64,000 bases of DNA from Natronorubrum tibetense GA33 (GTDB taxonomy: Archaea > Halobacteriota > Halobacteria > Halobacteriales > Natrialbaceae): assembly GCF_000383975.1 (NCBI RefSeq), contig NZ_KB913017.1, positions 751,133 through 815,132 on the forward strand, read 5' to 3'. The position numbers and the translations under genes were made by a program. Below the pieces are notes generated by a model. The model did no database searches. It saw only the letters and a list, made by a program, of their open reading frames with translations, and was not told where the DNA came from. Below, piece after piece: positions 1-64,000 of the stretch (position 1 is its first letter; each line of letters starts with the position of its first letter).

Positions 1-221
1 TCCACGAGCGGTTCGCGTTCGACTACGACCTCGGGCTCGAGAGCCAGCCGGTTCCCGAGACGGTCGCGTCGGGAACCGTCGTCGGCGTGAAGGGGCGACT
101 GCTGGTCCTCGAGAACGGGGGAACGACCTACGCCGTGGACTTGCGCGATCTCGTGGGCTACGACGTCACGGACGGAACCACGAGCCGTGATCTCCAGTCG
201 TCGCTTGGCTCGTTCGGGTGA
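1..221 (+). CDS. C-terminal end of a truncated gene, possibly DUF2797-like
   Basis: An open frame enters from the left edge and stops with TGA at 219-221, giving about 72 codons. The C-terminal segment has the pattern GTVVGVKGRLLVLENG followed by a DLRDLVGYDV stretch, which recalls the closing beta strands of archaeal DUF2797 proteins. That resemblance is from memory and weak. The start and most of the protein lie outside the window, so function is not assigned. A gap of about 126 bases separates it from the next gene on the same strand. Confidence 0.5.
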   Translation, partial: HERFAFDYDLGLESQPVPETVASGTVVGVKGRLLVLENGGTTYAVDLRDLVGYDVTDGTTSRDLQSSLGSFG

Positions 222-347
222 TCGACGGGGACAGAGACCGCTGGCGAACTCGCGGTAGGGGGCGAGATACCACGAAAATCATCTGGATTTTTGTTAGGTC
301 ACCGAAACGCCGCGAACAGCTATACGGTTGGTATGCGTACGAATACC

Positions 348-1172
348 ATGGCTTTGAGTGACAAGAAAACCGGAACGATGGGGTCGCCGATCGATGATAT
401 CGCGTACCTCGCGCGGTCCGAACACCGCGTTCGGACGCTTGTCGCTCTGCGCGATCGTCCCCGAACCCGGTCCGACCTTTGGGAGCAGACCGGCGTTTCG
501 TCGTCGACGATGCGACGGACGGTTAGAGCGTTCGAGGAGCGCAACTGGATCCGCAGGGAGGGACACGTGTACGAGACGACGCAACTCGGTGCGTTCATCG
601 CGTCCGCGATGGAGGAGCTGATCGGCCGGATCGAAACAGAACGGACCCTCCGCGATGTCTGGCACTGGCTGCCGGGCGACGAGAGCGGGTTCACGCTCGA
701 GGTCTGTACCGACGCCGTCGTGACGGTCGCCGAGCCCGACGCGCCCTACGGACCCGTCAATCGGTTCTCGGAGCTGCTCGCCGAGACGGACGAATTCCGG
801 TTCGTCGGCTCCGATATCGCCGTTCTCGAGCCGTGTAAGGACGTCCTCCGGAAGCGAATCGTCGACGGCATGGAGACGGAGATCATCGATCCGCCGGCGG
901 TCGCAAAACGGATCCTCGCGACGTATCCGGACCACTGCTCGGAACCGCTCGAGCGCCCCAACTTTACGGTCCTGTTACACGACGAACTGCCGTCGTACGG
1001 CGTCGGGCTCTTCGACGATCGAATCGCCGTCAGCTGTTACGATCAGGCCACTGGATCCGTCCGGCTGTTGATCGATACCGACGTTCCCGCGGCCTGGGAG
1101 TGGGCCGAATCGGTGTACTCGTCGTACCAGCGCGAGGCGCGCCCGCTCGCGGAGGAATCGCTCCTCGAGTAA
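348..1172 (+). CDS. Winged-HTH transcriptional regulator (FilR1/DUF1724-like)
   Basis: 274 residues. A winged helix-turn-helix occupies roughly residues 13-82 (RSDLWEQTGVSSSTMRRTV recognition region, then the wing around EGHVYETTQLG), followed by an alpha/beta sensor domain typical of the large haloarchaeal family related to the methanogenesis regulator FilR1. The start at 348 was chosen because a TATA-like CTATAC lies at 320-325, about 25 bases upstream, as expected for a leaderless haloarchaeal mRNA; an ATG at 333 is the alternative. It probably regulates transcription, but nothing nearby shows its target or ligand. Confidence 0.8.
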   Translation: MALSDKKTGTMGSPIDDIAYLARSEHRVRTLVALRDRPRTRSDLWEQTGVSSSTMRRTVRAFEERNWIRREGHVYETTQLGAFIASAMEELIGRIETERTLRDVWHWLPGDESGFTLEVCTDAVVTVAEPDAPYGPVNRFSELLAETDEFRFVGSDIAVLEPCKDVLRKRIVDGMETEIIDPPAVAKRILATYPDHCSEPLERPNFTVLLHDELPSYGVGLFDDRIAVSCYDQATGSVRLLIDTDVPAAWEWAESVYSSYQREARPLAEESLLE

Positions 1173-1342
1173 GGAGCCGGCCGTAACAAGCCGGGCGCAG
1201 CCCCGACACCGGACTCCGATCGACGCCACGCCAGGAGTCGGTGATCGCGGTCACCGACTGCACGTCCGGCAGCGACTGCCCGGCGGGCAGCAGATGCCTA
1301 TCTATCTTCCGTCCTCGTAGCCTGTTCCGGCGGAGAGACATC

Positions 1343-1750
1343 ATGGTATCAACGCAAACCCAACAGGAGATCGAACGGACGCTCGGACAGGTACCGAGCT
1401 GGATGAATCAACTCGCGGAGCCGGCGAGCGACCACAGCTGGGGAATCTTTCGGGACCTCACCCTCGGTGAGAGCGAACTGACCCCGCGGGAGAAAGCCCT
1501 CGTCGGCGTCGGCGTCGCGGCGGCGGTCGGCTGTCCCTACTGCTCTCACTTCCACCGAGAGGAGGCCCGTCTCGCAGAGGTTTCGGACGACGAACTCGAG
1601 GAGACGGTCACGCTTGCAGGCACGACCCGGTACTTCTCGACGGTGCTCCACGGCAACGAGATCGACCTCGACGACTTCGTCGACGAGACGGACGAGATCG
1701 TCAACTACCTCAAAGAACAGGAAGCACCAGCCGCGGGTGCCGACGACTGA
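1343..1750 (+). CDS. AhpD-like carboxymuconolactone decarboxylase family protein
   Basis: 135 residues with the AhpD/CMD signature: a CPYCSHFH motif (Cys64, Cys67, His71) after an alanine-rich helix. In AhpD proteins this CxxC pair is the redox centre that reduces peroxiredoxin-type partners. The family also includes gamma-carboxymuconolactone decarboxylase, but the intact CxxC favours a disulfide/peroxidase role. The start at 1343 begins the conserved domain; the longer frame from 1241 has a non-conserved arginine-rich leader. It stands alone, with no peroxiredoxin beside it. Confidence 0.85.
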   Translation: MVSTQTQQEIERTLGQVPSWMNQLAEPASDHSWGIFRDLTLGESELTPREKALVGVGVAAAVGCPYCSHFHREEARLAEVSDDELEETVTLAGTTRYFSTVLHGNEIDLDDFVDETDEIVNYLKEQEAPAAGADD

Positions 1751-1788
1751 TCGGCCACCCTCGGCCGGTCTCACTTTCGAATCCGCGT

Positions 1789-1953
1789 TCAGCCGACCAT
1801 CTCGCGAAGAGTCCGTCTTGGCGATCGGAAGACCGCCCCCATCGCCCGCGGCGACGAGTCGGTACGGTACTCGGCGTCCGCATCGTCGCCGGCGACGACC
1901 GCGTACCGTCCCTCGCTCACGATCGACTCTCGGTCTGGATTTTCGTCGACCAT
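1789..1953 (-). CDS. Possible small protein, 54 residues
   Basis: The minus strand has an ATG at 1953 and a stop at 1789, encoding an acidic N-terminal half (MVDENPDRESIVSEG) and a basic tail (SPRRTLREMVG). Composition resembles small haloarchaeal proteins, and the gap between flanking plus-strand genes would otherwise be empty. No family is recognised and no clear TATA element is visible upstream. It could be a chance frame in GC-rich DNA. Confidence 0.3.
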   Translation of the reverse strand: MVDENPDRESIVSEGRYAVVAGDDADAEYRTDSSPRAMGAVFRSPRRTLREMVG

Positions 1954-2104
1954 GTGTGTGAACACCTCGCTGAATCGGTTCGTTCTTGTGCCGGCAACAG
2001 CCTCCTGCCGACGACGACCCCCTCGGCAACTGGACTCCCCACAGGACTGTCGCGCCGTCCGAGACATGGCAATCCTTTTCCGCGGTCGTACAGAATCCGA
2101 GGGT

Positions 2105-2485
2105 ATGTCCGACGAAAACGAAGCTAACAACGGTAGCGACGACGGCGAGGAAAAATCCTTCCGCGAGCGAGTCGAGGAGATTCGCGAAAAGCGCGCCGAA
2201 GAGGGCGAAGGCGAGGGCGAACCGCCGGAGAGTCCGTTCGGCGGCGGCGGTGGCGGCCCCGGCGGCATGGGCGGCGGCGGCAACCCGTTCGCACAGATGA
2301 TGGGCGGGATGATGGGCGGCGGTGGCGGCCCCGGCGGCATGGGCGGCGGACCGGGCGGCCCCGGCGGCCGCGGGGAAGAAGTCGGTAACGAGGAACTCGT
2401 TCAGGAGGTCCGACAGCTCCGCGACGAGATGCGCGACCAGACGCGCGCGCTCAAGCGGATCGCCGACGCACTCGAGGACAACTAA
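2105..2485 (+). CDS. Acidic Gly/Met-rich protein with C-terminal coiled coil
   Basis: 126 residues in three parts: a charged helix (about 1-40), a low-complexity glycine-methionine segment (about 46-90, repeats of GGGGPGGMGG), and a charged helical tail (EELVQEVRQLRDEMRDQTRALKRIADAL) with heptad spacing that suggests a short coiled coil. No signal peptide or enzymatic motif is present. The start at 2105 was chosen because the upstream extension is non-acidic and unlike the rest. A conserved-hypothetical haloarchaeal protein; oligomerisation is likely but function is unknown. Confidence 0.7.
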   Translation: MSDENEANNGSDDGEEKSFRERVEEIREKRAEEGEGEGEPPESPFGGGGGGPGGMGGGGNPFAQMMGGMMGGGGGPGGMGGGPGGPGGRGEEVGNEELVQEVRQLRDEMRDQTRALKRIADALEDN

Positions 2486-2583
2486 CGCCCGCTAATCTTC
2501 CGATTTTTGCGTCGACGTGTCGAGAGCCGCAGCGCTCGCTTTGTGACACAGCTACAGCACTCGCCTCCCAGCACAGCCACCGC

Positions 2584-2739
2584 TTACCAACCGCTCACCG
2601 ACGCGTAGGCGTCCCGAAGCCGGTCGACCGATCGCTCGAGACACTGCGACGCGGGTCCGGAGCGCTCGTCTAGCGCTCGCTCGAGCGCGCTTCGAAACGC
2701 CGCCAAGACGACGGCTATCCGGCCGACCGCTCGAGCCAT
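2584..2739 (-). CDS. Possible small helical protein, 51 residues
   Basis: The minus strand reads from ATG at 2739 to TAA at 2584 and gives an amphipathic helical peptide (RIAVVLAAFRSALERALDER, then RSVDRLRDAYASV). The alternation of hydrophobic and charged residues looks coding, and it fills most of an otherwise empty 330-base gap. No family is recognised. It lies just after the end of the PAP2 gene, on the same strand. Confidence 0.4.
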   Translation of the reverse strand: MARAVGRIAVVLAAFRSALERALDERSGPASQCLERSVDRLRDAYASVSGW

Positions 2740-2814
2740 CGGTCGTGCCAGTTGCGGGCGGTGTACGTAACCCCATTACTCGTCGACAAGAAAAGACGGC
2801 GATCTGTGGGTGCC

Positions 2815-3684
2815 TCACGAGTCGCGATTGCGGAGGCCGCGAATCGAGGAAACGCGTCCGTCAATCCAGTCCGAAAGCGACCAGCGGCCGACGAGGAGGT
2901 GTGCGAGTTCGACGCTGACGTACGCGAGCACGATTCCGGCGACGACGTCGATCACCCAGTGGATGCCGAGGTACATCGTCGAAATCGCGACCGAGACCCC
3001 GAGGAGGATCGCGACGACGTTCCACTTCGGATAGACGTCCCGCGTGCGGTAGGCCAGGAAGGTGACGGTCGCCGCGAGCGAGGTGTGCAGCGACGGGAAG
3101 ACGTTGGTGTTCCGGTTGACCTGCCGCGTGAGGTGTTGGTACTGTGGGTACGTGTCGTACAGTAGCGCCTCGACGAGTTCGGGCATCATGTTCCGCGGCC
3201 CGTAGGCGATGACGAAAATGTAGAGCACCAGCCCGAGGGTATAGTTCAGCGTGTACGCCGCTAAAAGCTCCCGCAGCGGCCGCGTGTTCGACAGCGCGAA
3301 GTAGGCGACGACTGGAAAGACCAGCAGGAAAATGTAGCCGTAGATGTAGATGAACGAGAAGTACGCGGTCAGCCACGGCGTCGCGAGAGACTGCAGCCAG
3401 ACGATGAATTGGCCCTCGATGTCGTAGATCGGCCCCGTGAGGTTCCAGGCGACCCCGAGCCACACTTCACCGATCCATGAGAGATGGGGAACCGCCTGCC
3501 TGGCGACGCTGTTGAACAGCAAGACGACGGCGAGAAGGACCGTGATCGGGGCGGCTGCTCGGATCCGCGAGCGCCACTCCGTCCGCGTCTCGCGGAGGCG
3601 ATAGCGGCCGACGAAGAGCGCAATCGAGACGATTACCATGAGCGTCACGACCGCGACTAACTGCGTCAGCACCTGTACCAACAT
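2815..3684 (-). CDS. PAP2-family membrane phosphatase/phosphotransferase (copy 1)
   Basis: 289 residues, predominantly transmembrane (about six segments, beginning directly after the start MLVQVLTQLVAVVTLMVIV). It has the PAP2/Aur1-type catalytic motifs: FPSLHTSLA (phosphate-binding histidine) and YLGIHWVIDVVAG (second histidine and aspartate). Such enzymes hydrolyse or transfer lipid-linked phosphates at the outer face of the membrane. The ATG at 3684 overlaps the TAA of the upstream lipoprotein gene (TAATG), so the pair is translationally coupled. The same two-gene arrangement recurs at 5577-8260. Substrate unknown. Confidence 0.85.
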   Translation of the reverse strand: MLVQVLTQLVAVVTLMVIVSIALFVGRYRLRETRTEWRSRIRAAAPITVLLAVVLLFNSVARQAVPHLSWIGEVWLGVAWNLTGPIYDIEGQFIVWLQSLATPWLTAYFSFIYIYGYIFLLVFPVVAYFALSNTRPLRELLAAYTLNYTLGLVLYIFVIAYGPRNMMPELVEALLYDTYPQYQHLTRQVNRNTNVFPSLHTSLAATVTFLAYRTRDVYPKWNVVAILLGVSVAISTMYLGIHWVIDVVAGIVLAYVSVELAHLLVGRWSLSDWIDGRVSSIRGLRNRDS

Positions 3685-5492
3685 TACTGTCTCACCCGGA
3701 GGTTCCCCTCCGAATCGTACCGGAACCCGGCGTCTTCGAACGCCGCTCGCACCGCCTCGACGTCGAGGTCGCCATCCGAACCGAGAAACGGCATCTCGGG
3801 GTCTTCCCCGTCCCACTCGAGTCTGTCGGGGACCCACTCGTCGGTGACGGGCGTCGCGATCGGTCTCGCGTGGCCGTCGAACACCTCCTCGACCAGCCAC
3901 GCTTTGTCGAGCAGCCGGGCGACTACCTGACGGAATCGCGGGTTGCCAAAGGGCGCCCTGCGGGCGTTGAACCCGAGGTGGTAGAACGTCCACGACGGTG
4001 ACTCGACGAGTTCGACGTCGTCGCTCTCTTCGATATCGTCGACGACGTAGGTCTCGAGGGCCGAACTCGTGACGTCGGCGGCGTCGTCCTCGAGCAGCTG
4101 GATCGCCGACGTGCTCCGCGGATCGATCTGGACGCGGAGTTCGTCGACCGTCGGCTCGGGGCGGTCGACATCTTCGCGCAGCGAAAAGTGGTCGTCGAAG
4201 CGCTCGAACGTGACGTGTTCCCGTTCGGAGCGATCGGCGTACTGAAACGGTCCGCTACCGATCGGCGGGAAGTTATTGGACACCACCGCCTCGGTCGTCC
4301 CTTGCGCGACGCGAACGCCGCGGACGGACGCTTCCGCTGCACGGTCGCGCCAGACGTGTTCGGGGAGGATCGGCACCATCAACGCCCGCTCGCCGACCTC
4401 CTGGCCCACGCCGACCGCGAACTCGAGGGTGGACTCGCCGGTCGCTTCGACCTCGTCGATCGCCGCGACGCGGCCCCGAAACCGCGGCGAGGGCGCGGGC
4501 GAGCCGTCGCCTCCAAGCGCGGTGTCCGCGAGGAAGCGATAACTGAACGCGACGTCGCTCGCGGTGAGCGACTCGCCGTCGTGGAACGTACAGTCGGGGT
4601 GGAGTTCGACGACGAGCGTCGACTCGTCGATCCACTCCCAGTCGTCGGCGAGCCACGGCTCGAGCGAGTGGGCGCCGTCGGCGGTGACGGTCTCGGTCGC
4701 GAGCGAGTCGTATAGCAGGTCGGTGACCGTTCCCCGGTCGCGGTACTCGGCAGTCAATGGGTTGAGATTCTGTGACGGGCGAGCGTCCATGTGGACGGCC
4801 CGAAGCTGTTCGCCGCTTTCGTCGGTCAGCGGCTCGAGGCCGAGATACCCACCTCGCGTCGCGAGGTGGCCGTCCGCCCAGCCCTCGAACCGGTCGGCCC
4901 GCACGAGTCGGTGCTCGGTCGGCGTACAGACGGGGATGAACGGCTGTTCGACGGCGAGCGCCTCGAGCAGCGTCTCGACGGTGTCGCGGCGCTCCTCGCC
5001 GTCGGTCTCTCGCTGTTCCTCGAGCAGGTCGTCGACCAGCAGGTTCGTAAAGCCGAAGGGGTTCTGCCAGCCGGATTCCTCGGCGTACAGCGAGTGCAGC
5101 GACTCGTAGAGAAAGTCCGGGTCGAGGCCGCCGGGATGCTGGCCGACGTAGATATCGAAGTCGTGATTAATCAAGATCGCCCGCAGAAACTCCTCGTTCG
5201 AGCGCATCTCGATGGCCGTGTCGACGCCGGCGGTCTCGAGGGCGGCGGCGATCTCTCGAGCCAGCCGGATGCTCTCTCGGTCGCCGTCTGCGGGAAGCGT
5301 CGTGATGGTCAGCGAGAGCTGTTCGATATCGTCCCGGTTGACGATGTTTCGGAACCGGCTGAGACAGCCGCTCGTCGACATCGTGAGTCCGGCGGCGCCG
5401 GCCAGCGCGGCCCGACGGCTGATGGCGGGCGACCGACCGCCACGGCGTCTCTGGCTATCGGTGTCGGACGACGCAGCTCCACGCTCACTCAT
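3684..5492 (-). CDS. Tat lipoprotein, SBP family 5, apparently circularly permuted (copy 1)
   Basis: 602 residues with a Tat signal (Arg26-Arg27) and lipobox ending at Cys43. It belongs to the dipeptide/oligopeptide-binding family (SBP_bac_5), but the domain order is shifted. Residues about 57-222 match the segment that normally closes the family (DFDIYVGQHPGGLDPDFLY, then QPFIPVCTPTEHRL). Residues about 231-330 match the usual mature N-terminus (NLNPLTAEY, LYDSLATE, WTF-type FHDGESLTASDVAFSY). The protein ends with NPRFRQVVARLLDKAWLV and AAFEDAGFRYDSEGNL, which normally lie mid-protein. No permease or ATPase gene is adjacent; the partner is the overlapping PAP2 gene. Confidence 0.85.
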   Translation of the reverse strand: MSERGAASSDTDSQRRRGGRSPAISRRAALAGAAGLTMSTSGCLSRFRNIVNRDDIEQLSLTITTLPADGDRESIRLAREIAAALETAGVDTAIEMRSNEEFLRAILINHDFDIYVGQHPGGLDPDFLYESLHSLYAEESGWQNPFGFTNLLVDDLLEEQRETDGEERRDTVETLLEALAVEQPFIPVCTPTEHRLVRADRFEGWADGHLATRGGYLGLEPLTDESGEQLRAVHMDARPSQNLNPLTAEYRDRGTVTDLLYDSLATETVTADGAHSLEPWLADDWEWIDESTLVVELHPDCTFHDGESLTASDVAFSYRFLADTALGGDGSPAPSPRFRGRVAAIDEVEATGESTLEFAVGVGQEVGERALMVPILPEHVWRDRAAEASVRGVRVAQGTTEAVVSNNFPPIGSGPFQYADRSEREHVTFERFDDHFSLREDVDRPEPTVDELRVQIDPRSTSAIQLLEDDAADVTSSALETYVVDDIEESDDVELVESPSWTFYHLGFNARRAPFGNPRFRQVVARLLDKAWLVEEVFDGHARPIATPVTDEWVPDRLEWDGEDPEMPFLGSDGDLDVEAVRAAFEDAGFRYDSEGNLRVRQ

Positions 5493-5524
5493 TCGGATCG
5501 TTTGTCACAGTTCGCCGGTGGCGG

Positions 5525-5539
5525 TATAACAGTATTGTG
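5525..5539 (-). promoter_or_regulatory. Probable promoter of the copy 1 SBP-PAP2 cassette
   Basis: The plus-strand text TATAACAGTATTGTG lies 33 bases before the start at 5492. The same motif, TATAACAATATTGCG, lies 31 bases before the start of the second cassette. The spacing fits a TATA element for leaderless transcripts. Conservation beyond the TATA core suggests a shared control element. Confidence 0.6.
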
Positions 5540-5576
5540 TTGGCGGGCGCCGAAACCCATGCGAGCGATTCGCGAG

Positions 5577-6416
5577 TTAGCGCGAGTCGGATCCGTCGGT
5601 CTTGTCGGAGCCGGTCAGTCGATCGACCGACGCTGACAGCGACCACCGACCGACGATGACGTCCGAGAGCCAGACGCAAAGCGCCGCGAGCGCGAGCCCG
5701 GCGACGACGTCGATTGCCCAGTGAATCCCGAGGTACATCGTCGAGATGATGACGCTGACCGCGAGCACGACGGCGACCGGGAACCACCACAGGTACTCGT
5801 CGCGGGAGAGGTAGGCGAAGATGCCGACCGTGGCTGCAAGCGAGGTGTGCAGCGACGGGAAGACGTTGGTGGCCCGGTTGACCTCCCGCGTGAGGTGCTG
5901 ATACTCGGGATTGTGATCGTACAGCACGGTCTCGAGTTCGCCGGCGAGAATGTTTCGCGGCCCATAGGCGATGACCAGGAGATACAGGGCGAGCCCGAGC
6001 CCGTAGTTGAGCGTGTACGCCGTCAACAGCCGCCGGAACATGCGTGTGTCCGAGAGCACGAAGTACGCCACGGCCGGGAAGATCAGCAGATAGGTGTAGC
6101 CGTAGACGTAGATCCACGCGAAGTACTCCGTCAGATAGGAGTTGGCGACCCGCTGAAAGATCAGGATAAACTCGCCCTCGATGTCCCGGATCGCCGAGGT
6201 CATGTGGAACCCGATATCAGGATCGCTCCGTCGCATCATCCGGTTGAGAACCAACGCGATTCCCAGCACGACGAGCACCGGGCCGGAGATCCGCAGGCGA
6301 GTGCGCCACTCGGTAAACGTGGTCTCGAGCCGTTCGCGGCCGATAAACAGCGCGATCGAAATCGGGAGCATGATCCCGACGACAACCGCGACTCGCGTCA
6401 GTACCTCCGTGAGCAT
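5577..6416 (-). CDS. PAP2-family membrane phosphatase/phosphotransferase (copy 2)
   Basis: 279 residues, multi-pass membrane protein paralogous to the one at 2815. The same motifs are present: FPSLHTSLAATV and YLGIHWAIDVVAG, preceded by a conserved AYGPRN loop. The start at 6416 overlaps the upstream stop (TGATG). C-terminal tails of the two copies differ, while the catalytic core is closely matched. As with copy 1, a lipid-phosphate substrate at the outer membrane face is expected from the family, but none can be named. Confidence 0.85.
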   Translation of the reverse strand: MLTEVLTRVAVVVGIMLPISIALFIGRERLETTFTEWRTRLRISGPVLVVLGIALVLNRMMRRSDPDIGFHMTSAIRDIEGEFILIFQRVANSYLTEYFAWIYVYGYTYLLIFPAVAYFVLSDTRMFRRLLTAYTLNYGLGLALYLLVIAYGPRNILAGELETVLYDHNPEYQHLTREVNRATNVFPSLHTSLAATVGIFAYLSRDEYLWWFPVAVVLAVSVIISTMYLGIHWAIDVVAGLALAALCVWLSDVIVGRWSLSASVDRLTGSDKTDGSDSR

Positions 6417-8260
6417 CAGTAGTGCCTCAGTCGTCCGGCAGCCTCGTCGTACCGATAGCCGATATCCTCGAACATATCGCGTGCGAGCGTGACGTTCGGT
6501 TCGCCGTTGCTACCGAGGAATCGGGTGACGAAGTCGTCGTCCTCGCTGTCCCACTCGAGGTGTTCCGGGACCCACTCGTCGGTGACGGGCGTCGCCAGCG
6601 GCTTCGCGTGGGCCTCGTCGAAGAACACTTCGTCGATGACCCATTCCTTGTCGATCAGCTGTGCGACTGCCTGCCGGAAGCGGAAGTCGCCACACGGCAT
6701 CCGTCGCGTGTTGAATCCGAGGTGGTAGAACGTCCACGAGTCGTCGTCGTAGCGTTCGATCTCGTCGTCCTCGGGGATGTCGGCCAGCGAGAACGCCTCG
6801 AGCATCGACTCCGTCAGATCGGCGCCGCCGCTTGCGACGCGCTCGATGGAGGAGACGCTCCCGGGGTCGACGGTGAACCGAATCTCGTCGACGGTCGGTT
6901 CGAGGTGGACGTCCTTGTCGAGCGTGTCGTCGTCCTCGGCCAGCGTGAAGTGGTCGTCGAAGCGCTCGAGGGTGAGGTGGTCGCGCTCGGACTGACTCTC
7001 GAACTGGTAGGGACCGCTGCCGATCGGCTCGATCGAACTACTGGTAACGATCCCCCACCGCCCCTGTGGCGCGGAGAAGTCGTCGATGCTTCCGACGCGA
7101 TCGTTGACTTCCTCCAACCAGACGTGTTTCGGAAGGATCGGAACCGTAAGGGCTCGTTCGGCGACCGCTCGACCGGCATCGAACGTCATCCGGAACTGGA
7201 AGTCCTCTCCGTACTCGGTGTCGATTTCGTCGACCGCGCTCACGTGGCCGCGGTAGCGGGGTGAAGGAGAGGGGTTCGCTGCGAGCGTGTACGACGTATC
7301 CTCGAGGAAGTCGTACGTGAACTCGACGTCCTCCGGGGTGACCGGCTCTGCGGGGACCGATTCGGTTTCGTGGAACGTACAGTCCTCGCGGAGCGTGACG
7401 GTCGCGGTCGTCGTCTCGACATCCTCGTCGTCCGTCGACTCCCAGCTCACGTCGCTGGCGAGCCACGGCTCGACTTCGACGGTGCCGTCTTCGGTTTCGA
7501 CGGTCGTGCTGAGCGAATCGTACAGCAGGTCGATGATCGTTCCTCGTTCCCGAACCGTCGCCGAGAGGGGGTTGACGTTTCGCGACGGTCGTGCGTCGGT
7601 GACGAGCGCGTCTAACCGCTCGACGTCGTCGTCCGGTTCGAGACCGAGATAGCCCCGCCTGGTCGCGAGGTGGCTGTCGCCCCAGCCTTCGAACCGATTG
7701 CTGGCGACGCGGTACTCGGTCGGCCGACAGATCGGCTCGAACGGTTTCTCGATAGCGATCTCTTCTAACAGCGATTCCATCTTCGTTTCGCGTTCCTCGC
7801 CGTCCGCCTGCCGTTGCTCCTCGAGGAGGCGGTCGATCCCCCTGACGGTGAGACCGAAGGGGTTCTGCCAGCCGGATTCGTCGGCGTACGTGGAGTGGAG
7901 GGCCTCGTACAGAAAGTCCGGATCGAAATCCGCAGGATGGCGACCGACGTACAGATCGAAGTCGTGATCGATCAGGGTCATCTCGAGGAATTCGGCGCGA
8001 GAGCGCACCGTGAGATCCGCGTCGATGCCGACTGCCTGGAGGTTCGACTCGAGATGCCGAGCGATCTGGACGGTTTCTCGGTTGTCGTCGCGAGGGACCG
8101 TGACGATGGAGAGCGAAAGCTGATCGTCTCCGTCACCGGTGACGACGCTGCGAACGCTGTCGATACAGCCGCTCAGCGAGAGCGATAGCCCCGCTGCACC
8201 TGCAGCGAGGACGGAGCGTCGATCGACGCCGTCGACCGGATCAGTCGTGTTGCGATTCAT
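6416..8260 (-). CDS. Tat lipoprotein, SBP family 5, apparently circularly permuted (copy 2)
   Basis: 614 residues; twin arginine at 14-15 and lipobox cysteine at 32. The domain order matches the copy at 3684: the normally C-terminal lobe first (HDFDLYVGRHPADFDPDFLY; PFEPICRPTEYR), then the normally N-terminal lobe (DARPSRNVNPLSATVRERG; CTFHETESV), and a tail of FRFRQAVAQLIDKEWVIDEV and MFEDIGYRYDEAAGRL. The tail would run on into the N-terminal segment LSLSIVTVPRDD if the ends were joined. It overlaps the downstream PAP2 gene. Probably a surface-anchored binding protein; ligand unknown. Confidence 0.85.
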   Translation of the reverse strand: MNRNTTDPVDGVDRRSVLAAGAAGLSLSLSGCIDSVRSVVTGDGDDQLSLSIVTVPRDDNRETVQIARHLESNLQAVGIDADLTVRSRAEFLEMTLIDHDFDLYVGRHPADFDPDFLYEALHSTYADESGWQNPFGLTVRGIDRLLEEQRQADGEERETKMESLLEEIAIEKPFEPICRPTEYRVASNRFEGWGDSHLATRRGYLGLEPDDDVERLDALVTDARPSRNVNPLSATVRERGTIIDLLYDSLSTTVETEDGTVEVEPWLASDVSWESTDDEDVETTTATVTLREDCTFHETESVPAEPVTPEDVEFTYDFLEDTSYTLAANPSPSPRYRGHVSAVDEIDTEYGEDFQFRMTFDAGRAVAERALTVPILPKHVWLEEVNDRVGSIDDFSAPQGRWGIVTSSSIEPIGSGPYQFESQSERDHLTLERFDDHFTLAEDDDTLDKDVHLEPTVDEIRFTVDPGSVSSIERVASGGADLTESMLEAFSLADIPEDDEIERYDDDSWTFYHLGFNTRRMPCGDFRFRQAVAQLIDKEWVIDEVFFDEAHAKPLATPVTDEWVPEHLEWDSEDDDFVTRFLGSNGEPNVTLARDMFEDIGYRYDEAAGRLRHY

Positions 8261-8290
8261 TCAGTCTATTACACCTCTTTGCTGTTGATA

Positions 8291-8305
8291 TATAACAATA
8301 TTGCG
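8291..8305 (-). promoter_or_regulatory. Probable promoter of the copy 2 SBP-PAP2 cassette
   Basis: TATAACAATATTGCG on the plus strand sits 31 bases before the start at 8260 and matches the element before the first cassette at 12 or 13 of 15 positions. The remainder of the gap 8261-8575 is AT-rich near this promoter and otherwise shows no gene that can be supported. Confidence 0.6.
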
Positions 8306-8575
8306 TACTACGATCGACTACGGGGAACCGTCAAAAACTTTTTCAATCGTCCCTCTTTTCGTGCGAATTCGCGCCACCTATGTTGTTTGGTGGCACATAA
8401 CCCGACAATAGATCAGAATCAGTTTTTCGCCGACACGCTCGAGTGCGTGCCTGCGAGCGGTCCGTCGCGCGTTCGCACCGAGACGGGCCCGCAGTGCGGG
8501 ATCGGCTGGCGAGTCGCTCGAGTACGCTGGCCGCGAGAGCACAACACCGATATGTGAACCGCCGAAAGACGGGGT

Positions 8576-8854
8576 ATGGACATCGCCGCCGAACGGATCG
8601 AGCGCCTCCACGAGTTGGCCCGAGCGGCGGCAGCGGACCGAAACGACGACCGAGCGCGCTACTACGTTCGACTCGCCCAGCGCGTCGCGGAACGGAATCG
8701 GCTGACGCTACCCCGGGAGTTTCGACGGTTCACCTGCGATCGCTGCGACGCGTACCTGCGGCCGGGAGTGAACGCCCGCGTTCGACTGCAGAACGGCCAC
8801 GTCGTGATCACCTGCGACTGTGGAGCTCACGCTCGGTATCCGTACGAGGACTGA
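8576..8854 (+). CDS. rnp4: Ribonuclease P protein component 4 (Rpr2/Rpp21 family)
   Basis: 92 residues. An N-terminal helical region (IERLHELARAAAADRNDDRARYYVRLAQRVAERNRLTLP) is followed by a zinc ribbon with Cys54-x2-Cys57 and Cys80-x-Cys82. This is the layout of archaeal RNase P subunit 4, which binds RNase P RNA together with subunit 1 and supports 5' maturation of tRNA. The motif LTLPREFRRFTCDRC is characteristic. The downstream CRM protein and MscS genes form a neighbourhood common in haloarchaea. Confidence 0.92.
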   Translation: MDIAAERIERLHELARAAAADRNDDRARYYVRLAQRVAERNRLTLPREFRRFTCDRCDAYLRPGVNARVRLQNGHVVITCDCGAHARYPYED

Positions 8855-8926
8855 GTGCGGACGAGAGCCGTCAAACGTCTGGAGCGAACTCTGCTCGAGC
8901 GGCCGAAGTGGGGTCCAAATCGGCGG

Positions 8927-9016
8927 CGGAAACGGGGCTAACCGACCGACGGAACGGGACCAACCGACCGACGGAACGGGACTAACCGACCGACGGAACG
9001 GGGCCAACCGATCAAC
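8927..9016. repeat. 22-bp tandem repeat, three full copies plus partial ends
   Basis: Between the RNase P gene and the CRM gene the unit (t/c)AACCGACCGACGGAACGGG(a/g)c is repeated head to tail at 8939-8960, 8961-8982 and 8983-9004, with degraded partial units on both sides. The unit length is not a multiple of three and no supported gene covers it, so it is a noncoding slippage-type repeat. Confidence 0.85.
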
Positions 9017-9129
9017 GCGATTCGATTGTCACGCGTCTCCGCGATGGTGGATCTGTGGCGTGCGTGTACACGGAACGACGACATTCCGATTCGAGAAGAT
9101 TCAAACGGCTCGGTTCGTTAGGCTATTCC

Positions 9130-9378
9130 ATGGATAAACAAACGCTCAAGCAGGAAGCGCACGATCTCGATGTTACCGTCTGGGTCGGCAAGAGCGGCCT
9201 CGAGTCGGTCGTCGACGAACTCCACGACCAACTCTCGAACGAGAACCTCGTCAAAATCAAATTCCTTCGTGCCGCCCGTGCGGGCAGTTCGACCGAAGAG
9301 AAGGCGGCCGAACTCGCCGACCGCGTCAATGCCGAACTGATCGACACGCGCGGGCACACGGCGGTGGTCCATCGATGA
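9130..9378 (+). CDS. CRM-domain (YhbY-like) RNA-binding protein
   Basis: 82 residues forming a single CRM domain, with the GxxG loop in VWVGKSGLESVV and the conserved VKIKFLRAAR strand. YhbY/CRM proteins bind structured RNA and associate with pre-ribosomal particles. The start at 9130 was chosen because it begins the domain; the frame extends upstream without conservation. The last codons overlap the start of the MscS gene (ATGA), so the two are co-transcribed and coupled. Confidence 0.88.
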   Translation: MDKQTLKQEAHDLDVTVWVGKSGLESVVDELHDQLSNENLVKIKFLRAARAGSSTEEKAAELADRVNAELIDTRGHTAVVHR

Positions 9379-10304
9379 GTATCGGTGCCGGATCTCTCCT
9401 CCAAGCTGACGGACTCGGACCGATCGGTCGTGGGCTCGAGCAACTCGGTCTGCCGTATGTTGACGGGGCCGTCGCCGCGAGCACGGCGAGTGTCATCCGT
9501 TTTGTCCTCGCACTCACCGCAATCTGGTTCGTCGGCCGCCTCGTCGTCATCCCGCTGATTCGGCGGGCTCTCGATCGGCGTGAGCTAGACGAACACGCCC
9601 AAAACCCGTTGTTGATGCTCACGCGCTTCGGCGTCCTCTTTTTTGGCGTCGCCGTCGCGTTCGGATTCGCCGGCTTCGGGAACTTCCTCGTCTCCATGGC
9701 CGGGATCGCCGCGGCCGGCGCGCTCGCCATCGGTCTCGCGATGCAGAACGTCATCGCGAACTTCGTCGCCGGCGTGTTCATCTACACCGACAAACCGTTC
9801 CGCATCGGTGACTGGATCGAGTGGGACGACGGCACCTACTCAGGCACCGTCGAGGACATCAGCCTGCGCGTGACTCGAGTTCGAACGTTCGACAACGAAC
9901 TGCTGACGGTTCCGAACTCCAACCTCACCGACAGCGTGCTCAAGAACCCCGTCGACGGCGGGAAGCTCCGTCAGAAGTTCGTCTTCGGTATCGGCTACGA
10001 CGACGACATCGAGGAGGCGACCGAGATTATCGTCGACGAGGCCGAGCGTCACCCGGACATCATGGACGATCCCGCACCCTCCGTTCGCCTGACCGAACTC
10101 GGCGACTCCGACGTCGGGCTCCAGTCGCGATTCTGGATCGAAAACCCCTCGCGCGCCGACTTCGTCCGCACTCGCGGCGAGTACGTCACGGCCGTCAAGG
10201 AACGCTTCGACGAGAAAGGGATCGACATCCCGTACCCCGTCCGCACGCTCGAGGGCGGACTGCAACTCGAGGATAGAAAGCCGGTCGGACAGACGGCCGA
10301 GTGA
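9375..10304 (+). CDS. MscS-family mechanosensitive ion channel
   Basis: 309 residues. About three transmembrane segments precede a pore-lining glycine/alanine-rich helix (GIAAAGALAIGLAMQNVIANFVAG, residues about 110-135) and the MscS beta domain (DKPFRIGDWIEWDDGTYSGTVEDISLRVTRVRTFDNELLTVPNS). The C-terminal alpha/beta domain is complete. Such channels release solutes on hypo-osmotic shock, a plausible need in a halophile. The start overlaps the stop of the CRM gene by four bases. Confidence 0.92.
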   Translation: MSIGAGSLLQADGLGPIGRGLEQLGLPYVDGAVAASTASVIRFVLALTAIWFVGRLVVIPLIRRALDRRELDEHAQNPLLMLTRFGVLFFGVAVAFGFAGFGNFLVSMAGIAAAGALAIGLAMQNVIANFVAGVFIYTDKPFRIGDWIEWDDGTYSGTVEDISLRVTRVRTFDNELLTVPNSNLTDSVLKNPVDGGKLRQKFVFGIGYDDDIEEATEIIVDEAERHPDIMDDPAPSVRLTELGDSDVGLQSRFWIENPSRADFVRTRGEYVTAVKERFDEKGIDIPYPVRTLEGGLQLEDRKPVGQTAE

Positions 10305-10342
10305 GAGACCGGCCGTAGCGATACGCTTTTTCTCGTCTTCGA

Positions 10343-11158
10343 CTACCGCGATTCGACCGTCGCGTTTTCCGGCGGCTCGAACTCGAACGTCTCGTCCTCG
10401 AGTCCGTCGTTGAACGAGACCGTCTCGAACCGCTCGGTCATCTCGTAGCGCTCACCATCGGTATTCTCGAAGACCATCCGCTCTTTCAGCGGGTAGTCGT
10501 ACTCGTCGTCGACCCAGACCGTCTGCTCGACGATGTTGAGTTCGTCGGGCGCCTCGATCGTCTCGAGCGCGTAGACGTACTCGGTGCTCCCGATGAGAAC
10601 CGAGACGCCGTCGGCGACCGCCTCCTCCTTTAGATCGACGTCGACCGCGTGCGTCTCTCGATCGGCGATCATCTCGGTGCCCAGATACTCGAGGTCGTAC
10701 CACTCGAGTTGCATCTCGGCCATCTCCGCGCGGTCCGACCGAACAGCCTCGCTCTCGAACGGTTCGTCGGCCTCGTGGTGCTGGGCCAGCGACGACTTGG
10801 GATAGTACCACCACGCTCCCGACGCGTTCGAGGCGAAGATGGCACCGTCCTGATCGGATTCCGTCGTCTCGAGTACCTCCTCGTAATAGTCGACATACGG
10901 TCGCTCGTGGACGCGAACGGTTTCGGAAACCGTCTCGTCGCCGCCGGTGATCTCGATCGTCATCTCGCCGGAGACGTCCTCGAGGTCGTCGCCGTAGACG
11001 AACGTGCTATTGAACAGCGCCGCCGGTTCGGGCTCGTCCAGTTCGATCTCGTCCGATTCGGACTCGTCGCTCGCGGGCGGGGAGAACGCGATGCAGCCGC
11101 TGAGGAGAACGAGAATCGCGAGCGCTCCGAGAACAGCAACGAATCGTTGAGACGCCAT
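10343..11158 (-). CDS. LolA-like lipoprotein
   Basis: 271 residues. A short hydrophobic signal (VAVLGALAILVLLSGC) ends in a lipobox with the cysteine near residue 22 and no twin arginine, so it is probably Sec-exported and lipid-anchored. The mature part is acidic and beta-rich, with features of LolA/outer-membrane-lipoprotein-sorting-like haloarchaeal proteins (ERPYVDYYEEVLE, ASGAWWYYPKSS, YPLKERMVF). It probably binds a hydrophobic ligand at the cell surface, but this is inferred only from fold similarity. Convergent with the MscS gene. Confidence 0.7.
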   Translation of the reverse strand: MASQRFVAVLGALAILVLLSGCIAFSPPASDESESDEIELDEPEPAALFNSTFVYGDDLEDVSGEMTIEITGGDETVSETVRVHERPYVDYYEEVLETTESDQDGAIFASNASGAWWYYPKSSLAQHHEADEPFESEAVRSDRAEMAEMQLEWYDLEYLGTEMIADRETHAVDVDLKEEAVADGVSVLIGSTEYVYALETIEAPDELNIVEQTVWVDDEYDYPLKERMVFENTDGERYEMTERFETVSFNDGLEDETFEFEPPENATVESR

Positions 11159-11394
11159 AGAGCGGGTAATAAGAGGGATCCGACCTAAGCTTTTCTATCT
11201 ACTGGACGAACGAAAAGCGACCGCACCGTCGGATCGAGCCGGGCGGGTCGGCCGAGGGTCGACGACGTCCCTCGAGTGCGTTGGGTCGTCGCGGACAGCG
11301 CGTCGTGTCGACGGGTGGCGTCGGCGAAAACAGCTCCGAGCGAATACGACCCGCATCGCGGCTGCTATCGGAAGGAAAATCGGAATGAAGTATG
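11159..11394. other. Intergenic stretch between lipoprotein gene and SRP RNA
   Basis: About 236 bases with no convincing frame. It contains the promoter side of the lipoprotein gene and, near 11365-11395, a mildly A-rich plus strand (T-rich in the minus transcript) just past the SRP RNA end, consistent with RNA termination. Confidence 0.4.
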
Positions 11395-11700
11395 AGTGTG
11401 GAAGCCGCGATTGCCCGGCGTTCCGGCCGGGGGAATCCCGGTTGCCTTCTCCACCCCGCGACCCGTCGAGCGACAGGTGTCCGGCGGTCCACTGCTCGCT
11501 TCCGCGCCTGATGGGCTGTCGCCGGCTAACCACGATGGGGCGTCCCTGCGGACGGCCACCGTAGACCGCTGTCCCCGACGGACGAGGCTTCTCTGTTGGC
11601 TCCCGGGGCCCCGGCCGGTCTGACCGGACGCCCGCGGTGTTCGGTCCCCGCTAATGACCATAGCGCGGGTAGTGAGCAGGGCCAAACTGCCCGACCTATC
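11395..11700 (-). ncRNA. ffs: SRP RNA (7S RNA)
   Basis: Read on the minus strand, the segment 11489-11510 gives CAGGCGCGGAAGCGAGCAGT, the universally conserved helix 8 core (GGAAGCGAGCAG) bound by SRP54. Upstream in the transcript, AGGTCGGGCAGTTTGGCCC fits the archaeal 5' domain (helices 3/4). Total length near 305 nt is right for archaea. A TATA-like CTTAAG on the minus strand at about 11721-11730 sits 25 bases before the proposed 5' end. Ends are estimates within about 10 bases. Frames drawn across this region are artefacts. Confidence 0.88.
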
Positions 11701-11929
11701 CATCCCTACGTAGGAGGGTGGAACTTAAGGACCTTTCGCCTCCCGAATCGCAGTCGGGCGCGGTGGTGCGCCCGATACGGAGCCCGAACGAGACAGTCGG
11801 TCGCCCGAATCGCGGCGTCGGAACACCCAACGTGCTTTGGCAACGGTTGAAAGACGATAGCCCACGAACACCTCTCGTGACCCGCCTCGATGTCTCGAAC
11901 GGTTCACGATCCGCTGCACTCGAGCACTC

Positions 11930-12595
11930 ATGAGTAGTAATTGTCCGGAGTCCGATGCGACCGATGCCGGGGTACCGCCGAACGAACACTGGTCGAGCGT
12001 GTCAAAACACGTCGTCAACAGCTACGTCGAGGCCAATAACGCCCTCCTCGCCGCGATGGGATTCTCACCGTCGTCCGACGATGCTCCTGGGACGCTCACC
12101 GCACGGCAGCAACCCGAGACGGTTGACGGCCCGATCACCGAAGTCGCCTTCGGCGACGAGTCCTGGCTGATGGAGCGCTCCGCTGACGAGTACGAGGACC
12201 TCGCGGTCGGCGACTACGTCCGCTTTACGAAACCGATCGAGGAGACTGACGTCTCCGCGTTCGCACAGGTCTCCGGAGACACCAACCGGCTCCACCTCGC
12301 GGAGTCGTTCGCCGAGGAGACCCAGTTCGGCGGCCGCATCGCCCACGGCACGCTCGTCGCCGGGACGATCAGCGCCGCGCTCGCCCGGTTCCCCGGCCTG
12401 ACGATCTACCTCTCCCAGGACCTCGAGTTCCACGCTCCGGTCGAAATCGGGGAGACTGTCACCGCCGACTGCGAGATCGTCGAACTGCTCGGCGACACCC
12501 GCTACCGACTCCACACGACGGTCGAAACCACGGACGAGGAGACCGTGATCGACGGCGAGGCGATCGTCGTCATCCAGGAGTCCCCCGACGTGTGA
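11930..12595 (+). CDS. MaoC-family (R)-enoyl-CoA hydratase
   Basis: 221 residues. An N-terminal helical region (HWSSVSKHVVNSYVEANNALLAAMGF) precedes a hot-dog MaoC domain with the hydratase-2 motif: FAQVSGDTNRLHLAESFAEE followed by GGRIAHGTLVAG, supplying the catalytic Asp/His pair. Such enzymes convert crotonyl-CoA to (R)-3-hydroxyacyl-CoA and in haloarchaea are linked to polyhydroxyalkanoate supply. A PhaB-like reductase is in the window at 48130, but no PHA synthase is visible, so the physiological role is inferred. Confidence 0.85.
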   Translation: MSSNCPESDATDAGVPPNEHWSSVSKHVVNSYVEANNALLAAMGFSPSSDDAPGTLTARQQPETVDGPITEVAFGDESWLMERSADEYEDLAVGDYVRFTKPIEETDVSAFAQVSGDTNRLHLAESFAEETQFGGRIAHGTLVAGTISAALARFPGLTIYLSQDLEFHAPVEIGETVTADCEIVELLGDTRYRLHTTVETTDEETVIDGEAIVVIQESPDV

Positions 12596-12797
12596 TCGGA
12601 AGTCGGCGTCTCGACTTCCGTTTTCGTTCGCTATTTCATCGGTCCGATAGCTGCAGGTCGGGACGCAGGGTCTCGGTCGGTTCGTCGGTTTCGAAGCCGG
12701 TAGCCGTACGGTCGGCCGGTTCGCCCTCGTGTCGTCTTCGCACAGCCAAAATACCTTGGAACAATGGTGATACCCCTCCGCGTCCTTCTCGTACATA

Positions 12798-13013
12798 ATG
12801 AGTAGGTCAGAATCGGAATCGAGGATCGTCGCCGTCTGTCGCGCCTGTGAGTCGGTATTCGTCTCCGAGCAGAAACCGGACGGGACGATTAGACCTATCG
12901 GCGTCTCCCAGGAGTGTAGCTGTGGCGACGGCGACTTCGAGCGGATCACGCCGTCGGGTGGGAGCGAGCCGACGAACGACGGCGGCCCGGCGGTGCCACG
13001 GCCGTCGGACTGA
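12798..13013 (+). CDS. Small putative zinc-binding protein, 71 residues
   Basis: The frame has Cys14-x2-Cys17 and Cys40-x-Cys42 in a pattern of a small zinc ribbon (VAVCRACESVF, then VSQECSCGDGDF), and an acidic, disordered tail. Haloarchaea encode many such micro-proteins and several act as regulators, but this one is not recognised individually. A strong inverted repeat 23 bases after the stop probably ends its transcript. Confidence 0.65.
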   Translation: MSRSESESRIVAVCRACESVFVSEQKPDGTIRPIGVSQECSCGDGDFERITPSGGSEPTNDGGPAVPRPSD

Positions 13014-13035
13014 TACGGATTATTGTACCGATGTA

Positions 13036-13071
13036 CCGGCGCAACCGCGACCCGAGTGGCGGTTGCGCCGG
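13036..13071. terminator. Perfect 13-bp inverted repeat, probable terminator hairpin
   Basis: CCGGCGCAACCGC at 13036-13048 is perfectly complementary to 13059-13071, with a 10-base loop. It lies 23 bases after the stop at 13013. No T-run follows, so termination is inferred from position and stability; a structural or protein-binding role is possible. Confidence 0.6.
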
Positions 13072-13221
13072 AAATGACTTACAGTAACCCGTATGACGCC
13101 TGTGCGAGTCTCGAGCGGCAACTGGCTCCGCTATCGGCCGAGTGTGCCCTCAGTGGCGCGGCGCGACCGCGCCGATTTCCGGCACCCAACCGTTTTTGCA
13201 ACGAATCGGTCTGCATAGGGT

Positions 13222-14376
13222 ATGCCCACACCGACGGAACGGGTCCGCCGAGCCGAGCGCTCGAGCATCCGCGTCATGTTCAATCTCGCCGAACGCCACG
13301 ACGGCGACCTCGTTCGGCTCGAGGTCGGCGAACCGGACTTCGATACGCCCGAACACGTTATCGACGCAGCCGCACGCGCCGCCCGAGTGGGGGAGACTCA
13401 CTACACGTCGAACGCTGGACTGCCGGCGTGTCGACGGGCGATTAGCGACACGCTAGCCCACGACCACGGCGTCGAACACGATCCGGACGAAATCGTCGTC
13501 ACGGTCGGCGGGATGGAGGCGCTGCATCTGGCGACCATGGCGACGGTCGGACCCGGCGAAGAGCTGCTCGCTCCCGGACCGACGTGGCCGAACTACGAGA
13601 CCCAGGCGCTCCTCGCGGACGGCTCCTTTCGCGAGGTCCCGATGCCCGCGGAGTCGGGGTTCGATCTCGAGGCCGACCGCGTCATCGAGGCGATGAGCGA
13701 CGATACCGCCGCGGTCGTGCTCACGACCCCCTCGAATCCGACCGGGCGCGTCTACGATCCGGCCGAGTGTCGGGCAGTCGTCGAAGCGGCCGCCGACCAC
13801 GACGCCTACGTCATCGCCGACGAGGTATACCTCGGACTGACCTACGACGGTGAGTCGGAGGGGATCGCGGCCCACACCGGCCACCCCGACCACGTCGTGA
13901 CGATCGGCTCCTGCTCGAAGACGTACGCGATGACCGGCTGGCGGCTCGGTTGGCTCGCTGCCGACGACCACTTCGTCGACCGCGTGCTCACGGTTCGTGA
14001 GTCGACGACCGCCTGCGCCTCGAGCGTCTCCCAGCACGCCGCGATCGCGGCGCTCACGGGTCCACAGGAGCCGTTTCGTGAGATGTATCGCGCGTTCCAG
14101 GAGCGGCGGGATCTGGTCGTCGACCGCATCGCAGGGATCGAGGGTGCCTCCTGTCCTCGACCGGAGGGGGCGTTCTACGCGTTCCTCGACCCGGGCGTCG
14201 ACGACGACAGCCTGACGATCGCGAAATACTTGCTCGAGGAACACGGGGTCGTCCTCGCTCCGGGAGACGGGTTCGGCGAGTCGGAGCCAGGGCGACTGCG
14301 GCTCTCGTTCGCGAACTCGATGGAGCGGTTGAACGAGGGGTTCGATCGACTCGAGGCGGGATTGGACGCGTACTGA
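13222..14376 (+). CDS. PLP-dependent class I/II aminotransferase
   Basis: 384 residues, fold-type I. The PLP lysine is Lys233 in GSCSKTYAMTGWRLGW; other cofactor contacts are Asn172 (SNPTG), Asp200 and Tyr203 (YVIADEVY). The N-terminal LEVGEPDFDTP and the arginine of the RLSFAN segment near the C-terminus complete the aspartate-aminotransferase-like signature. Substrate could be aspartate, an aromatic or a branched amino acid; sequence motifs alone do not decide. Monocistronic by spacing. Confidence 0.88.
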   Translation: MPTPTERVRRAERSSIRVMFNLAERHDGDLVRLEVGEPDFDTPEHVIDAAARAARVGETHYTSNAGLPACRRAISDTLAHDHGVEHDPDEIVVTVGGMEALHLATMATVGPGEELLAPGPTWPNYETQALLADGSFREVPMPAESGFDLEADRVIEAMSDDTAAVVLTTPSNPTGRVYDPAECRAVVEAAADHDAYVIADEVYLGLTYDGESEGIAAHTGHPDHVVTIGSCSKTYAMTGWRLGWLAADDHFVDRVLTVRESTTACASSVSQHAAIAALTGPQEPFREMYRAFQERRDLVVDRIAGIEGASCPRPEGAFYAFLDPGVDDDSLTIAKYLLEEHGVVLAPGDGFGESEPGRLRLSFANSMERLNEGFDRLEAGLDAY

Positions 14377-14824
14377 GCGACGGTTCGAGGGCAACAGCCG
14401 ACAGCGGTCGGACGCGTGACAGCCCGGGAGACGACCGCCGTCACGAGAGAGTGGGAGTGATCCGCCTCCGAGCCAGTTCGTCAACGGCGTGTTGTCGTCG
14501 CCGATCGGCGATGAACTCGAGGTTATTCTATTTCGACGTGTGCTGCAGCCGCTCCCTCGATTCCGATCGAACGGCTGGTCCGCACGGGCGAAAGAGGGTC
14601 GAATGGCCGTTTCGCCGTCGGCTCGGGGAACGCCTCGTCGAACGACGAGTCAGCGCTCGAGGCGGAAACGTTCGCGTACCGTGATAACTTCGATCGAACG
14701 CGGCTCCGCGTTCGCTGGCAAGCATCTCGACTCGAGGAGTTACTACAACGCCATCAGCGGCCGAATGAAGGCGCGGATTACAAAGCGGGCTGCAGCCGTT
14801 CCCAATGTCGAGACTGTCACTACC
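14377..14824. other. 448-base gap without a supported gene
   Basis: The plus-strand frame here joins the UbiC-like gene but codes a non-conserved basic peptide, unlike the acidic proteins around it. An AT-rich element (TTATTCTATTTCG) lies near 14522, about 300 bases before the UbiC-like start. No RNA gene or repeat was recognised. Confidence 0.4.
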
Positions 14825-15373
14825 ATGAGCGACGAACTAGGCGTTCCCCAATCGACCGACAAATCGATCCGCTCGATGCTGGTAACGCTCGAACGAGACG
14901 CCGACCTGACCCTCTCGCCGATCGAACGGCTGTTTCTCGCGACCGACGGGACCGTCACCCACATGCTCGAGGCGCTGACGAGGGACGATGTCTCGGTGAC
15001 CATCCTCGACCGTTCGGTGGCCGACAATCGGCTGTTTCGAACGGTTGCGCTCGTGCCGAATACCGAGCAGAACCCGTTAGTCTGGGCTCGATCGACTATT
15101 CGGCTCTCGCCGCTTGCGGACTCCGTCGCCGACGAACTCGTCGACGGCGAGATCGGTATCGGAGACGTGCTTCGCGAGGAGTGTACGGAGACGAGACGCG
15201 AAATCGTGGAGATGAACGTCCATTCGGCCGCCACCCGCTTCCCGTCGTTCGTCGAGAGCGACGCGGCGTGTCTCCTCGAGCGGACGTACCAGATCTACAC
15301 CGCGGACACCCGAATCATGACGATCACCGAGTACTTCCCGAAGGATCGACTCAGCACGTATCGAACGCACTAG
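14825..15373 (+). CDS. Chorismate-lyase-like protein (UbiC/DUF98 family)
   Basis: 182 residues. The UbiC fold signature is visible: an arginine in NPLVWARSTIRL (Arg89), corresponding to the chorismate-binding arginine of E. coli UbiC, and RTYQIYTADTRIMTITEYFP, where Glu169 corresponds to the catalytic glutamate. UbiC converts chorismate to 4-hydroxybenzoate and pyruvate. The start at 14825 begins the acidic conserved region. The co-directional gene 135 bases downstream is an aryl-CoA-ligase-like enzyme, suggesting production and activation of a hydroxybenzoate. Haloarchaea use menaquinone, so the product's purpose is unclear. Confidence 0.72.
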   Translation: MSDELGVPQSTDKSIRSMLVTLERDADLTLSPIERLFLATDGTVTHMLEALTRDDVSVTILDRSVADNRLFRTVALVPNTEQNPLVWARSTIRLSPLADSVADELVDGEIGIGDVLREECTETRREIVEMNVHSAATRFPSFVESDAACLLERTYQIYTADTRIMTITEYFPKDRLSTYRTH

Positions 15374-15420
15374 CCTGCGGCCGCGAACACGTATCGAACG
15401 CACTAGCCTGTGGCCACGAG
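15355..15420. repeat. 33-bp tandem duplication spanning a stop codon
   Basis: The unit starting CACGTATCGAACGCACTAG occurs at 15355-15387 and 15388-15420 with only a few differences. The first copy holds the last codons and TAG stop of the UbiC-like gene; the second is downstream noncoding. This is a recent local duplication. Confidence 0.9.
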
Positions 15421-15507
15421 CTGGTCGCCGAAACGGGAAGCGGAGCGTCAATCGTTCAAAACCGAACCATAACAAAGCCCGGGTAGTCGCTACCCTCGAG
15501 CGAGACT

Positions 15508-16881
15508 ATGGCCGAACTGTGGAACCCGTTACTCGAGAGGATGCCGCGTGATCGACTCGAGCGACGGCAGATCCGGAAGTTCAGGGAGCAAGCCGTCTAC
15601 GTATACGAGAACGTCCCCGTGTTTCGGCGAAAACTCGATCGAGCGGGCATCGTTCCCGAAGAGATCGACTCGTTCGAGGATATCCGTGCCGTCCCGACGA
15701 CGACGAAAGACGAACTACGCCGGGCACAGGAAACGGGGGCTGACGACTCCGACGGATCGTCGGGCCGGACCGAGCGAGCGACCGAGACGAGATCGACACC
15801 GTACGGAGAGCTTCTCGCCGTGGAACCGGAGGCAGTCCGCGAGTACCACCAGACCTCCGGGACCAGCGGCACGCCGCTCCGACAGGCGGATTCGGGTCGG
15901 GACTGGGAGTGGTGGAGCGACTGCTGGGCGACGGTCCTCTGGTCGCAGGGGATTCGACCGGACGACCGGGTCTTCTTCCCGTTCTCCTACAACGTCTTCG
16001 TCGCGTTCTGGGCCGCACACTACGCCTGCGAGCGGATCGGTGCCGAGGTCGTTCCCGGCGGTAACCTTTCGTCCGCCGAACGCGTCCAACTGATGGACGA
16101 CCTCGAGGCGACGGTCTTCATGACCACGCCGACGTACGCGCTTCGACTCGGAGAGGTCGCCGAGCAGGAGGGGATCGATCCCGCGGCAACCAGCATCGAA
16201 CGGATCGTCTGTGCCGGCGAGCCCGGCGCAAGCGTTCCGGGGACGAAAGCGAAACTCGAGGAGCGCTGGGGAGCGACGGTCCACGACCACGCCGGCGCAA
16301 CGGAAACCGGCGCGTGGGGGTACAGCTGCGAGGGCGACTCGCTCGGCCTCCACTTCAACGAGGCTCAGTTCCTGATCGAGGTGGTCGACGACGACGGCGA
16401 CCCGGTCGAACCGGGCGAAACAGGTACGCTAATCGTCACGCCGCTCGACCGACACGCCCAGCCGTATCTCCGGTTCGAACAGCGCGATCGAGTGCGACTC
16501 GAGGAGCCGAGCGCCTGCGACTGCGGGCGGACGTTTCGCCTCGCCGACGGCGGCGTTCTCGGCAGAGACGACGACTTCACGACGGTCAACGGCGTGTTGC
16601 TCTCGCCGACGGCGGTCGAAGACGTCGTCCGCCAGCACGACGACGTGGCTGACGAGTACAAGATCGTCATCGACGAACACGACGAGAAGGAATCGGACGT
16701 CGTTACTCTGATCAGCGAGGCGAAAACGCAGGACGTAGAGACGACCAGGACCGAGCTTCGACACCGGCTCAAACAGGCCTGTGGCCTCTCGTTTCGAATC
16801 ACGCTGCGCGAGCAAGGTGCCCTCGAGCGACCCGAACTCAAAGCCGATCGCGTCGTCGACCAGCGGGTGAATCATGTCTGA
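15508..16881 (+). CDS. Phenylacetate-CoA-ligase-like AMP-forming enzyme
   Basis: 457 residues of the PaaK branch of the adenylate-forming superfamily. Motifs: phosphate-binding TSGTSGTP at 116-123, the AGATETGAWGY segment, a cysteine pair in SACDCGRTFRL, and a complete C-terminal domain. These enzymes activate aryl or arylacetic acids to CoA thioesters. Placement right after a chorismate-lyase-like gene suggests 4-hydroxybenzoate or a similar acid as substrate (inference). The end overlaps the next small gene by eight bases. Confidence 0.85.
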   Translation: MAELWNPLLERMPRDRLERRQIRKFREQAVYVYENVPVFRRKLDRAGIVPEEIDSFEDIRAVPTTTKDELRRAQETGADDSDGSSGRTERATETRSTPYGELLAVEPEAVREYHQTSGTSGTPLRQADSGRDWEWWSDCWATVLWSQGIRPDDRVFFPFSYNVFVAFWAAHYACERIGAEVVPGGNLSSAERVQLMDDLEATVFMTTPTYALRLGEVAEQEGIDPAATSIERIVCAGEPGASVPGTKAKLEERWGATVHDHAGATETGAWGYSCEGDSLGLHFNEAQFLIEVVDDDGDPVEPGETGTLIVTPLDRHAQPYLRFEQRDRVRLEEPSACDCGRTFRLADGGVLGRDDDFTTVNGVLLSPTAVEDVVRQHDDVADEYKIVIDEHDEKESDVVTLISEAKTQDVETTRTELRHRLKQACGLSFRITLREQGALERPELKADRVVDQRVNHV

Positions 16882-17158
16882 GAACGACGCTGGACAGCAG
16901 GACGGAAGCTCGCCGCCGCAGCGGTCGTCTACGGGCGGCGACAGTACCGAACACGGAACCACCCGCGGCGACGACCGAACTACTGCGGATCTCGACGAAC
17001 TCGCGGCGCTCGTCGACGACCTCGAGGAGGCGTCGACGGCCCTGATCGAACGCGGGCAGGAACACGACGTTCCCGCCATCGAGCACAACGCCCAACGGAT
17101 CAGCGAGGTCGTCCGCGTTCTCGAACAGCACGTCCCGGAACAGAAAGTCGACGACTGA
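16874..17158 (+). CDS. Small acidic helical protein, 94 residues
   Basis: A disordered acidic N-terminus (about 1-38) is followed by a helical region (LDELAALVDDLEEASTALIERG, then IEHNAQRISEVVRVLEQHV) with heptad-like hydrophobics, as in small haloarchaeal helical-hairpin families. It overlaps the CoA ligase gene by eight bases and is probably translated from the same mRNA. No catalytic residues are evident. It may pair with the ligase, but this is only an inference from linkage. Confidence 0.65.
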   Translation: MSENDAGQQDGSSPPQRSSTGGDSTEHGTTRGDDRTTADLDELAALVDDLEEASTALIERGQEHDVPAIEHNAQRISEVVRVLEQHVPEQKVDD

Positions 17159-17175
17159 AAAGGTACTGACCTCCT

Positions 17176-17195
17176 CCCGCGCCTGAAGACGCGGG
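17176..17195. terminator. Short hairpin between convergent genes
   Basis: CCCGCG (17176-17181) pairs with CGCGGG (17190-17195) around an 8-base loop, between convergent genes ending at 17158 and 17215. The sequence context CCTCCTCCCGCGCCTGAAGA also resembles the right end of haloarchaeal IS200/IS605-type elements. Confidence 0.5.
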
Positions 17196-17214
17196 TGTGC
17201 GCTCGCACTATATA

Positions 17215-18384
17215 TCAGCCCGTGTCGTACTCGCTGAACGTCGTCCGCCAGGCTTCGGGATCCGTCACTCGCTTGCCGTCGAGGACCCATCGGTCGCCGT
17301 CCGCCTCGTCGTCGTCCATCAGCGCGTAGACGCCGTGGATCGTCGGCGTCGAGACCAGCGAGAGCGGGACGGTCCGATCGCTTCGAAAGCCGTACGCCGA
17401 GAGCACGTCGTCCGGAATCACGCCGGACGGCGCGACAACGAGCGCCGCGTCCTCGTTCGCCTCGAGGATCGCCTCGAGAACGGAGACCAGGACGGCCGTA
17501 CGGGGTCGGCTCGAGACGAGCGGCACGATGTCGGTGAGGTGCGTGATAGTCGCCCCGCCGTCGACCTTCGTTCCGGTGGTGACTGCAGCGACCGGCGAGC
17601 CGTCGTAGCGTCCGACGTAGGTCGTGTACTCCCAGTGGGGGTTGCCAAAGCGCCACTCGTAGAACGTCTCGTCGCGGACGAGGTGGAGTTTGTCGGGGAT
17701 GTCGTGTCGGTAGAGCGCCGCGAGCGTCCGGCTTGGAATCGTCGCACTTCGGTCGACGTCGATCTTCGGGTGGTCGGCGACCGATGGCCGTTGCCGGGAT
17801 TTCGCCGCGAGATACCCTCGAGAGAGCACTCGAGCGCCGCCCCGGATCAGCGCGGAGAGGGGACCGACCGACTCGCCGTCGACCATCGCGTCGGGCTGTT
17901 GGACCCGGAAGTACGTCTCCTGGCGCTCGACGAGCTGCCAGCCGTACTTCTCGAACGTCGCTTTGCTCAACTGATTCGGGAAATCGAACACGATCTCGAA
18001 CCCGTCGGCGGCGAACCGATCGAGCCCGATCCTGAACAGTTCGGTGAACAGCCCCTCCCGCCGGTGTTCGGGTCGAACCGCGCCATCACAGGACTGAACG
18101 GCGGGAATCTGCCGCGAACCGGTGTGTAACTCGAGGACCCAGAAGCCGACCGCGCCGACGAGTTCGCCGTCGAACTCGGCGACGTAAACCGGGATATCTT
18201 CGGTGTACGGGTTGGTTTCGTACTTCCACGCGAACCAGTCATCGGACAGCGTCGAATCCAGCACCTCCTGGTACACCGCGAGTAGTTCCTCACGATCTCC
18301 CTCGCGGTACTGCCGGATGGTGTACTCGCGGTCGCCGCTGGCGTACTGTCGCTCCAACGAATCCATCCGATCCCGTCCGAACAT
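17215..18384 (-). CDS. GNAT-family N-acetyltransferase
   Basis: 389 residues. The N-terminal half is a GNAT domain (YTIRQYREGDREELLAVY; VAEFDGELVGAVGFWVLE; acetyl-CoA loop VRPEHRREGLFTEL), and the second half looks like a further GNAT-like or DUF4081-type fold (DETFYEWRFGNPHWEY). The start at 18384 was picked because a TATA-like TATTACTA lies about 25 bases upstream; ATG codons at 18420 and 18366 are alternatives. Substrate unknown; such two-domain proteins in haloarchaea sometimes sit in surface polysaccharide loci, which is not the case here. Confidence 0.8.
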   Translation of the reverse strand: MFGRDRMDSLERQYASGDREYTIRQYREGDREELLAVYQEVLDSTLSDDWFAWKYETNPYTEDIPVYVAEFDGELVGAVGFWVLELHTGSRQIPAVQSCDGAVRPEHRREGLFTELFRIGLDRFAADGFEIVFDFPNQLSKATFEKYGWQLVERQETYFRVQQPDAMVDGESVGPLSALIRGGARVLSRGYLAAKSRQRPSVADHPKIDVDRSATIPSRTLAALYRHDIPDKLHLVRDETFYEWRFGNPHWEYTTYVGRYDGSPVAAVTTGTKVDGGATITHLTDIVPLVSSRPRTAVLVSVLEAILEANEDAALVVAPSGVIPDDVLSAYGFRSDRTVPLSLVSTPTIHGVYALMDDDEADGDRWVLDGKRVTDPEAWRTTFSEYDTG

Positions 18385-18667
18385 ACCCTGTCCAACGACC
18401 GATCGGCCATAGTAATACATCCGGTATTTCGCACCTCGAGCGGGGTAGTCTCGCGCTGACCGCAGTACCGGCGCGCTAGTGGTCGCTGCACTGATAGCTA
18501 GTTGCTCGATCGAGTGACGGTCTCGAGAGCACACCATCCGGACAGTTACGGTCGCACTACTGCGCTCTCGAACTCGTGTGGACTGTCCGCGAGGGCGTCT
18601 TGTCCCACGTAGTCCGTCGCGGGACCATTACCATTTGCTTGCACTGCTGTCAAAACGTGGTCGTCTA

Positions 18668-18865
18668 TCAGTCGTACTTTCGAAACCCCATCTCGCGGGC
18701 CATCTCTCGAAACGACTGTCGGCAGAGCCAGATGTCGTACTTCGCGATCAAGCCCTGTTCTCGGCCAGTGTCTCTACAGACGCGTTCGTTTCCGGTACGT
18801 TTGGCGCTCGGGTCGGCGTTGTCGGTTGTTTCGCCCACGGAGTTAGTCGACGCGTCACTGGTCAT
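18668..18865 (-). CDS. Ribosomal protein uS14 paralogue lacking two zinc cysteines
   Basis: 65 residues. The C-terminal half is unmistakable uS14: [17 protein letters not shown] followed by [14 protein letters not shown]. In zinc-binding uS14 the ligands are two CxxC pairs. Here only Cys30 and Cys48 remain; the partner positions are Thr33 and Ser51, so zinc binding should be lost. Zinc-free paralogues of small ribosomal proteins replace the zinc form under zinc starvation in bacteria. The ATG overlaps the upstream stop (ATGA), placing it last in a four-gene operon headed by a COG0523 GTPase. Confidence 0.85.
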
Positions 18866-19119
18866 GCCAACTCCCCCGCCCGGCGTCTCAGTGACGGTTC
18901 GATCGTCGTGTCCTCGGAGAGTTCCTCGAGCACAGTCGTGGCGTTACAGTCGCCCAACCCGTTGAGTGCGTGACGACGGAACTCGCCGCTGAGGCCACCC
19001 GTCTGGACGAGAATTGCGAGATTCGTCTCTTCGTTCGCTCGGACGAGTTCGTCGATGGCTTCGTAGCGTTGCGTTCGCGAAACGTTCTTCTTGACTGCCG
19101 TTTGGAATGTCGTAGACAT
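18862..19119 (-). CDS. Conserved small helical protein in the COG0523-uS14 operon
   Basis: 85 residues, mostly helical: a basic N-terminus ([25 protein letters not shown]) and repeats of short helices ([22 protein letters not shown]). A HEAT-like or helical-bundle shape is possible but no family is assigned. The start at 19119 was chosen because upstream residues are non-conserved and overlap the previous gene. Its TGA overlaps the ATG of the uS14 paralogue, so the two are translationally coupled, which suggests a shared function in metal limitation. Confidence 0.75.
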
Positions 19120-19130
19120 CGTGTAGTGGA

Positions 19131-19343
19131 TTATCGTGCGTCTGCAAGCGTGCGATACGATCCTTCTCGGGCCGAGATCCACGCCGTAACCAGCGAGTCC
19201 TCGGACGCGACCGAGTAGATCGTACACAGATCCGGCCCCGAATCGGTCGGTTCAACGACCGCGAGACACTCCGACGCTGGTTCTTCGACGGCCGGTGGTG
19301 ACCCCGCTTCGATCGCGTTGTCGTTCGAGTCCTGATGAGTCAA
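19131..19343 (-). CDS. DUF7511-like small protein with TTG start
   Basis: 70 residues. The core CTIYSVASEDSLVTAWISAREGS fits the haloarchaeal DUF7511 pattern (a C-T-I-Y strand, then T-x-W-I-S-A). No ATG is available; the frame starts with TTG at 19343, which overlaps the TGA of the GTPase gene (TTGA), a coupling arrangement that supports the assignment. Function of the family is unknown. A second protein of similar pattern is at 28136. Confidence 0.65.
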   Translation of the reverse strand: MTHQDSNDNAIEAGSPPAVEEPASECLAVVEPTDSGPDLCTIYSVASEDSLVTAWISAREGSYRTLADAR

Positions 19344-20614
19344 TCTGCGATTCCGATCTCTTCTTGGCTATCGTGGTCCGGTTCTCCTGGCTCCCCTTCT
19401 TCGGCCTCGTCGGGTTCCTCGAACGTCGGGAAGCGATCGTCGAAGGCCTCCCAGTCGGCCTCCATCTCCTCGTCGGTGAGCAGACAGAGTTCGAGATGGT
19501 TCCGGATCGACTCGTGGTCCATCTCGGTCCCGATGACGACGAGTCTCGTTCCGCGATCCCCCCACTCGTCGTCCCAGGTCTCCTCGAGTTCGGGATAGGC
19601 GTCGAACTGCTCCTCGCGTTCCTCGGGCGGGAGCGTTGCGATCCAGTTCCCGGCGGGTGCGACTCGGATCGATCGTCCCGCGACGTTCAGCATGAGCGCC
19701 ATCTCCTCGCGGCCGGCGAGCCAGAAGTGACCTTTCGATCGGACGACGTTCTCGGGGAACGCGTCGAGCAGTTCGGCGAACCGTTCGGGGTGGAAGGGAC
19801 GTTGCGCGCCGAAGACGAACGAGGTGACACCGTGTTCTTCTTCGGCCGATTCGTGAGGCTCCTGAAGTTCCTGCATCCAGCCGGCCGATCGGCTCGCCTC
19901 CTCGAAATCGAACCGACCGGTGTCGATGATGTCGTCAGTCTCGATTCGACCGTGCGTCGTCCGAACGATCTCGGCTCGAGGTTGGAGCGTCTCGACCGTC
20001 GCTTCGATCTCGGCCAGCGTCGCTTCGTCGACGAGATCACACTTGTTTAACAGGAGCACGTCACAGAACTCCACCTGCTCGACGAGCAGGTCGCCGAGGT
20101 GTTTTTTCGTCCCGTCGTCGTCGAGAATCTCGTCCGACTGCATCGCCTCGTTGAACTGGTGGGCGTCGACGACCGTCACCGTCGTATCGAGGTGGCAGCC
20201 CTCGAGTGGCTCGATTCCCGTCTCCTCGTAGAACTCCGTGGGATCGACGTCCGACTGGTCGAATCCGAGCGTGAGCGTCTGTGCGACGGGGAGCGGTTCG
20301 GCGACGCCCGTCGACTCGACGACGATCGCGTCGAACTCCCGTTCGCGGGTGAGTCCACCGATCGCGTCGAGCAGGTCGCCGCGTAGCTCACAGCAGATAC
20401 AGCCGTTCGAAAGCTCGACCAACTCCTCTTCGTCCGCAGAAATGTCGGACGATTCGGCGACGAGGTCCGCGTCGACGTTCACCTCGCCCATGTCGTTGAC
20501 GAGCACGGCGAGGTCTCGATCGCCGCTCTCGCGTAGGAGATGGTTGAGCGTGGTCGTCTTGCCAGCGCCGAGCGTCCCGGAAAGCACCGTCACGGGGATC
20601 GTCTGCTCTTCCAT
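19340..20614 (-). CDS. COG0523/CobW-family metallochaperone GTPase
   Basis: 424 residues. Walker A SGTLGAGKTT (12-21), the diagnostic COG0523 motif GCICC (Cys72, Cys74, Cys75) in SNGCICCELRGDL, the NKCD guanine-specificity motif, and a C-terminal CobW_C domain (RSKGHFWLAGREE). The family delivers metals, often zinc in starvation. Although the name CobW recalls cobalamin, the gene is far from the B12 cluster and heads an operon ending in a zinc-free uS14 paralogue, so a zinc role is more likely. Acidic tail DEAEEGEPGEPDHDSQEE may bind metal. Confidence 0.9.
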   Translation of the reverse strand: MEEQTIPVTVLSGTLGAGKTTTLNHLLRESGDRDLAVLVNDMGEVNVDADLVAESSDISADEEELVELSNGCICCELRGDLLDAIGGLTREREFDAIVVESTGVAEPLPVAQTLTLGFDQSDVDPTEFYEETGIEPLEGCHLDTTVTVVDAHQFNEAMQSDEILDDDGTKKHLGDLLVEQVEFCDVLLLNKCDLVDEATLAEIEATVETLQPRAEIVRTTHGRIETDDIIDTGRFDFEEASRSAGWMQELQEPHESAEEEHGVTSFVFGAQRPFHPERFAELLDAFPENVVRSKGHFWLAGREEMALMLNVAGRSIRVAPAGNWIATLPPEEREEQFDAYPELEETWDDEWGDRGTRLVVIGTEMDHESIRNHLELCLLTDEEMEADWEAFDDRFPTFEEPDEAEEGEPGEPDHDSQEEIGIAD

Positions 20615-20718
20615 GTGTTACCAACGGGACTCTACTAGCTAATATAAGTTATTATCTTTCTTAAAGTTCTTATTAACTTTCGAGGATTGTGTTCGGACAC
20701 TGACGCGGCAGATCCCAT
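20615..20718. promoter_or_regulatory. Divergent promoter with operator-like palindrome
   Basis: This 104-base gap is strikingly AT-rich for the genome and separates divergent starts at 20614 and 20719. CTTATATTAG on the minus strand (about 20638-20648) is a good TATA element about 28 bases before the GTPase start. A perfect inverted repeat AAAGTT-N6-AACTTT occupies 20663-20680 and could be the binding site of a metal-responsive repressor controlling both directions. Confidence 0.6.
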
Positions 20719-21987
20719 ATGACGACAGACAACTCAACCCGGAAGTTCGGCTGTACCATTGTCGGAGGCGGTATCCACGGCACGTATCTCGCCCAGCGTC
20801 TCCTCGACGAGACGCAGTTTGACAGGGACGACGTACTCATCGTCGACCCGCACGATCGGTTGCTGGCGTCGTTTCGCGAGAAGGCCAAAGCCTGTGGGAT
20901 GGAGGCACTCCGATCGACGTTCGTCCACCACATCGGAACCGAACCGTTCGGTCTCGAGAGTTTCGCCGAAGCGAACGATCGGGAGGACGAACTCGTTCCG
21001 ACGGTCGACTACCCGCCGCGGCCGTCCATTGATCTCTTCCTGGATTATTCGGAATCCGTGATCGACCGAAAGGATCTCGGCTCGCTGCATCGTCGGGCCG
21101 CCGTCGACGCAGTTCACGAACTCCCCAGCGAGGCGGGGCTTCGACTCGAGACGACTGCGGGACCGATCGACACCGAACGCTGCGTCTTGGCGATCGGCTA
21201 CGGCGGTCGGTACCGCTGGCCCGACTGGGCCGTCGAACTCGACGGCGTCGAACACGTCTGGGACGGGTTCGTACCCGACGCGTCGGTCGATCGAACCATC
21301 GTCGTCGGCGGCGGCATCACGGCCGCCCAAGTCGCGTGTGACTTGAGCAAAACGCAGTCGGTGTCCCTGCTCTCACGGCATCCGTTCGAATGGGAGGTCT
21401 CCGAGGCGGATCCACCGTGGATCAACTGGTCGCACATCGAGGAAACCCTCCACCAACATCCACCGGGATCGAGCGACCGGCTCGAGGTGATTTCGGCTGC
21501 TAGGAACACTGGAACGATTCCGCCGTACCGCTATCAGGAGTTCGAGGACCGAATCGACGAGGGCGCACTTACGCTCGCACAGGGAGCGGTCGACTCGGCC
21601 GCGGTCGAAGACGGATCGGTTCGGCTCTCGCTGGATCACGGGTTGGAGCTACTAGGCGACCGCGTCGTTCTCGCGACCGGATTCGAACCGGTGTTCGATC
21701 ACCCGTTCGTCGATCAAATCGCGGACGGACTCGATCTAGCGCGTGGCTATCGAGGGATGCCCGTTCTCGACGATGACACGCTCGCCTGGCAGGGCGAGGA
21801 CGGACGACCCGTTCCGTTGTACGTCTCCGGGGCACTCGCGCTCGGATCGGTCGGTCCGTACGCGCCCAACGTTCCGGGAGCCAGGCGAGCAGGCGATCGG
21901 ATTACGGCCGCGATCACCCAACGCATTCGTCGTTCTGACGCGACAGGTATGAACGAATCAGTGCACCGAACGGAAGTTTTCGACTGA
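20719..21987 (+). CDS. FAD/NAD(P)-binding oxidoreductase, metal-island paralogue 1
   Basis: 422 residues. An N-terminal dinucleotide-binding motif IVGGGIHG (about 13-20) and an internal second one IVVGGGITAAQVA (about 194-206), with a late ATGFEPVFD signature, place it among flavin monooxygenase-like proteins (K_oxygenase/NAD_binding_9 type). Relatives include siderophore N-hydroxylases, but substrate cannot be read from motifs. It is transcribed divergently from the COG0523 operon across a shared promoter, suggesting co-regulation. It is about equally long as, and clearly paralogous to, the gene at 22092. Confidence 0.82.
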   Translation: MTTDNSTRKFGCTIVGGGIHGTYLAQRLLDETQFDRDDVLIVDPHDRLLASFREKAKACGMEALRSTFVHHIGTEPFGLESFAEANDREDELVPTVDYPPRPSIDLFLDYSESVIDRKDLGSLHRRAAVDAVHELPSEAGLRLETTAGPIDTERCVLAIGYGGRYRWPDWAVELDGVEHVWDGFVPDASVDRTIVVGGGITAAQVACDLSKTQSVSLLSRHPFEWEVSEADPPWINWSHIEETLHQHPPGSSDRLEVISAARNTGTIPPYRYQEFEDRIDEGALTLAQGAVDSAAVEDGSVRLSLDHGLELLGDRVVLATGFEPVFDHPFVDQIADGLDLARGYRGMPVLDDDTLAWQGEDGRPVPLYVSGALALGSVGPYAPNVPGARRAGDRITAAITQRIRRSDATGMNESVHRTEVFD

Positions 21988-22091
21988 GCTAGCTTCTACT
22001 GGGGTCCAGAACAATTCACACACTGACCGCAAAACTGCCCTGCGAATAGGAGTGAATCGAATTTTAGTCACTACTATCGAATGGCTTCCGG

Positions 22092-23339
22092 TCACGGCTT
22101 CGTCTCGCACATTTCGGCCCCGAGTTTGGACTCGAGAAACCCAACGATGAGCGCTCCCGCTCTCCTGGCACCGATCACGTTGCGAGCGAACGGACCGAGG
22201 ACCTGCTGTGCGGCGACGCCCGAAACCGCGATCCGCGAGGGCGATCCGTCTCGACGCATCCACCGGAGCGTCTCGTCGTCGAGGACGGGTGCCCCACAGT
22301 AGCCCGTTTGCAGTGTCGATTGCCGGCGGAGGTGGCGAAACAGTCCACCGTCGTACGGCGAACCGAACCCCGTCGCAAAGATCAATTCGTCGAGACAGAA
22401 CGCAGTGCCGTCTTGACAGGTAGCGACGACCGTTCCGCCAGCTTCAGTCGCGACCGTTATTTCGGATCGCTCGAGTTCGATTCGCTTGCGCTCGAGCGCC
22501 CGCTGTAGTCGGCGAAACACGTACGGTGGCATCGTACCATCGTATCGAGCCTCGGCTACCAGTTCCTCGCGGGCACGCGACGCCGGTGGATGTTCGTGGA
22601 ATTTCTCGATAACGCCCGAGAAGTGCATCCAGTCGGTGCTCGCCTCGAGTGTCTCGACGCGAAACGGGCTTCGGGCGAACAGAACCACGTCTCGTCCCGG
22701 CAGTTGGGAGAGCGTCGTGGCGAGTTGGGCGGCAGTGATTCCGCCACCGACGATGCCGACGGATGCCGTTTCGCCGACCGAATCGCGGTCGAAAGATGGA
22801 TCCAAGACGTGGGTCACCGGTTGTGTCGAGATCAGTTCCGTTGCCCACTCCGGATAGGTAACAGAGCGACCGTGTCCGACGGCGAGGAGACACCACCGGG
22901 TTGATATGCGGCCCTCTGTGGTTTCGATCTCCACGGCACGCCGCGTGTCCTCGATTGCAGTGACTCGAGCATCCGTGTGAAGCGATTCGAGATCGTATCG
23001 ATCACAGATCCACTCCGCGTGGTCGAAGAACAGCGATGTCGTCGGTCGTTCCGCACCGACCGTCGTCGGACGCAGTTCGTCCTCACGGCCACGTGCCTGA
23101 GCGAAATCCCTGAGAGAGAACGGATCGGTAGCGACGTGGTGGACGAACGGCGATCTGAACTCGACCATTCCACACTGGCGACACGTTCGCCGAAACGACT
23201 CGAGGAGGCCAACTGGATCGACGATACGCAGCTTGTTGGGATCGATCAGATCCGCCTGAAGGAGCCGAACAGCCAGATGAACACCGTGGACGCCGCCACC
23301 GACGATCGTGACGACGGCGTCAGTATCCGTCTCCGACAT
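22092..23339 (-). CDS. FAD/NAD(P)-binding oxidoreductase, metal-island paralogue 2
   Basis: About 415 residues. It repeats the architecture of the gene at 20719: IVGGGVHGVHLA at the start, a conserved CGMVEFRSPFVHHVATDPFSL block (the paralogue has CGMEALRSTFVHHIGTEPFGL), IVGGGITAAQLA in the middle and FATGFGSPYDGG near the end. The start at 23339 gives the same N-terminal length as the paralogue; ATG/GTG codons up to 23393 are possible. It follows the CooC-like ATPase gene on the same strand with a gap of 14-68 bases and is probably co-transcribed. Confidence 0.8.
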   Translation of the reverse strand: MSETDTDAVVTIVGGGVHGVHLAVRLLQADLIDPNKLRIVDPVGLLESFRRTCRQCGMVEFRSPFVHHVATDPFSLRDFAQARGREDELRPTTVGAERPTTSLFFDHAEWICDRYDLESLHTDARVTAIEDTRRAVEIETTEGRISTRWCLLAVGHGRSVTYPEWATELISTQPVTHVLDPSFDRDSVGETASVGIVGGGITAAQLATTLSQLPGRDVVLFARSPFRVETLEASTDWMHFSGVIEKFHEHPPASRAREELVAEARYDGTMPPYVFRRLQRALERKRIELERSEITVATEAGGTVVATCQDGTAFCLDELIFATGFGSPYDGGLFRHLRRQSTLQTGYCGAPVLDDETLRWMRRDGSPSRIAVSGVAAQQVLGPFARNVIGARRAGALIVGFLESKLGAEMCETKP

Positions 23340-23407
23340 CACCGTCAGCGGAGCCATCGAGGAGAGAACTGCAACCGACTCGAGCTGGTGCAAACATCAT
23401 CTTCGAT

Positions 23408-24163
23408 TTAGCGCCGTGCCAGCACGTGGCCATCGTGGCACCGACAGTTGCACTGGAAATAGGCCGCGATATATCCCGCCGTTCCGAACGAGTCGACGAG
23501 TGTCTCAGCATCCCCTCGCTCCTCGACTTCGACGTTGACGATCGATCGTTCGTCGCATTCGAGCGCCTCGAGTGCTCGCTCAGCCCGCTGTCGATCGGGC
23601 TGGAGGGCCTCGATAAGTATCGATTCGACGGTCCACTCTGGAAGCACCGGCACGCGTCCGCCGGCGATCGCCGTCGAAATATCCTCGTCAGTGTAGAAAT
23701 ACTCCGCGAGCTCCGGGCCGTCGAACGTTCGAAGTCGTTCCTTCGCCGCCTCGTGGAACCGATTGACTACGAGGAAACACTCGATGTCATGCTTGCTCAC
23801 GCGACGCTCATATTTCGTGGCACTCTCGAGTTTCTCGGGCGTCGTGACGACGAACACTACATCCAGGTGTTCCGTTCGTTCACCGACCGCTTCCACGCCC
23901 GGCGGACAATCTTCGACCGTCCATTCGACTCCGAGCGCGTCGTCGGTGCTCGTCTCGCGGTCTTTTACCAGCCGCGTTGCCTCACCAGTAATCTGTACAC
24001 GGGTTCGCTCGGCCAGTCGGGACGCGACGAGCGCGGCGATCGTCGTCTTCCCGACACCCGGATCGCCGGCGAACGCGAGACGACGCGTCTCGCACTCGGA
24101 CTCATCCTCGAGCGCTCCGATCGCCGTTGGGTTCGTTGACACAGTTGTTGCTAGCAAACACAT
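23408..24163 (-). CDS. CooC/MinD-like P-loop ATPase with Cys/His-rich tail
   Basis: 251 residues. Deviant-type Walker A GDPGVGKTT at 33-41 and a CooC/SIMIBI-like layout (LDVVFVVTTPEKLES; FLVVNRF). CooC-type ATPases assist metal insertion into enzymes. The C-terminus ends with Cys238, Cys240, Cys242, His243 and His246 (CxCxCHxxH), a plausible metal site, and the family resemblance plus neighbours suggest a metal-delivery role. A TATA-like CTAAAATAAC on the minus strand lies 22-30 bases before the ATG. Which metal is handled cannot be read. Confidence 0.75.
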   Translation of the reverse strand: MCLLATTVSTNPTAIGALEDESECETRRLAFAGDPGVGKTTIAALVASRLAERTRVQITGEATRLVKDRETSTDDALGVEWTVEDCPPGVEAVGERTEHLDVVFVVTTPEKLESATKYERRVSKHDIECFLVVNRFHEAAKERLRTFDGPELAEYFYTDEDISTAIAGGRVPVLPEWTVESILIEALQPDRQRAERALEALECDERSIVNVEVEERGDAETLVDSFGTAGYIAAYFQCNCRCHDGHVLARR

Positions 24164-24436
24164 CTACGATGATCAAATTTGTTATTTTAGAGTTGGGGAT
24201 TAATAATACCGGTCGCGAGCACGGCTCGAGCGTTCGGACACGGCCATGAACAGAAAGCCGACGACGTCTGGGGCTCCTAAGCGTACGCAAAAGAAGGGAC
24301 GCTACAGGCGCAGAACCAGAGACAGTGTATACACCCTGAGAGTACAATTGAAGGGAGTTACCGCGCTTGTGTCTTATCGATTACGCTTCCTATCATATAA
24401 TACCAACCCATACAGGGTAGTATATGACCCCGGCCG
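24164..24436. other. Gap marking entry into an AT-richer accessory patch
   Basis: About 270 bases with the promoter of the CooC-like gene at its left side. From about 24340 onward base composition shifts toward AT (CTATCATATAATACC). No credible frame, tRNA fragment or transposon end was recognised. Confidence 0.4.
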
Positions 24437-24628
24437 TTAGTCCCCCTTCACATTGCGTAATTTGGCGAGGAACTGGTCTGGATTGTCCGTCGCAAGCCTG
24501 AACATCGCCGTATGGATCTCCCATGGATATGCGGTGAGGAATTCGTCATGTTCGATTTCCAATTTGGCGATCTCGCGTTTGAATTCATCACCGTCCTCAA
24601 CTCGGATTGTTACTGGTTCGCTCGTCAT
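24437..24628 (-). CDS. Small hypothetical protein, 63 residues
   Basis: An acidic-basic mixed helical peptide (VEDGDEFKREIAKLEIEHDEFLTAYPWEIHTAMFRLATDNPDQFLAKL). The ATG at 24628 and stop at 24437 are clear, and codon use is less GC-biased than in the core genes. No family recognised. It is the first gene of the accessory patch, divergent from the gene at 24809. Confidence 0.55.
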   Translation of the reverse strand: MTSEPVTIRVEDGDEFKREIAKLEIEHDEFLTAYPWEIHTAMFRLATDNPDQFLAKLRNVKGD

Positions 24629-24808
24629 GCCTATACCTAAGCGATGGGAGAGTATTGGCGATTGGTTAATGCGTTAAAGTAGCGAATCGATAATGCAGTG
24701 CTCGAGATCTGCTCTCTCGAGGGTCATTCGCCGGTCGCGATGAGGGGTTCGCAGGATGTGGGGGTCGTCAAGAGGTATATTATTGTTCCCGGTGCGCCAT
24801 ATGCTGTC

Positions 24809-25159
24809 ATGTCGGGTGATTTGCCCGATAACGAGGAGTTAGCACGGTTGATTGTGCAGGAAGTGGGTCAGGAGGGGGACGCTGATGAGGATGAGGTTCA
24901 GCGGCTGGCAGATCTCACGGAGAAGACGAAGATTTCGGAGGATGAGATAAATGAGATTATTGAGGAAGCTGATGACGGGGAGGAGTTGGTAGAGAGGTAC
25001 ACCGAGAGGACTGCGGAATTGATGGATGATGTCGATCCCGATGATCTTGGATCTGGTGAGTGGTTGGTTGGGATAACGTTAGCGAGTTGCGTCGAGGTGG
25101 TGCAGTACGCGTCTGATTTGGTTTACAACTCCGTCACACTTTCTGATGGCTATATCTAA
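24809..25159 (+). CDS. Acidic hypothetical protein, 116 residues
   Basis: Starts MSGDLPDNEELARLIVQEV at 24809; an upstream frame to 24698 is not acidic and was not used. The protein is acidic and helical, with a hydrophobic C-terminal stretch (EWLVGITLASCVEVVQYASDLV). Codons end in A/T far more often than in the core genes (for example runs of GAT, GAG, TTG), which suggests foreign origin. Function unknown. Confidence 0.6.
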   Translation: MSGDLPDNEELARLIVQEVGQEGDADEDEVQRLADLTEKTKISEDEINEIIEEADDGEELVERYTERTAELMDDVDPDDLGSGEWLVGITLASCVEVVQYASDLVYNSVTLSDGYI

Positions 25160-25227
25160 TAGATCATATATATTATTCTAATCTATGTTGTGTGAGGTTT
25201 AACAGATAAGCTGTGTCAATAGCAGAC

Positions 25228-25803
25228 ATGGGGAGAACTAATACATCCTCTCAATCGTGCACTATCAGAAGACGAAGCTATCTACTCGGAACCGTAGGCG
25301 TAGTAGCGTTGAGTGGGTGTGCAGGTGAAGGAGAAGAAGAAAATGAAGAGGAAGAACAAGAGCCAGAAGATATTGTGGCTGCATGGATCAACGATAACAG
25401 GGGTGACATTACCAGTGCATTTGACGAAGTGGAAGAAGGTGAGGATTTTGTTGGACGAGAACGCTTCGTAGCTGCGCTATCTCATTTCTATGATGGATTT
25501 GAAGCATTACAATCTCTGCATGAGGATATTGAAGGACGAGCTGGTGATGCCGATGACGAAAATCTATCCGAGTTATGGACTATTACGGATGATTATCTTT
25601 TCAATCTCTCGGAGGCGGCCGCTAGTCAGTATCTTGCGATGAATGAGATGGCGGATGGGAACAGATATGTGGCAATAACTGAGTACGATCATGCAACTGA
25701 ATTTTATCAAACCGCGTCTGATTACGCAGAGGAGTTAGATAATAATCTGGATAATGCAATTGAGGATTCAATACCAACGCATAGGCCCACTGAGATCTTG
25801 TAG
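25228..25803 (+). CDS. Tat-type lipoprotein of unknown function
   Basis: 191 residues. The signal has RRRSYLL and a lipobox VALSGC, after which a long acidic linker (EGEEENEEEEQEPED) leads to a helical domain (AAWINDNRGDITSAFDEVEEGEDF; FYDGFEALQSL). It is likely anchored outside the cell. ATG at 25228 gives a normal Tat signal length; a GTG at 25213 is possible. AT-rich codon use matches the neighbouring accessory genes. Confidence 0.65.
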   Translation: MGRTNTSSQSCTIRRRSYLLGTVGVVALSGCAGEGEEENEEEEQEPEDIVAAWINDNRGDITSAFDEVEEGEDFVGRERFVAALSHFYDGFEALQSLHEDIEGRAGDADDENLSELWTITDDYLFNLSEAAASQYLAMNEMADGNRYVAITEYDHATEFYQTASDYAEELDNNLDNAIEDSIPTHRPTEIL

Positions 25804-25928
25804 TCCTAATTCTGGAATATGAATCGACGCACCCAATATTCACAATTAAAACCAACTCGAGTTACGCTCGCCGAGATCGCGAACGTTCGTTATTGTCCAC
25901 CCACCTCTCCCATTTATTATTCTAAACC

Positions 25929-26276
25929 ATGAATGTCAAGGTAGGCACAATGAACGAACTCCGAACGCTTAGAGACGCGTTTTATATGGGATTGATGGGA
26001 GTGTTGAGCCTGTTCATTTTTGTCGCGGCAATGCGCATTTGGGCCGCGGACTCACCGGGAGAGTCAGTTGAAGTGTTCGCACAGTCTGTCTCGATTCTTG
26101 TTCTCGTCGCCCTTCCGACGTCGGAGATTGGCATAATCCTCGCAATGATTATGGCGACGGTCGGCGCAGCGATCCCGTTATCTGGTCGTAACCCGCACCT
26201 CATCCTTGCTGCAGTATTCGCAGGGATGGGTTGGGGAGCCGCTAATATTCTCGTTAAACTGGTGTTCGGCATCTGA
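25929..26276 (+). CDS. Small membrane protein, three predicted helices
   Basis: 115 residues. Three hydrophobic segments: about 19-39 (FYMGLMGVLSLFIFVAAM), about 53-80 (SVSILVLVALPTSEIGIILAMIMATVGAAIP) and the C-terminal LILAAVFAGMGWGAANILVKLVFGI. No charged motif or family is recognised. A second ATG at 25950 is an equally good start. Part of the accessory patch of orphan genes. Confidence 0.6.
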   Translation: MNVKVGTMNELRTLRDAFYMGLMGVLSLFIFVAAMRIWAADSPGESVEVFAQSVSILVLVALPTSEIGIILAMIMATVGAAIPLSGRNPHLILAAVFAGMGWGAANILVKLVFGI

Positions 26277-26351
26277 GGTCAAATTCAACTACTTACGAGA
26301 ACGTTCACTCGAGCCGATAATTATTTGCGATTACCATTACTGGGTGCGACC

Positions 26352-26996
26352 ATGAACAGACGCGCGTTCGTCGCAGCCGCGGTCTCCGGGTCGGCTTTGC
26401 TTGCCGGTTGCTCGGAAGCGGAGGAATTGGCGAGCGAAGCGACATCGGCGGCTAGTAGCGGGACTTCGCTCGGCGACACTGCAATGTACGGCGATATCGA
26501 AGTCACAGTCAGTGACTCGATGACGGCTGAGCAGTTCTTTCTAAATGATGAGGAGATCGAGTCCCCGGGGAACGGCACCTTCGCCCTATTCGAAGTTGAA
26601 TCTCACAATACGGACATTACCGAGCGGGAAGTCCCGCATGTGAGCGACACTCATTATGAAACGCTCGAGAAAGAAGAGAATACGTTCTACATGGGAGATA
26701 TCAACGATATCAGAGTCTACGGCGATGGTGAGGGTGGGCACTTCCCAGATGTCGAGTGGCGGGGAGAGTTCCAGATGGAGGAGCAGGATGATGGGATGAT
26801 TACTATGGGCAGTCAGATGCAGTTCCGCGTTGATGGAGAAGAGCTGGACCCGTATCCAGTCGGCGTTAGTCGACCGAGAATTGACGCAGATACAACGGTC
26901 ATAGGCTGGGTGGTGGGTGTGATTGATCGCGATGCGACTCCAGCTCTCAAAATCAATTTTGACGAGACGGAGGTGATGTGGGAGGCTAACGATTAA
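26352..26996 (+). CDS. Tat lipoprotein with DUF4352-like beta domain
   Basis: 214 residues. Starting at 26352 gives MNRRAFVAAAVSGSALLAGC, a short Tat signal with lipobox cysteine at residue 20. The mature domain is beta-rich (GDTAMYGDIEVTVSDSMTA; GTFALFEVESHNTDI; VEWRGEF), as in extracellular immunoglobulin-like DUF4352 proteins. It is probably surface-exposed. Third lipid- or membrane-associated gene in a row in this patch, suggesting a surface-related cargo. Confidence 0.65.
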   Translation: MNRRAFVAAAVSGSALLAGCSEAEELASEATSAASSGTSLGDTAMYGDIEVTVSDSMTAEQFFLNDEEIESPGNGTFALFEVESHNTDITEREVPHVSDTHYETLEKEENTFYMGDINDIRVYGDGEGGHFPDVEWRGEFQMEEQDDGMITMGSQMQFRVDGEELDPYPVGVSRPRIDADTTVIGWVVGVIDRDATPALKINFDETEVMWEAND

Positions 26997-26998
26997 TT

Positions 26999-27385
26999 TC
27001 ATCGGTCGCCGCCTTGTCCCGCATATATGTCAAGGGTTTTGCTCACATTCTCACGGTGACCTTCCGCGTCTTGAGCTACTCCGGGGCGTATCTGAACGCT
27101 CGTAATCGACCATTCGCCGTCAAACATACAATCCATCTTTCAGTGACCACCAACAACGGTGAACCACCCTCTGCTACCCATGGTATGGTCAATCCCTTCG
27201 TTTTCGTTCACGATCCCCCGAAACTCGCCTCGTGTTATCGGCCAAGTGGGGAAGTCCTCGAATAGTAGCGATTCGTAGTGATCTCGAAGTTGCCCTGTCG
27301 AAACCCACTACGCTTTCCAGAAACCGGGTGGAGAGGGGATCGACGCTCCTGCAATTGCATAACAGTAGTTCGCAATGCGATTTCT
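26999..27385 (-). pseudogene. Decayed gene: one frame with two internal stops
   Basis: A single minus-strand frame runs from 27385 to TGA at 26999 (129 codons), broken by TAG at 27308-27310 and TGA at 27140-27142. Both interruptions are one change from TGG. Between stops the translation looks coding (DHYESLLFEDFPTWPITRGEF; MFDGEWSITSVQIRPG). No start codon is available at the top. The remaining piece from ATG 27127 to 26999 could still be expressed as 42 residues. Family not recognised. Confidence 0.4.
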
Positions 27386-27423
27386 TTATTCAAAGTTGGG
27401 CGTGAAAATAGCGTTCAGTATAG

Positions 27424-27560
27424 GTGAAGGACTTACCACTGCGGTCGCGTCGCAAGCGCAGCACCCGCGAGCGACCGTCGGGAGCGAGCGGCCTTTTTAG
27501 CGTAGATTTTTGGAGGAGCGGTGAGCGAGCAACGCGAGCGAACCCGACGAGAAAAAGGTA
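27424..27560. repeat. GCGAGC-rich dispersed-type repeat segment
   Basis: This noncoding piece is packed with GAGCGAG/GCGAGC words (GGTGAGCGAGCAACGCGAGC and similar) between two short T- and A-runs. Sequence of this kind recurs between genes in many haloarchaea, from memory. It lies between the decayed gene and tRNA-Arg. Other parts of 27386-27912 hold no supported gene; short minus-strand frames there are basic and non-conserved. Confidence 0.4.
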
Positions 27561-27912
27561 CTTCTGCACACGTAGCTACCGAATTGCCTGTTTCAGTTTC
27601 AGGCGTGATCCTGAATAAAGAAATTCTGATACTATCTACTGGTAGCCTTAGATTTTCTTTGGTTCTCATGGTAACATACAGGGGTGTATGGGAGGTATAT
27701 GACACCCTGATATGTAATCCCATGCCCTCATATGTGAGTTATCAATTATGATATCGGACCAGATAGTCCGCTTTGGAAACATTGAATCCGTCCTAATCGC
27801 ACACGGGAGTGGAGGAGGAACCTGCGACGGGTTGAACTTTAGATGGAAACGCCCGCCAAAACTAAGTAGGAGTCGACGCCGTCTTGTGAATCCGAATTAA
27901 TTTCAGAAGGGA

Positions 27913-27987
27913 TGGGCGCTACAGGATTTGAACCCGTGGCAACTTGGTCCGAAGCCAAGCACTCTGTCCAGACTGAGCTAAGCGCCC
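27913..27987 (-). tRNA. tRNA-Arg (anticodon TCG)
   Basis: On the minus strand the sequence folds as a full cloverleaf: acceptor GGGCGCT pairs with AGCGCCC, D arm GCTCAGTCTGGACAGAGT, anticodon arm CTTGG-CTTCGGA-CCAAG giving anticodon TCG, variable loop TTGCC, and T arm ACGGG-TTCAAAT-CCTGT. The discriminator base is A; CCA is not encoded. No intron. The accessory patch lies on its 3' side, the usual side for integration, but no duplicated 3' end was found. Confidence 0.95.
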
Positions 27988-28135
27988 TCACTTCAGCATT
28001 TTCCGGCGACCCCGTATAAGTCGCTCGGTTTGGAGGCATTTCGACAGCCACCATCACGCACACTATCGGCACTTCTCAGTCGATGAAAAGTGCCGCCCAG
28101 GGTCTTTGCCGTGTACCCCGAACACCTAGCTACTC

Positions 28136-28318
28136 ATGACGGTGAACGAGCCCCCACTCCCCGACGATGGCCAATCCAGCGACGCACCGCTCGAGTTACT
28201 CACCGACGACGAGGACGTCTGGACCGCCGTCCCTGCCGATGCGACGGGCGACGATCGGGTCTGCAAGTGGCTCTCGATCGACGCCGACGCGCTCTGCGAT
28301 CTCGAGGAGTGGCGGTGA
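28136..28318 (+). CDS. Small DUF7511-like protein, 60 residues
   Basis: The C-terminal half, AVPADATGDDRVCKWLSIDADALCDLEEWR region, has the pattern of haloarchaeal DUF7511 proteins (PADATGDDR followed by a W-L-S strand and a D-L-E-x-R end). The N-terminus is acidic and disordered. ATG at 28136 is the only good start. Function unknown. The first half of its downstream gap overlaps no other supported frame. Confidence 0.6.
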   Translation: MTVNEPPLPDDGQSSDAPLELLTDDEDVWTAVPADATGDDRVCKWLSIDADALCDLEEWR

Positions 28319-28436
28319 CCGCCGCGCTCGAGTGAAACCGATCGCCGACTGTCCCCAATTGCACCGCCGTCTGTGCCGTGTTCCCGCCCGAGTGTGGACC
28401 GTACCGTTTAACCACCAGCGCTGAGCACTCCCGGCA

Positions 28437-29291
28437 ATGACAGCGGGGGAGACGATCCGCGGGGTGCTCGAGTTGACGCGGCCGGTGAACGTGATCGCGG
28501 CGAGTGCGTTGCCGTTCATCGGCGCGTTCGTCGCCGGCGGCGTCGCCGACGATCCGCTCGCGGTGGCGGCTGCGGTCGCCGCGACCGGGTTTGCGGTCGG
28601 GGCCGGAAACGCGATCAACGACTACTTCGACCGGGAGATCGACCGGATTAACCAGCCCGACAGGGCGATTCCCCGCGGCGCGGTGAGTCCGCGGGGGGCG
28701 CTCGCGTTCAGCCTCGTCCTCTTTGCGGGTGCGGTCGCGCTCGCGCTTACGCTCCCGACGGCAGCGCTCGCGATCGCGGGGATCAACCTCGTCGCGCTGG
28801 TAGCTTACACCGAACTCTTCAAGGGGTTACCGGGGCTCGGCAACGCGCTGGTTGCTTATCTGGTCGGGAGCACGTTCCTCTTCGGTGCCGCCGCGGTCGG
28901 CGACATGGGACCGGCCGTGGTGCTCTTCGTCCTGGCGGCGATCGCGACGCTGACTCGAGAGATCGTCAAGGATGTCGAGGACATCGACGGCGACCGCGAA
29001 GAGGGGTTGAACACACTCCCGATCGCGGTCGGCGAAACGCGCGCGCTGCAGATCGCCGCTGCCCTGATCGTCGTCGGCGTCGCCGCGAGTCCGATACCCT
29101 ACCTACTGGGGTACTTCGGCGTCGCGTACCTACTCGTGGTAGTCCCGGCGGACGCGATCATGTGCTATGCGGCCTACGAGAGCTTCGAGGATCCCACCGC
29201 CGGACAATCACACCTCAAATACGGAATGTTTCTCGCCGCGCTGGCGTTCGTCGTTGGCCGGGCGGCGGTGACGATGCCGGTCGGGTTCTGA
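28437..29291 (+). CDS. Geranylgeranylglycerol-phosphate geranylgeranyltransferase (UbiA family)
   Basis: 284 residues with eight or nine membrane helices. The two aspartate-rich UbiA motifs are NAINDYFDREIDRINQPDRAIP (about 62-83) and DVEDIDGDREEGLNTLPI. This subfamily attaches the second geranylgeranyl chain in archaeol phospholipid synthesis, using GGPP and geranylgeranylglyceryl phosphate in the membrane. UbiA paralogues acting on menaquinone precursors exist in haloarchaea; the RAIPRGAVSPRGAL segment favours the lipid enzyme. Confidence 0.85.
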   Translation: MTAGETIRGVLELTRPVNVIAASALPFIGAFVAGGVADDPLAVAAAVAATGFAVGAGNAINDYFDREIDRINQPDRAIPRGAVSPRGALAFSLVLFAGAVALALTLPTAALAIAGINLVALVAYTELFKGLPGLGNALVAYLVGSTFLFGAAAVGDMGPAVVLFVLAAIATLTREIVKDVEDIDGDREEGLNTLPIAVGETRALQIAAALIVVGVAASPIPYLLGYFGVAYLLVVVPADAIMCYAAYESFEDPTAGQSHLKYGMFLAALAFVVGRAAVTMPVGF

Positions 29292-29469
29292 ACGCGATTC
29301 CGAGACGGTTCAACGACGAACGCGGATACAACCAGTATAAATTAGCATTGGTTGTGCTCCTACAATCAAAAGTAATATAAGCTGGATCACGCATTCTCAT
29401 AGCAACGCCGAAGTAGTCAGCGGAGCCAGTAATGGACGTCACTACGGCTGATGGATGTGAGTATCTGGT

Positions 29470-30099
29470 ATGTATGACCTCGCCGATGTCATTCCGGACG
29501 CCGAAATCGATCCGGGGGCGAATCTGCTCGTCGCGGGCCCGCCACTGACCGGGAAGCGACAGATCGCGTTCGATATCCTCGCGAGCGGTGCCGATCGAGG
29601 CGACGGATCGATCGTCGTCACGACGAAAGACAGCGCCGACAAAGTTCTCGAGACGTTCACCGACTCCACCACCAGCACCGACGCCAACGTCGGTGTCGTC
29701 GACTGCGTCACGAAACAGCGCGGGATCGGCACGGTCGACGACGACCCGCGGATCAAGTACGCCTCCTCGCCCGTCGATATGACCGGCATCGGGATCAAGC
29801 TCTCCGAGTTCCTTCAGGAGTTCTACGAGGGCCGCGGGCTGACCGAGAACCGCGTGCTACTCCACTCCGTCTCGACGCTGCTTATGTATTCGAATCTCCA
29901 GACGGTGTTTCGCTTCCTCCACGTCTTCACCGGCCGCATCCAGAGCGCCGACGCTATGGGCGTCTACGTCATCGATTCGACGGCCCACGACGACCAGACG
30001 ATGAACACGCTCAAACAGCTGTTCGACGCCGTTATCGAACTCGAGGAGACCACCGATGGCGAGGAACCCGAGATCCGGACGGCCGGGCTCTCGACCTGA
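29470..30099 (+). CDS. RecA/KaiC-like ATPase domain protein
   Basis: 209 residues. A KaiC/RAD55-like core with Walker A GPPLTGKRQ (23-31), a GSIVVTTKDSADKVLETF strand, and a Walker B-like ADAMGVYVIDSTAHDD. Haloarchaea have many such single-domain proteins, often with signalling HTR-type partners. A long AT-rich leader (29292-29469) precedes it with TATA-like TATAAATTAG. The partner and output are unknown. Confidence 0.78.
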   Translation: MYDLADVIPDAEIDPGANLLVAGPPLTGKRQIAFDILASGADRGDGSIVVTTKDSADKVLETFTDSTTSTDANVGVVDCVTKQRGIGTVDDDPRIKYASSPVDMTGIGIKLSEFLQEFYEGRGLTENRVLLHSVSTLLMYSNLQTVFRFLHVFTGRIQSADAMGVYVIDSTAHDDQTMNTLKQLFDAVIELEETTDGEEPEIRTAGLST

Positions 30100-30184
30100 G
30101 ACATCTACACCGTCGCGCCGAGACATCCGCCGCTTTCTTGCTGGTCCCCGAAACGTTTCACCCACGACCCCCCTACGCTTGCGT

Positions 30185-30595
30185 ATGCCCGTCGACACCA
30201 TCGACGACCTCGCAGACGTGTTCGAGTACGAAACCATCGCCGTCGTCGGCTGCTCGAGCACCCCAGGAAAGGCCGCCCACGACGTGCCAAACTACCTGCG
30301 CAAGCAGGGCTACGACGTGATCCCGGTCAACCCCTTCGCCGACGAGATTTTCGGTCGGCCGGTCCCCGACTCGCTGGCGGACGTCGAATCGGAGATCGAC
30401 ATCGTCTGTCTCTTCCGCCCCAGCGAGGAGATGAGCGAGATCGTCGACGCGGCGCTCGAGCGCGATGACATCCAAGTCGTCTGGGCCCAGCGGGGAATCC
30501 GCGACGACGAGGCGGCGGCTCGCGTCGAAGACGACGGCCGGGTAGTCGTTCAGGACCGGTGTATGATGGTCGAACATCGCCGGCTCGCGGCGTGA
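30185..30595 (+). CDS. CoA-binding domain protein (YccU-like)
   Basis: 136 residues, one Rossmann-type CoA_binding_2 domain: ETIAVVGCSSTPGKAAHDVPNYLRKQGYDVIPVNP, then EIDIVCLFRPSEE and the late WAQRGIRDDEAA with a conserved cysteine in QDRCMMVEH. The family binds CoA non-catalytically or senses it. The start at 30185 begins the domain. No operon partner is evident. Confidence 0.88.
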   Translation: MPVDTIDDLADVFEYETIAVVGCSSTPGKAAHDVPNYLRKQGYDVIPVNPFADEIFGRPVPDSLADVESEIDIVCLFRPSEEMSEIVDAALERDDIQVVWAQRGIRDDEAAARVEDDGRVVVQDRCMMVEHRRLAA

Positions 30596-30629
30596 TCGGT
30601 TCCTAAGTCAGAGCGGATAACCAGCGATG

Positions 30630-31796
30630 TCAGGCCGTCCTCGTCGCACGTCGCTCGAGCGTCGAGAGCGCCTCCTCGAGCGACGTGCTCATGACGCCGT
30701 CGGCGACCGTCGCGACGTGGGTGAGCGCGACGAGCACGTCCGCGAGTGGGTCGGCCGGCAGATCGGCGACGGCGTCGGCCAGCATCTCAGGGTCGACGGC
30801 AGCCGCAGTCTCGGAATCGGCGACTGCGCCGAACGGGAGGTCGGCGACGACCGTCTCAGCGGCACGTCGTCTCGTCCGCTCGTCATCGGCCACCTGCGTG
30901 CGGATCTCGCGTTGCCGAGCCAGCGGCACGGACTGTGCAACCGGAATCGAACACGCCGACTCGCAGTACCATGTCAGTGCGCGAGACACCGCGTCGAGAA
31001 TCGCCTCGTTCGGTCGATCGACGGTTTCCAGGAGGTCGCGAACGCCGGTCTCGAGGGCGACTCGTCGATCGGCGAGTAACACCTCGAGTCGCCGGGGTGC
31101 GTCGGACGCGAGAAACGACTCGACGGCCGCCGCGGTCGAGTCGGATGCGGAGAGATCGCCGTCGTAGAGCGCGATCGGGACGTTTGCTACGCCGTTGGCG
31201 ACGTCCTCTGGGAGGTCCTCGACGTCATCGACGACTGTGAGAACGAACATGGCGTCTCTCGTGACCGTCCGAAGTCCCTCGAGTTGCTCGTCCGAGTAGC
31301 CGTCGACCGCGCCGATCAGCGAGACCGCGAGGTCGGCCCAGACGCCGCCGCGTTCGTCGACGCGAGCGATGGTATCTTCGAGCGTCGCCGTGGACGGCTC
31401 GAGCGCCTCTTTTCCGAGTTGTCCCCGCCCGATCTGCCGGACCGTCTTCAGGACGGGCGACAGATCGACCTCGGCGGGGAGCGAGTTCGCGGCCTCGAGA
31501 GCGCTGGTAAAGGCAAGATCGCCGAGCGTGACGTGTTGGTTCAGTCGACGTTTTCGATCCGCCGCCCAGCAGTCGGCCTCGTCGATCGCATCGTCGTGGA
31601 GACTGCTCGTGACGAAGAGGGTTGTCGGGATCGAGGCCAACGTCGCGGCGAGCTCGTCGTCATCGGTCTCGAGGACGACGGCGGCGTAGGTGAACGCGCC
31701 GAGCAGGCCACCCTGTGCGGCGTATCCCTCGTACTTCGTCCGCACGGCGGGGGAGAGCTCTCGTTCGGCGGGGAGAGCGAAAAGCGGCTGGTCCAT
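30630..31796 (-). CDS. Class 1 isoprenoid biosynthesis enzyme-like (polyprenyl synthetase fold)
   Basis: 388 residues, all-helical. Two aspartate-rich motifs place it in the prenyl-synthase fold: LHDDAIDEADCW (about 66-77) and VVDDVEDLPEDVANGVANVPIAL. The rest is poorly conserved, with many alanine-rich helices and a long C-terminal region, so substrate chain length cannot be predicted. Regular GGPP synthases keep DDxxD with arginines after it; here those flanks differ. ATG at 31796 was preferred over a TTG at 31811. Possibly a carotenoid or unusual isoprenoid enzyme. Confidence 0.65.
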   Translation of the reverse strand: MDQPLFALPAERELSPAVRTKYEGYAAQGGLLGAFTYAAVVLETDDDELAATLASIPTTLFVTSSLHDDAIDEADCWAADRKRRLNQHVTLGDLAFTSALEAANSLPAEVDLSPVLKTVRQIGRGQLGKEALEPSTATLEDTIARVDERGGVWADLAVSLIGAVDGYSDEQLEGLRTVTRDAMFVLTVVDDVEDLPEDVANGVANVPIALYDGDLSASDSTAAAVESFLASDAPRRLEVLLADRRVALETGVRDLLETVDRPNEAILDAVSRALTWYCESACSIPVAQSVPLARQREIRTQVADDERTRRRAAETVVADLPFGAVADSETAAAVDPEMLADAVADLPADPLADVLVALTHVATVADGVMSTSLEEALSTLERRATRTA

Positions 31797-31887
31797 ACGC
31801 TCACCTGTCAATAGTGCATGATCAATGTACTGGTCACCGAGCCAGCAGCGTCTCGGACAGGGACGGACGACTGCCGCACGACTCGAG

Positions 31888-32868
31888 TTAGCCCTCCCAC
31901 TCCTCGAACGATCGGTAGATCCCCTTCGAGAGGTAGCGCTCGCTCGAGTCCGGAAACACCGTCACGACCGTCTCGTGGGGCGCGTCGATCTCTCCCTCGG
32001 AAATGCCGCGGGCGACCCGTTTCGTCGCGACGCTCGCGGCCCCGGCGCTCGAGGCGACGAGGTGGCCTTCCTCGCGAGCCAGCCGTTCGAGTTCCGCGTG
32101 GGCCTCGCGGTCGGGGACGGCGTGGACGGCGTCGACGAGGTCCGGCTCGAACAACTCGTTGGTCTCGATGTTATGCGTGCCGATGCCCTCGGTCTTGTAC
32201 TCGCCTTCTTCGCGGTCTTCGTCGAGGAACTCGCCGTACAGTGACCCCTCAGGTTCGACGGCCGCGACGTAGGTGTTCGGGTCCCGCTCGCGTGCGTATC
32301 GCGCGATGCCCATGAGCGTCCCCGCGGTGCCACAGCCGGCGACGACGGCTCCGACCTCGCCCTCGAGCGCCTCGTAGATCTCGGGGCCGGTCGTCGCATA
32401 GTGGGCCTCCGTGTTGAGCGGGTTCGAGAACTGCTGGGGGACGACGGCGTCGTCGAGTTCGGCCGCCAGTTCGTGTGCGCGCTCGATCGCTCCGCCCATC
32501 CCCGCGTCCGTGGGCGTGTTGATGATTTCGGCGTCCAGCGCGGCCATGAGCTGCTGTTTCTCCAGACTGAAGCGCTCGGGCACGACGAAGATCGCGTCGA
32601 GCCCCAACTGTTTCGCGGAGATCGCGAGCCCGATCCCGGTGTTCCCCGCGGTCGGCTCGACGATCGTTCCGCCTTCGTTCACGTCACCGCGCTCGAGCAT
32701 CTTCCGGATCATGTAGCGGCCGATCCGGTCTTTCACGCTCGCGCCGGGGTTGAACGACTCGAGTTTCGCGTAACACTGGACGTCCTCGGGACCGTCCTGA
32801 AGGGCGACGAGTGGCGTCCGACCGATCGTCTCGAGGACCGAGTCCACCGGCTGCTCGTGGGTCGTCAT
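31888..32868 (-). CDS. cysK: Cysteine synthase / PLP-dependent beta-replacement enzyme
   Basis: 326 residues, fold-type II. PLP lysine is Lys46 in PGASVKDRIG; the phosphate loop is GCGTAGT and the substrate loop EPTAGNTGIG. The sequence resembles O-acetylserine sulfhydrylase and cystathionine beta-synthase catalytic cores. In haloarchaea such proteins make cysteine from O-acetyl- or O-phosphoserine and sulfide. No serine acetyltransferase is next to it, so the acceptor is not defined. Confidence 0.88.
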   Translation of the reverse strand: MTTHEQPVDSVLETIGRTPLVALQDGPEDVQCYAKLESFNPGASVKDRIGRYMIRKMLERGDVNEGGTIVEPTAGNTGIGLAISAKQLGLDAIFVVPERFSLEKQQLMAALDAEIINTPTDAGMGGAIERAHELAAELDDAVVPQQFSNPLNTEAHYATTGPEIYEALEGEVGAVVAGCGTAGTLMGIARYARERDPNTYVAAVEPEGSLYGEFLDEDREEGEYKTEGIGTHNIETNELFEPDLVDAVHAVPDREAHAELERLAREEGHLVASSAGAASVATKRVARGISEGEIDAPHETVVTVFPDSSERYLSKGIYRSFEEWEG

Positions 32869-32941
32869 CGTGCTGGCAAAAGTTGCCCCTGCTGTTAGGT
32901 TTTACTCATCGGCCGGGACGCGGTAGTCGGTACCGAACGGC

Positions 32942-33292
32942 CTACTCGGCGGTCGCATCGGGCGCTTCGGTGTCGCTGGCGTCCGCGTCACCGTCGGCAG
33001 ACCCTGCGTCGTCGCCGTCCTCGTCGTCACCATCGGCCACGGCTTCGGCCTCGTCGATGGCTGCCTCGGCAAGGATCTGTTCGCCGTCGATTCCCTGCTC
33101 TTCGGCCAGTGCGAGCAAGAGGGCGCGCTGTTCGGTTAGCTGATGGTCGATGCTCTTGACCGTGTCGTGAGTGTCGTCGACCTCTTCCTCGAGGCCGATG
33201 ATGCGCTGTTGGAGCTCCTGTACCTGCTTGTACATCGCTTCGGCGCGGTCCGACAGCCCCTGGATCTTCTTTGCAGTGCTTCCAAGTCCCAT
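32942..33292 (-). CDS. DUF5798-like coiled-coil protein
   Basis: 116 residues. The first 75 are a long coiled coil (DRAEAMYKQVQELQQRIIGLEEEVDD), followed by a short helical unit EEQGIDGEQILAEAAIDE and an acidic disordered tail (DGDDEDGDDAGSADGD). Matches the haloarchaeal DUF5798 layout. Probably an adaptor-type protein; no function established. Confidence 0.75.
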   Translation of the reverse strand: MGLGSTAKKIQGLSDRAEAMYKQVQELQQRIIGLEEEVDDTHDTVKSIDHQLTEQRALLLALAEEQGIDGEQILAEAAIDEAEAVADGDDEDGDDAGSADGDADASDTEAPDATAE

Positions 33293-33354
33293 GTCTATCC
33301 GATGTGTTGGGTAACTAATGGGCCTTTTCCTCCGTCGGTCGCGTTCGCTGCCGG

Positions 33355-34182
33355 TTACGCCGCGCTCCCGTTCTCGAGGAACGCCGCGCTCGCGGCGTTG
33401 AACGCTTCGGGTCGGTCCTGATTGACGAGGTGGCCCGATTCCGAGAGCTCCAGGTGCTCGCCGGTCGCGACTTCCGAGACGAGTTGTGCGCCCTGTTGCT
33501 TGACCAGCGGGGCCTCCTGTTCGCCGTGGACGACGAGCGTCGGCGTCTCGACGTGCGAGAGGTCGGAGGCCTCGTACCGATAGAGCGCGCCGAATACCTT
33601 CCGGAACTCGCTGCGGGAGATGTCGTCGACGGCGTCCATCGCCGTCTCCCGAACCTCGGGATTCACCGACAGCCAGCGCTCGCCGGTCGTCGCCTGAATT
33701 GAGTACAGCATCGAACGGAACGTCGTCTGCGGGCCGGTCATCGACAGCGAGGTCGACAGCGCCGGCAGCGGCGACATGAGGGGTTTCATCATCGGCGGTA
33801 GATCCATCGGCGGCATCGATCGCACCGCCCCGCCGAGGACCGCGCTCGCCGCGCGGTCGGGGTGGCGATCCATGTACTCCTGGACGACCATCGAGCCTAG
33901 CGAGAGGCCACAGAGGATTGGGTTCTCGAGATCGAGTTCCGAGAGGAGCGCCTCGAGGTCGTCGGCGAAGAGTTCGATCGAGTACCGGTTGGGTTCGGTC
34001 GCGCCCGTCTGACCGTGACCGCGGACGTCCATCGTGATCGCTTGGTACTCGTCCGCGAAACGGTCGACCTGTGGCTTCCAGGCCTGTCCGTTCATCCAGC
34101 CGCCGTGAATGAAGACCAGCGGCTGGCCGTCGCCGCGCGTTTCGTACCAGAGCGTGCCGTCCTCGAGAGCGAGTTCTGCCAT
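33355..34182 (-). CDS. Alpha/beta hydrolase
   Basis: 275 residues. Catalytic serine Ser94 in GLSLGSM, oxyanion loop IHGGWMNG, the strand MDVRGHGQTG and the late histidine in LSESGHLVNQDRPEAF complete the triad. Substrate unknown; esterase or haloperoxidase-like members share these motifs. The start at 34182 begins the MAELALEDGTLWYETRG domain; upstream frame is arginine-rich and unlikely. Confidence 0.85.
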   Translation of the reverse strand: MAELALEDGTLWYETRGDGQPLVFIHGGWMNGQAWKPQVDRFADEYQAITMDVRGHGQTGATEPNRYSIELFADDLEALLSELDLENPILCGLSLGSMVVQEYMDRHPDRAASAVLGGAVRSMPPMDLPPMMKPLMSPLPALSTSLSMTGPQTTFRSMLYSIQATTGERWLSVNPEVRETAMDAVDDISRSEFRKVFGALYRYEASDLSHVETPTLVVHGEQEAPLVKQQGAQLVSEVATGEHLELSESGHLVNQDRPEAFNAASAAFLENGSAA

Positions 34183-34566
34183 TAGTACGTGATAGGTCGG
34201 CACAGGTAAAGAGGAACGGGTTGCAGGACGTGCGAACAGCGATCGGTCGTCGCGCTTCGAATCGACGGATCGTCCTGTTCGGATCGACTTCCGTACAGCC
34301 GAGCGTCCTGCGATCCTGGCAACGATGATCGCCACGTCCTCCCCAGCCGATTCGTTCACACCCTTCGTGTGCTCACTCATCCAACGGAAGACGCTTTGCG
34401 TCTTCCGAGCCGTTCGCTCGTGTTACTCGCGAAGACCTCGCACGATGTTGGCGACGCACCCTCGCTATAGTCGGGCACGCCGCCAGCGTGCGCCACCGCA
34501 CGTGGCTCGGTCGGTCCGAAGCGACGTGTGGTGCCGAAGACGAGCGATACTCGAGAAACGTCAGTC
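34183..34566. other. 384-base gap with a stable hairpin
   Basis: No supported gene. The only structured item is a perfect 10-bp stem at 34385-34407. Basic, non-conserved frames cross it on both strands. Confidence 0.4.
34385..34407. terminator. 10-bp perfect hairpin with TTT loop
   Basis: CGGAAGACGC (34385-34394) pairs perfectly with GCGTCTTCCG (34398-34407) around a three-base loop. It lies about 160 bases past the permease gene stop at 34567 on the minus strand and about 200 bases before the hydrolase start, so it could end the permease transcript or mark an RNA element. Confidence 0.5.
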
Positions 34567-36147
34567 CTACCGATCGGAGCCGACCCACCGGTCCCAGACG
34601 CTCTCGAACTCGGACTCGTCCTCGGTGATCCGCTCCCATTGAGCGAGACCGCGCTCCTCGCGGGTGCCCGGAATCGTGTTGTCGAGAACGAGGGCCGCGA
34701 GTCCGCCGACGGCCATCCCCGTCGAACCGATGATGAACACGGTGTCGACGACGGCCTCAGCAGCGGTCTCGAGCGGAGCCGGATAGCCGGCGAGTGCGGC
34801 CTCGAGACCGACCGCGTCGCGGAACGCGAGGGTGGACTCGAAGTTGCCCATGTAGGCGGGCATCGCCAGCCCGATGAAGAGGGCGAAACCGACGACGAAG
34901 AGGTTTCTCGAGGAGTCCAAATCGACGTGTTTGAGGTTCCCGATACCGACGGCGACGATCTGGGCGAACATGGCGATGAACAGCCCGCCGACGATGGGAT
35001 CCGGAATCGTCGCGATGAGTTGGCCGAAGTAGCCGATGAAGCCGAATATTAGCATGATAACCGCGCCGATCTGGACGACGTAGCGGGAGGCGACGCCGGT
35101 TAGACCGATCGCGCCGATGTTCTCGGAGTAGGAGGTCGATCCGCCGGTGCCCATCACGCCGGAGAAGACGTTCATCAGTCCCTCCATCCCGATCCCGTGA
35201 TTGATCCGTTTCTCGCTGGGTGCCGCGGCACCGGTCAGGTTGGCCACGGCGTAGTAGTCGCCGATGCTCTCGACGATCGAGGCGAGCACGCCCGCGAACA
35301 TCCCGATAATAAAGGCGGTCGTGAATTCGGGGATCCCCCACTGGAACGGGTAAATCGGCAGGATGAACGTCGTGTCTGTGACCTCACCCAGCGGAACGTA
35401 TCCGGGGTGCTCCCCGCCGAAGACATCGGCGACCGAGAGCCCGGCGGCGACGAACCAGGCGATCCCGATCGCCAGAATCACCGGATACAGCCGAAACGCC
35501 TTGTGTTTGATGTCGAGATACTGTGAGAACAGCAAGATCAGTCCGAGCGTCAGTCCGAGCAGCAGCCAGCTCTGATCCGGCGTCGTGATCTGGGGCGCGT
35601 CGAACAACGCCAGCCCGATCAGCGCGATCGTCGGCGCGATGACGACGGGCGAGAGGAACCGTCGGAGTTTCCCGACGAGACCGAAGTATCCCATCGCGAC
35701 CTGAACCGCCGCGGCAACGATGATCGCTCCCTGTAGTTGTAGTAAGGCCGCCTGCCAGTCGTCCCCCGTTCCGACGCCGCCTGCGGTGACGACGGCGACG
35801 ATGGCGAGTGCAGGCGCGAGCATCGAGAACGGCGCACCCTGGACGATCGGATACCGGTTTCCGAACGTCGTCTGGGCCAGCGTCGCGATCCCCGAAACGA
35901 TGAAAAAGGTGCCGACGAACTGCGCCGTCACGTCGGCGGGCATCCCCATCGCGCTAGCCAGAATCAACGGCACCGCGATGTTCGCCCCGACCATCGTCAG
36001 GTAGTGTTGGATCCCCAGCACCGCCGATTCGCCGACTGGCGGCCGGTCGTCGATGCCGTACTCGATATCGTCACTGACGTCGCGATCGTCTGGATCACCG
36101 CCAGCGTCAGCACTTCCGTCTGCCGATTCGTCCCCCGTTTCAGTCAT
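34567..36147 (-). CDS. NCS2-family uracil/xanthine permease
   Basis: 526 residues with about 12-14 transmembrane segments. Signature elements: VLGIQHYLTMVGANIAVPLIL, the TTFGNRYPIVQGAPFSMLAP segment and ESIGDYYAVANLTGA followed by NVFSGVMGTGGSTSYSENIGAIGLTGVASR (the NCS2 substrate site). Imports a nucleobase with a cation; uracil versus xanthine cannot be decided by eye. The N-terminus is acidic and cytoplasmic. No purine or pyrimidine gene is adjacent. Confidence 0.9.
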   Translation of the reverse strand: MTETGDESADGSADAGGDPDDRDVSDDIEYGIDDRPPVGESAVLGIQHYLTMVGANIAVPLILASAMGMPADVTAQFVGTFFIVSGIATLAQTTFGNRYPIVQGAPFSMLAPALAIVAVVTAGGVGTGDDWQAALLQLQGAIIVAAAVQVAMGYFGLVGKLRRFLSPVVIAPTIALIGLALFDAPQITTPDQSWLLLGLTLGLILLFSQYLDIKHKAFRLYPVILAIGIAWFVAAGLSVADVFGGEHPGYVPLGEVTDTTFILPIYPFQWGIPEFTTAFIIGMFAGVLASIVESIGDYYAVANLTGAAAPSEKRINHGIGMEGLMNVFSGVMGTGGSTSYSENIGAIGLTGVASRYVVQIGAVIMLIFGFIGYFGQLIATIPDPIVGGLFIAMFAQIVAVGIGNLKHVDLDSSRNLFVVGFALFIGLAMPAYMGNFESTLAFRDAVGLEAALAGYPAPLETAAEAVVDTVFIIGSTGMAVGGLAALVLDNTIPGTREERGLAQWERITEDESEFESVWDRWVGSDR

Positions 36148-36233
36148 GTCTCGTCGGATAACGAGCGACCGGGGTCAAATGGATGTTGATCCGTCGGGCG
36201 CGACGCTCCGACAGAACCGGGATCGGCGGACGC

Positions 36234-36374
36234 TCACCGAATGTGCCGCCAGAGGTGTCCGCAGTTGTCGCACTCGAGGCGCCGTTCAACCCGACCGTCG
36301 AATACGCGTCGCTCGAGTTCGGCTCCGGCGTCGGCCAGACACAACGGACAGTCGTGTCGCTCGCTGCTGTTCAC
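36234..36374 (-). CDS. CPxC zinc-ribbon micro-protein with GTG start
   Basis: 46 residues read from GTG at 36374 to TGA at 36234: two cysteine pairs, Cys9-x2-Cys12 (DCPLC) and Cys35-x2-Cys38 (ECDNC), followed by GHLWRHIR. This is the layout of the small haloarchaeal zinc-finger proteins. No ATG exists in the frame. It lies between the chelatase gene and the permease, all on the minus strand. Function unknown. Confidence 0.65.
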   Translation of the reverse strand: MNSSERHDCPLCLADAGAELERRVFDGRVERRLECDNCGHLWRHIR

Positions 36375-36415
36375 GAAACACGATTATCGGGCCGCGACCT
36401 GTGCGATGTGCCTAC

Positions 36416-38662
36416 TTAGTTGGGGGAGTCGTCCGCCGCTGCCCGATCGGCCGCAGCGCGAACCGTCTCGGCCGACAGCGACGAGAGGTCGACCAGTTCG
36501 CCGTCGGCTTCGGCTGCGACCAGTTTCGAAAGTCCGGCACGGGAGTCGTCACCGGCGTCCACGACGATAACGGTCGCGTCGTCGGCCGCAAGTCCCCGCG
36601 CAGCCCGACGCGTGGCCTCGGTCGGACTGCCGTCAGCCACGTTCGCCCGGCCGTCCGTCACACAGACGACGACTGAAGCGTCCGTCTCCGCTCGCTCGAG
36701 CACCCGTCTCGAGGTCTCGAGCCCCGCCGGGAGCGGTGTCCGATCGCCCGACGGTAACTCCTTCAAGTGCCGCGCGGCCAGCGAGACGCTGTCGGTCGGC
36801 GGCAGGAGGACGTCGGCATCCTCGCCCGCAAAGGCGACGAAGGCGACCTGGTCGCGGTGTTCGTAGCTGTCCCGCAGGAGCTCGAGGACGACCCCCTTCG
36901 CGGTGCGCATCGCGGGTCGCATCGAAGCGCTGGCGTCGACGGCGAAGACGATCGTCACCGACGTTTCGCCGGCGCGGACCGACTGGCGGAGGTCCCGTTT
37001 TTCGATCTTCGAGTCCCCTCGAGCGGCGGCGGATCGAACCGACGCCGCCGCGTCGATGGGGCCGTCTCCCGACGCCGGTTCGGTTCGAACGCGCGCGCCG
37101 CGGTTGTCGACACTGGGTGTGGTGCTCGCTCGAGCGCCACCGTTCCCCGTCGCCCGTTGGCTCTCGACGTTCGGCGAGTCGAGGTCGGGTGCTCGCGCCT
37201 CGCCGACGTCGGCAACCTCGCCGCGTCGCTGGCCGGGGACGAGGGGCCGAGCTTCGTCCTCCTCATCACCGTCACCGTTTCCGCCGTCGTCATCGTCCGA
37301 ATCCCGTTCGCTCGAGTCGTTTGCCTCGCTATCCGTGCCGGAGTCAGCGTGGGAGGGTTCGGGAGTACCCCCTGCTGGCTCGGTGCCGTCGTCGAATTGG
37401 CGTTCGGATCCGGAGTCGTCGGTCTCCGGGTCGGTATCCCCGTCCGAGTCGTCGGTCCCGTCGTCACCATCCTCCGAGTCGGACTCGCCACGGACCTCAC
37501 GTCCATCGCCGCCGGACTCGTTTCCCGACCCACCCTCCTCTTCTCCGTCGTCAGCCTCGTTCTCGTCCGACTCACCCGCGTCGCCGTCCTCACGATCTTC
37601 GGGTGCGTCCTCCTCGAACCGGTCCTCGAGTATATCCTCCAAATCCGGTTCGTCCTCGAACGGCGTGCTCCGGAGTCGGTGCGGAAGGGCGTAGCGCGCG
37701 GCCTCGTGCACGTCCGGCTCGATGACAGTCGTCCGGCCCTCGAGGGCGGCGATGGTCATCGCGGTCCGAGCCGTCGCCACGTCGCCGCGATGGCCATCGA
37801 CGCCGGCCTCGAGGCAAAGGTGGGCGATCTCTTCTTTGAAATCGGTGGGGAGGGCGACGCTCGAGAGCCGCTCGCGGGCCGCGAGGAGACCCTCCCGCAA
37901 AGCTGCCGTCTCGTCGGCGTAGGCGGTCCAGGGATCCGACTCGTCGGCTCCGTTTTCAGTGCCTGAACCGTTGGACTCGAGCGCTCGATCGATGATCTCG
38001 ACGCGGTCGTCGACCTCGCGACAGCCCTCGACGGTGGCCTGAAGGGCGAACCGATCCCGTAACTGCGGCCTGAGGTCGCCCTCTTCGGGGTTCATGGTCC
38101 CGATCAGGGTGAATTCGGCAGGGTGAGAGACGCTGATTCCGTCGCGCTCGACGGTGTTGACGCCGCTTGCGGCCGAGTCGAGGATGACATCGACGAGGTG
38201 GTCGTCGAGCAGGTTGACCTCGTCGACGTAGAGAATGCCCCGGTGGGCGCGAGCGAGCAGCCCCGGATCGAAGTCGGCCGCACCGGCGAGGGCGTCTTCG
38301 ACCGAGAGGGTCCCGACGACGCGGTCTCGAGTCGCTCCCAGTGGGAGGGTGACGAGTGGAACGGACCGAGTCTCGACTGGCAGTTCGTCGGGGTCGCGTT
38401 CACGGCACTCCTCGCACTGCTGTGTCGAGTCGGTGGGAGAACAGCCGTACGGACAGTCCGCGACGGCTCGCTGGTCGGGGAGGAGGTCGACGAGTCCCCG
38501 GACGGCGGTCGACTTCGCGGTGCCTTTCTCGCCGACGACCAGGGCCCCGTCGAGGCCGTCGTTGGCCGCGACGGCGAGCAACACGCGCTTTAACTCGTCC
38601 TGCCCGACGATCGCCGGAAAGGGGAGTGACGACAGCTTTTTGCCCCCAGCGTCTGCAACCAT
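36416..38662 (-). CDS. Fused ChlI-ChlD chelatase subunit (cobalt/magnesium chelatase ATPase)
   Basis: 748 residues. N-terminal AAA+ ATPase with Walker A GEKGTAKS (44-51), a cysteine cluster at 70, 74, 83 and 86 (CPYGC; CEEC), and YVDEVNLLDD Walker B. A long acidic disordered linker (about 330-490) leads to a VWA domain with MIDAS motif DASAS at 576. This two-domain protein partners the large CobN subunit encoded divergently 34 bases away, inserting cobalt into hydrogenobyrinate-type rings with ATP. Magnesium chelatase is excluded by context, as no chlorophyll genes are present. Confidence 0.88.
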   Translation of the reverse strand: MVADAGGKKLSSLPFPAIVGQDELKRVLLAVAANDGLDGALVVGEKGTAKSTAVRGLVDLLPDQRAVADCPYGCSPTDSTQQCEECRERDPDELPVETRSVPLVTLPLGATRDRVVGTLSVEDALAGAADFDPGLLARAHRGILYVDEVNLLDDHLVDVILDSAASGVNTVERDGISVSHPAEFTLIGTMNPEEGDLRPQLRDRFALQATVEGCREVDDRVEIIDRALESNGSGTENGADESDPWTAYADETAALREGLLAARERLSSVALPTDFKEEIAHLCLEAGVDGHRGDVATARTAMTIAALEGRTTVIEPDVHEAARYALPHRLRSTPFEDEPDLEDILEDRFEEDAPEDREDGDAGESDENEADDGEEEGGSGNESGGDGREVRGESDSEDGDDGTDDSDGDTDPETDDSGSERQFDDGTEPAGGTPEPSHADSGTDSEANDSSERDSDDDDGGNGDGDEEDEARPLVPGQRRGEVADVGEARAPDLDSPNVESQRATGNGGARASTTPSVDNRGARVRTEPASGDGPIDAAASVRSAAARGDSKIEKRDLRQSVRAGETSVTIVFAVDASASMRPAMRTAKGVVLELLRDSYEHRDQVAFVAFAGEDADVLLPPTDSVSLAARHLKELPSGDRTPLPAGLETSRRVLERAETDASVVVCVTDGRANVADGSPTEATRRAARGLAADDATVIVVDAGDDSRAGLSKLVAAEADGELVDLSSLSAETVRAAADRAAADDSPN

Positions 38663-38696
38663 AGTTGAGCTAATACAATAGAGGTTTAAAAGTACG
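38663..38696. promoter_or_regulatory. Compact divergent promoter of the chelatase pair
   Basis: Only 34 bases separate the starts at 38662 (minus) and 38697 (plus). TTTAAAAG at 38683-38690 is about 25 bases before the minus start; CTAATACAA at 38669-38677 is about 22 bases before the plus start. The two TATA-like elements overlap face to face, which should link expression of the two subunits. No B12 riboswitch is seen. Confidence 0.6.
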
Positions 38697-41600
38697 ATGA
38701 CACGGATCGGGATCTACACCGCGACGGAGAACGAACTCGGCTCGATCGGCCAGGCCGCCGAGCGCCTCGAGGGGATCGAGCTGGTCGTACGCTCGGAGAG
38801 CGACCTCGAGGACGAGCCTGACATCGAGGAGTTCGTCGAGGAATTGACCGACGCCGCCGCGGCCATCTTCTGGCTGCACGGCGCCGAAGACAGCATGCCG
38901 GGCTACGACTACGCGACGGGCGCGCTCGAGGCGGCGGGCGTCCCGTTGATCGTCAAGGCGACCGGCGACGCCTTCGCGTTCGAGGATACGACGGTCTCGG
39001 AGGGTCATCGCGACCTCGTCTACGACTATCTGGAGAAGGGCGGCACGATCAACGTCGAGAACTGCTGCCGATTTCTGACTGCCGAGTACGAGGATCGCGA
39101 TATCGAGTACGACGAGCCCGCCGAACTCCCCACGGAGGGCGTCTACCACCCCGACTATCCCGGTGTCGAGTACGAGGAACTGCTTGAGACTCACGATCCC
39201 GAGAAGCCGACGGTCGCGGTCTGGTTCTACGAGTCCCACTGGACCCACGAGAATACGCGATACGTGGATACACAGGTTCGGGCGCTCGAGAAGCAGGGCG
39301 CAAACGCCCTGCCGATCTTCTGTAATCCGGCGACCGATACGGAAGAACAGGAAGACGCCGAGTGGGTCACGGACAACTGGCTCTTGGACGGTGCAGGTCA
39401 GCCCGTCGTCGATGCCGTCCTCTCCTCGTTCATGTTCTCCCTCTCCATGGACGAACGCGGCCGCAGCGCCAGTGACGAGGGCTCGAGCGCCGAGGACGTC
39501 TTCCTCGACCGACTCGGGGTGCCCGTGCTCCAGACGATCACCACAATGCGATCCCGGTCGCGGTACGAATCCAGCGATACGGGCGTGATGGGGTTCGAAC
39601 TCGCGCTCTCGGTCGCCCTCCCCGAGTTCGACGGCAACGTCATCACCCACCCGATCTCGGGCAAGGAGCGCACCGACGACGAGGCCGGCATCGGCAGCGC
39701 GCCGAAACACCACTATCCGATCGAGGATCGCGTCGATCACGCGACGCGGCTCGCGGTCAACTGGGCCGAGCTTCGACACACCCCGAACGAGGAGAAGCGG
39801 GTCGCTGTCGTCCTGCACAACTACCCGCCGAGCGACGACGGGATCGGGACCGCGTTCGGGCTCGACTCGCCGGAGTCGACCGTCAATCTGCTCGAGGAAC
39901 TCGAGGCTCGAGGGTACGATCTGAGCGGAAAAATGCCCCAGGACGGGCAGACACTCGTCGAGAAGCTTACCTCGCAGTTAACTCTCGAGGACCGCTGGGT
40001 CGCCCCGGAAGACGTGCGTGATCTGTCGGTAGATGTCGTCTCCTCCGACACCTACGCGGACTGGTTCGCGGAGGCCGACGAGCGATTCCAAGAGAATATC
40101 GTCGAGGAATGGGGCGAAGTTCCCGACCGGCCGTTCGCGATTCCGGGCGTCGAGTTCGGCAACGTTCTCGTCACCGTCCAACCCCCGCGCGGGTTCGGAA
40201 TGGATCCCTCGAAGGTCTACCACGACTCCGACCTGCAGCCCCCACACGACTACTACGCCTTCTATGGCTGGCTCAAGAATACATTCGAGGCCGACGGAGT
40301 CGTCCATCTGGGCACCCACGGCAGCCTCGAGTGGCTCCCCGGCAAGACCGTCGGGCTCAACGGCGAGAGCGCGCCGGACCAGCTGATCGACGACATCCCG
40401 AACGTCTACCCGTACATCGTGAATAATCCCGGTGAAGGGACGCAGGCCAAACGCCGGTCCTACGCCGCCATCGTCGATTATCTGACGCCCGTAATGCGAA
40501 ACGCGGGCACCTACGACGAGTTGTCCGAACTCGAGGAACTCGCGAACCAGTACCGCGAGGCCGGGATGGAAGACGCCCGCGCCGACGACGGCCAACACCT
40601 CGAGGACCTCATGCGTGAGAAAGTCGAGGAACTGGATCTCGCCGTCGAGTTGGGTATCAAAGGCACGGTCGACGAGAAGGCCGACGTTCGCGGTCCGGAC
40701 GAGGCAGGTTCGACCTTGGCAGAGGGCGAAGTCGAGGGTGAGGACCTCGCAATCGACGACCTCGTCGAACGCATCCACGAGTACCTGACGGACGTCAAAA
40801 CGACCCAGATTCGGCTGGGGCTTCACACGATGTCCGAACCGCCGGCCGACGAGCGCCTCGTGGAGTATCTCGTCGCGCTGACGCGCCTCGAGAATCCCGG
40901 CGCGCCGAGCCTGCGCGAGAGCGTGGCCGGCGCGCTGGGGGTCGACTACGACAAGATGCTCAACTCGCCCGGCGAGCACGATGAGGACCTCGGCATGACC
41001 TACGCCGAAGCCGCGGACGAAGTCTACGAGACCAGCGTCGACCTGATCGAGACGCTCGCGGAACACGACTTCGACGTGCCTGAGTCCGAACTCGAGGGCG
41101 GACCCGAGAACGAGGTCAATATCAACCTCCTGATCGTCGACCTCGAGACGATCGGCGACGGTCGTGCAAAGTCACGCGCCCACGACAACCTGCGGAAGGC
41201 GCTGGCGTACATCTGCGAGGAGGCCCAGCCCCGCGTGCAGGGAGCCGAAGACGAGATTCCCCGGACCGTCGACGCGCTCTCGGGCGAGTACGTGCCGCCG
41301 GGCGGCTCCGGCGCGCCGACCCGCGGCGGTGTCGACTTGCTCCCCACGGCGCGGAACTTCTACACGCTCGACCCCCGAAAGGTGCCCGCGAAGGCAGCCT
41401 GGGAGGTCGGAAGCGAGGTCGCGGAAGGTGTCCTCGAGCGCCATCACGCCGAACACGACGAGTACCCCGAAGAGATTGGCGTCGTCGCCTGGGGGACTCC
41501 AACCGTGCGCACCCGCGGCGAGACCATCGCGCAGGTGCTCGCGATGATGGGCGTCGAACCGAAGTGGACCGACGCCGGTCGAATCGACCATGTCGAGCCG

Positions 41601-42587
41601 ATCCCGCTCGAGGACCTCGACCGCCCACGCGTCGACGTGACCACCCGCGTCTCCGGGCTGTTCCGGGATGCGTTCCCCGCCGCAGCGGGGGTCATCCACG
41701 ACGCCGTCGATGCCGTGGTCGATCTCGACGAACCGCTCGAGATGAACTACGTCAAAAAGCACGTCGAGGAGGAGGTCGAGCAACTGCAGGAGGAAGACGG
41801 TCTCGAGGAGTCCGACGCTCGAAAAGCGGCCTTACACCGCGTTTTCACCACCAAACCCGGCGGCTACGGTGCCGGGACGAACAAGGCCGTCGACGAGGGC
41901 AACTGGGACGACCGCTCCGACCTCGCCAACGTCTACGTCCAGTGGGGCGGCTACGCGATGGGATCGAGAGGGCGGGTTTCGGACGCCCACGACGCCTTCG
42001 AACGGCGACTTTCCAGTGTGGACGCCACCGTCAAGATCGAGGACACGATGGAACAGGACGAGTTCGACTCCTCGGACTGGTACGCGTTCCACGGCGGCTT
42101 CATCTCCGCGGTGTCCGAAATCTCGGGCGAGGAGCCTGCCTCCTACGTCGGCGACTCCTCCGATCCCGACAACGTGGATGTCTACACGAACGAGGAGAAG
42201 GTCCGCAAGGCGATGCGCGCCCGGGTGCTGAACCCCGACTGGCTCGAGTCCATGGAAGAGCACGGCTACAAGGGCGCGGGCGACCTCTCGACGACCGTCG
42301 ACGTAACCCTCGGATGGGACGCGACCACCGGCGTTATCTCGGATACGCTCTGGGAAGACGTCGCCGAGAAGTTCGCCTTCGACGAGGATCGCCAGGAGTG
42401 GATGCGCGACGTGAACCCGTGGGCCCTCGAGTCCATCACGGACACCCTCCTTGAGGCCGTCGAACGCGACCTCTGGGACGCCGACGACGAGACGGTCGAC
42501 CGGCTTCGGGATCTGAATCTCGAGGTCGAGGGCGACCTCGAGGCCAGAACGACTAACGAGGCTGTGGGGGTAGCGAACGATGACTGA
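38697..42587 (+). CDS. cobN: Cobaltochelatase large subunit CobN
   Basis: 1296 residues, full length for CobN/ChlH. Characteristic blocks are VAVWFYESHWTHENTRYVD, the QPPRGFGMDPSKVYHDSDLQPPHDYYAFYGWL segment, HLGTHGSLEWLPGKTVGL, and the C-terminal RVLNPDWLESMEEHGYKGA. It binds the corrin ring and cobalt while the ChlID-like partner hydrolyses ATP. The end overlaps a mini ORF that in turn overlaps cbiC. Confidence 0.93.
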   Translation: MTRIGIYTATENELGSIGQAAERLEGIELVVRSESDLEDEPDIEEFVEELTDAAAAIFWLHGAEDSMPGYDYATGALEAAGVPLIVKATGDAFAFEDTTVSEGHRDLVYDYLEKGGTINVENCCRFLTAEYEDRDIEYDEPAELPTEGVYHPDYPGVEYEELLETHDPEKPTVAVWFYESHWTHENTRYVDTQVRALEKQGANALPIFCNPATDTEEQEDAEWVTDNWLLDGAGQPVVDAVLSSFMFSLSMDERGRSASDEGSSAEDVFLDRLGVPVLQTITTMRSRSRYESSDTGVMGFELALSVALPEFDGNVITHPISGKERTDDEAGIGSAPKHHYPIEDRVDHATRLAVNWAELRHTPNEEKRVAVVLHNYPPSDDGIGTAFGLDSPESTVNLLEELEARGYDLSGKMPQDGQTLVEKLTSQLTLEDRWVAPEDVRDLSVDVVSSDTYADWFAEADERFQENIVEEWGEVPDRPFAIPGVEFGNVLVTVQPPRGFGMDPSKVYHDSDLQPPHDYYAFYGWLKNTFEADGVVHLGTHGSLEWLPGKTVGLNGESAPDQLIDDIPNVYPYIVNNPGEGTQAKRRSYAAIVDYLTPVMRNAGTYDELSELEELANQYREAGMEDARADDGQHLEDLMREKVEELDLAVELGIKGTVDEKADVRGPDEAGSTLAEGEVEGEDLAIDDLVERIHEYLTDVKTTQIRLGLHTMSEPPADERLVEYLVALTRLENPGAPSLRESVAGALGVDYDKMLNSPGEHDEDLGMTYAEAADEVYETSVDLIETLAEHDFDVPESELEGGPENEVNINLLIVDLETIGDGRAKSRAHDNLRKALAYICEEAQPRVQGAEDEIPRTVDALSGEYVPPGGSGAPTRGGVDLLPTARNFYTLDPRKVPAKAAWEVGSEVAEGVLERHHAEHDEYPEEIGVVAWGTPTVRTRGETIAQVLAMMGVEPKWTDAGRIDHVEPIPLEDLDRPRVDVTTRVSGLFRDAFPAAAGVIHDAVDAVVDLDEPLEMNYVKKHVEEEVEQLQEEDGLEESDARKAALHRVFTTKPGGYGAGTNKAVDEGNWDDRSDLANVYVQWGGYAMGSRGRVSDAHDAFERRLSSVDATVKIEDTMEQDEFDSSDWYAFHGGFISAVSEISGEEPASYVGDSSDPDNVDVYTNEEKVRKAMRARVLNPDWLESMEEHGYKGAGDLSTTVDVTLGWDATTGVISDTLWEDVAEKFAFDEDRQEWMRDVNPWALESITDTLLEAVERDLWDADDETVDRLRDLNLEVEGDLEARTTNEAVGVANDD

Positions 42588-42660
42588 CGACGCGATGTCG
42601 ACGACTGATGAAGGTGTTCGGGCGACCACCGATACCAGAGGAACAGAGAGTGATACTTAA
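42580..42660 (+). CDS. 26-residue mini ORF bridging cobN and cbiC
   Basis: ATG at 42580 overlaps the cobN stop (ATGACTGA) and the TAA at 42658 overlaps the cbiC ATG (TAATG). The peptide MTDDAMSTTDEGVRATTDT plus seven residues is acidic and Thr-rich with no family. Overlap at both ends suggests that its role, if any, is to carry ribosomes to cbiC. A similar bridging frame occurs at 52563. Confidence 0.4.
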   Translation: MTDDAMSTTDEGVRATTDTRGTESDT

Positions 42661-43415
42661 TGAGCGATAGCCAGGAGTTCGAGAAGGAGTACGCCGATCT
42701 AGGTGCAACGACGCAGAACGCGATGGATATTGCCGAGACGAGTATGGACATCGTCCGACAGTTCGTGCCCGACGAGACGCTCGCGGACCGAATTCGACAG
42801 AAGTCCGTCCACTCGATGGGCGATATCGAGTTCCAGCACCTGATCGAGTTCACGGGCAGCGACGACCTCGGCGACGACGAGGATGCCCCTGTCCGGGCCG
42901 GCGCTCGAGCGGTTCTCGAGGAGGCGACCATCGTCACCGACATCACGATGTCCAAAGCCGGGATCACCGGGCGCGGCCACAACTGCGAGAAGCGCAAGGC
43001 GATCGGCAACGGCGCTGAACTAGCGAAAGAAACGGGGATGACCCGGACCGCCGCCTCGGTGCTCGAGTTGGACAAACAGGGCGTCTACGACGGGGCGATC
43101 GCGACGATCGGCAACGCGCCGACGGCCGCCTTCGCCCTCGCGGACTGCATCGAGAACGGGACCCGACCCGCGGCCATTGTCGCGACGCCAGTCGGCTTCG
43201 TGAAGGCCGAAGAGAGTCGCCAGCGCATTCGCGAGGTCAGCGAGGAGTACGACGTACCGGCGATCACCAACGTCGGCCGCCGCGGCGGCAGCGGACTCGC
43301 GGCCGCACTGACGAACGAGTTGATCCACGTCGCGAAGGGCGTCCGGACCGACGAGTTCGAACTGGAGCTAACGGCGGAGGCTCGAGCCGAACGCGCCACT
43401 CGAGGGGACGAATGA
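42660..43415 (+). CDS. cbiC: Precorrin-8X methylmutase (CbiC/CobH)
   Basis: 251 residues. Diagnostic CbiC segments: a VHSMGDIEFQHLIEF region, TDITMSKAGI, and IGNAPTAAFAL followed by PAAIVATPVGFVKAEESR. It moves a methyl group from C-11 to C-12 of the corrin ring. The end overlaps cbiE by four bases. A basic, slightly extended C-terminus follows the RRGGSGLAAALTNEL end of the domain. Confidence 0.93.
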   Translation: MSDSQEFEKEYADLGATTQNAMDIAETSMDIVRQFVPDETLADRIRQKSVHSMGDIEFQHLIEFTGSDDLGDDEDAPVRAGARAVLEEATIVTDITMSKAGITGRGHNCEKRKAIGNGAELAKETGMTRTAASVLELDKQGVYDGAIATIGNAPTAAFALADCIENGTRPAAIVATPVGFVKAEESRQRIREVSEEYDVPAITNVGRRGGSGLAAALTNELIHVAKGVRTDEFELELTAEARAERATRGDE

Positions 43416-44212
43416 GCGGCGAGTACGACCTCGAGGCGGGGCCGGATCCCGCGACGTTCGCCGCCGCAGCGGCGGAACCAGACATTGACGAAGAGACCGA
43501 CAGCCCGGTCTACGCTGTCGGTGTCGGTCCCGGGAATCAAGAGTTCCTGACTCCTCGAGGGCGGCGGGCGATCGAAGAGGCCGACGTCGTCGTCGGCTTT
43601 ACGACCGTCGTCGAGTTCGTCGACGACCTGACCGACGCCGATCTGCTGACCTGTGGCTATAAGGACGAAGCCGAGGCGCTCGAGAAATTCGGCGAGCGCG
43701 TCGCAGCCGGCGAGTCCGGGACGGCGGTCGCGATGGGCGATCCGAACCACTCGGGCTACCAGTTCGTCGGGAAAGTACAAGATGCGGTCGAGCGAGAGGC
43801 GAGCGCTCGAGGGACCAAGCCGCGAGCGGTCCGCGTGATCCCCGGCATCTCCTCGCTCCAGATGGCCGCGAGTCGCGCCCGGACGCCGATGGAGGATACC
43901 GAGTTCGTCACGCTCCACAAGAGCGGCGACCTCGAGAGCGATATGGAACGCATGGCTCGCGCAGTCGACGACAGACACCTGCTCGTGTTACCACGTCCGT
44001 ACGATCGGATGCCCGGCGATCTCGCCCAGTTCCTGCTCGAGGAAGGTGCGGAGCCGGACCTCGAGGCACTAGTGCTCGAGAAGCTGACTCACGACGACGA
44101 AGAAATTCACCGGTTCACGCTGGCGGAGTTGTCCGAACACGCTGGCGGGTGTGGCAAAGACGAGACGTCGTTTTCGGATCTGGTCGTATTGGCGGTCAGA
44201 CAGCCCGTCTAG
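43412..44212 (+). CDS. cbiE: Cobalt-precorrin-7 C5-methyltransferase (CbiE)
   Basis: 266 residues. A tetrapyrrole methylase fold: VYAVGVGPGNQEFLTPRG, an AMGDPNHSGYQFVGKVQ SAM site and IPGISSLQMAASR. An acidic N-terminal extension of about 30 residues is haloarchaeal. It acts with CbiT, which is encoded 6 kb downstream rather than fused as in some bacteria. ATG overlaps the cbiC stop. Confidence 0.88.
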   Translation: MSGEYDLEAGPDPATFAAAAAEPDIDEETDSPVYAVGVGPGNQEFLTPRGRRAIEEADVVVGFTTVVEFVDDLTDADLLTCGYKDEAEALEKFGERVAAGESGTAVAMGDPNHSGYQFVGKVQDAVEREASARGTKPRAVRVIPGISSLQMAASRARTPMEDTEFVTLHKSGDLESDMERMARAVDDRHLLVLPRPYDRMPGDLAQFLLEEGAEPDLEALVLEKLTHDDEEIHRFTLAELSEHAGGCGKDETSFSDLVVLAVRQPV

Positions 44213-44223
44213 GCACACGAAAT

Positions 44224-44358
44224 TCACCCTTTGTCCTGCGACATCGTTCCGAACTTCGATTCTTCGCTCCGTCGCGAACGCCGAGGACTCGAGGCACGTT
44301 CTCCCCACGCATCCTCGAACTCCTGGCCGAAGAGCGCGACGTAGATCACGCCGATCAT
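44224..44358 (-). CDS. Possible 44-residue protein after the rubredoxin-like gene
   Basis: The minus strand has ATG at 44358, 18 bases after the stop of the DUF7130-like gene, and ends at 44224. The N-terminus is hydrophobic (MIGVIYVALFGQEFEDAWG) and the rest is Ser/Arg-rich. It could be a fragment of a membrane protein. No family recognised. Confidence 0.35.
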   Translation of the reverse strand: MIGVIYVALFGQEFEDAWGERASSPRRSRRSEESKFGTMSQDKG

Positions 44359-44376
44359 GTCGGCGCTCGGGGGCTC

Positions 44377-44598
44377 TCAGTCCTCTTCCCAGTAGAATAG
44401 TTCCTCTCTCTGGGCCCCGCATTCGGGGCATTCGGCCGGTAACTCGTCCTCAAGTTGACCCATCTCGCCGCATTCACCGCAGCGCCACATAACGTGCGCT
44501 CGGCTCTCTGGGTCCAGTGACTCGCCGATGGGAATTTCGGTCTCCTCCTTGTTGCGCAGTTCGCTAACGGTCGGCGACTGGTCGTTATCGGGACTCAT
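44377..44598 (-). CDS. Rubredoxin/rubrerythrin-like zinc-ribbon protein (DUF7130-like)
   Basis: 73 residues: acidic, with two CxxC pairs in WRCGECGEMGQ and ECPECGAQREEL. This rubredoxin-type knuckle binds zinc or iron. The start at 44598 was chosen because the upstream frame is basic and lacks haloarchaeal character; TTTGTTTTAAC on the minus strand lies about 30 bases before it. Function unknown; it stands beside cbiE on the opposite strand. Confidence 0.75.
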   Translation of the reverse strand: MSPDNDQSPTVSELRNKEETEIPIGESLDPESRAHVMWRCGECGEMGQLEDELPAECPECGAQREELFYWEED

Positions 44599-44725
44599 TA
44601 CGGTCGCCACTACGTCCTGTGGTATGTTAAAACAAACCAATGGCAGGCGGACTGATCTGTACTCGGGGCCGATACGTCGAGAAATGATCTCGCAGTAGTC
44701 AGGGGCGACGGCTGGGATCGATACT

Positions 44726-44797
44726 ACCAATTGAAACTATTTACACACTGATCGCACGACTACTGTGCGATCAGGTGTGCATTGACTTTCAATTGGT
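44726..44797. repeat. 72-bp nested inverted repeat
   Basis: ACCAATTGAAA (44726-44736) is perfectly inverted at 44787-44797, and inside it TGATCGCAC pairs with GTGCGATCA around GACTACT. The whole can form a long hairpin with internal loops. It overlaps the stop codon of the small minus-strand gene at 44789, which suggests a terminator; a transposon-derived MITE or operator is possible. Confidence 0.65.
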
Positions 44798-44965
44798 ACT
44801 ATACTCGTCGCTCTCGTATTCTCGCAACACCGTCGACACGGTGTTCGAGACTTCCTCGAGCGCGATGGCGTTCGTCTTCCGGAGGTCGCCATCCAGTGCC
44901 TTGCCGAGGTGACGAAGCGCCTCACGGAGGTGTCGTTCAGTCTCAGGGTCGGTATCGTCGGTCAT
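44789..44965 (-). CDS. Small helical protein, 58 residues
   Basis: ATG at 44965 to TGA at 44789. The protein is acidic and helical (MTDDTDPETERHLREALRHL, then ALEEVSNTVSTVLREYESDE) with clear amphipathic spacing, and GC-rich third positions support real coding. No family recognised. The stop lies inside the inverted repeat at 44726-44797. It is the gene upstream of the DUF7130-like one on the minus strand. Confidence 0.6.
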   Translation of the reverse strand: MTDDTDPETERHLREALRHLGKALDGDLRKTNAIALEEVSNTVSTVLREYESDEYSTN

Positions 44966-45039
44966 GGTGGGGGGAGGGCGTAACGGATTGCGTCGGTTAA
45001 GTTCGTCGCCGGGAGCCCCATTCGCGACTGGCCACGTAC

Positions 45040-45594
45040 TCAGTCGAGGGTGTCCCGAACCGCCGCTCGCCGCTCGGCGAACGTCGCGTCGCCGAGGACG
45101 GGCGTCGCTGACTCGCGGTCGACGGCTACCTCGTCCTCGAGTTCGATCCAGGCTCGACAGCCGCGATAGCTGCCGCGTTCCTCGATACGTTGTGGCGACT
45201 CGAGTTCGTGCACACGGAGCAACAGTACCCGCAGGTTGTCATCCGGATCGTACTTGTCGCGCAGTCCGTCAGGGGTGTAGACGTAGTGGCGAGCGAGCGC
45301 CTCGAGGGTGTCGCTCGAGACGGTGTACTCCTCGCGGACGTCAGCCACCGCTCGGATCGGCACGCCAGCGTCCGGCTTGGCACTGGCCCGGTGGTAGTAG
45401 TACTCGTACTGGGGCTGGTACCGGTCCGGCTCCTGGTGGGTGTAGGCCGGGTAGAGAGCGAACGCCTCGTTTATCGTTCCCGAATCGAGCGTGGGATGGC
45501 GAACGAGGACCGTTTGAGTGCCCTCGAGTAAGGCGTTGACCACGCCAGCGCGCTCTTTCAGTGCTGGAATCGCCGCCGCTTTGGCTTCGCTCAT
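45040..45594 (-). CDS. DUF1802 family protein
   Basis: 184 residues. Matches the DUF1802 pattern: VLEGTQTVLVRHP-like start, FALYPAYTHQEPDRYQPQYEYY, then a YVYTPDGLRDKYD block and a C-terminal acidic helix. Function of the family is not established; some members are near restriction or repair genes. It is divergent from cbiA, 105 bases away. Confidence 0.8.
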   Translation of the reverse strand: MSEAKAAAIPALKERAGVVNALLEGTQTVLVRHPTLDSGTINEAFALYPAYTHQEPDRYQPQYEYYYHRASAKPDAGVPIRAVADVREEYTVSSDTLEALARHYVYTPDGLRDKYDPDDNLRVLLLRVHELESPQRIEERGSYRGCRAWIELEDEVAVDRESATPVLGDATFAERRAAVRDTLD

Positions 45595-45699
45595 TGGTCT
45601 CGCTCGATCGAACGCGGACGAGTCCCAATTCGGTTTCGGTTACTCGAGATCGCCATGCCCACCGATGGATTCAAGTTCAGTTGTGCGAACGCAACTACA

Positions 45700-47010
45700 A
45701 TGATGAACGGATTCGTCCTCGGTGGCGTCAGTTCCGGCGTCGGGAAGACGGTCGCGACGCTGTCGATTATCCAGGCGCTCGAGGACGCGGGCTACTCGGT
45801 CCAGCCCGCCAAGGCGGGGCCGGACTTCATCGACCCTAGTCACCACGAGGCGATCGCGGGCCGCCCCTCCCGCACCCTCGATCTGTGGCTCTGTGGCGAG
45901 GACGGCCTCCGACGCAACTACCAGCGCGGCGAGGGCGATATCTGTGTCGTCGAAGGTGTGATGGGGCTCTACGACGGCGACGGCTCGAGCACCGCGATGG
46001 TCGCCGAAGCGCTCGACGTGCCCGTCGTGCTCGTCGTCGACGCGAAAGCGGGCATGGAGAGCGTCGCGGCGACGGCGCTCGGCTTCCAGCAGTACGCGGA
46101 GACGATCGGTCGCGATATCAAGGTCGCCGGGATCGTCGCCCAGCGTGCCCACGGCGGTCGCCACGAGCAGGGCATCCGCGACGCGCTCCCGGATGACCTC
46201 GAGTTCTTCGGTCGAATCCCGCCGAATCCCGACCTCGAGATCCCGGATCGACACCTCGGTCTCGAGATGGGCAAGGAAGCTGCGCTGCCGAGGGAGGCGC
46301 TACGGGAGGCTGCGGAGTCACTCGAGGCCGAGCGTCTGGCAGCAGTGGCGAGCGAACCGCCCGCACCCGACGAACCCGTCCGGGCCTGCGAACCGGTCGA
46401 TACGACGATTGCCGTCGCCGACGACGCCGCCTTCTGCTTTCGGTATCCCGCGACGCTCGAGCGATTCCGCGAGCGAGCCGAACTGGTCACGTTCTCGCCC
46501 GTCGCGGGCGATCCCGTTCCTGACTGCGACGGGGTCTATCTGCCCGGCGGCTACCCCGAACTCCACGCCGCGGAACTCGAGTCGACGGACACCCTCTCGG
46601 AACTCGGCCGGCGGGCCAGCGAGGGACTGCCGGTCCTCGGCGAGTGCGGCGGCCTGATGGCCATGAGCCAGTCGTTGACGACGGCCGAAGGCGACCGCCA
46701 CGAGATGGCCGGCATCCTCCCGGCGGATGTCACGATGCACGACCGCTACCAGGCGCTGGATCACGTCGAACTCGAGGCGACCGAGGGAACGTTGACTGCA
46801 AACGCCGGCGAGACGATTCGGGGCCACGAGTTCCACTACTCGAGCGCCGACGTCGACGGCGACGCCCGCTTCGCGTTCGAGACGGTTCGCGGGGACGGCA
46901 TCGACGGCGACCACGACGGGCTGACGGAGTACGAGTCACTGGGGACGTACGTCCACGTCCACGCCGAAAGCGGGGCGTTCGATCGGTTCCTCGAGGCGTT
47001 CGACGGGTAG
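45700..47010 (+). CDS. cbiA: Cobyrinate a,c-diamide synthase (CbiA)
   Basis: 436 residues. N-terminal dethiobiotin-synthase-like ATPase with GGVSSGVGKT (8-17) and KAGPDFIDPSHH, and a C-terminal glutamine amidotransferase domain with nucleophile cysteine in LGECGGLMAM and a late GHEFHYSS. It amidates the a and c side chains of cobyrinate using glutamine and ATP. Two ATG codons in tandem (45700, 45703) start the domain; the frame from 45655 adds a non-conserved leader. Confidence 0.92.
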   Translation: MMNGFVLGGVSSGVGKTVATLSIIQALEDAGYSVQPAKAGPDFIDPSHHEAIAGRPSRTLDLWLCGEDGLRRNYQRGEGDICVVEGVMGLYDGDGSSTAMVAEALDVPVVLVVDAKAGMESVAATALGFQQYAETIGRDIKVAGIVAQRAHGGRHEQGIRDALPDDLEFFGRIPPNPDLEIPDRHLGLEMGKEAALPREALREAAESLEAERLAAVASEPPAPDEPVRACEPVDTTIAVADDAAFCFRYPATLERFRERAELVTFSPVAGDPVPDCDGVYLPGGYPELHAAELESTDTLSELGRRASEGLPVLGECGGLMAMSQSLTTAEGDRHEMAGILPADVTMHDRYQALDHVELEATEGTLTANAGETIRGHEFHYSSADVDGDARFAFETVRGDGIDGDHDGLTEYESLGTYVHVHAESGAFDRFLEAFDG

Positions 47011-47106
47011 TTTGCTATCTATCCCGCGTCGATATCACGGTCGTTTCGCGGTTTCGTGACGGTGGAGCGACCCGGATTTATTACGGTCTAGCGACAAGAA
47101 ACCGGC

Positions 47107-48027
47107 ATGCCGGCTGCCACGCCGACGAGCGTTATTCTCCCCACTACCGGCTGGACCGAGGCGTGCTCGGAGATCGTCGAACAGCTTCGGCCGAGAGACG
47201 AGTTGCTCGTAGTTTGCGACGCCAAACTCGAGGCAGTCGCCAACCGTATCGAGAACTATCCGGACAACGCTAAACTGGTGATCGCGGGCGAACCCGAACG
47301 CTGTTCCGGCAAGGCCAACGCGATCGCCGCCGGCATGGACGCCGCCGAACACGATCGAATCGTCTGGACCGATGACGACTTCCACCACCCGCCGGAGTGG
47401 CTCGAGACCCTCCGTGCCGACTACGACCGGTACGGCCCGACGACGGAGCTCCCACTTTTCGTCGGCTGCGATCCGCTGGCCGTCCTACTCGAACCGGTAT
47501 TCGTGCTCAACGCCACGCTAGGGGTCCGTTTCACGGCGATTCCGTGGGCCGGCTCCGTCGTGTTCGAACGCCGCGACATCGACGAGGCAGCCTTTCTCGA
47601 CGACCTCCGGCGGACGGTGAGCGACGACGGTCTCCTCGCGGAATACGCGGACGTCACTGCCGTCAGGCGGACGCGTCGCGTCGATATCGGCGGGTCGATC
47701 CGCGAATCGCTCGAGAACGTCGCCAGATTCGTACAGATCGTCCGCCACTGTGTACCGTTTGGTACCGCGACGCAGGCAGTTGCCGGCGCACTGCTCACCG
47801 TCGGGTGTCTCCTGTTTCCACTCCCCGCACTGGTGCTGGCAACGCTCTCGATGGGAGCCGTCTACGCCGCGTTCGGTATTCGCCGGTGGACATTCGTCCT
47901 GACGTACGCGGTGTTGCTGGCGTCCATTCCCCTCCTGATCTACGGCCTCAGCCGTCGAACGTTCGTCTGGGGCGGTCGACGCTATCGCTGGCGTAGCAAA
48001 TTCGACGTGATGGTCGAGTCCGAGTGA
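47107..48027 (+). CDS. Family 2 glycosyltransferase with C-terminal membrane anchor
   Basis: 306 residues. GT-A signature: TSVILPTTGWTEACSEIVEQL, a GKANAIAAGMDAA loop and the nucleotide-sugar DDD motif in RIVWTDDDFHHPPEW. Two hydrophobic segments near the C-terminus (GALLTVGCLLFPLPALVLATL; FVLTYAVLLASIPLLIYGL) anchor it to the membrane. Substrate unknown; possibly ceramide-glucosyltransferase-like. No partner glycosylation genes are adjacent. Confidence 0.82.
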   Translation: MPAATPTSVILPTTGWTEACSEIVEQLRPRDELLVVCDAKLEAVANRIENYPDNAKLVIAGEPERCSGKANAIAAGMDAAEHDRIVWTDDDFHHPPEWLETLRADYDRYGPTTELPLFVGCDPLAVLLEPVFVLNATLGVRFTAIPWAGSVVFERRDIDEAAFLDDLRRTVSDDGLLAEYADVTAVRRTRRVDIGGSIRESLENVARFVQIVRHCVPFGTATQAVAGALLTVGCLLFPLPALVLATLSMGAVYAAFGIRRWTFVLTYAVLLASIPLLIYGLSRRTFVWGGRRYRWRSKFDVMVESE

Positions 48028-48129
48028 GGACGGCCGGCTACTAAGTACGAACTGACGCTCGGCGTGGCATTCATCGATTCTAACTAGTAGTCAAATAGTT
48101 AACACCAATGCCGATGTAGTCCCGACCGT

Positions 48130-48912
48130 ATGTCCGAATCAGTCCAGCGACTCGAGCCGCTAGAGCAGCGCCCGCTGTCCGACCGAACCTGCCTCGTCAC
48201 GGGCTCCTCGCGCGGTATCGGCCGCGATATCGCGTTCGAACTCGCCCGCTGCGGTGCCGACGTGGCGGTGAACTATCGGTCAGCGGAAGAGAAAGCCCGC
48301 GAAGTGACGGAGACCATCGAAGCGAACGACGAGACGGCCGTTCCCGTACAGGCTGATATCTCCGAGCCGGCGGAGGTCGAAGCGATGGCCGAGACGGTCC
48401 GCGACGAACTGGGCGGGATCGATGTGCTCGTCAACAACGCCGGGATCACCGTCGACCGAAAGTTCGAAGACATGACCCACGAGGACTGGCAGACGGTCAT
48501 CGACGTCAACCTAAACGGGACGTTCAACTGCACGAAAGCGTTCTTCGACGATATCAGACAGTCCGACAACGGCCGCCTCATCAATATCTCGAGCGTCGTC
48601 GGCCAACAGGGCAACTACGGGCAGGCGAACTACGCGACATCGAAGGGTGGCCTGTTCGCGTTCACCCGGACGCTGGCACTAGAACTCGCCGCGCACAACT
48701 CGACGGCGAACTGCGTCGCGCCCGGCTTTACGCAAACGGATATGCTCGAGAAGGTTCCTGAACGGGTTCAGGACAAGATTCGGGAGGATATCCCGCTGAA
48801 TCGCTTCGCCCAGACAGAGGATATCGTCGGCATGATTCGGTTCCTCACCAGCGACTACGCGGAGTACATGACGGGGCAGGTGATCGGCATCAACGGCGGG
48901 ATGGAGTGGTAG
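48130..48912 (+). CDS. phaB: Short-chain reductase, PhaB-like acetoacetyl-CoA reductase
   Basis: 260 residues. SDR fold with TGSSRGIGRDIA nucleotide site, NNAGIT, catalytic Ser in NISSVVGQQGNYGQ and YxxxK as YATSKGG. The block GNYGQANYATSKGGLFAFT is typical of PhaB/FabG. In haloarchaea it reduces acetoacetyl-CoA to (R)-3-hydroxybutyryl-CoA for PHA. A MaoC hydratase in the window supports this, but no PHA synthase is seen here. A TATA-like AATAGTTAAC lies about 35 bases before the start. Confidence 0.82.
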   Translation: MSESVQRLEPLEQRPLSDRTCLVTGSSRGIGRDIAFELARCGADVAVNYRSAEEKAREVTETIEANDETAVPVQADISEPAEVEAMAETVRDELGGIDVLVNNAGITVDRKFEDMTHEDWQTVIDVNLNGTFNCTKAFFDDIRQSDNGRLINISSVVGQQGNYGQANYATSKGGLFAFTRTLALELAAHNSTANCVAPGFTQTDMLEKVPERVQDKIREDIPLNRFAQTEDIVGMIRFLTSDYAEYMTGQVIGINGGMEW

Positions 48913-49067
48913 TGACGGGAGAGCCGTCTCGCTGTTTGTTGAACTGGTCGACAGATGTTCGCGCTCGAACGCACCGCCGAGGCGAGGTAGTCACAATAAA
49001 CGAACCTAAACCGGAATACTGTTTTTATCACGAACTTTCATTTCGAGGGACGTGATCTAGCAACCGT

Positions 49068-49994
49068 ATGCCAATCGAGTACAGTAACCGTGAGAAGTCG
49101 TACCAATTGTATCGAAAGGGGAAGCAGGAGGGGACCTGGGACCCGGACGACTACGACTTTGCGGCCGACAAGGACGACTGGGAGCAGTTTACCGACGCAG
49201 AGCAGAATCGGTTTTTGGCGTCGTGTGCGGGATTTTACGACGGCGAGGAGGACGTGACGCGGACGCTCGCACCTTATATGATGGCCCTCGACGCACTCGA
49301 CAACGAAGAGATGCCGTTCGACACCGTCCAGGAGGAGATCTACCTCGCCCAGCAGGTCTACGAGGAAGCCAAGCACACCGACCTGTTCAGTCGGTACTTC
49401 GAGGAAGTGTTCGGTACGCAAGATACCGAACCCTACCGCGAAGGCGGCTATCAGGAGCAGGGGTACAGTACGGACAATCTGTACGACACCGCCGACGAGT
49501 TGCTCGCCGCGATCAACGGCGGCGACCAGCAGGAACTGGTGTACACGCTCGGCGAGGCGTACCTAAACTACATGGGAATTATTGAGGCCCAACTCGCCCG
49601 CGGCGGCTACCTGAGTTTCGACCAGATGATCGAACTCAAGGCCGAAGAGATGGGGCGAGACGTTGTCCTCGAGTCGTTCCAGACGGCTATCGGGAAGGTC
49701 CGACAGGACGAAACCCGCCACATCGAGAACGGCCGTTGGGTGATGAAACAGCTCGCTGAGGCAGAACCCGACATCGTCCAGGACGTCTACGAGCCACGAA
49801 TCGAGGAGTACGTCGAGAACCGACTGCTTACCGATACCCAGATGGAAATGCCGTTCGAGGGCTACGACCAGAAACGAATTGGGAAACAAACGATGCAGTA
49901 CCTGCAGGACACCATCGACTACATCGGCGCCGACCGATTCGACGAGTACAGCGATATTCGGCAGACGGTACAGGCACAGCGCGCTGCAGAGTAA
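49068..49994 (+). CDS. R2-like ligand-binding oxidase (R2lox)
   Basis: 308 residues, ferritin-like. Metal ligands read as Glu61, Glu100, His103 (EEAKHTDLF), Glu173, Glu215 and His218 (DETRHIENG). The key R2lox features, a valine two residues after the first glutamate (Val63) and a tyrosine five before Glu173 (Tyr168), are present; in R2lox they form a Tyr-Val ether cross-link near a Mn/Fe centre. No radical-storing R2 tyrosine position could be assigned. Annotation as ribonucleotide reductase beta is therefore less likely. No NrdA is adjacent. Confidence 0.78.
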   Translation: MPIEYSNREKSYQLYRKGKQEGTWDPDDYDFAADKDDWEQFTDAEQNRFLASCAGFYDGEEDVTRTLAPYMMALDALDNEEMPFDTVQEEIYLAQQVYEEAKHTDLFSRYFEEVFGTQDTEPYREGGYQEQGYSTDNLYDTADELLAAINGGDQQELVYTLGEAYLNYMGIIEAQLARGGYLSFDQMIELKAEEMGRDVVLESFQTAIGKVRQDETRHIENGRWVMKQLAEAEPDIVQDVYEPRIEEYVENRLLTDTQMEMPFEGYDQKRIGKQTMQYLQDTIDYIGADRFDEYSDIRQTVQAQRAAE

Positions 49995-50107
49995 GCCCTC
50001 GGCTCGCGAATACGGCCCTTCGCTGTGAACGAACCCCCTTCGCTCCGGTAGCGATTGCTGTGTGTGACTCCTCGGTTGGTTCTATCGCTCCCAGCAGGAG
50101 CTATTGA

Positions 50108-50121
50108 CCAATTAGTATTGG
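50108..50121. promoter_or_regulatory. Short palindrome upstream of the cbiT operon
   Basis: CCAAT-TAGT-ATTGG is a perfect 5-bp inverted repeat, 85 bases before the cbiT start; a TATA-like AAAATTGTTTTAGG (about 50169-50180) is nearer. It may be an operator for the B12 operon. Confidence 0.35.
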
Positions 50122-50205
50122 ACTAGCACAAGAAAATGTTAGCAACCCTGGTTGGTCTACTCCAAACAAAATTGTTTTAGGCACGGACTCTGTTGCCACA
50201 GGGTG

Positions 50206-50826
50206 ATGCCACCCATCGCGCTTCCACACGATGCGAAGGCCGGACCGACCAAGCCGGAGGTCCGCGCCGTCGTCCACTCGAAGCTCGCACTCGAGGACGA
50301 CGACCACTTCGCGGAGGTTGGCTCCTGTACGGGAGCCATCACGATCGAAGCCGCACAGCGAGCCGGACGGGTGACCGCTCTCGAGCGGAAACCGGAACGA
50401 CTCGAGACGACCGAGAAGAATCTCGCGGCGAACGCGGAGTCGGTACGGGCCGACATCGAACTACGGAACGAGGAAGCGCCAGCGGGACTGCCAGACGACG
50501 CCGACGCGCTCTTTCTGGGCGGAAGCCGGAACTTCGAGGCCGTCCTCGACCACGCCGTCGAGACCCAAATCGACCGGATCGTGATGAACGTCTCGCGACT
50601 CGAGGTCGCGGGCAAGGCGACGGAAGCCTTCCGGGAGCGGGATATCTTAGCGGAGGTCGTTCAGTTTCAGGTGAGCCACGGCTACGAACTCGCCGGGGCG
50701 ACGAGTTTCAACTCGGACAACCCGGTCTACATGCTGGTCGGAAGCGCGACACCGGAGTCGGATGCAGACAGCGATGGCGAGAACGTCGCCGACGGCAGTG
50801 GCGGTACTCGGGGTGAGGGACAATGA
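50206..50826 (+). CDS. cbiT: Cobalt-precorrin-6B C15-methyltransferase/decarboxylase (CbiT)
   Basis: 206 residues. SAM-dependent methyltransferase with AEVGSCTGAITIEAAQRAG as SAM motif I, LERKPERLETTEKNL (motif II) and LFLGGSRNFE. An acidic Ser/Gly tail follows the domain. It methylates C-15 and decarboxylates the C-12 side chain. ATG at 50206 begins PPIALPHDAKAGPTKPEVRA, conserved in CbiT; a GTG three bases earlier is an alternative. Ends overlapping cbiL by four bases. Confidence 0.9.
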   Translation: MPPIALPHDAKAGPTKPEVRAVVHSKLALEDDDHFAEVGSCTGAITIEAAQRAGRVTALERKPERLETTEKNLAANAESVRADIELRNEEAPAGLPDDADALFLGGSRNFEAVLDHAVETQIDRIVMNVSRLEVAGKATEAFRERDILAEVVQFQVSHGYELAGATSFNSDNPVYMLVGSATPESDADSDGENVADGSGGTRGEGQ

Positions 50827-51641
50827 CGCTCTTCGGCGTCGGACTCGGTCCCGGCGAGGCCGACCTCGTGACCGTTCGCGGGAAGGAGGTTCTCGAGAAC
50901 GCGGACGTGGTCTACTCGCCCGGCCGCCTCTCCCGCTCCGTGGCGCTTGAGCACGTCGACGAGTCGAAGATCGGGGACCTCGATTTCCCGATGACAAAAG
51001 ACGAGGAGAAGCTTCGGTCGGCGTGGAAGGAAGCCGCCGCCGAAATCGCGCCGAATGCACGCGAGGGCGACGTTGCCTTCGTCACGCTGGGCGATCCGAA
51101 CGTCTACTCGACCTTCGGCCACCTGCGCCGGACGATCGACGCGTTTCATCCCGACGTGGAACTCGAGATCGTCCCCGGCGTGAGCGCCGTGACCGCGTTC
51201 GCGACCGCGATGGGCGTCGAGATCGAAGCCGGCGCGGGGCTCTCGCTGCGCGAGGCCGCGAACGGCCACAGCCCGACCGGCCCCGACCGGATGATCCTGT
51301 TTAAGGTCACCGACGCGCCGGCGACCCACGAGGGGCTCGTCGAAGCCGGCTACGAAGTGACCTACGGCCGCCGGCTGTTCATGGAACAGGGCGAGACGCT
51401 GGTGACGGAAGACCCCGCAGAGATCGACGAGCGCGACTACTACACGCTGGCGTACGCCGTGAAGGCGGACCTCGAGGTCGAGCAGGCGACGGCAGCGTTC
51501 CAGCAGGAGGGCGACGGAACTGAGGACGCCTCGAGCGAGGCGGACTCGTCCTCGAGCGGCGAGCCGGTTGCAGACGGTGGAGAAGTCGTGGTCGAAGAGA
51601 TGGCGGAAGGCTGTGCGCACGGCGACTGCGGAGGCCACTGA
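50823..51641 (+). CDS. cbiL: Cobalt-factor II C20-methyltransferase (CbiL)
   Basis: 272 residues, tetrapyrrole methylase fold: LFGVGLGPGEADLVTVRG, the SAM loop FVTLGDPNVYSTFGHL and IVPGVSAVTAFATAMG. After the domain comes an acidic/Ser-rich linker and the terminal CAHGDCGGH, which could bind a metal ion and is not part of the usual enzyme. The position after cbiT and before cbiF fits anaerobic-type corrin synthesis. Confidence 0.9.
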   Translation: MTLFGVGLGPGEADLVTVRGKEVLENADVVYSPGRLSRSVALEHVDESKIGDLDFPMTKDEEKLRSAWKEAAAEIAPNAREGDVAFVTLGDPNVYSTFGHLRRTIDAFHPDVELEIVPGVSAVTAFATAMGVEIEAGAGLSLREAANGHSPTGPDRMILFKVTDAPATHEGLVEAGYEVTYGRRLFMEQGETLVTEDPAEIDERDYYTLAYAVKADLEVEQATAAFQQEGDGTEDASSEADSSSSGEPVADGGEVVVEEMAEGCAHGDCGGH

Positions 51642-51643
51642 AC

Positions 51644-52570
51644 ATGACGGAGACAAATACGAACGACGATCCTGATGCAAGCGGCGGCGACCCACAGGAA
51701 GCGATCGACGCTCAGGGGGCACTTCGCCGCGAGGAACTGGACGACCGAATTTTCGACCACAACGCCGGCGACGAACAGGAAGGGATTCCCTTCGTCGGCG
51801 CTGGCCCCGGCAACCCGCGACTGCTGACCGTTGCGGGCAAGGAACTGCTCGAGGAGGCCGACCTCGTCGTTCACGCTGGCTCGCTGGTCAACAGCGAACT
51901 GCTCGAGGAGTACTGCGCCCACGCCGAGTTGGTTAATTCGGTTGGCAAAGACCTCGAGGAACTGATCCCGCTGATGCGGGACGCCTACGAGGACGGCGAG
52001 AACGTGGTGCGACTCCACAGCGGCGATCCGGCGATCTACGGGGCCGCACTCGAGCAGATGGACGCCTTGGAACACGAGGGCGTTCCGACGTACTTCGTTC
52101 CGGGCGTCACGTCGGCCTTCGCGGCCAGTGCGACCCTCAGAACGCAACTGACGCTCAACGAGGTCTCGAATCATGTCGCGTTCACTCGGCCGCAGGGCAA
52201 GACCCTGACCGAGGAGGAAGATCACATCTCCGAGTTCGTCGGCATGGGCGACGTGACGAGCTGTATCTACCTTGGCACCCACGCGGTTCGGGATACGATG
52301 GATCGGCTGCTCGAGGACGGCCACGACCCCGAGACGCCGGTCGGCGTGATCTACCACGCCTCCTGGCCGGACGAGGACGTCATCATCGGAACGGTCGGGA
52401 CGATTGCAGACAAGGTCGAGGAGGCCGGCTACCGCGCCTCCGCGATGGTCGTCATTGGCGACGCCGTGACGGGGGCCGGTTACGAGCGGTCGTTCCTCTA
52501 CGGTGACTGGGCGAATCGGGGATCGTCTTCATCGGAATCAACAGGCGAACCGGAGGCGAGCGATGACTGA
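51644..52570 (+). CDS. cbiF: Cobalt-precorrin-4 C11-methyltransferase (CbiF)
   Basis: 308 residues. The methylase core starts near residue 45 with PFVGAGPGNPRLLTVAGKELL; RLHSGDPAIYGAALEQM and VPGVTSAFAASATLRTQLTL follow. About 40 acidic residues precede the domain. It is spaced by two bases from cbiL and overlaps the mini ORF at 52563 by eight bases. A short acidic tail ends the protein. Confidence 0.9.
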   Translation: MTETNTNDDPDASGGDPQEAIDAQGALRREELDDRIFDHNAGDEQEGIPFVGAGPGNPRLLTVAGKELLEEADLVVHAGSLVNSELLEEYCAHAELVNSVGKDLEELIPLMRDAYEDGENVVRLHSGDPAIYGAALEQMDALEHEGVPTYFVPGVTSAFAASATLRTQLTLNEVSNHVAFTRPQGKTLTEEEDHISEFVGMGDVTSCIYLGTHAVRDTMDRLLEDGHDPETPVGVIYHASWPDEDVIIGTVGTIADKVEEAGYRASAMVVIGDAVTGAGYERSFLYGDWANRGSSSSESTGEPEASDD

Positions 52571-52706
52571 GATTCGCCGCTGCTACCGCGAACAAACCGA
52601 AAGCCCCTGGCGCGCCAGCCCCTTTCAGTCCCACCCGAGCGGTGGTCTGAACCGGTCGATAGGACGTGAACAGGACGATTTCGGTACGATGGAGGTTTCA
52701 CAATGA
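52563..52706 (+). CDS. 47-residue mini ORF bridging cbiF and cbiG
   Basis: ATG at 52563 overlaps the cbiF stop (ATGACTGA) and the TGA at 52704 overlaps the cbiG ATG (ATGA). The peptide starts MTEIRRCYREQTESPWRASP and continues basic and non-acidic, unlike haloarchaeal cytosolic proteins. It may be a small real protein or a relic that keeps translation coupled. The frame and overlaps mirror those at 42580. Confidence 0.4.
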   Translation: MTEIRRCYREQTESPWRASPFQSHPSGGLNRSIGREQDDFGTMEVSQ

Positions 52707-53698
52707 GTTCAGGAACTGAGAATACAGACGACACAGACGACTCGAGTACGGATTCCGGCGGCCACTGTTCGACGGCCGACTCGGACGGAGAAGTCGCCGA
52801 AGAGATCGCAATCATCTCTTTCAGGCGGAAGATGGACACGGCCGAGGAGATCAAAGCGGAGATCGGTGACCGATACGAGACAATCGACATCATCGAGTAC
52901 CACGGCGACGTCTTCGAGGAGCACTGGGGCGAGTACGACTGCTTTATCGGGCTGATGGCCTCCGGTATCGCGATGCGCAAGACGGCCCACCTGCTCGACG
53001 ACAAGTGGGACGATCCCGCAATCTGTGTCGTCGACGAGGAACTGACGTGGGCCATCCCGATCACGGGCGGCCACCACGGCGCGAATCAGGTCGCACAGGA
53101 TCTGGCGACGATGGGCGCGATTCCGGCGATGACCACCGCGAGCGAGGCCGCAGGCAAGCAGGGCGTCGAGTCCCGCGCGAAGGCGATGGACACCCACGTC
53201 GTCAACGGCGATTCGACGGTGAAGACGAACCTCGCCGTCCTCGACGACAACCTGGGACCCGTGGCGCGACTCGAGGGCCCGAAAGCCGTCCTCGTCGGCG
53301 ACGACGTAACCGTCCTGAAGCGAAACAAGAACGACGGGATCGTCATCGGCACCGGTAGCGTCTCCGGCGCGAGCAGGGAGTCGTTCATCGCCGCGTGGGA
53401 GGAAGCGCTTGACCAGACCTCCCACGACCTCTCGGACGTCGAATTCGTTGGGACTGCAACCCGGAAGGAGGACGAGGAAGGCTTACTCGAGGCCGCCCAG
53501 GAACTCGATCTCGGCGTGGTCGCCTTCGACAAGGAGACGCTCCTCGAGCACGAGGGGCCGACGCCCTCGAAGTCCAAAGAACTGATCGGCTGGCCCGGCG
53601 TCTCGGAGGCGAGCGCGATCGCCGGCGGTGCCGAACAGGAACTGGTGCTCGAGAAGATCGGCTACGAGAACGAGGTTACGGTGGCGATTGGCCGATGA
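52703..53698 (+). CDS. cbiG: Cobalt-precorrin-5A hydrolase (CbiG)
   Basis: 331 residues. CbiG segments: DCFIGLMASGIAMRKTAHLL, DEELTWAIPITGGHHGANQVA and the C-terminal GTATRKEDEEGLLEAAQEL with SEASAIAGG. It opens the delta-lactone of cobalt-precorrin-5A and releases acetaldehyde. N-terminus is acidic. Overlaps cbiH1 by four bases; both are in the same operon. Confidence 0.88.
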   Translation: MSSGTENTDDTDDSSTDSGGHCSTADSDGEVAEEIAIISFRRKMDTAEEIKAEIGDRYETIDIIEYHGDVFEEHWGEYDCFIGLMASGIAMRKTAHLLDDKWDDPAICVVDEELTWAIPITGGHHGANQVAQDLATMGAIPAMTTASEAAGKQGVESRAKAMDTHVVNGDSTVKTNLAVLDDNLGPVARLEGPKAVLVGDDVTVLKRNKNDGIVIGTGSVSGASRESFIAAWEEALDQTSHDLSDVEFVGTATRKEDEEGLLEAAQELDLGVVAFDKETLLEHEGPTPSKSKELIGWPGVSEASAIAGGAEQELVLEKIGYENEVTVAIGR

Positions 53699-54570
53699 GC
53701 ACCGAAGAGTCGGCTGCCGATACTGACGGCGGGACCCCCGACGACCACGGCACGCTCTACGTCGTCGGCATCGGCCCCGGTCTGCCAGATCACATGACTG
53801 CGAAGGCCAAACGCGTCATCGAGTCCTCGGAGGTCGTCATCGCCTCGAGTCTCTATCAGGAGTTCCTAAGAGACGACGGAACCCTGCCGCAGAAGGACGC
53901 CGTCGACGACGACGGATTCGTTACCCGCGAGGGCGGCTTCGAACAGGAGATCGTGCGCTCGTCGATGGGACGCCAGATCGAACTCGCCCGCGCGGCGTTC
54001 GACTACGTCCGCGAGGGGAAAGACGTCGCCCACGTCTCGGGCGGCGACCCCTCGGTCTACGGCAAATCCGACCTCATCTTCAAGATGGCCGAAGAAGAGG
54101 ACGCGACGGACGTGCCGATCGAGATCGTCCCCGGCATTACGGCGGCGCTGGGCGGCTCCGCCAACGTCGGCGCGCCGCTGTGTAACGACTTCTGTACGAT
54201 CTCGCTGTCGGACAAGTGGCGCGGCTGGGAGGAGATCGAGGAGAAACTTCGCGCAGCGGCCATCTCGGGCTTCGTGATCGTTCTCTACAACTGCTGGCGC
54301 AACTACGAGCAGGCCGTCGAGATTGTCCGCGAGGAGCGAACCGACGACGCCCTCGTGGCCATCGTCAACGACGCGGGCCGCGAAGACGCCGGCCGCAACG
54401 GAGAGAGCGAGTGCATCACCACGCTCGGCGAGGCCGCCGACCACGACGACAAGGTCTCCGGGATGGGAACCTCGCTGATCATCGGCAACCACGAGACTGA
54501 GACCTGGCGCAACGACGATCGAACGTATCTCGTCACCCCCCGCGGCGGGCGTGACGTCGACGACTTCTGA
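53695..54570 (+). CDS. cbiH: Cobalt-precorrin-3 C17-methyltransferase, copy 1 (CbiH)
   Basis: 291 residues. Tetrapyrrole methylase fold with LYVVGIGPGLPDHMTAKAKR, VSGGDPSVYGKSDLIF and IVPGITAALGGSANVGAPL followed by DFCTISLSDKWRGWEEIE and an ALYNCWRN-type block typical of C17 methyltransferases. It makes the ring contraction at C-20 possible. A second, divergent copy follows. Whether both act at the same step is unclear. Confidence 0.88.
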   Translation: MSTEESAADTDGGTPDDHGTLYVVGIGPGLPDHMTAKAKRVIESSEVVIASSLYQEFLRDDGTLPQKDAVDDDGFVTREGGFEQEIVRSSMGRQIELARAAFDYVREGKDVAHVSGGDPSVYGKSDLIFKMAEEEDATDVPIEIVPGITAALGGSANVGAPLCNDFCTISLSDKWRGWEEIEEKLRAAAISGFVIVLYNCWRNYEQAVEIVREERTDDALVAIVNDAGREDAGRNGESECITTLGEAADHDDKVSGMGTSLIIGNHETETWRNDDRTYLVTPRGGRDVDDF

Positions 54571-54598
54571 GAGATCAACAAACACACGACATCCAATC

Positions 54599-55636
54599 AT
54601 GAGCACGGACACCAACGCAGACGCTGATGACGAATCGACATCGAAGTGCGGTGCCTCGAGCAGCATCGAAGCCGAGACCTCGAGCGGCTCGAACTGTGGT
54701 GCCTCCTCGAGCGAGACGAGCGATGACTCCTCGAGTTCGAAGTGTGGTGCTTCGAGTTCCGGTTCCTCGGATTCGTCCAGTTCGAGTTGTGGCGCCTCGA
54801 GTTCGGACGACAGCGGATCGAACGAACAGGAGGTCGGCGCGACGATCGAGGACTTCGACGCCGACTCAGGCCAGCTAACTGCCGTCGGACTCGGCCCCGG
54901 CCACGCTGAGGGGATGACCGAGCGCGCGAAGACGGCGCTGCTCGAGGCCGACCACATCGTCGGCTACACGACCTACATCGAACTGATTCCGGACGAGATC
55001 ACTGAACAGGCCGACGACATCTACGACACGCCGATGTGCGGCGAGGTCTCACGAACCGAGGAATCTATCGACCGTACGCTGGCGGGCAACGACGTCGCCA
55101 TCGTCGGCAGCGGCGACCCGAACGTCTACGCGCTGGCGGGGCTGGCGCTCGAGATCCTCGAGTCCAAGGGCGCGACGGCCTCGATGGTCGACTTCGATGT
55201 GATCCCTGGCGTCCCGGCAGCACAGTCCTGTGCGGCCCGTCTCGGCGCGCCGCTGGTGAACGACACCGTCTCGGTATCGCTGTCGGACCATCTCGTCCCG
55301 ATGCCCGAAATCGAGTCTCGGTTGCACTCGGTCGCCAGCGAGAACTTCACGATCACGATCTACAACCCGTGGAGTCGCAAGCGCCGGGAGAACTTCCAGA
55401 AGTGCTGTGAGATCCTCCTCACGCATCGAGATCCCGACACGCCGGTCGGCATCGTCCACGGCGCGGGTCGCGAAGACGAGCAGGTGATGATTACGGACCT
55501 CAGCGAACTCGAGGAGTTAGGCGAGAGCGAGATTATCGACATGACGACGACCATCGTCGTCGGCACCGAGGACACCTACGTCTGGGACGACCGGATGGTC
55601 ACGCCGCGTGGCTACGAGACGAAGTACGACTACTGA
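54599..55636 (+). CDS. cbiH: Cobalt-precorrin-3 C17-methyltransferase, copy 2, with Cys/Ser repeat N-terminus
   Basis: 345 residues. After residue about 88 the methylase fold matches copy 1 (AVGLGPGHAEGMTERAK; VGSGDPNVYALAGLAL; VIPGVPAAQSCAARLGAPL; FTITIYNPWSRKRRENF). The first 88 residues are unusual: four CGASSS units with cysteines at 17, 33, 49 and 64, spaced 15-16 residues in a Ser/Asp-rich chain. Four cysteines in a disordered arm could bind a metal. Start at 54599; 28 bases after copy 1. Confidence 0.85.
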   Translation: MSTDTNADADDESTSKCGASSSIEAETSSGSNCGASSSETSDDSSSSKCGASSSGSSDSSSSSCGASSSDDSGSNEQEVGATIEDFDADSGQLTAVGLGPGHAEGMTERAKTALLEADHIVGYTTYIELIPDEITEQADDIYDTPMCGEVSRTEESIDRTLAGNDVAIVGSGDPNVYALAGLALEILESKGATASMVDFDVIPGVPAAQSCAARLGAPLVNDTVSVSLSDHLVPMPEIESRLHSVASENFTITIYNPWSRKRRENFQKCCEILLTHRDPDTPVGIVHGAGREDEQVMITDLSELEELGESEIIDMTTTIVVGTEDTYVWDDRMVTPRGYETKYDY

Positions 55637-55675
55637 GCGACCGATCCGATCAGCGACTACACTACCCCACAACCC

Positions 55676-55942
55676 ATGCCACGATACGAAGTTACCATCG
55701 AAAAAGACGCCTGTGACGGCATCTTCGCCTGTCTGACCCGCGATCCACGATTCGTCGAAGGCGAGGACGGTCTCGCGACGATCGATCCGAGCGCGGACCC
55801 CATTTACGACTGCGAGGGCGAGGTCACCGACACCGCCGAGCGCGTCGTCGCGAAGTTCGACGACGACCGAATCGACGAAGCAAAGCAGGCTGCTGCAGCC
55901 TGTCCGACTGACGCGATCATCGTTGAGGAGGTGGGCAAATGA
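55676..55942 (+). CDS. Ferredoxin-like protein in the B12 operon
   Basis: 88 residues. Cysteines at 13, 19, 46 and 76 (DACDGIFACLT; YDCEGE; ACPTDAI) resemble an unusual single-cluster bacterial-type ferredoxin; the fourth position pattern CPTDAI is typical. It overlaps the following gene and may donate electrons to a reductive step such as precorrin-6A reduction, for which no CbiJ was recognised. This link is inference. Confidence 0.78.
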   Translation: MPRYEVTIEKDACDGIFACLTRDPRFVEGEDGLATIDPSADPIYDCEGEVTDTAERVVAKFDDDRIDEAKQAAAACPTDAIIVEEVGK

Positions 55943-56658
55943 GTGAGACCCAGCCCACATCCGACGAAGCGCTCGAGATCGAGATTCCAGCCGATCCGCT
56001 CGCCGGCCACCCGGCGTCGGCGTACCTCTGGGGCCACGTCGCCGGCAGCGGCGACGTATCCAACGATCGGATCGAGATCGTCACCAACGACGAGGCGTCC
56101 GCACAGGTCCTCGCCGCGGTCGCCGGCGGCGACCTCGAACACGAGACGACCAGCCGCGAGTACGCCCACGATACGTCGATCACGCGCACGGAAGACGAGT
56201 ACACGCTGTCGATCGGAGGAGACGAGGGTGACGAGAGCGATGAATCCGGGCTGCTCGGCCGCAGCGGCCCGCTGGGACTCCCCGTCGACGGTCGCGGGAA
56301 CTACCGCTTCGGAGCCTTTGCGAGCCACGATCGGGAACTGATCAGAGGGCTTCTCGAGGGCTGTGGGACGATCTGTTTCAAGTCCTCGAGTGGCACCGTC
56401 GGAATTTCGTTCGTCCACGAGGATCGGGACCTGCTCGAGCTCACGCGAGAGCTGATCGCGGACTGCCCCGTCGAAGCACCGCTGGGCGACCTCGGGGAGA
56501 CCTCCTCCGGCGGCTACTGGTTTGGCGTCGACGACGACGCCGCGCCCGCGTTCGGCACCTGGCTCTACGAGAACTGCGAGGAGACTGGGCTCTTCGCGCC
56601 GAGTCGACGTCGGAAACTCGAGCGAAGCCTCGAACAGGCCGACGCGTACGACGAGTAG
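55939..56658 (+). CDS. Unknown haloarchaeal B12-cluster protein with LAGLIDADG-like region
   Basis: 239 residues. An acidic N-terminal part (residues about 1-115) has repeated strands; the C-terminal part RELIRGLLEGCGTICFKS, VGISFVHEDRDLLELTRELI resembles one LAGLIDADG-type fold half (GLLEGCG helix, then beta strands and a DLLELTRELI helix), but catalytic acidic residues of homing endonucleases are missing. Overlaps the ferredoxin gene by four bases and lies before cbiX. Candidate for an unassigned B12 step or regulator. Confidence 0.65.
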   Translation: MSETQPTSDEALEIEIPADPLAGHPASAYLWGHVAGSGDVSNDRIEIVTNDEASAQVLAAVAGGDLEHETTSREYAHDTSITRTEDEYTLSIGGDEGDESDESGLLGRSGPLGLPVDGRGNYRFGAFASHDRELIRGLLEGCGTICFKSSSGTVGISFVHEDRDLLELTRELIADCPVEAPLGDLGETSSGGYWFGVDDDAAPAFGTWLYENCEETGLFAPSRRRKLERSLEQADAYDE

Positions 56659-56716
56659 CCCAGCGAGAATCAACCGACGAACAGCGATCGAACCGGACAC
56701 GATCCGGCACCCCACA

Positions 56717-57958
56717 ATGAGTACACCCGACAACGCCGACGAGACCACGTCCGCTCGCGCCACGGCCTTCGACGACGAAGCGATCCTGCTGATCGGCCAC
56801 GGCTCTCGCCGCGAGAAGTCGAACGAACAGGTGCGCGAACTGGCCGCCGCCCTCGAGTCGCGACTCGGTATCCCGGTCGACGCCGCGTTCCTCGAACTCG
56901 CGGAGCCGGCGATCGACGAGGCCATCGCGGAACTCACAGCCCTCACCTCGCAGGTGACGGTCGTCCACTGCTCGCTGTTCGCGGCGAGTCACGTCAAGAA
57001 CGACGTCCCGCTGGCGATCGAACAGGCCCGTGCGACACAGGATATCGAGATCAACAACGGCGCGCATCTGGGAATTCACCCCGCAATCCTGGACCTGCTT
57101 GACGACCGGGCCGCTGCAGTCGAGGAGAAACTGGGTGTCGACCGAACCGAGGACGACGTCGCCGTCGTCCTCTGTGGCCGAGGCTCGAGCGATCCGGACG
57201 CCAACGGCGACGTGCACAAACTGGCCCGACTGCTGTACGAGGGCCGGGCGTTCGACCGCGTCGAGGCGTCGTTTATCGGGGTTACGGAGCCGACGCTCGA
57301 GGGGAGCCTTCACGGGCTCTCGAAACACCGCCCGGACGCGGTCGTCGTCCTCCCCTACATGCTCGGCGATGGCGTGCTTACCCAGCGCGTGCGAGACTGG
57401 ACGGCGGAGTTCGATGACGAGTATCCGTACGTCGACGCGCTAGCCGGCGACCCGCTCGGCACCGACTCGAGACTGCTCGACGTCTTCGCCGACCGGTGGC
57501 AGGAAGCGAGGACTGAAAGCGTCGAGATGTCCTGTGACACCTGTAAGTACAAAGTCGACCTCGAGGGGTACGAGGAGGACGTCGGCGGCGCGCGAGCGAT
57601 GCTGCGAGCGCTGGCCCACCAGCAATCCCACGCGGATCGCGAGGACATCGACGACGAACCGCACACCCACGACGCACCGGAAAAGCACGTGGCGGTCTGT
57701 ACCAACCAAACCTGTGCGAAGATGGGTTCGCCGGCGGTGCTCGAGCGGCTTCGACAGGAGGCCCGCGACTCCGAACACTGCGACGCCCGCATCACGCGGT
57801 CGTCCTGTCTGGGACGCTGTGGCGACGGACCGATGGTCGCCGTCTACCCGGACGGAATCTGGTACGGTGACGTCGCGAGCGAGGACGCCGAACGGATCGT
57901 CGGCGATCACCTAGATCGCGACCGGATCGTCAGCGACCTGGTCGATCAGACGCTCTGA
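56717..57958 (+). CDS. cbiX: Sirohydrochlorin cobaltochelatase CbiX with C-terminal [2Fe-2S] domain
   Basis: 413 residues. Two chelatase halves: LLIGHGSRREKSNEQVRELA at the N-terminus and VVLCGRGSSDPDANGDVHKLA in the second half, with a later HGLSKHRPDAVVVLPYMLGDG. The C-terminal part has Cys328 and Cys333 (CTNQTC), and Cys364, Cys368 (SSCLGRCG), the thioredoxin-like [2Fe-2S] ferredoxin pattern. It inserts cobalt early into sirohydrochlorin, in contrast to the CobN-type late chelatase in the same window. Confidence 0.9.
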   Translation: MSTPDNADETTSARATAFDDEAILLIGHGSRREKSNEQVRELAAALESRLGIPVDAAFLELAEPAIDEAIAELTALTSQVTVVHCSLFAASHVKNDVPLAIEQARATQDIEINNGAHLGIHPAILDLLDDRAAAVEEKLGVDRTEDDVAVVLCGRGSSDPDANGDVHKLARLLYEGRAFDRVEASFIGVTEPTLEGSLHGLSKHRPDAVVVLPYMLGDGVLTQRVRDWTAEFDDEYPYVDALAGDPLGTDSRLLDVFADRWQEARTESVEMSCDTCKYKVDLEGYEEDVGGARAMLRALAHQQSHADREDIDDEPHTHDAPEKHVAVCTNQTCAKMGSPAVLERLRQEARDSEHCDARITRSSCLGRCGDGPMVAVYPDGIWYGDVASEDAERIVGDHLDRDRIVSDLVDQTL

Positions 57959-58011
57959 GAGAGGTATCGTCACGCAACTACCGACATGAAACATCACACT
58001 GGAACGCATAC

Positions 58012-58383
58012 ATGAGCTGCCACGAAATCGAAGCGCTACGACTCGGACTGATGAACGTCCTCGGCGTCGGGGACCAGAGTACCCGCGACCACGCCGAGAA
58101 GGAACTCGAGGGCCATCTCGAGGGCCCCATCGAGGCCCTCGTCGAAGCCGAGAGCCTCACAGAGATCGAACGCCACCTCGACGCCGCACTCGTCGATTTA
58201 GAGGAGGAGGTCGCCGGAATGGATACCGACGATCCCGAGTACGACTACACGCGAGGACGGCTGCTCGAGGTCCGCAACGCCGAACGGACGATTCAGCGAC
58301 TGACCACGCAGGGCGAGAGCATCGTCGACGGACTCGGTGAGTCCCACGACATGCTTCACGAAACCTTCCCGGTGGAGGAGTGA
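58012..58383 (+). CDS. DUF3209 family protein
   Basis: 123 residues, helical: MSCHEIEALRLGLMNVLGVG, DHAEKELEG, then long helices and a SHDMLHETFPVEE end. The family is associated with B12 gene clusters; its role is not established. It overlaps a potential GTG of the next gene and lies 54 bases after cbiX. Confidence 0.8.
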   Translation: MSCHEIEALRLGLMNVLGVGDQSTRDHAEKELEGHLEGPIEALVEAESLTEIERHLDAALVDLEEEVAGMDTDDPEYDYTRGRLLEVRNAERTIQRLTTQGESIVDGLGESHDMLHETFPVEE

Positions 58384-58385
58384 CG

Positions 58386-59690
58386 ATGGCCGAGACCGCG
58401 GATGCCGAACGCGACGACGAACGGGCACAGTCGCTCGAGTTTCGGTCGGTTCCCCTGGGCGAGATCGAGACGGCCCGAAGTCGCCACATGTGGACTCGCT
58501 CTGCGGTTCACGTCGCTTCGGGTGGTGATCTCGTCGTCACGGGCGAGTGGGACGGGACCGTCACTGCTCGCGAGATCGGATCGGACTCGGAGTCGCTCGA
58601 GAGCCGTTGGACGGCTAACCATCCGGATCACGCAGTTGGGATCACAACACTCGAGAGCAATGGCGGAGCCGTCATCGTCGCCGGCCGGGGTGAAACCGGG
58701 ACCATCGCGGCCTATGACGCCGCGACGGGAGAGCAGCGGTGGCGCTACGACACGGCCGACGATCTCGGCGAGGCCGTCAAAGACACTGTCTTCTATCTGC
58801 CCTACGTCGTGGCGCTCGAAACGGGAACCGACGTGGACGGTACCGAACGGCTCTACGCCGCCGCGCGACGCTACGAACGCGACGGCGAGACCCGCCAGTG
58901 GCACAGCACCGTCTACGCGTTCGAACCCGACGGAACGGTCCGCTGGACCTACGAAACCGATGCCTCGCCGATCACGATCGAGTTGGACGATGCGGGTGAA
59001 CGCCTCGCAGTCGGATACAACCGCTGTATGGGCGACCACGATACGGGGCTGGTTGTCCTCGAGACCGAAACCGGCGACCTCGAGTGGAACTGGGACCCCG
59101 GCACGGAGGGAGACCGACGCGTCGGTGACGTCTCGTTCGACGGCGATTCGATCGCAGTCTCGAGTCACGGCGACAAGCGCGGCTATCTGCTCGGACCCGG
59201 TGGAGCCGAGCGGTGGCGTGTCGATCTGGCGGTCGAGACCAACCTCGACGACGAGACGCTCTACGCGTATCCGAACCACGCCCACGCGAGCGACGGGCGC
59301 GTGACGTTCGTGACCGGCAACACCTACGCCGTCGAGAGCCGCGAAACCGAGCGTCGACACCCCAACGAGCACCGAATCACGACGTTCGACGGAGACGGCG
59401 AGTTGCGCTGGGACGACGACGTACGCGGGTTCGTTCATGGCCTCACCGCCGACGGCGAGACGGTCGCCGCGCCCTGCGCCCAGAACTTCCGCGTTCGCGA
59501 CCCCGAGACGCACGCCGTCCGCTGGTTCGACCTCGAGTCCGGCCCGATCGGAATCGAACGCCTCGAGGGAATTGCCACCGCAGCCGACGTGGCCGACGAC
59601 ACCCTCGCGGCGATCGAGGAACCGGTCGAGTACCACGACAAAGGGCAGACGCGCGGCGAGTACGTCCTGCACGTCGCCTCGCTCGAGTAA
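58386..59690 (+). CDS. PQQ-like beta-propeller protein of the B12 cluster
   Basis: 434 residues with repeating WD/PQQ-like strands (GDLVVTGEWDGTVTAREI; GTIAAYDAATGEQRWRYDT; LVVLETETGDLEWNWDP; GELRWDDDVRGF), at least six to seven blades, and no signal peptide, so it is cytoplasmic. A cofactor is not expected; it may scaffold enzymes. ATG at 58386 was preferred to the GTG at 58380. It closes the operon. Confidence 0.78.
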   Translation: MAETADAERDDERAQSLEFRSVPLGEIETARSRHMWTRSAVHVASGGDLVVTGEWDGTVTAREIGSDSESLESRWTANHPDHAVGITTLESNGGAVIVAGRGETGTIAAYDAATGEQRWRYDTADDLGEAVKDTVFYLPYVVALETGTDVDGTERLYAAARRYERDGETRQWHSTVYAFEPDGTVRWTYETDASPITIELDDAGERLAVGYNRCMGDHDTGLVVLETETGDLEWNWDPGTEGDRRVGDVSFDGDSIAVSSHGDKRGYLLGPGGAERWRVDLAVETNLDDETLYAYPNHAHASDGRVTFVTGNTYAVESRETERRHPNEHRITTFDGDGELRWDDDVRGFVHGLTADGETVAAPCAQNFRVRDPETHAVRWFDLESGPIGIERLEGIATAADVADDTLAAIEEPVEYHDKGQTRGEYVLHVASLE

Positions 59691-59840
59691 CAGTACGATT
59701 GTTGCCGGTTTCTAGACTGATACGAGTGCTCCGTTTCTCGCTTCCGTAGCCCGTCTGACTCGTGAGCGTTCTGTACGACTAACAGTCGCACACGCAAGGC
59801 CAATTACCACAACGCCAACTCGCGTCTGTTTGCCCGTATA

Positions 59841-61166
59841 ATGACAACGGGCCTAGAAGATGTTGGCTCCGAGGAGTGTTCCGATCCGAAGGAGATCGGA
59901 GATTCCTCGAGTCACTGTCACGGCGGTGAGCAAGCGAAGCTAACGGATCGCAGAGTGATGACGGACGGCGGTCAGGCGGAGATGGCAGACAAAGGCGACG
60001 AAGACGAGAAGTCGGTAGCAGATAGTGACGAAGCGTCCGCAGACGATTCAGAAGAAGAAGCGGAAGAGGACGAAGCCAAAGAGGAGGAAGCTGAGGAAGA
60101 GGAAGCCGAGGAAGCCAAAGAGGACGAAGCTGAGGAAGCCGAGGAAGCCAAAGAGGACGAAGCTGAGGAAGAGGAAGCCGAGGAAGCCGAAGAGGACGAA
60201 GCTGAGGAAGAGGAAGCCGAAGAAGACGAAGCCGAGGAAGAGGAAGCCGGAGAAGAAGAAACTGAAGAGGAAGACGAGGACGCACTGGACGACACCGGCG
60301 ACCTCGTCGAAGACGACCGTGAGGAGGGCCACGCCGACGACGCCGAAGTGGTGTACGAGGGCGACGACGCCTCCGGCGTCCTGCACCTCGATCTCGACGG
60401 GCTGTTTCTCGACGTACTCGGCCTCGAGGTGAACCTAAACCCGGTTACGCTCGATATCTCGGCTCGTCCGGGAGGGAACAACCTGCTCGGAAACCTCTTG
60501 TCCGCGGTCACGGGCCTGTTGGATGGACCCGGTGCGATGCTGGACAAGGCGAAATCACTCCTGAAGAAGCCGCTGGAGCTGCTCAAAAAAGTGCCGGGGA
60601 AGGCAAAGGAAGTTCTCAGCGGACTTCTGGAGAAGCCAAAGGAGATGCTCAGCGGATTGCTGAGCAAGCCGAAGGAACTGCTCACCAAACTCCTCGGTAT
60701 CGGCGGCGAGGACGCAGAAGGCGAGGAAGCGGAGACGGACGAAGAGGGCGAAGAAACGGAATCCGGCGGTCGCATCGCCTCGCTCGCAAGCTGGTTGAAG
60801 GGAATCGTCAGCAAGCCGGTGAAGTGGCTACGCGGGCTCTTCGGTAGCGCTGACGAGGAATCGGCCGAGGAGGACGACGAAGCTGCAGCCGAGGAGGCCG
60901 AGGGCGCTGAGCCCGAACTAGAAGACGAAGAAGAGGCTGCAGAGGACGAGGAAGAGGCTGCAGAAGAATCACCCGGTCGAATCTCCGCTGCCGGCAGCTG
61001 GCTGAAAGGGAAGCTCGCCGGCCTCATTCCCAGCTTCCCGATCGAGGACATCGTCGCGATGGTCGTCAGTCAGGTAATCGAACAGTTGATCGAGCAGTTA
61101 GAACCTGAGGCCGACGAGGAGGAGAGCGGTGACCAATCGGACGCAGCGTCACAGGAGGCAGCCTAA
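59841..61166 (+). CDS. Large acidic protein with 11-residue amphipathic repeats
   Basis: 441 residues. A long Glu/Ala repeat region (about residues 70-145, units such as EEEAEEAKEDEAEE) precedes a beta-type domain (GVLHLDLDGLFLDVLGLEVN, then VTLDISARPGGNNLLGNLL), which I recall from other haloarchaeal and bacterial proteins. Then come 11-residue amphipathic repeats PGKAKEVLSGL, LEKPKEMLSGL, LSKPKELLTKL. Two SWLKG modules and a hydrophobic end follow (PIEDIVAMVVSQVIEQLIEQL). A TATA-like TATAATG coincides with the ATG, so ATG codons at 59958 or 59982 are possible starts. Confidence 0.7.
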   Translation: MTTGLEDVGSEECSDPKEIGDSSSHCHGGEQAKLTDRRVMTDGGQAEMADKGDEDEKSVADSDEASADDSEEEAEEDEAKEEEAEEEEAEEAKEDEAEEAEEAKEDEAEEEEAEEAEEDEAEEEEAEEDEAEEEEAGEEETEEEDEDALDDTGDLVEDDREEGHADDAEVVYEGDDASGVLHLDLDGLFLDVLGLEVNLNPVTLDISARPGGNNLLGNLLSAVTGLLDGPGAMLDKAKSLLKKPLELLKKVPGKAKEVLSGLLEKPKEMLSGLLSKPKELLTKLLGIGGEDAEGEEAETDEEGEETESGGRIASLASWLKGIVSKPVKWLRGLFGSADEESAEEDDEAAAEEAEGAEPELEDEEEAAEDEEEAAEESPGRISAAGSWLKGKLAGLIPSFPIEDIVAMVVSQVIEQLIEQLEPEADEEESGDQSDAASQEAA

Positions 61167-61168
61167 AT

Positions 61169-61741
61169 ATGAGTGAAGAATCCGAATCCACGTCACTGGC
61201 ACAGCGAATCGACTTCGAAAAGATCACCGAAAACATCGACGTCAACGATCTGATCGAGGGAACGCAATGGGAAGACGAGATCGACGAAGATCAACCGCTC
61301 GGAGAGGCCCTCGGTGCCCAGATCGGCGCGCTCATCGGCCGGAAAGTCGGCGAATCCATCGGCCGAACGATCGGGGACATGGTCATTGACGAACTGTTCG
61401 GACCGGACGAAGAACCAGTGCTGGAAGAGGAAGAAGTCGAGGAGGCTGAAGAAGCGGAAGACGAGGACGAAGAAACCGAAGCGGAAGACGACGAAGCCGA
61501 GGACGAGACGGAAGACGAAGGCGAGGAAGAACTCGAGACGGACGACGAAGCGGAGGAAATGACCGAAGAGGCGGAGGAGTCCGAAGTCGAAGACGCCGCC
61601 GAAGAGACGGACGAAGCCGAAAGTGAGGGCGAAGACGAGGCGAGCGAGGACGCGGACGACGAGTCCGAATCCGGCGAGGAGTCCGAGGCGGAAAGCGAGG
61701 ATGAATCGACTGACGAGGACGGCGAGGACGAGGAAGAATGA
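61169..61741 (+). CDS. Acidic protein with seven-glycine zipper
   Basis: 190 residues. Residues 45-69 contain seven glycines exactly four apart (G45, 49, 53, 57, 61, 65, 69; PLGEALGAQIGALIGRKVGE region), forming an ideal helix-packing glycine zipper. After residue 78 only an extreme acidic tail remains (more than half Glu/Asp). Starts three bases after the previous stop, so it is co-translated. No family assigned. The zipper implies self- or hetero-assembly with the next protein. Confidence 0.75.
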   Translation: MSEESESTSLAQRIDFEKITENIDVNDLIEGTQWEDEIDEDQPLGEALGAQIGALIGRKVGESIGRTIGDMVIDELFGPDEEPVLEEEEVEEAEEAEDEDEETEAEDDEAEDETEDEGEEELETDDEAEEMTEEAEESEVEDAAEETDEAESEGEDEASEDADDESESGEESEAESEDESTDEDGEDEEE

Positions 61742-61801
61742 CCATGCTATCGAGCCTGCTTCCGAACACGGGATCGCTCCCGATAACTCGAGGTGAACGC
61801 G

Positions 61802-62767
61802 ATGAGTAAGGGTGGCCTGAAAGAGCTGGTCGCCAGGGAGGTAAGCGACCAGCTCGAGGTGACCGACCTGCTCGGCGATGGAAGCATTGAGGACGGGATC
61901 GACGGCGGCGAGGTCGGTGCCGCGGTCGGTCGCGAGTTCGGCGAGCGAATCGGTCGCGAACTGGGCGGGGCAATCGGTCGTGGGATCCACAAATCGATCG
62001 CCGAAGGGATCGAGAAGGAGAAAGACCGCAAAGAGATTCAGTCGGACGTCACGTCGGCGGTCCGTGAGTCTATCCATGAGACGGTCGAGGAGAACGACGC
62101 GAAGGAGTCGGTTCAAGCGTTGGCCGGGGAGGTCTCCGAGGGGAGCGGTCTCGAGGGGGTCCTCGAGAGCGATGACGAACCCGAGAGCGAGGCCGAGAGT
62201 GAAGATGACGCCGAGGAGTCCGAGAGTAAAGCGGACGATGCGAAATCGGCCGTCGCGTCGGCCGCTGAGGATGTCGGTGACGCTAGTGGAATCAGCGATA
62301 TGCTCGAGGGCGACGAAGAGAGGGAGGAGTCGGACGACGGTGACTCCGAAGCGGAACCAGGAGACGAGGCTGAGAAAGAAGACGAGGGAGAAACGGACGA
62401 AGCGGAAGATGAGGCCGAAGCAGACGAAACGGAAGACGAGGCTGAGGAAGAAGACGAGGCCGAAGCAGACGAAGAGCAAGCAGAGGAAGCCGATAGCGAG
62501 GAGCAGACGGAGTCGGAATCCGAAGGCGAAGGGACTGGCGACGACTCTGAGCCGTCGGTGGAAGACATCGAGGATCTCCGACAGGACACCCTCGAGGACT
62601 TCCTTGGCGTCATGTCCTACGAGGACCTCCAGTCGGTGGCCAAAGACGTCGACGTGAAGGCGAACCTTAGCCGCGAGGAGATGACGGAAGAGATCATCGC
62701 GGCGGTGACGGACGAGGACGACGAGTCCAACGACGAGAACTCGGAAGCGGAAGCCGAAGCCACGTAA
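61802..62767 (+). CDS. Acidic protein with seven-glycine zipper and Rho-N/SAP-like end
   Basis: 321 residues. A glycine zipper at residues 35-59 (G35, 39, 43, 47, 51, 55, 59; GEVGAAVGREFGERIGRELG region) parallels the upstream protein. An acidic disordered middle region follows. The C-terminus VEDIEDLRQDTLEDFLGVMS, YEDLQSVAKDVDVKANLSRE, EMTEEIIAAV resembles a Rho-N or SAP-type helix-loop-helix, which can bind nucleic acid or protein. ATG at 61802 preferred to GTG at 61793. Confidence 0.75.
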   Translation: MSKGGLKELVAREVSDQLEVTDLLGDGSIEDGIDGGEVGAAVGREFGERIGRELGGAIGRGIHKSIAEGIEKEKDRKEIQSDVTSAVRESIHETVEENDAKESVQALAGEVSEGSGLEGVLESDDEPESEAESEDDAEESESKADDAKSAVASAAEDVGDASGISDMLEGDEEREESDDGDSEAEPGDEAEKEDEGETDEAEDEAEADETEDEAEEEDEAEADEEQAEEADSEEQTESESEGEGTGDDSEPSVEDIEDLRQDTLEDFLGVMSYEDLQSVAKDVDVKANLSREEMTEEIIAAVTDEDDESNDENSEAEAEAT

Positions 62768-62857
62768 CCGACCGTCGTCCTTCGGGCGTTCACTGTCCGA
62801 GATCACCGGTACTGCGAACCGACGGCCGAAGCTGATCGACAGCGACAGAGAGACACT

Positions 62858-63955
62858 ATGAGCCAGGACCTCCACGAACGGGTGAGCGAGATACTGCACG
62901 ACGCCGAAACAGCGAGCGGTTCGATGATCACCGACGACGAGTCGGACGGTCCCGATTTGCTCGAGACCGCCGAGCGGGCGAGCGACCTTCTCGAGTCGTC
63001 CGACCCGGACGATCTCCTCGAGGCGGTCGAACTGGACGAACTGCCGGACGGCAGCGAACCCGATTCGCTTCCGGCGGCCATCGCACAGGGTGACCCAGAA
63101 CAGGTCGAAGAACTACAGCGGCTGCTCCACCTCGGGAATCTCGCCGACGGGGACGACGGCGGTGCGCTCGAGGGTGCAGTCGGGGCGATACAGCAGTCGA
63201 TCGACGACGGAGAGGGCGAGGAGGCGGACGAGTCTGAGACGGCGGACGACGATGGGGGTGAACCCGACGATGTGCCGGAGGCTGACGAAGAGGCCGGCGA
63301 CGAGGACGCGGACGAGTCCGAGAGCGAAGGTGGAGTCGTCCAGAAGGCGGTCGAGTCGGTCACCGGCGACGGTGACAGCGACGCATCGGCTGACGGCGAG
63401 GAGGAAACCGAGTCCGAAAGTAAGAGTGGTGGGGCTCGAGAGGCCGTCGAATCGGTCGCCGAAGGCGCTAGTGAGGCACTCGGAGGGGAAGATACGGACG
63501 AGTCTGAAAGCGGAGACGAAGACGAGGGTGGTGTTCGAGAGACGGTCGAGTCGGTCGCCGACGGTGCCAGTGAGGCCCTCGGAAGTGAGGAGGAAGCGGA
63601 GACGGAATCAGACGACGCCGATGCGGGCGATTCCATCGGCGACAAGCTTCGATCGACGATGGAGTCGACGTTCTCGGACATCGGCGACGACCTCGAGGGG
63701 CTACAGGAGCGACTGCAGGATCGGTCTGCCAGTTCCGTCGGCGGCGAGACCGACGACGCAGACGATGCAGAAGCCGACGAGGAGGACGCGGAGGACGAAG
63801 ACGACGGACTGCTCGGATCGGGACTCGGCTCGGATCAGGATCGCGGGACGTCGTCCGGCGGGGCGACGCGCCACTCCACGATGGCGCCACCACCCTCGGA
63901 GCGCGCCGATATGAAAGGCACCACCCGTCACTCGACGATGCCCGACAAACACTGA
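62858..63955 (+). CDS. Acidic protein with repeated helices and duplicated RHSTM tail
   Basis: 365 residues. A helical N-terminal half (DLHERVSEILHDAETASG; LLEAVELDELPDG) is followed by acidic linkers with three imperfect repeats of the type GGAREAVESVAEGASEALGG and a short coiled helix (IGDKLRSTMESTFSDIGDDLEGLQERL). The C-terminus ends with two copies of TRHSTM, at 337-342 and 356-361, one near the extreme end. Short conserved tails of this kind are often docking peptides. Last gene of the acidic cluster in the window; the remaining 45 bases hold nothing identifiable. Confidence 0.72.
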   Translation: MSQDLHERVSEILHDAETASGSMITDDESDGPDLLETAERASDLLESSDPDDLLEAVELDELPDGSEPDSLPAAIAQGDPEQVEELQRLLHLGNLADGDDGGALEGAVGAIQQSIDDGEGEEADESETADDDGGEPDDVPEADEEAGDEDADESESEGGVVQKAVESVTGDGDSDASADGEEETESESKSGGAREAVESVAEGASEALGGEDTDESESGDEDEGGVRETVESVADGASEALGSEEEAETESDDADAGDSIGDKLRSTMESTFSDIGDDLEGLQERLQDRSASSVGGETDDADDAEADEEDAEDEDDGLLGSGLGSDQDRGTSSGGATRHSTMAPPPSERADMKGTTRHSTMPDKH

Positions 63956-64000
63956 TCGTCGCTCGAGTCATACCTCACACCGCCTGTAGCCGGCACAGGA

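Follow-up and report, generated by a model that had tools for sequence, protein, structure and literature searches.

A natural circular permutation of a lipid-tethered ABC binding protein is known from TpMglB-2 (Tp0684) of Treponema pallidum, assigned to 'Cluster Bc'; its crystal structure is known, and the protein binds ligand and changes conformation (PMC4990184). Tethering was suggested by its authors as a possible reason for the topology (PMC4990184). In the literature searched, subscription papers excluded, no other natural permuted ABC binding protein was found, and no report of a permuted SBP_bac_5 protein or of an archaeal case. DNA methyltransferases and swaposin exemplify permutation by duplication, in which tandem intermediates are expected and have been seen, and gene fission plus fusion is another standard route to permutants (PMC3320104).

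The window analyzed here, the whole stretch of 64,000 nucleotides from Natronorubrum tibetense GA33, encodes two family-5 substrate-binding lipoproteins (SBPs) that share with TpMglB-2 the trait of a natural circular permutation. TpMglB-2 has the cluster B sugar-binding fold and is found in spirochaetes and Gram-positives, whereas the window SBPs are archaeal, belong to cluster C/family 5 and fail the criterion of a cluster B (type I, sugar-binding) fold. In TpMglB-2 the cut lies in the N lobe and the old N-part stands at the C-terminus, whereas the archaeal cuts are inferred to lie in the second lobe; unlike TpMglB-2, the archaeal permutants would have at least six origins, and unpermuted sisters are available. 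With DppA, OppA, AppA and NikA the window SBPs share homology over the whole protein, the same predicted fold and a lipobox anchor like that of tethered members, but their order is permuted at ~OppA 356–361, the anchor would sit on the other lobe and adjacent importer genes are lacking. The topological change is that of DNA methyltransferases and swaposin in a different protein family (PMC3320104); unlike there, the SBP signal peptide must stay in front, and the change recurs within one family and one phylum. The features of the locus are:

2815..3684, minus strand: PAP2_3-family membrane enzyme, start codon overlapping the SBP 1 stop (TAATG)
3684..5492, minus strand: family-5 substrate-binding lipoprotein 1 (SBP 1, 602 aa), read as permuted (ORF, Pfam, profiles)
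5364..5492, minus strand: SBP 1 signal peptide, RR motif and lipobox ending at Cys43 (TSGC) (sequence)
4896..5330, minus strand: SBP 1 old C-terminal segment, profile 352–490 of 514, ~OppA 356–503 (profile, structure alignment)
4788..4895, minus strand: SBP 1 junction of old C-terminus and old mature N-terminus (profile match, by subtraction)
3687..4787, minus strand: SBP 1 old N-terminal two thirds, profile 31–352, ~OppA 1–361 (profile, structure alignment)
5577..6416, minus strand: PAP2_3-family membrane enzyme, start codon overlapping the SBP 2 stop
6416..8260, minus strand: family-5 substrate-binding lipoprotein 2 (SBP 2, 614 aa), read as permuted (ORF, Pfam, profiles)
8165..8260, minus strand: SBP 2 signal peptide, RR motif and lipobox ending at Cys32 (LSGC) (sequence)
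7667..8137, minus strand: SBP 2 old C-terminal segment, profile 348–500 (profile match)
6419..7603, minus strand: SBP 2 old N-terminal two thirds, profile 29–353 (profile match)

Order of parts in the window lipoproteins

Both proteins start with a twin-Arg motif and a lipobox (SRRAAL...TSGC in SBP 1, DRRSVL...LSGC in SBP 2), fulfilling the criterion for haloarchaeal Tat lipoproteins; the lipobox cysteine was invariant across a 35-sequence alignment, lipidation itself being only predicted. Their sole Pfam match was SBP_bac_5 (PF00496), with scores of 149.0 and 128.4 bits against a gathering cut-off of 32.4, and full-length homology and fold matches were to family 5/cluster C. In the genome search, however, PF00496 did not run colinearly: within the same ORF, its positions 286–360 matched the N-terminal part and 1–286 the C-terminal part. 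Homology and predicted fold thus place the window SBPs in SBP_bac_5, although their sequence order departs from it. Two in-house profiles concurred. On the main one, built from 40 ordinary archaeal relatives and 514 positions long, ordinary family members gave a single stretch (~h1–513), SBP 1 matched as h352–490 then h31–352, and SBP 2 as h348–500 then h29–353; the second, made from five ordinary SBPs encoded in the window genome, also returned the swapped order. The layout is therefore a lipobox followed by the ordinary C-terminal ~145 residues, then the ordinary mature N-terminus, and a stop at the old cut. A PDB search with a profile of the permuted family aligned query 241–548 to AppA (1xoc) 46–320 (i-E 8e-23) and query 36–186 to chain 350–497 (i-E 3e-6), DppA (8z1z) was likewise matched in swapped order, and none of the PDB matches listed was a solved chain with the permuted order.

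An AlphaFold2 model (35 sequences; pLDDT 89.9, pTM 0.88) was compared with known structures. By sequential structural alignment, model residues 176–560 corresponded to OppA 1–361 (1ola), and residues 177–560 to AppA 18–357 (Z 22.8). Modelled alone, the N-terminal part reached a pLDDT of 71.5 and a best Z of only 8.0, and it matched exclusively C-terminal ranges (OppA 356–503, DppA 336–494, MppA 375–503); nearly all of the 50 matches listed were family-5 chains in their C-terminal range. These Z-scores are weak on their own, and it is the consistency of the matched range that carries the weight. Since the two parts map to OppA 1–361 and 356–503, the whole OppA chain is tiled with one cut at ~356–361. 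A complete two-lobed cluster C fold is thus predicted, without experimental structure or binding data.

These results bear out the initial annotation, which had proposed from the letters alone that both SBPs are circularly permuted: sequence profiles, structure prediction and relatives all support it. All four kinds of comparison (Pfam, PDB profiles, in-house profiles and structure) place the ordinary C-terminal segment after the lipobox, and the old N-terminus starting at ~residue 231 and the terminal sequence FEDAGFRYDSEGNL had been given correctly. Of the checks it had proposed, the alignment to SBP_bac_5 placed 286–360 before 1–286, and the predicted structure covered OppA in two parts, 1–361 and 356–503; a second full N-lobe upstream of residue 230, which would have refuted it, is absent. 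It had not mentioned the overlapping PAP2 gene after each SBP gene, the haloarchaea-wide occurrence of this topology, the permutation of other families in the window genome, whether at this cut or at a different one, or the unpermuted sister genes that display the event directly.

The presence of two similar genes close together in the window could raise the suspicion that fragments of neighbouring ordinary SBP genes were read as one through an error of assembly, frame or annotation. As the initial annotation had held, assembly is not at fault: both SBPs are single open frames without stops, and the order recurs colinearly across independent assemblies. Among ~165 matches listed from 292 Halobacteria genomes, all but one aligned colinearly with profile A1 (~10–595 of 597), and 47 named haloarchaeal loci from many genera share the window SBP order, the best named relative of SBP 1 being a protein of Natronorubrum texcoconense (91% identity). 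Signal peptide and junction are conserved in the alignment of relatives, contrary to what an artefact would give, and this explanation can be practically discarded. The swapped-order signal is far beyond chance and was seen in dozens of genomes.

It could also be imagined that an unrelated gene supplied the N-terminal part, which would then merely resemble the missing one; this was proposed as a possibility for TpMglB-2, the permuted part of which is poorly conserved (PMC4990184). This is scarcely credible here: the N-part of the window family matches the C-part profile with 43–48 bits, no better match to another family was found in Pfam or PDB, and in the sister pairs described below the two halves resemble the ordinary protein to the same degree (41–65%, or 83–88% in genus g118). 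True circular permutation of a DppA/OppA-like (cluster C, SBP_bac_5) fold is the best explanation for both window lipoproteins, and very probably the correct one.

Cut sites, ordinary sisters and number of origins

Permuted order is not confined to the window pair. Six of the 12 family-5 genes of the window genome are permuted (the pair, L010, L008, L007 and L005), as are ~33 of ~83 in nine haloarchaeal genomes, which were not randomly chosen; L107 and L133 were recognized by the order of their profile matches. Four cut positions were distinguished on the 514-position profile: cut A at ~352 (window pair, L010, L008, L007 and others), cut C at ~325 (L133 family), cut B at ~435 (L005 family) and cut B' at ~450 (L158/L165).

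In each of four families, an ordinary sister aligned to the permuted protein as two swapped halves whose breakpoints adjoin, which fulfils the criterion for a circular permutant. By BLASTP, L007 240–657 aligned to L180 160–579 with 62% identity and L007 54–236 to L180 579–761 with 65%; the corresponding halves were 54 and 52% identical in L005/L126, 49 and 47% in L133/L129, and 41 and 49% in L158/L175. The breakpoints were 579/579 for L007/L180, 401/404 for L133/L129, 540/537 for L005/L126 and 492/485 for L158/L175. A PF00496 match read through the L007 stop was considered as a remnant of the old gene and rejected, the 30 codons beyond being unlike the continuation of the ordinary sisters; DppB starts ~90 bases beyond that stop, and there is no scar. 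Overlaps at the profile end in L117, L189 and L115, considered as duplicated segments, look like C-terminal extensions instead.

Domain III of OppA spans ~271–486. With these limits, and without measurement in three dimensions, all four cuts are inferred to fall in domain III, that is, in the second lobe; as the cuts are all in one lobe, the lipid tether would shift from lobe I to lobe II.

Trees were computed by quick search on sequences rotated back to the ordinary order. The four topology labels required 7–8 changes, the minimum possible being 3, and AU tests rejected a single clade of all permuted sequences (p 3e-46), one of every cut-A sequence (7e-69) and one of every cut-B sequence (8e-6). 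Judged from these sequence trees, at least six independent permutations took place in archaea and one origin is rejected; those counted are the main cut-A clade, L007/L152, a non-halophile genus, B, B' and C, the exact number being uncertain because the trees come from a quick search. A history of one ancient permutation, undone several times by a return to the ordinary order, would accommodate the grouping of most cut-A members in one clade, and an unrooted tree cannot give the direction everywhere. Nevertheless, different cut positions are incompatible with descent from a single event, all three single-clade hypotheses failed the AU test, and permuted genes of the non-halophile genus are nested among ordinary ones, making such a history very unlikely.

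That genus, g118, belongs to another family (f15) of the same phylum. Junction profile A4 spanned the junction in two of its genomes, whose genes L223 and L224 are permuted at cut A, as is a gene in a third genome (G828); four g118 genomes carry the ordinary order. Within the genus, permuted L237–L239 were compared with ordinary L240–L243. Permuted and ordinary g118 proteins are 83–88% identical in matching pieces, and their coding DNA is 77–80% identical in the swapped halves, matching the closeness among ordinary relatives. The permuted gene adjoins a DppBCDF operon and the ordinary one lies at another locus. Since ordinary genes are found throughout the rest of f15 and the permuted ones are nested among them, the direction was from ordinary to permuted, and the g118 permutation is a recent event outside the halophiles. 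Separately, L257 (G848:C2:101000-108000; ORF 2733–4496, minus strand) is a permuted SBP of a further f15 genome and lacks a lipobox; it has a C-terminal hydrophobic anchor ending TPGFGVIAVIAGVMAATYLLRRRR, which resembles a PGF-CTERM tail.

Across 398 Pseudomonadota genomes, all seven matches (E <= 1e-22) to the junction covered its N-terminal side only; the sensitivity of this search was limited, the two accepted non-halophile junctions having scored 4e-23 and 1e-22 and only 8 candidates per genome having been scored. Plasmid tblastn joins pieces regardless of order and is therefore uninformative on topology.

Routes to a permuted gene

A match across the junction profile in G372, from yet another family, was rejected as a permutant. 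The locus (L225, G372:C18:9000-15500; ORF 1310–4387, plus strand) is one ORF of 1026 aa consisting of two complete ordinary family-5 SBPs in tandem, the repeats being 69% identical. This is the intermediate state predicted by 'permutation by duplication' (PMC3320104). We infer that each permutant arose by tandem duplication, the first signal peptide being retained, after which the N-part of the first copy and the C-part of the second were lost. The binding cleft would be kept while the tether changes lobes, a shift inferred to be tolerated, and perhaps favoured, where SBPs are tethered in cells with a single membrane. This route is an inference, and the window lineage has no surviving intermediate.

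Gene fission and fusion, the other standard route (PMC3320104), might have produced the permutants instead, and the location of the permuted g118 gene away from the ordinary one would be in keeping with it. Yet no separate half-genes were seen, the N-terminal signal peptide was kept every time, and a full tandem duplicate exists in nature (L225), leaving fission and fusion unlikely without disposing of it; duplication is the route that we retain. The archaeal cases, all from single-membrane cells, fit the tethering idea, which is unproven, and no selective reason has been shown.

Gene neighbourhood and possible function

The window genes are arranged SBP-PAP2-SBP-PAP2, with no importer genes nearby. 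The PAP2 partners score 71.3 and 68.5 bits with PAP2_3 (PF14378; cut-off 27), and the catalytic motifs GPRN, FPSLHTS and STMYLGIHWxxD are conserved across 68 sequences; the partners fulfil the family criteria but are coupled to a binding lipoprotein. No description of an SBP-PAP2 pair was found in the literature searched. The association is constant: a PAP2 gene adjoins the SBP in 47 of the 47 named haloarchaeal loci, and SBP and PAP2 genes overlap in all eight loci checked, nearly always by 1–4 bases. The window genome has one more such pair with a permuted SBP, its third, at L010 (G000:C1 ~23.4–25.2 kb), 37% identical to SBP 1.

Dpp/Opp importer loci are recognized by adjacent DppB/C permease and ATPase genes, a criterion that the window pair fails: no Dpp permease gene was found within ~5 kb of the pair or of the 47 related loci, and ATPase-like genes lie near only three of these 47. 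By contrast, L005, L007 and L008 of the window genome fulfil it, each directly preceding a DppBCDF operon. Permuted SBPs of other families almost always adjoin a permease gene and therefore very probably still serve importers; the ordinary sisters L159 and L180 have such a neighbour too.

Two readings of the window SBPs were considered. Orphan SBPs that share permeases occur in other systems, and related permuted SBPs adjoin permease genes, so that the window SBPs could still deliver ligand to an ABC importer whose genes lie elsewhere, the PAP2 gene being a mere neighbour. This is possible, but it leaves the PAP2 adjacency, kept in 47 of 47 loci from many genera with no Dpp permease within ~5 kb, without an explanation, and we are inclined to doubt it. 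The alternative, put forward tentatively and with slightly less than even confidence, is that they no longer serve importers and act as a tethered ligand-binding partner of the PAP2 phosphatase/phosphotransferase encoded by the overlapping gene. This rests on gene order only, with no binding data.

Elsewhere in the window, positions 24001–28000 have a G+C content of 0.49–0.52 against ~0.64 in the remainder, with raised GC skew, and are perhaps mobile or foreign; positions 60001–64000 show strong AT skew (0.35–0.42) and GC skew (0.17–0.21) over 4 kb.

As a conjecture, which we hold to be rather less likely than not, permutation may have occurred repeatedly and convergently because an anchor on lobe II in place of lobe I benefits a tethered SBP, one lineage having in addition been recruited into a surface system of tethered SBP and translationally coupled PAP2 enzyme. 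Natural circular permutation usually passes for something that happened once, long ago, between distant relatives. Here, the trees point to one family permuted at least six times, with sisters up to 88% identical in single pieces, a tandem intermediate and four cuts, and this combination makes the origin of permutants, the transport role of the topology and the placement of the tether directly testable. About half of the family-5 proteins of this genome are not correctly annotated or aligned by standard colinear profiles, and the analysis brings to light an SBP-PAP2 gene pair that is conserved in haloarchaea and lacks an explanation.
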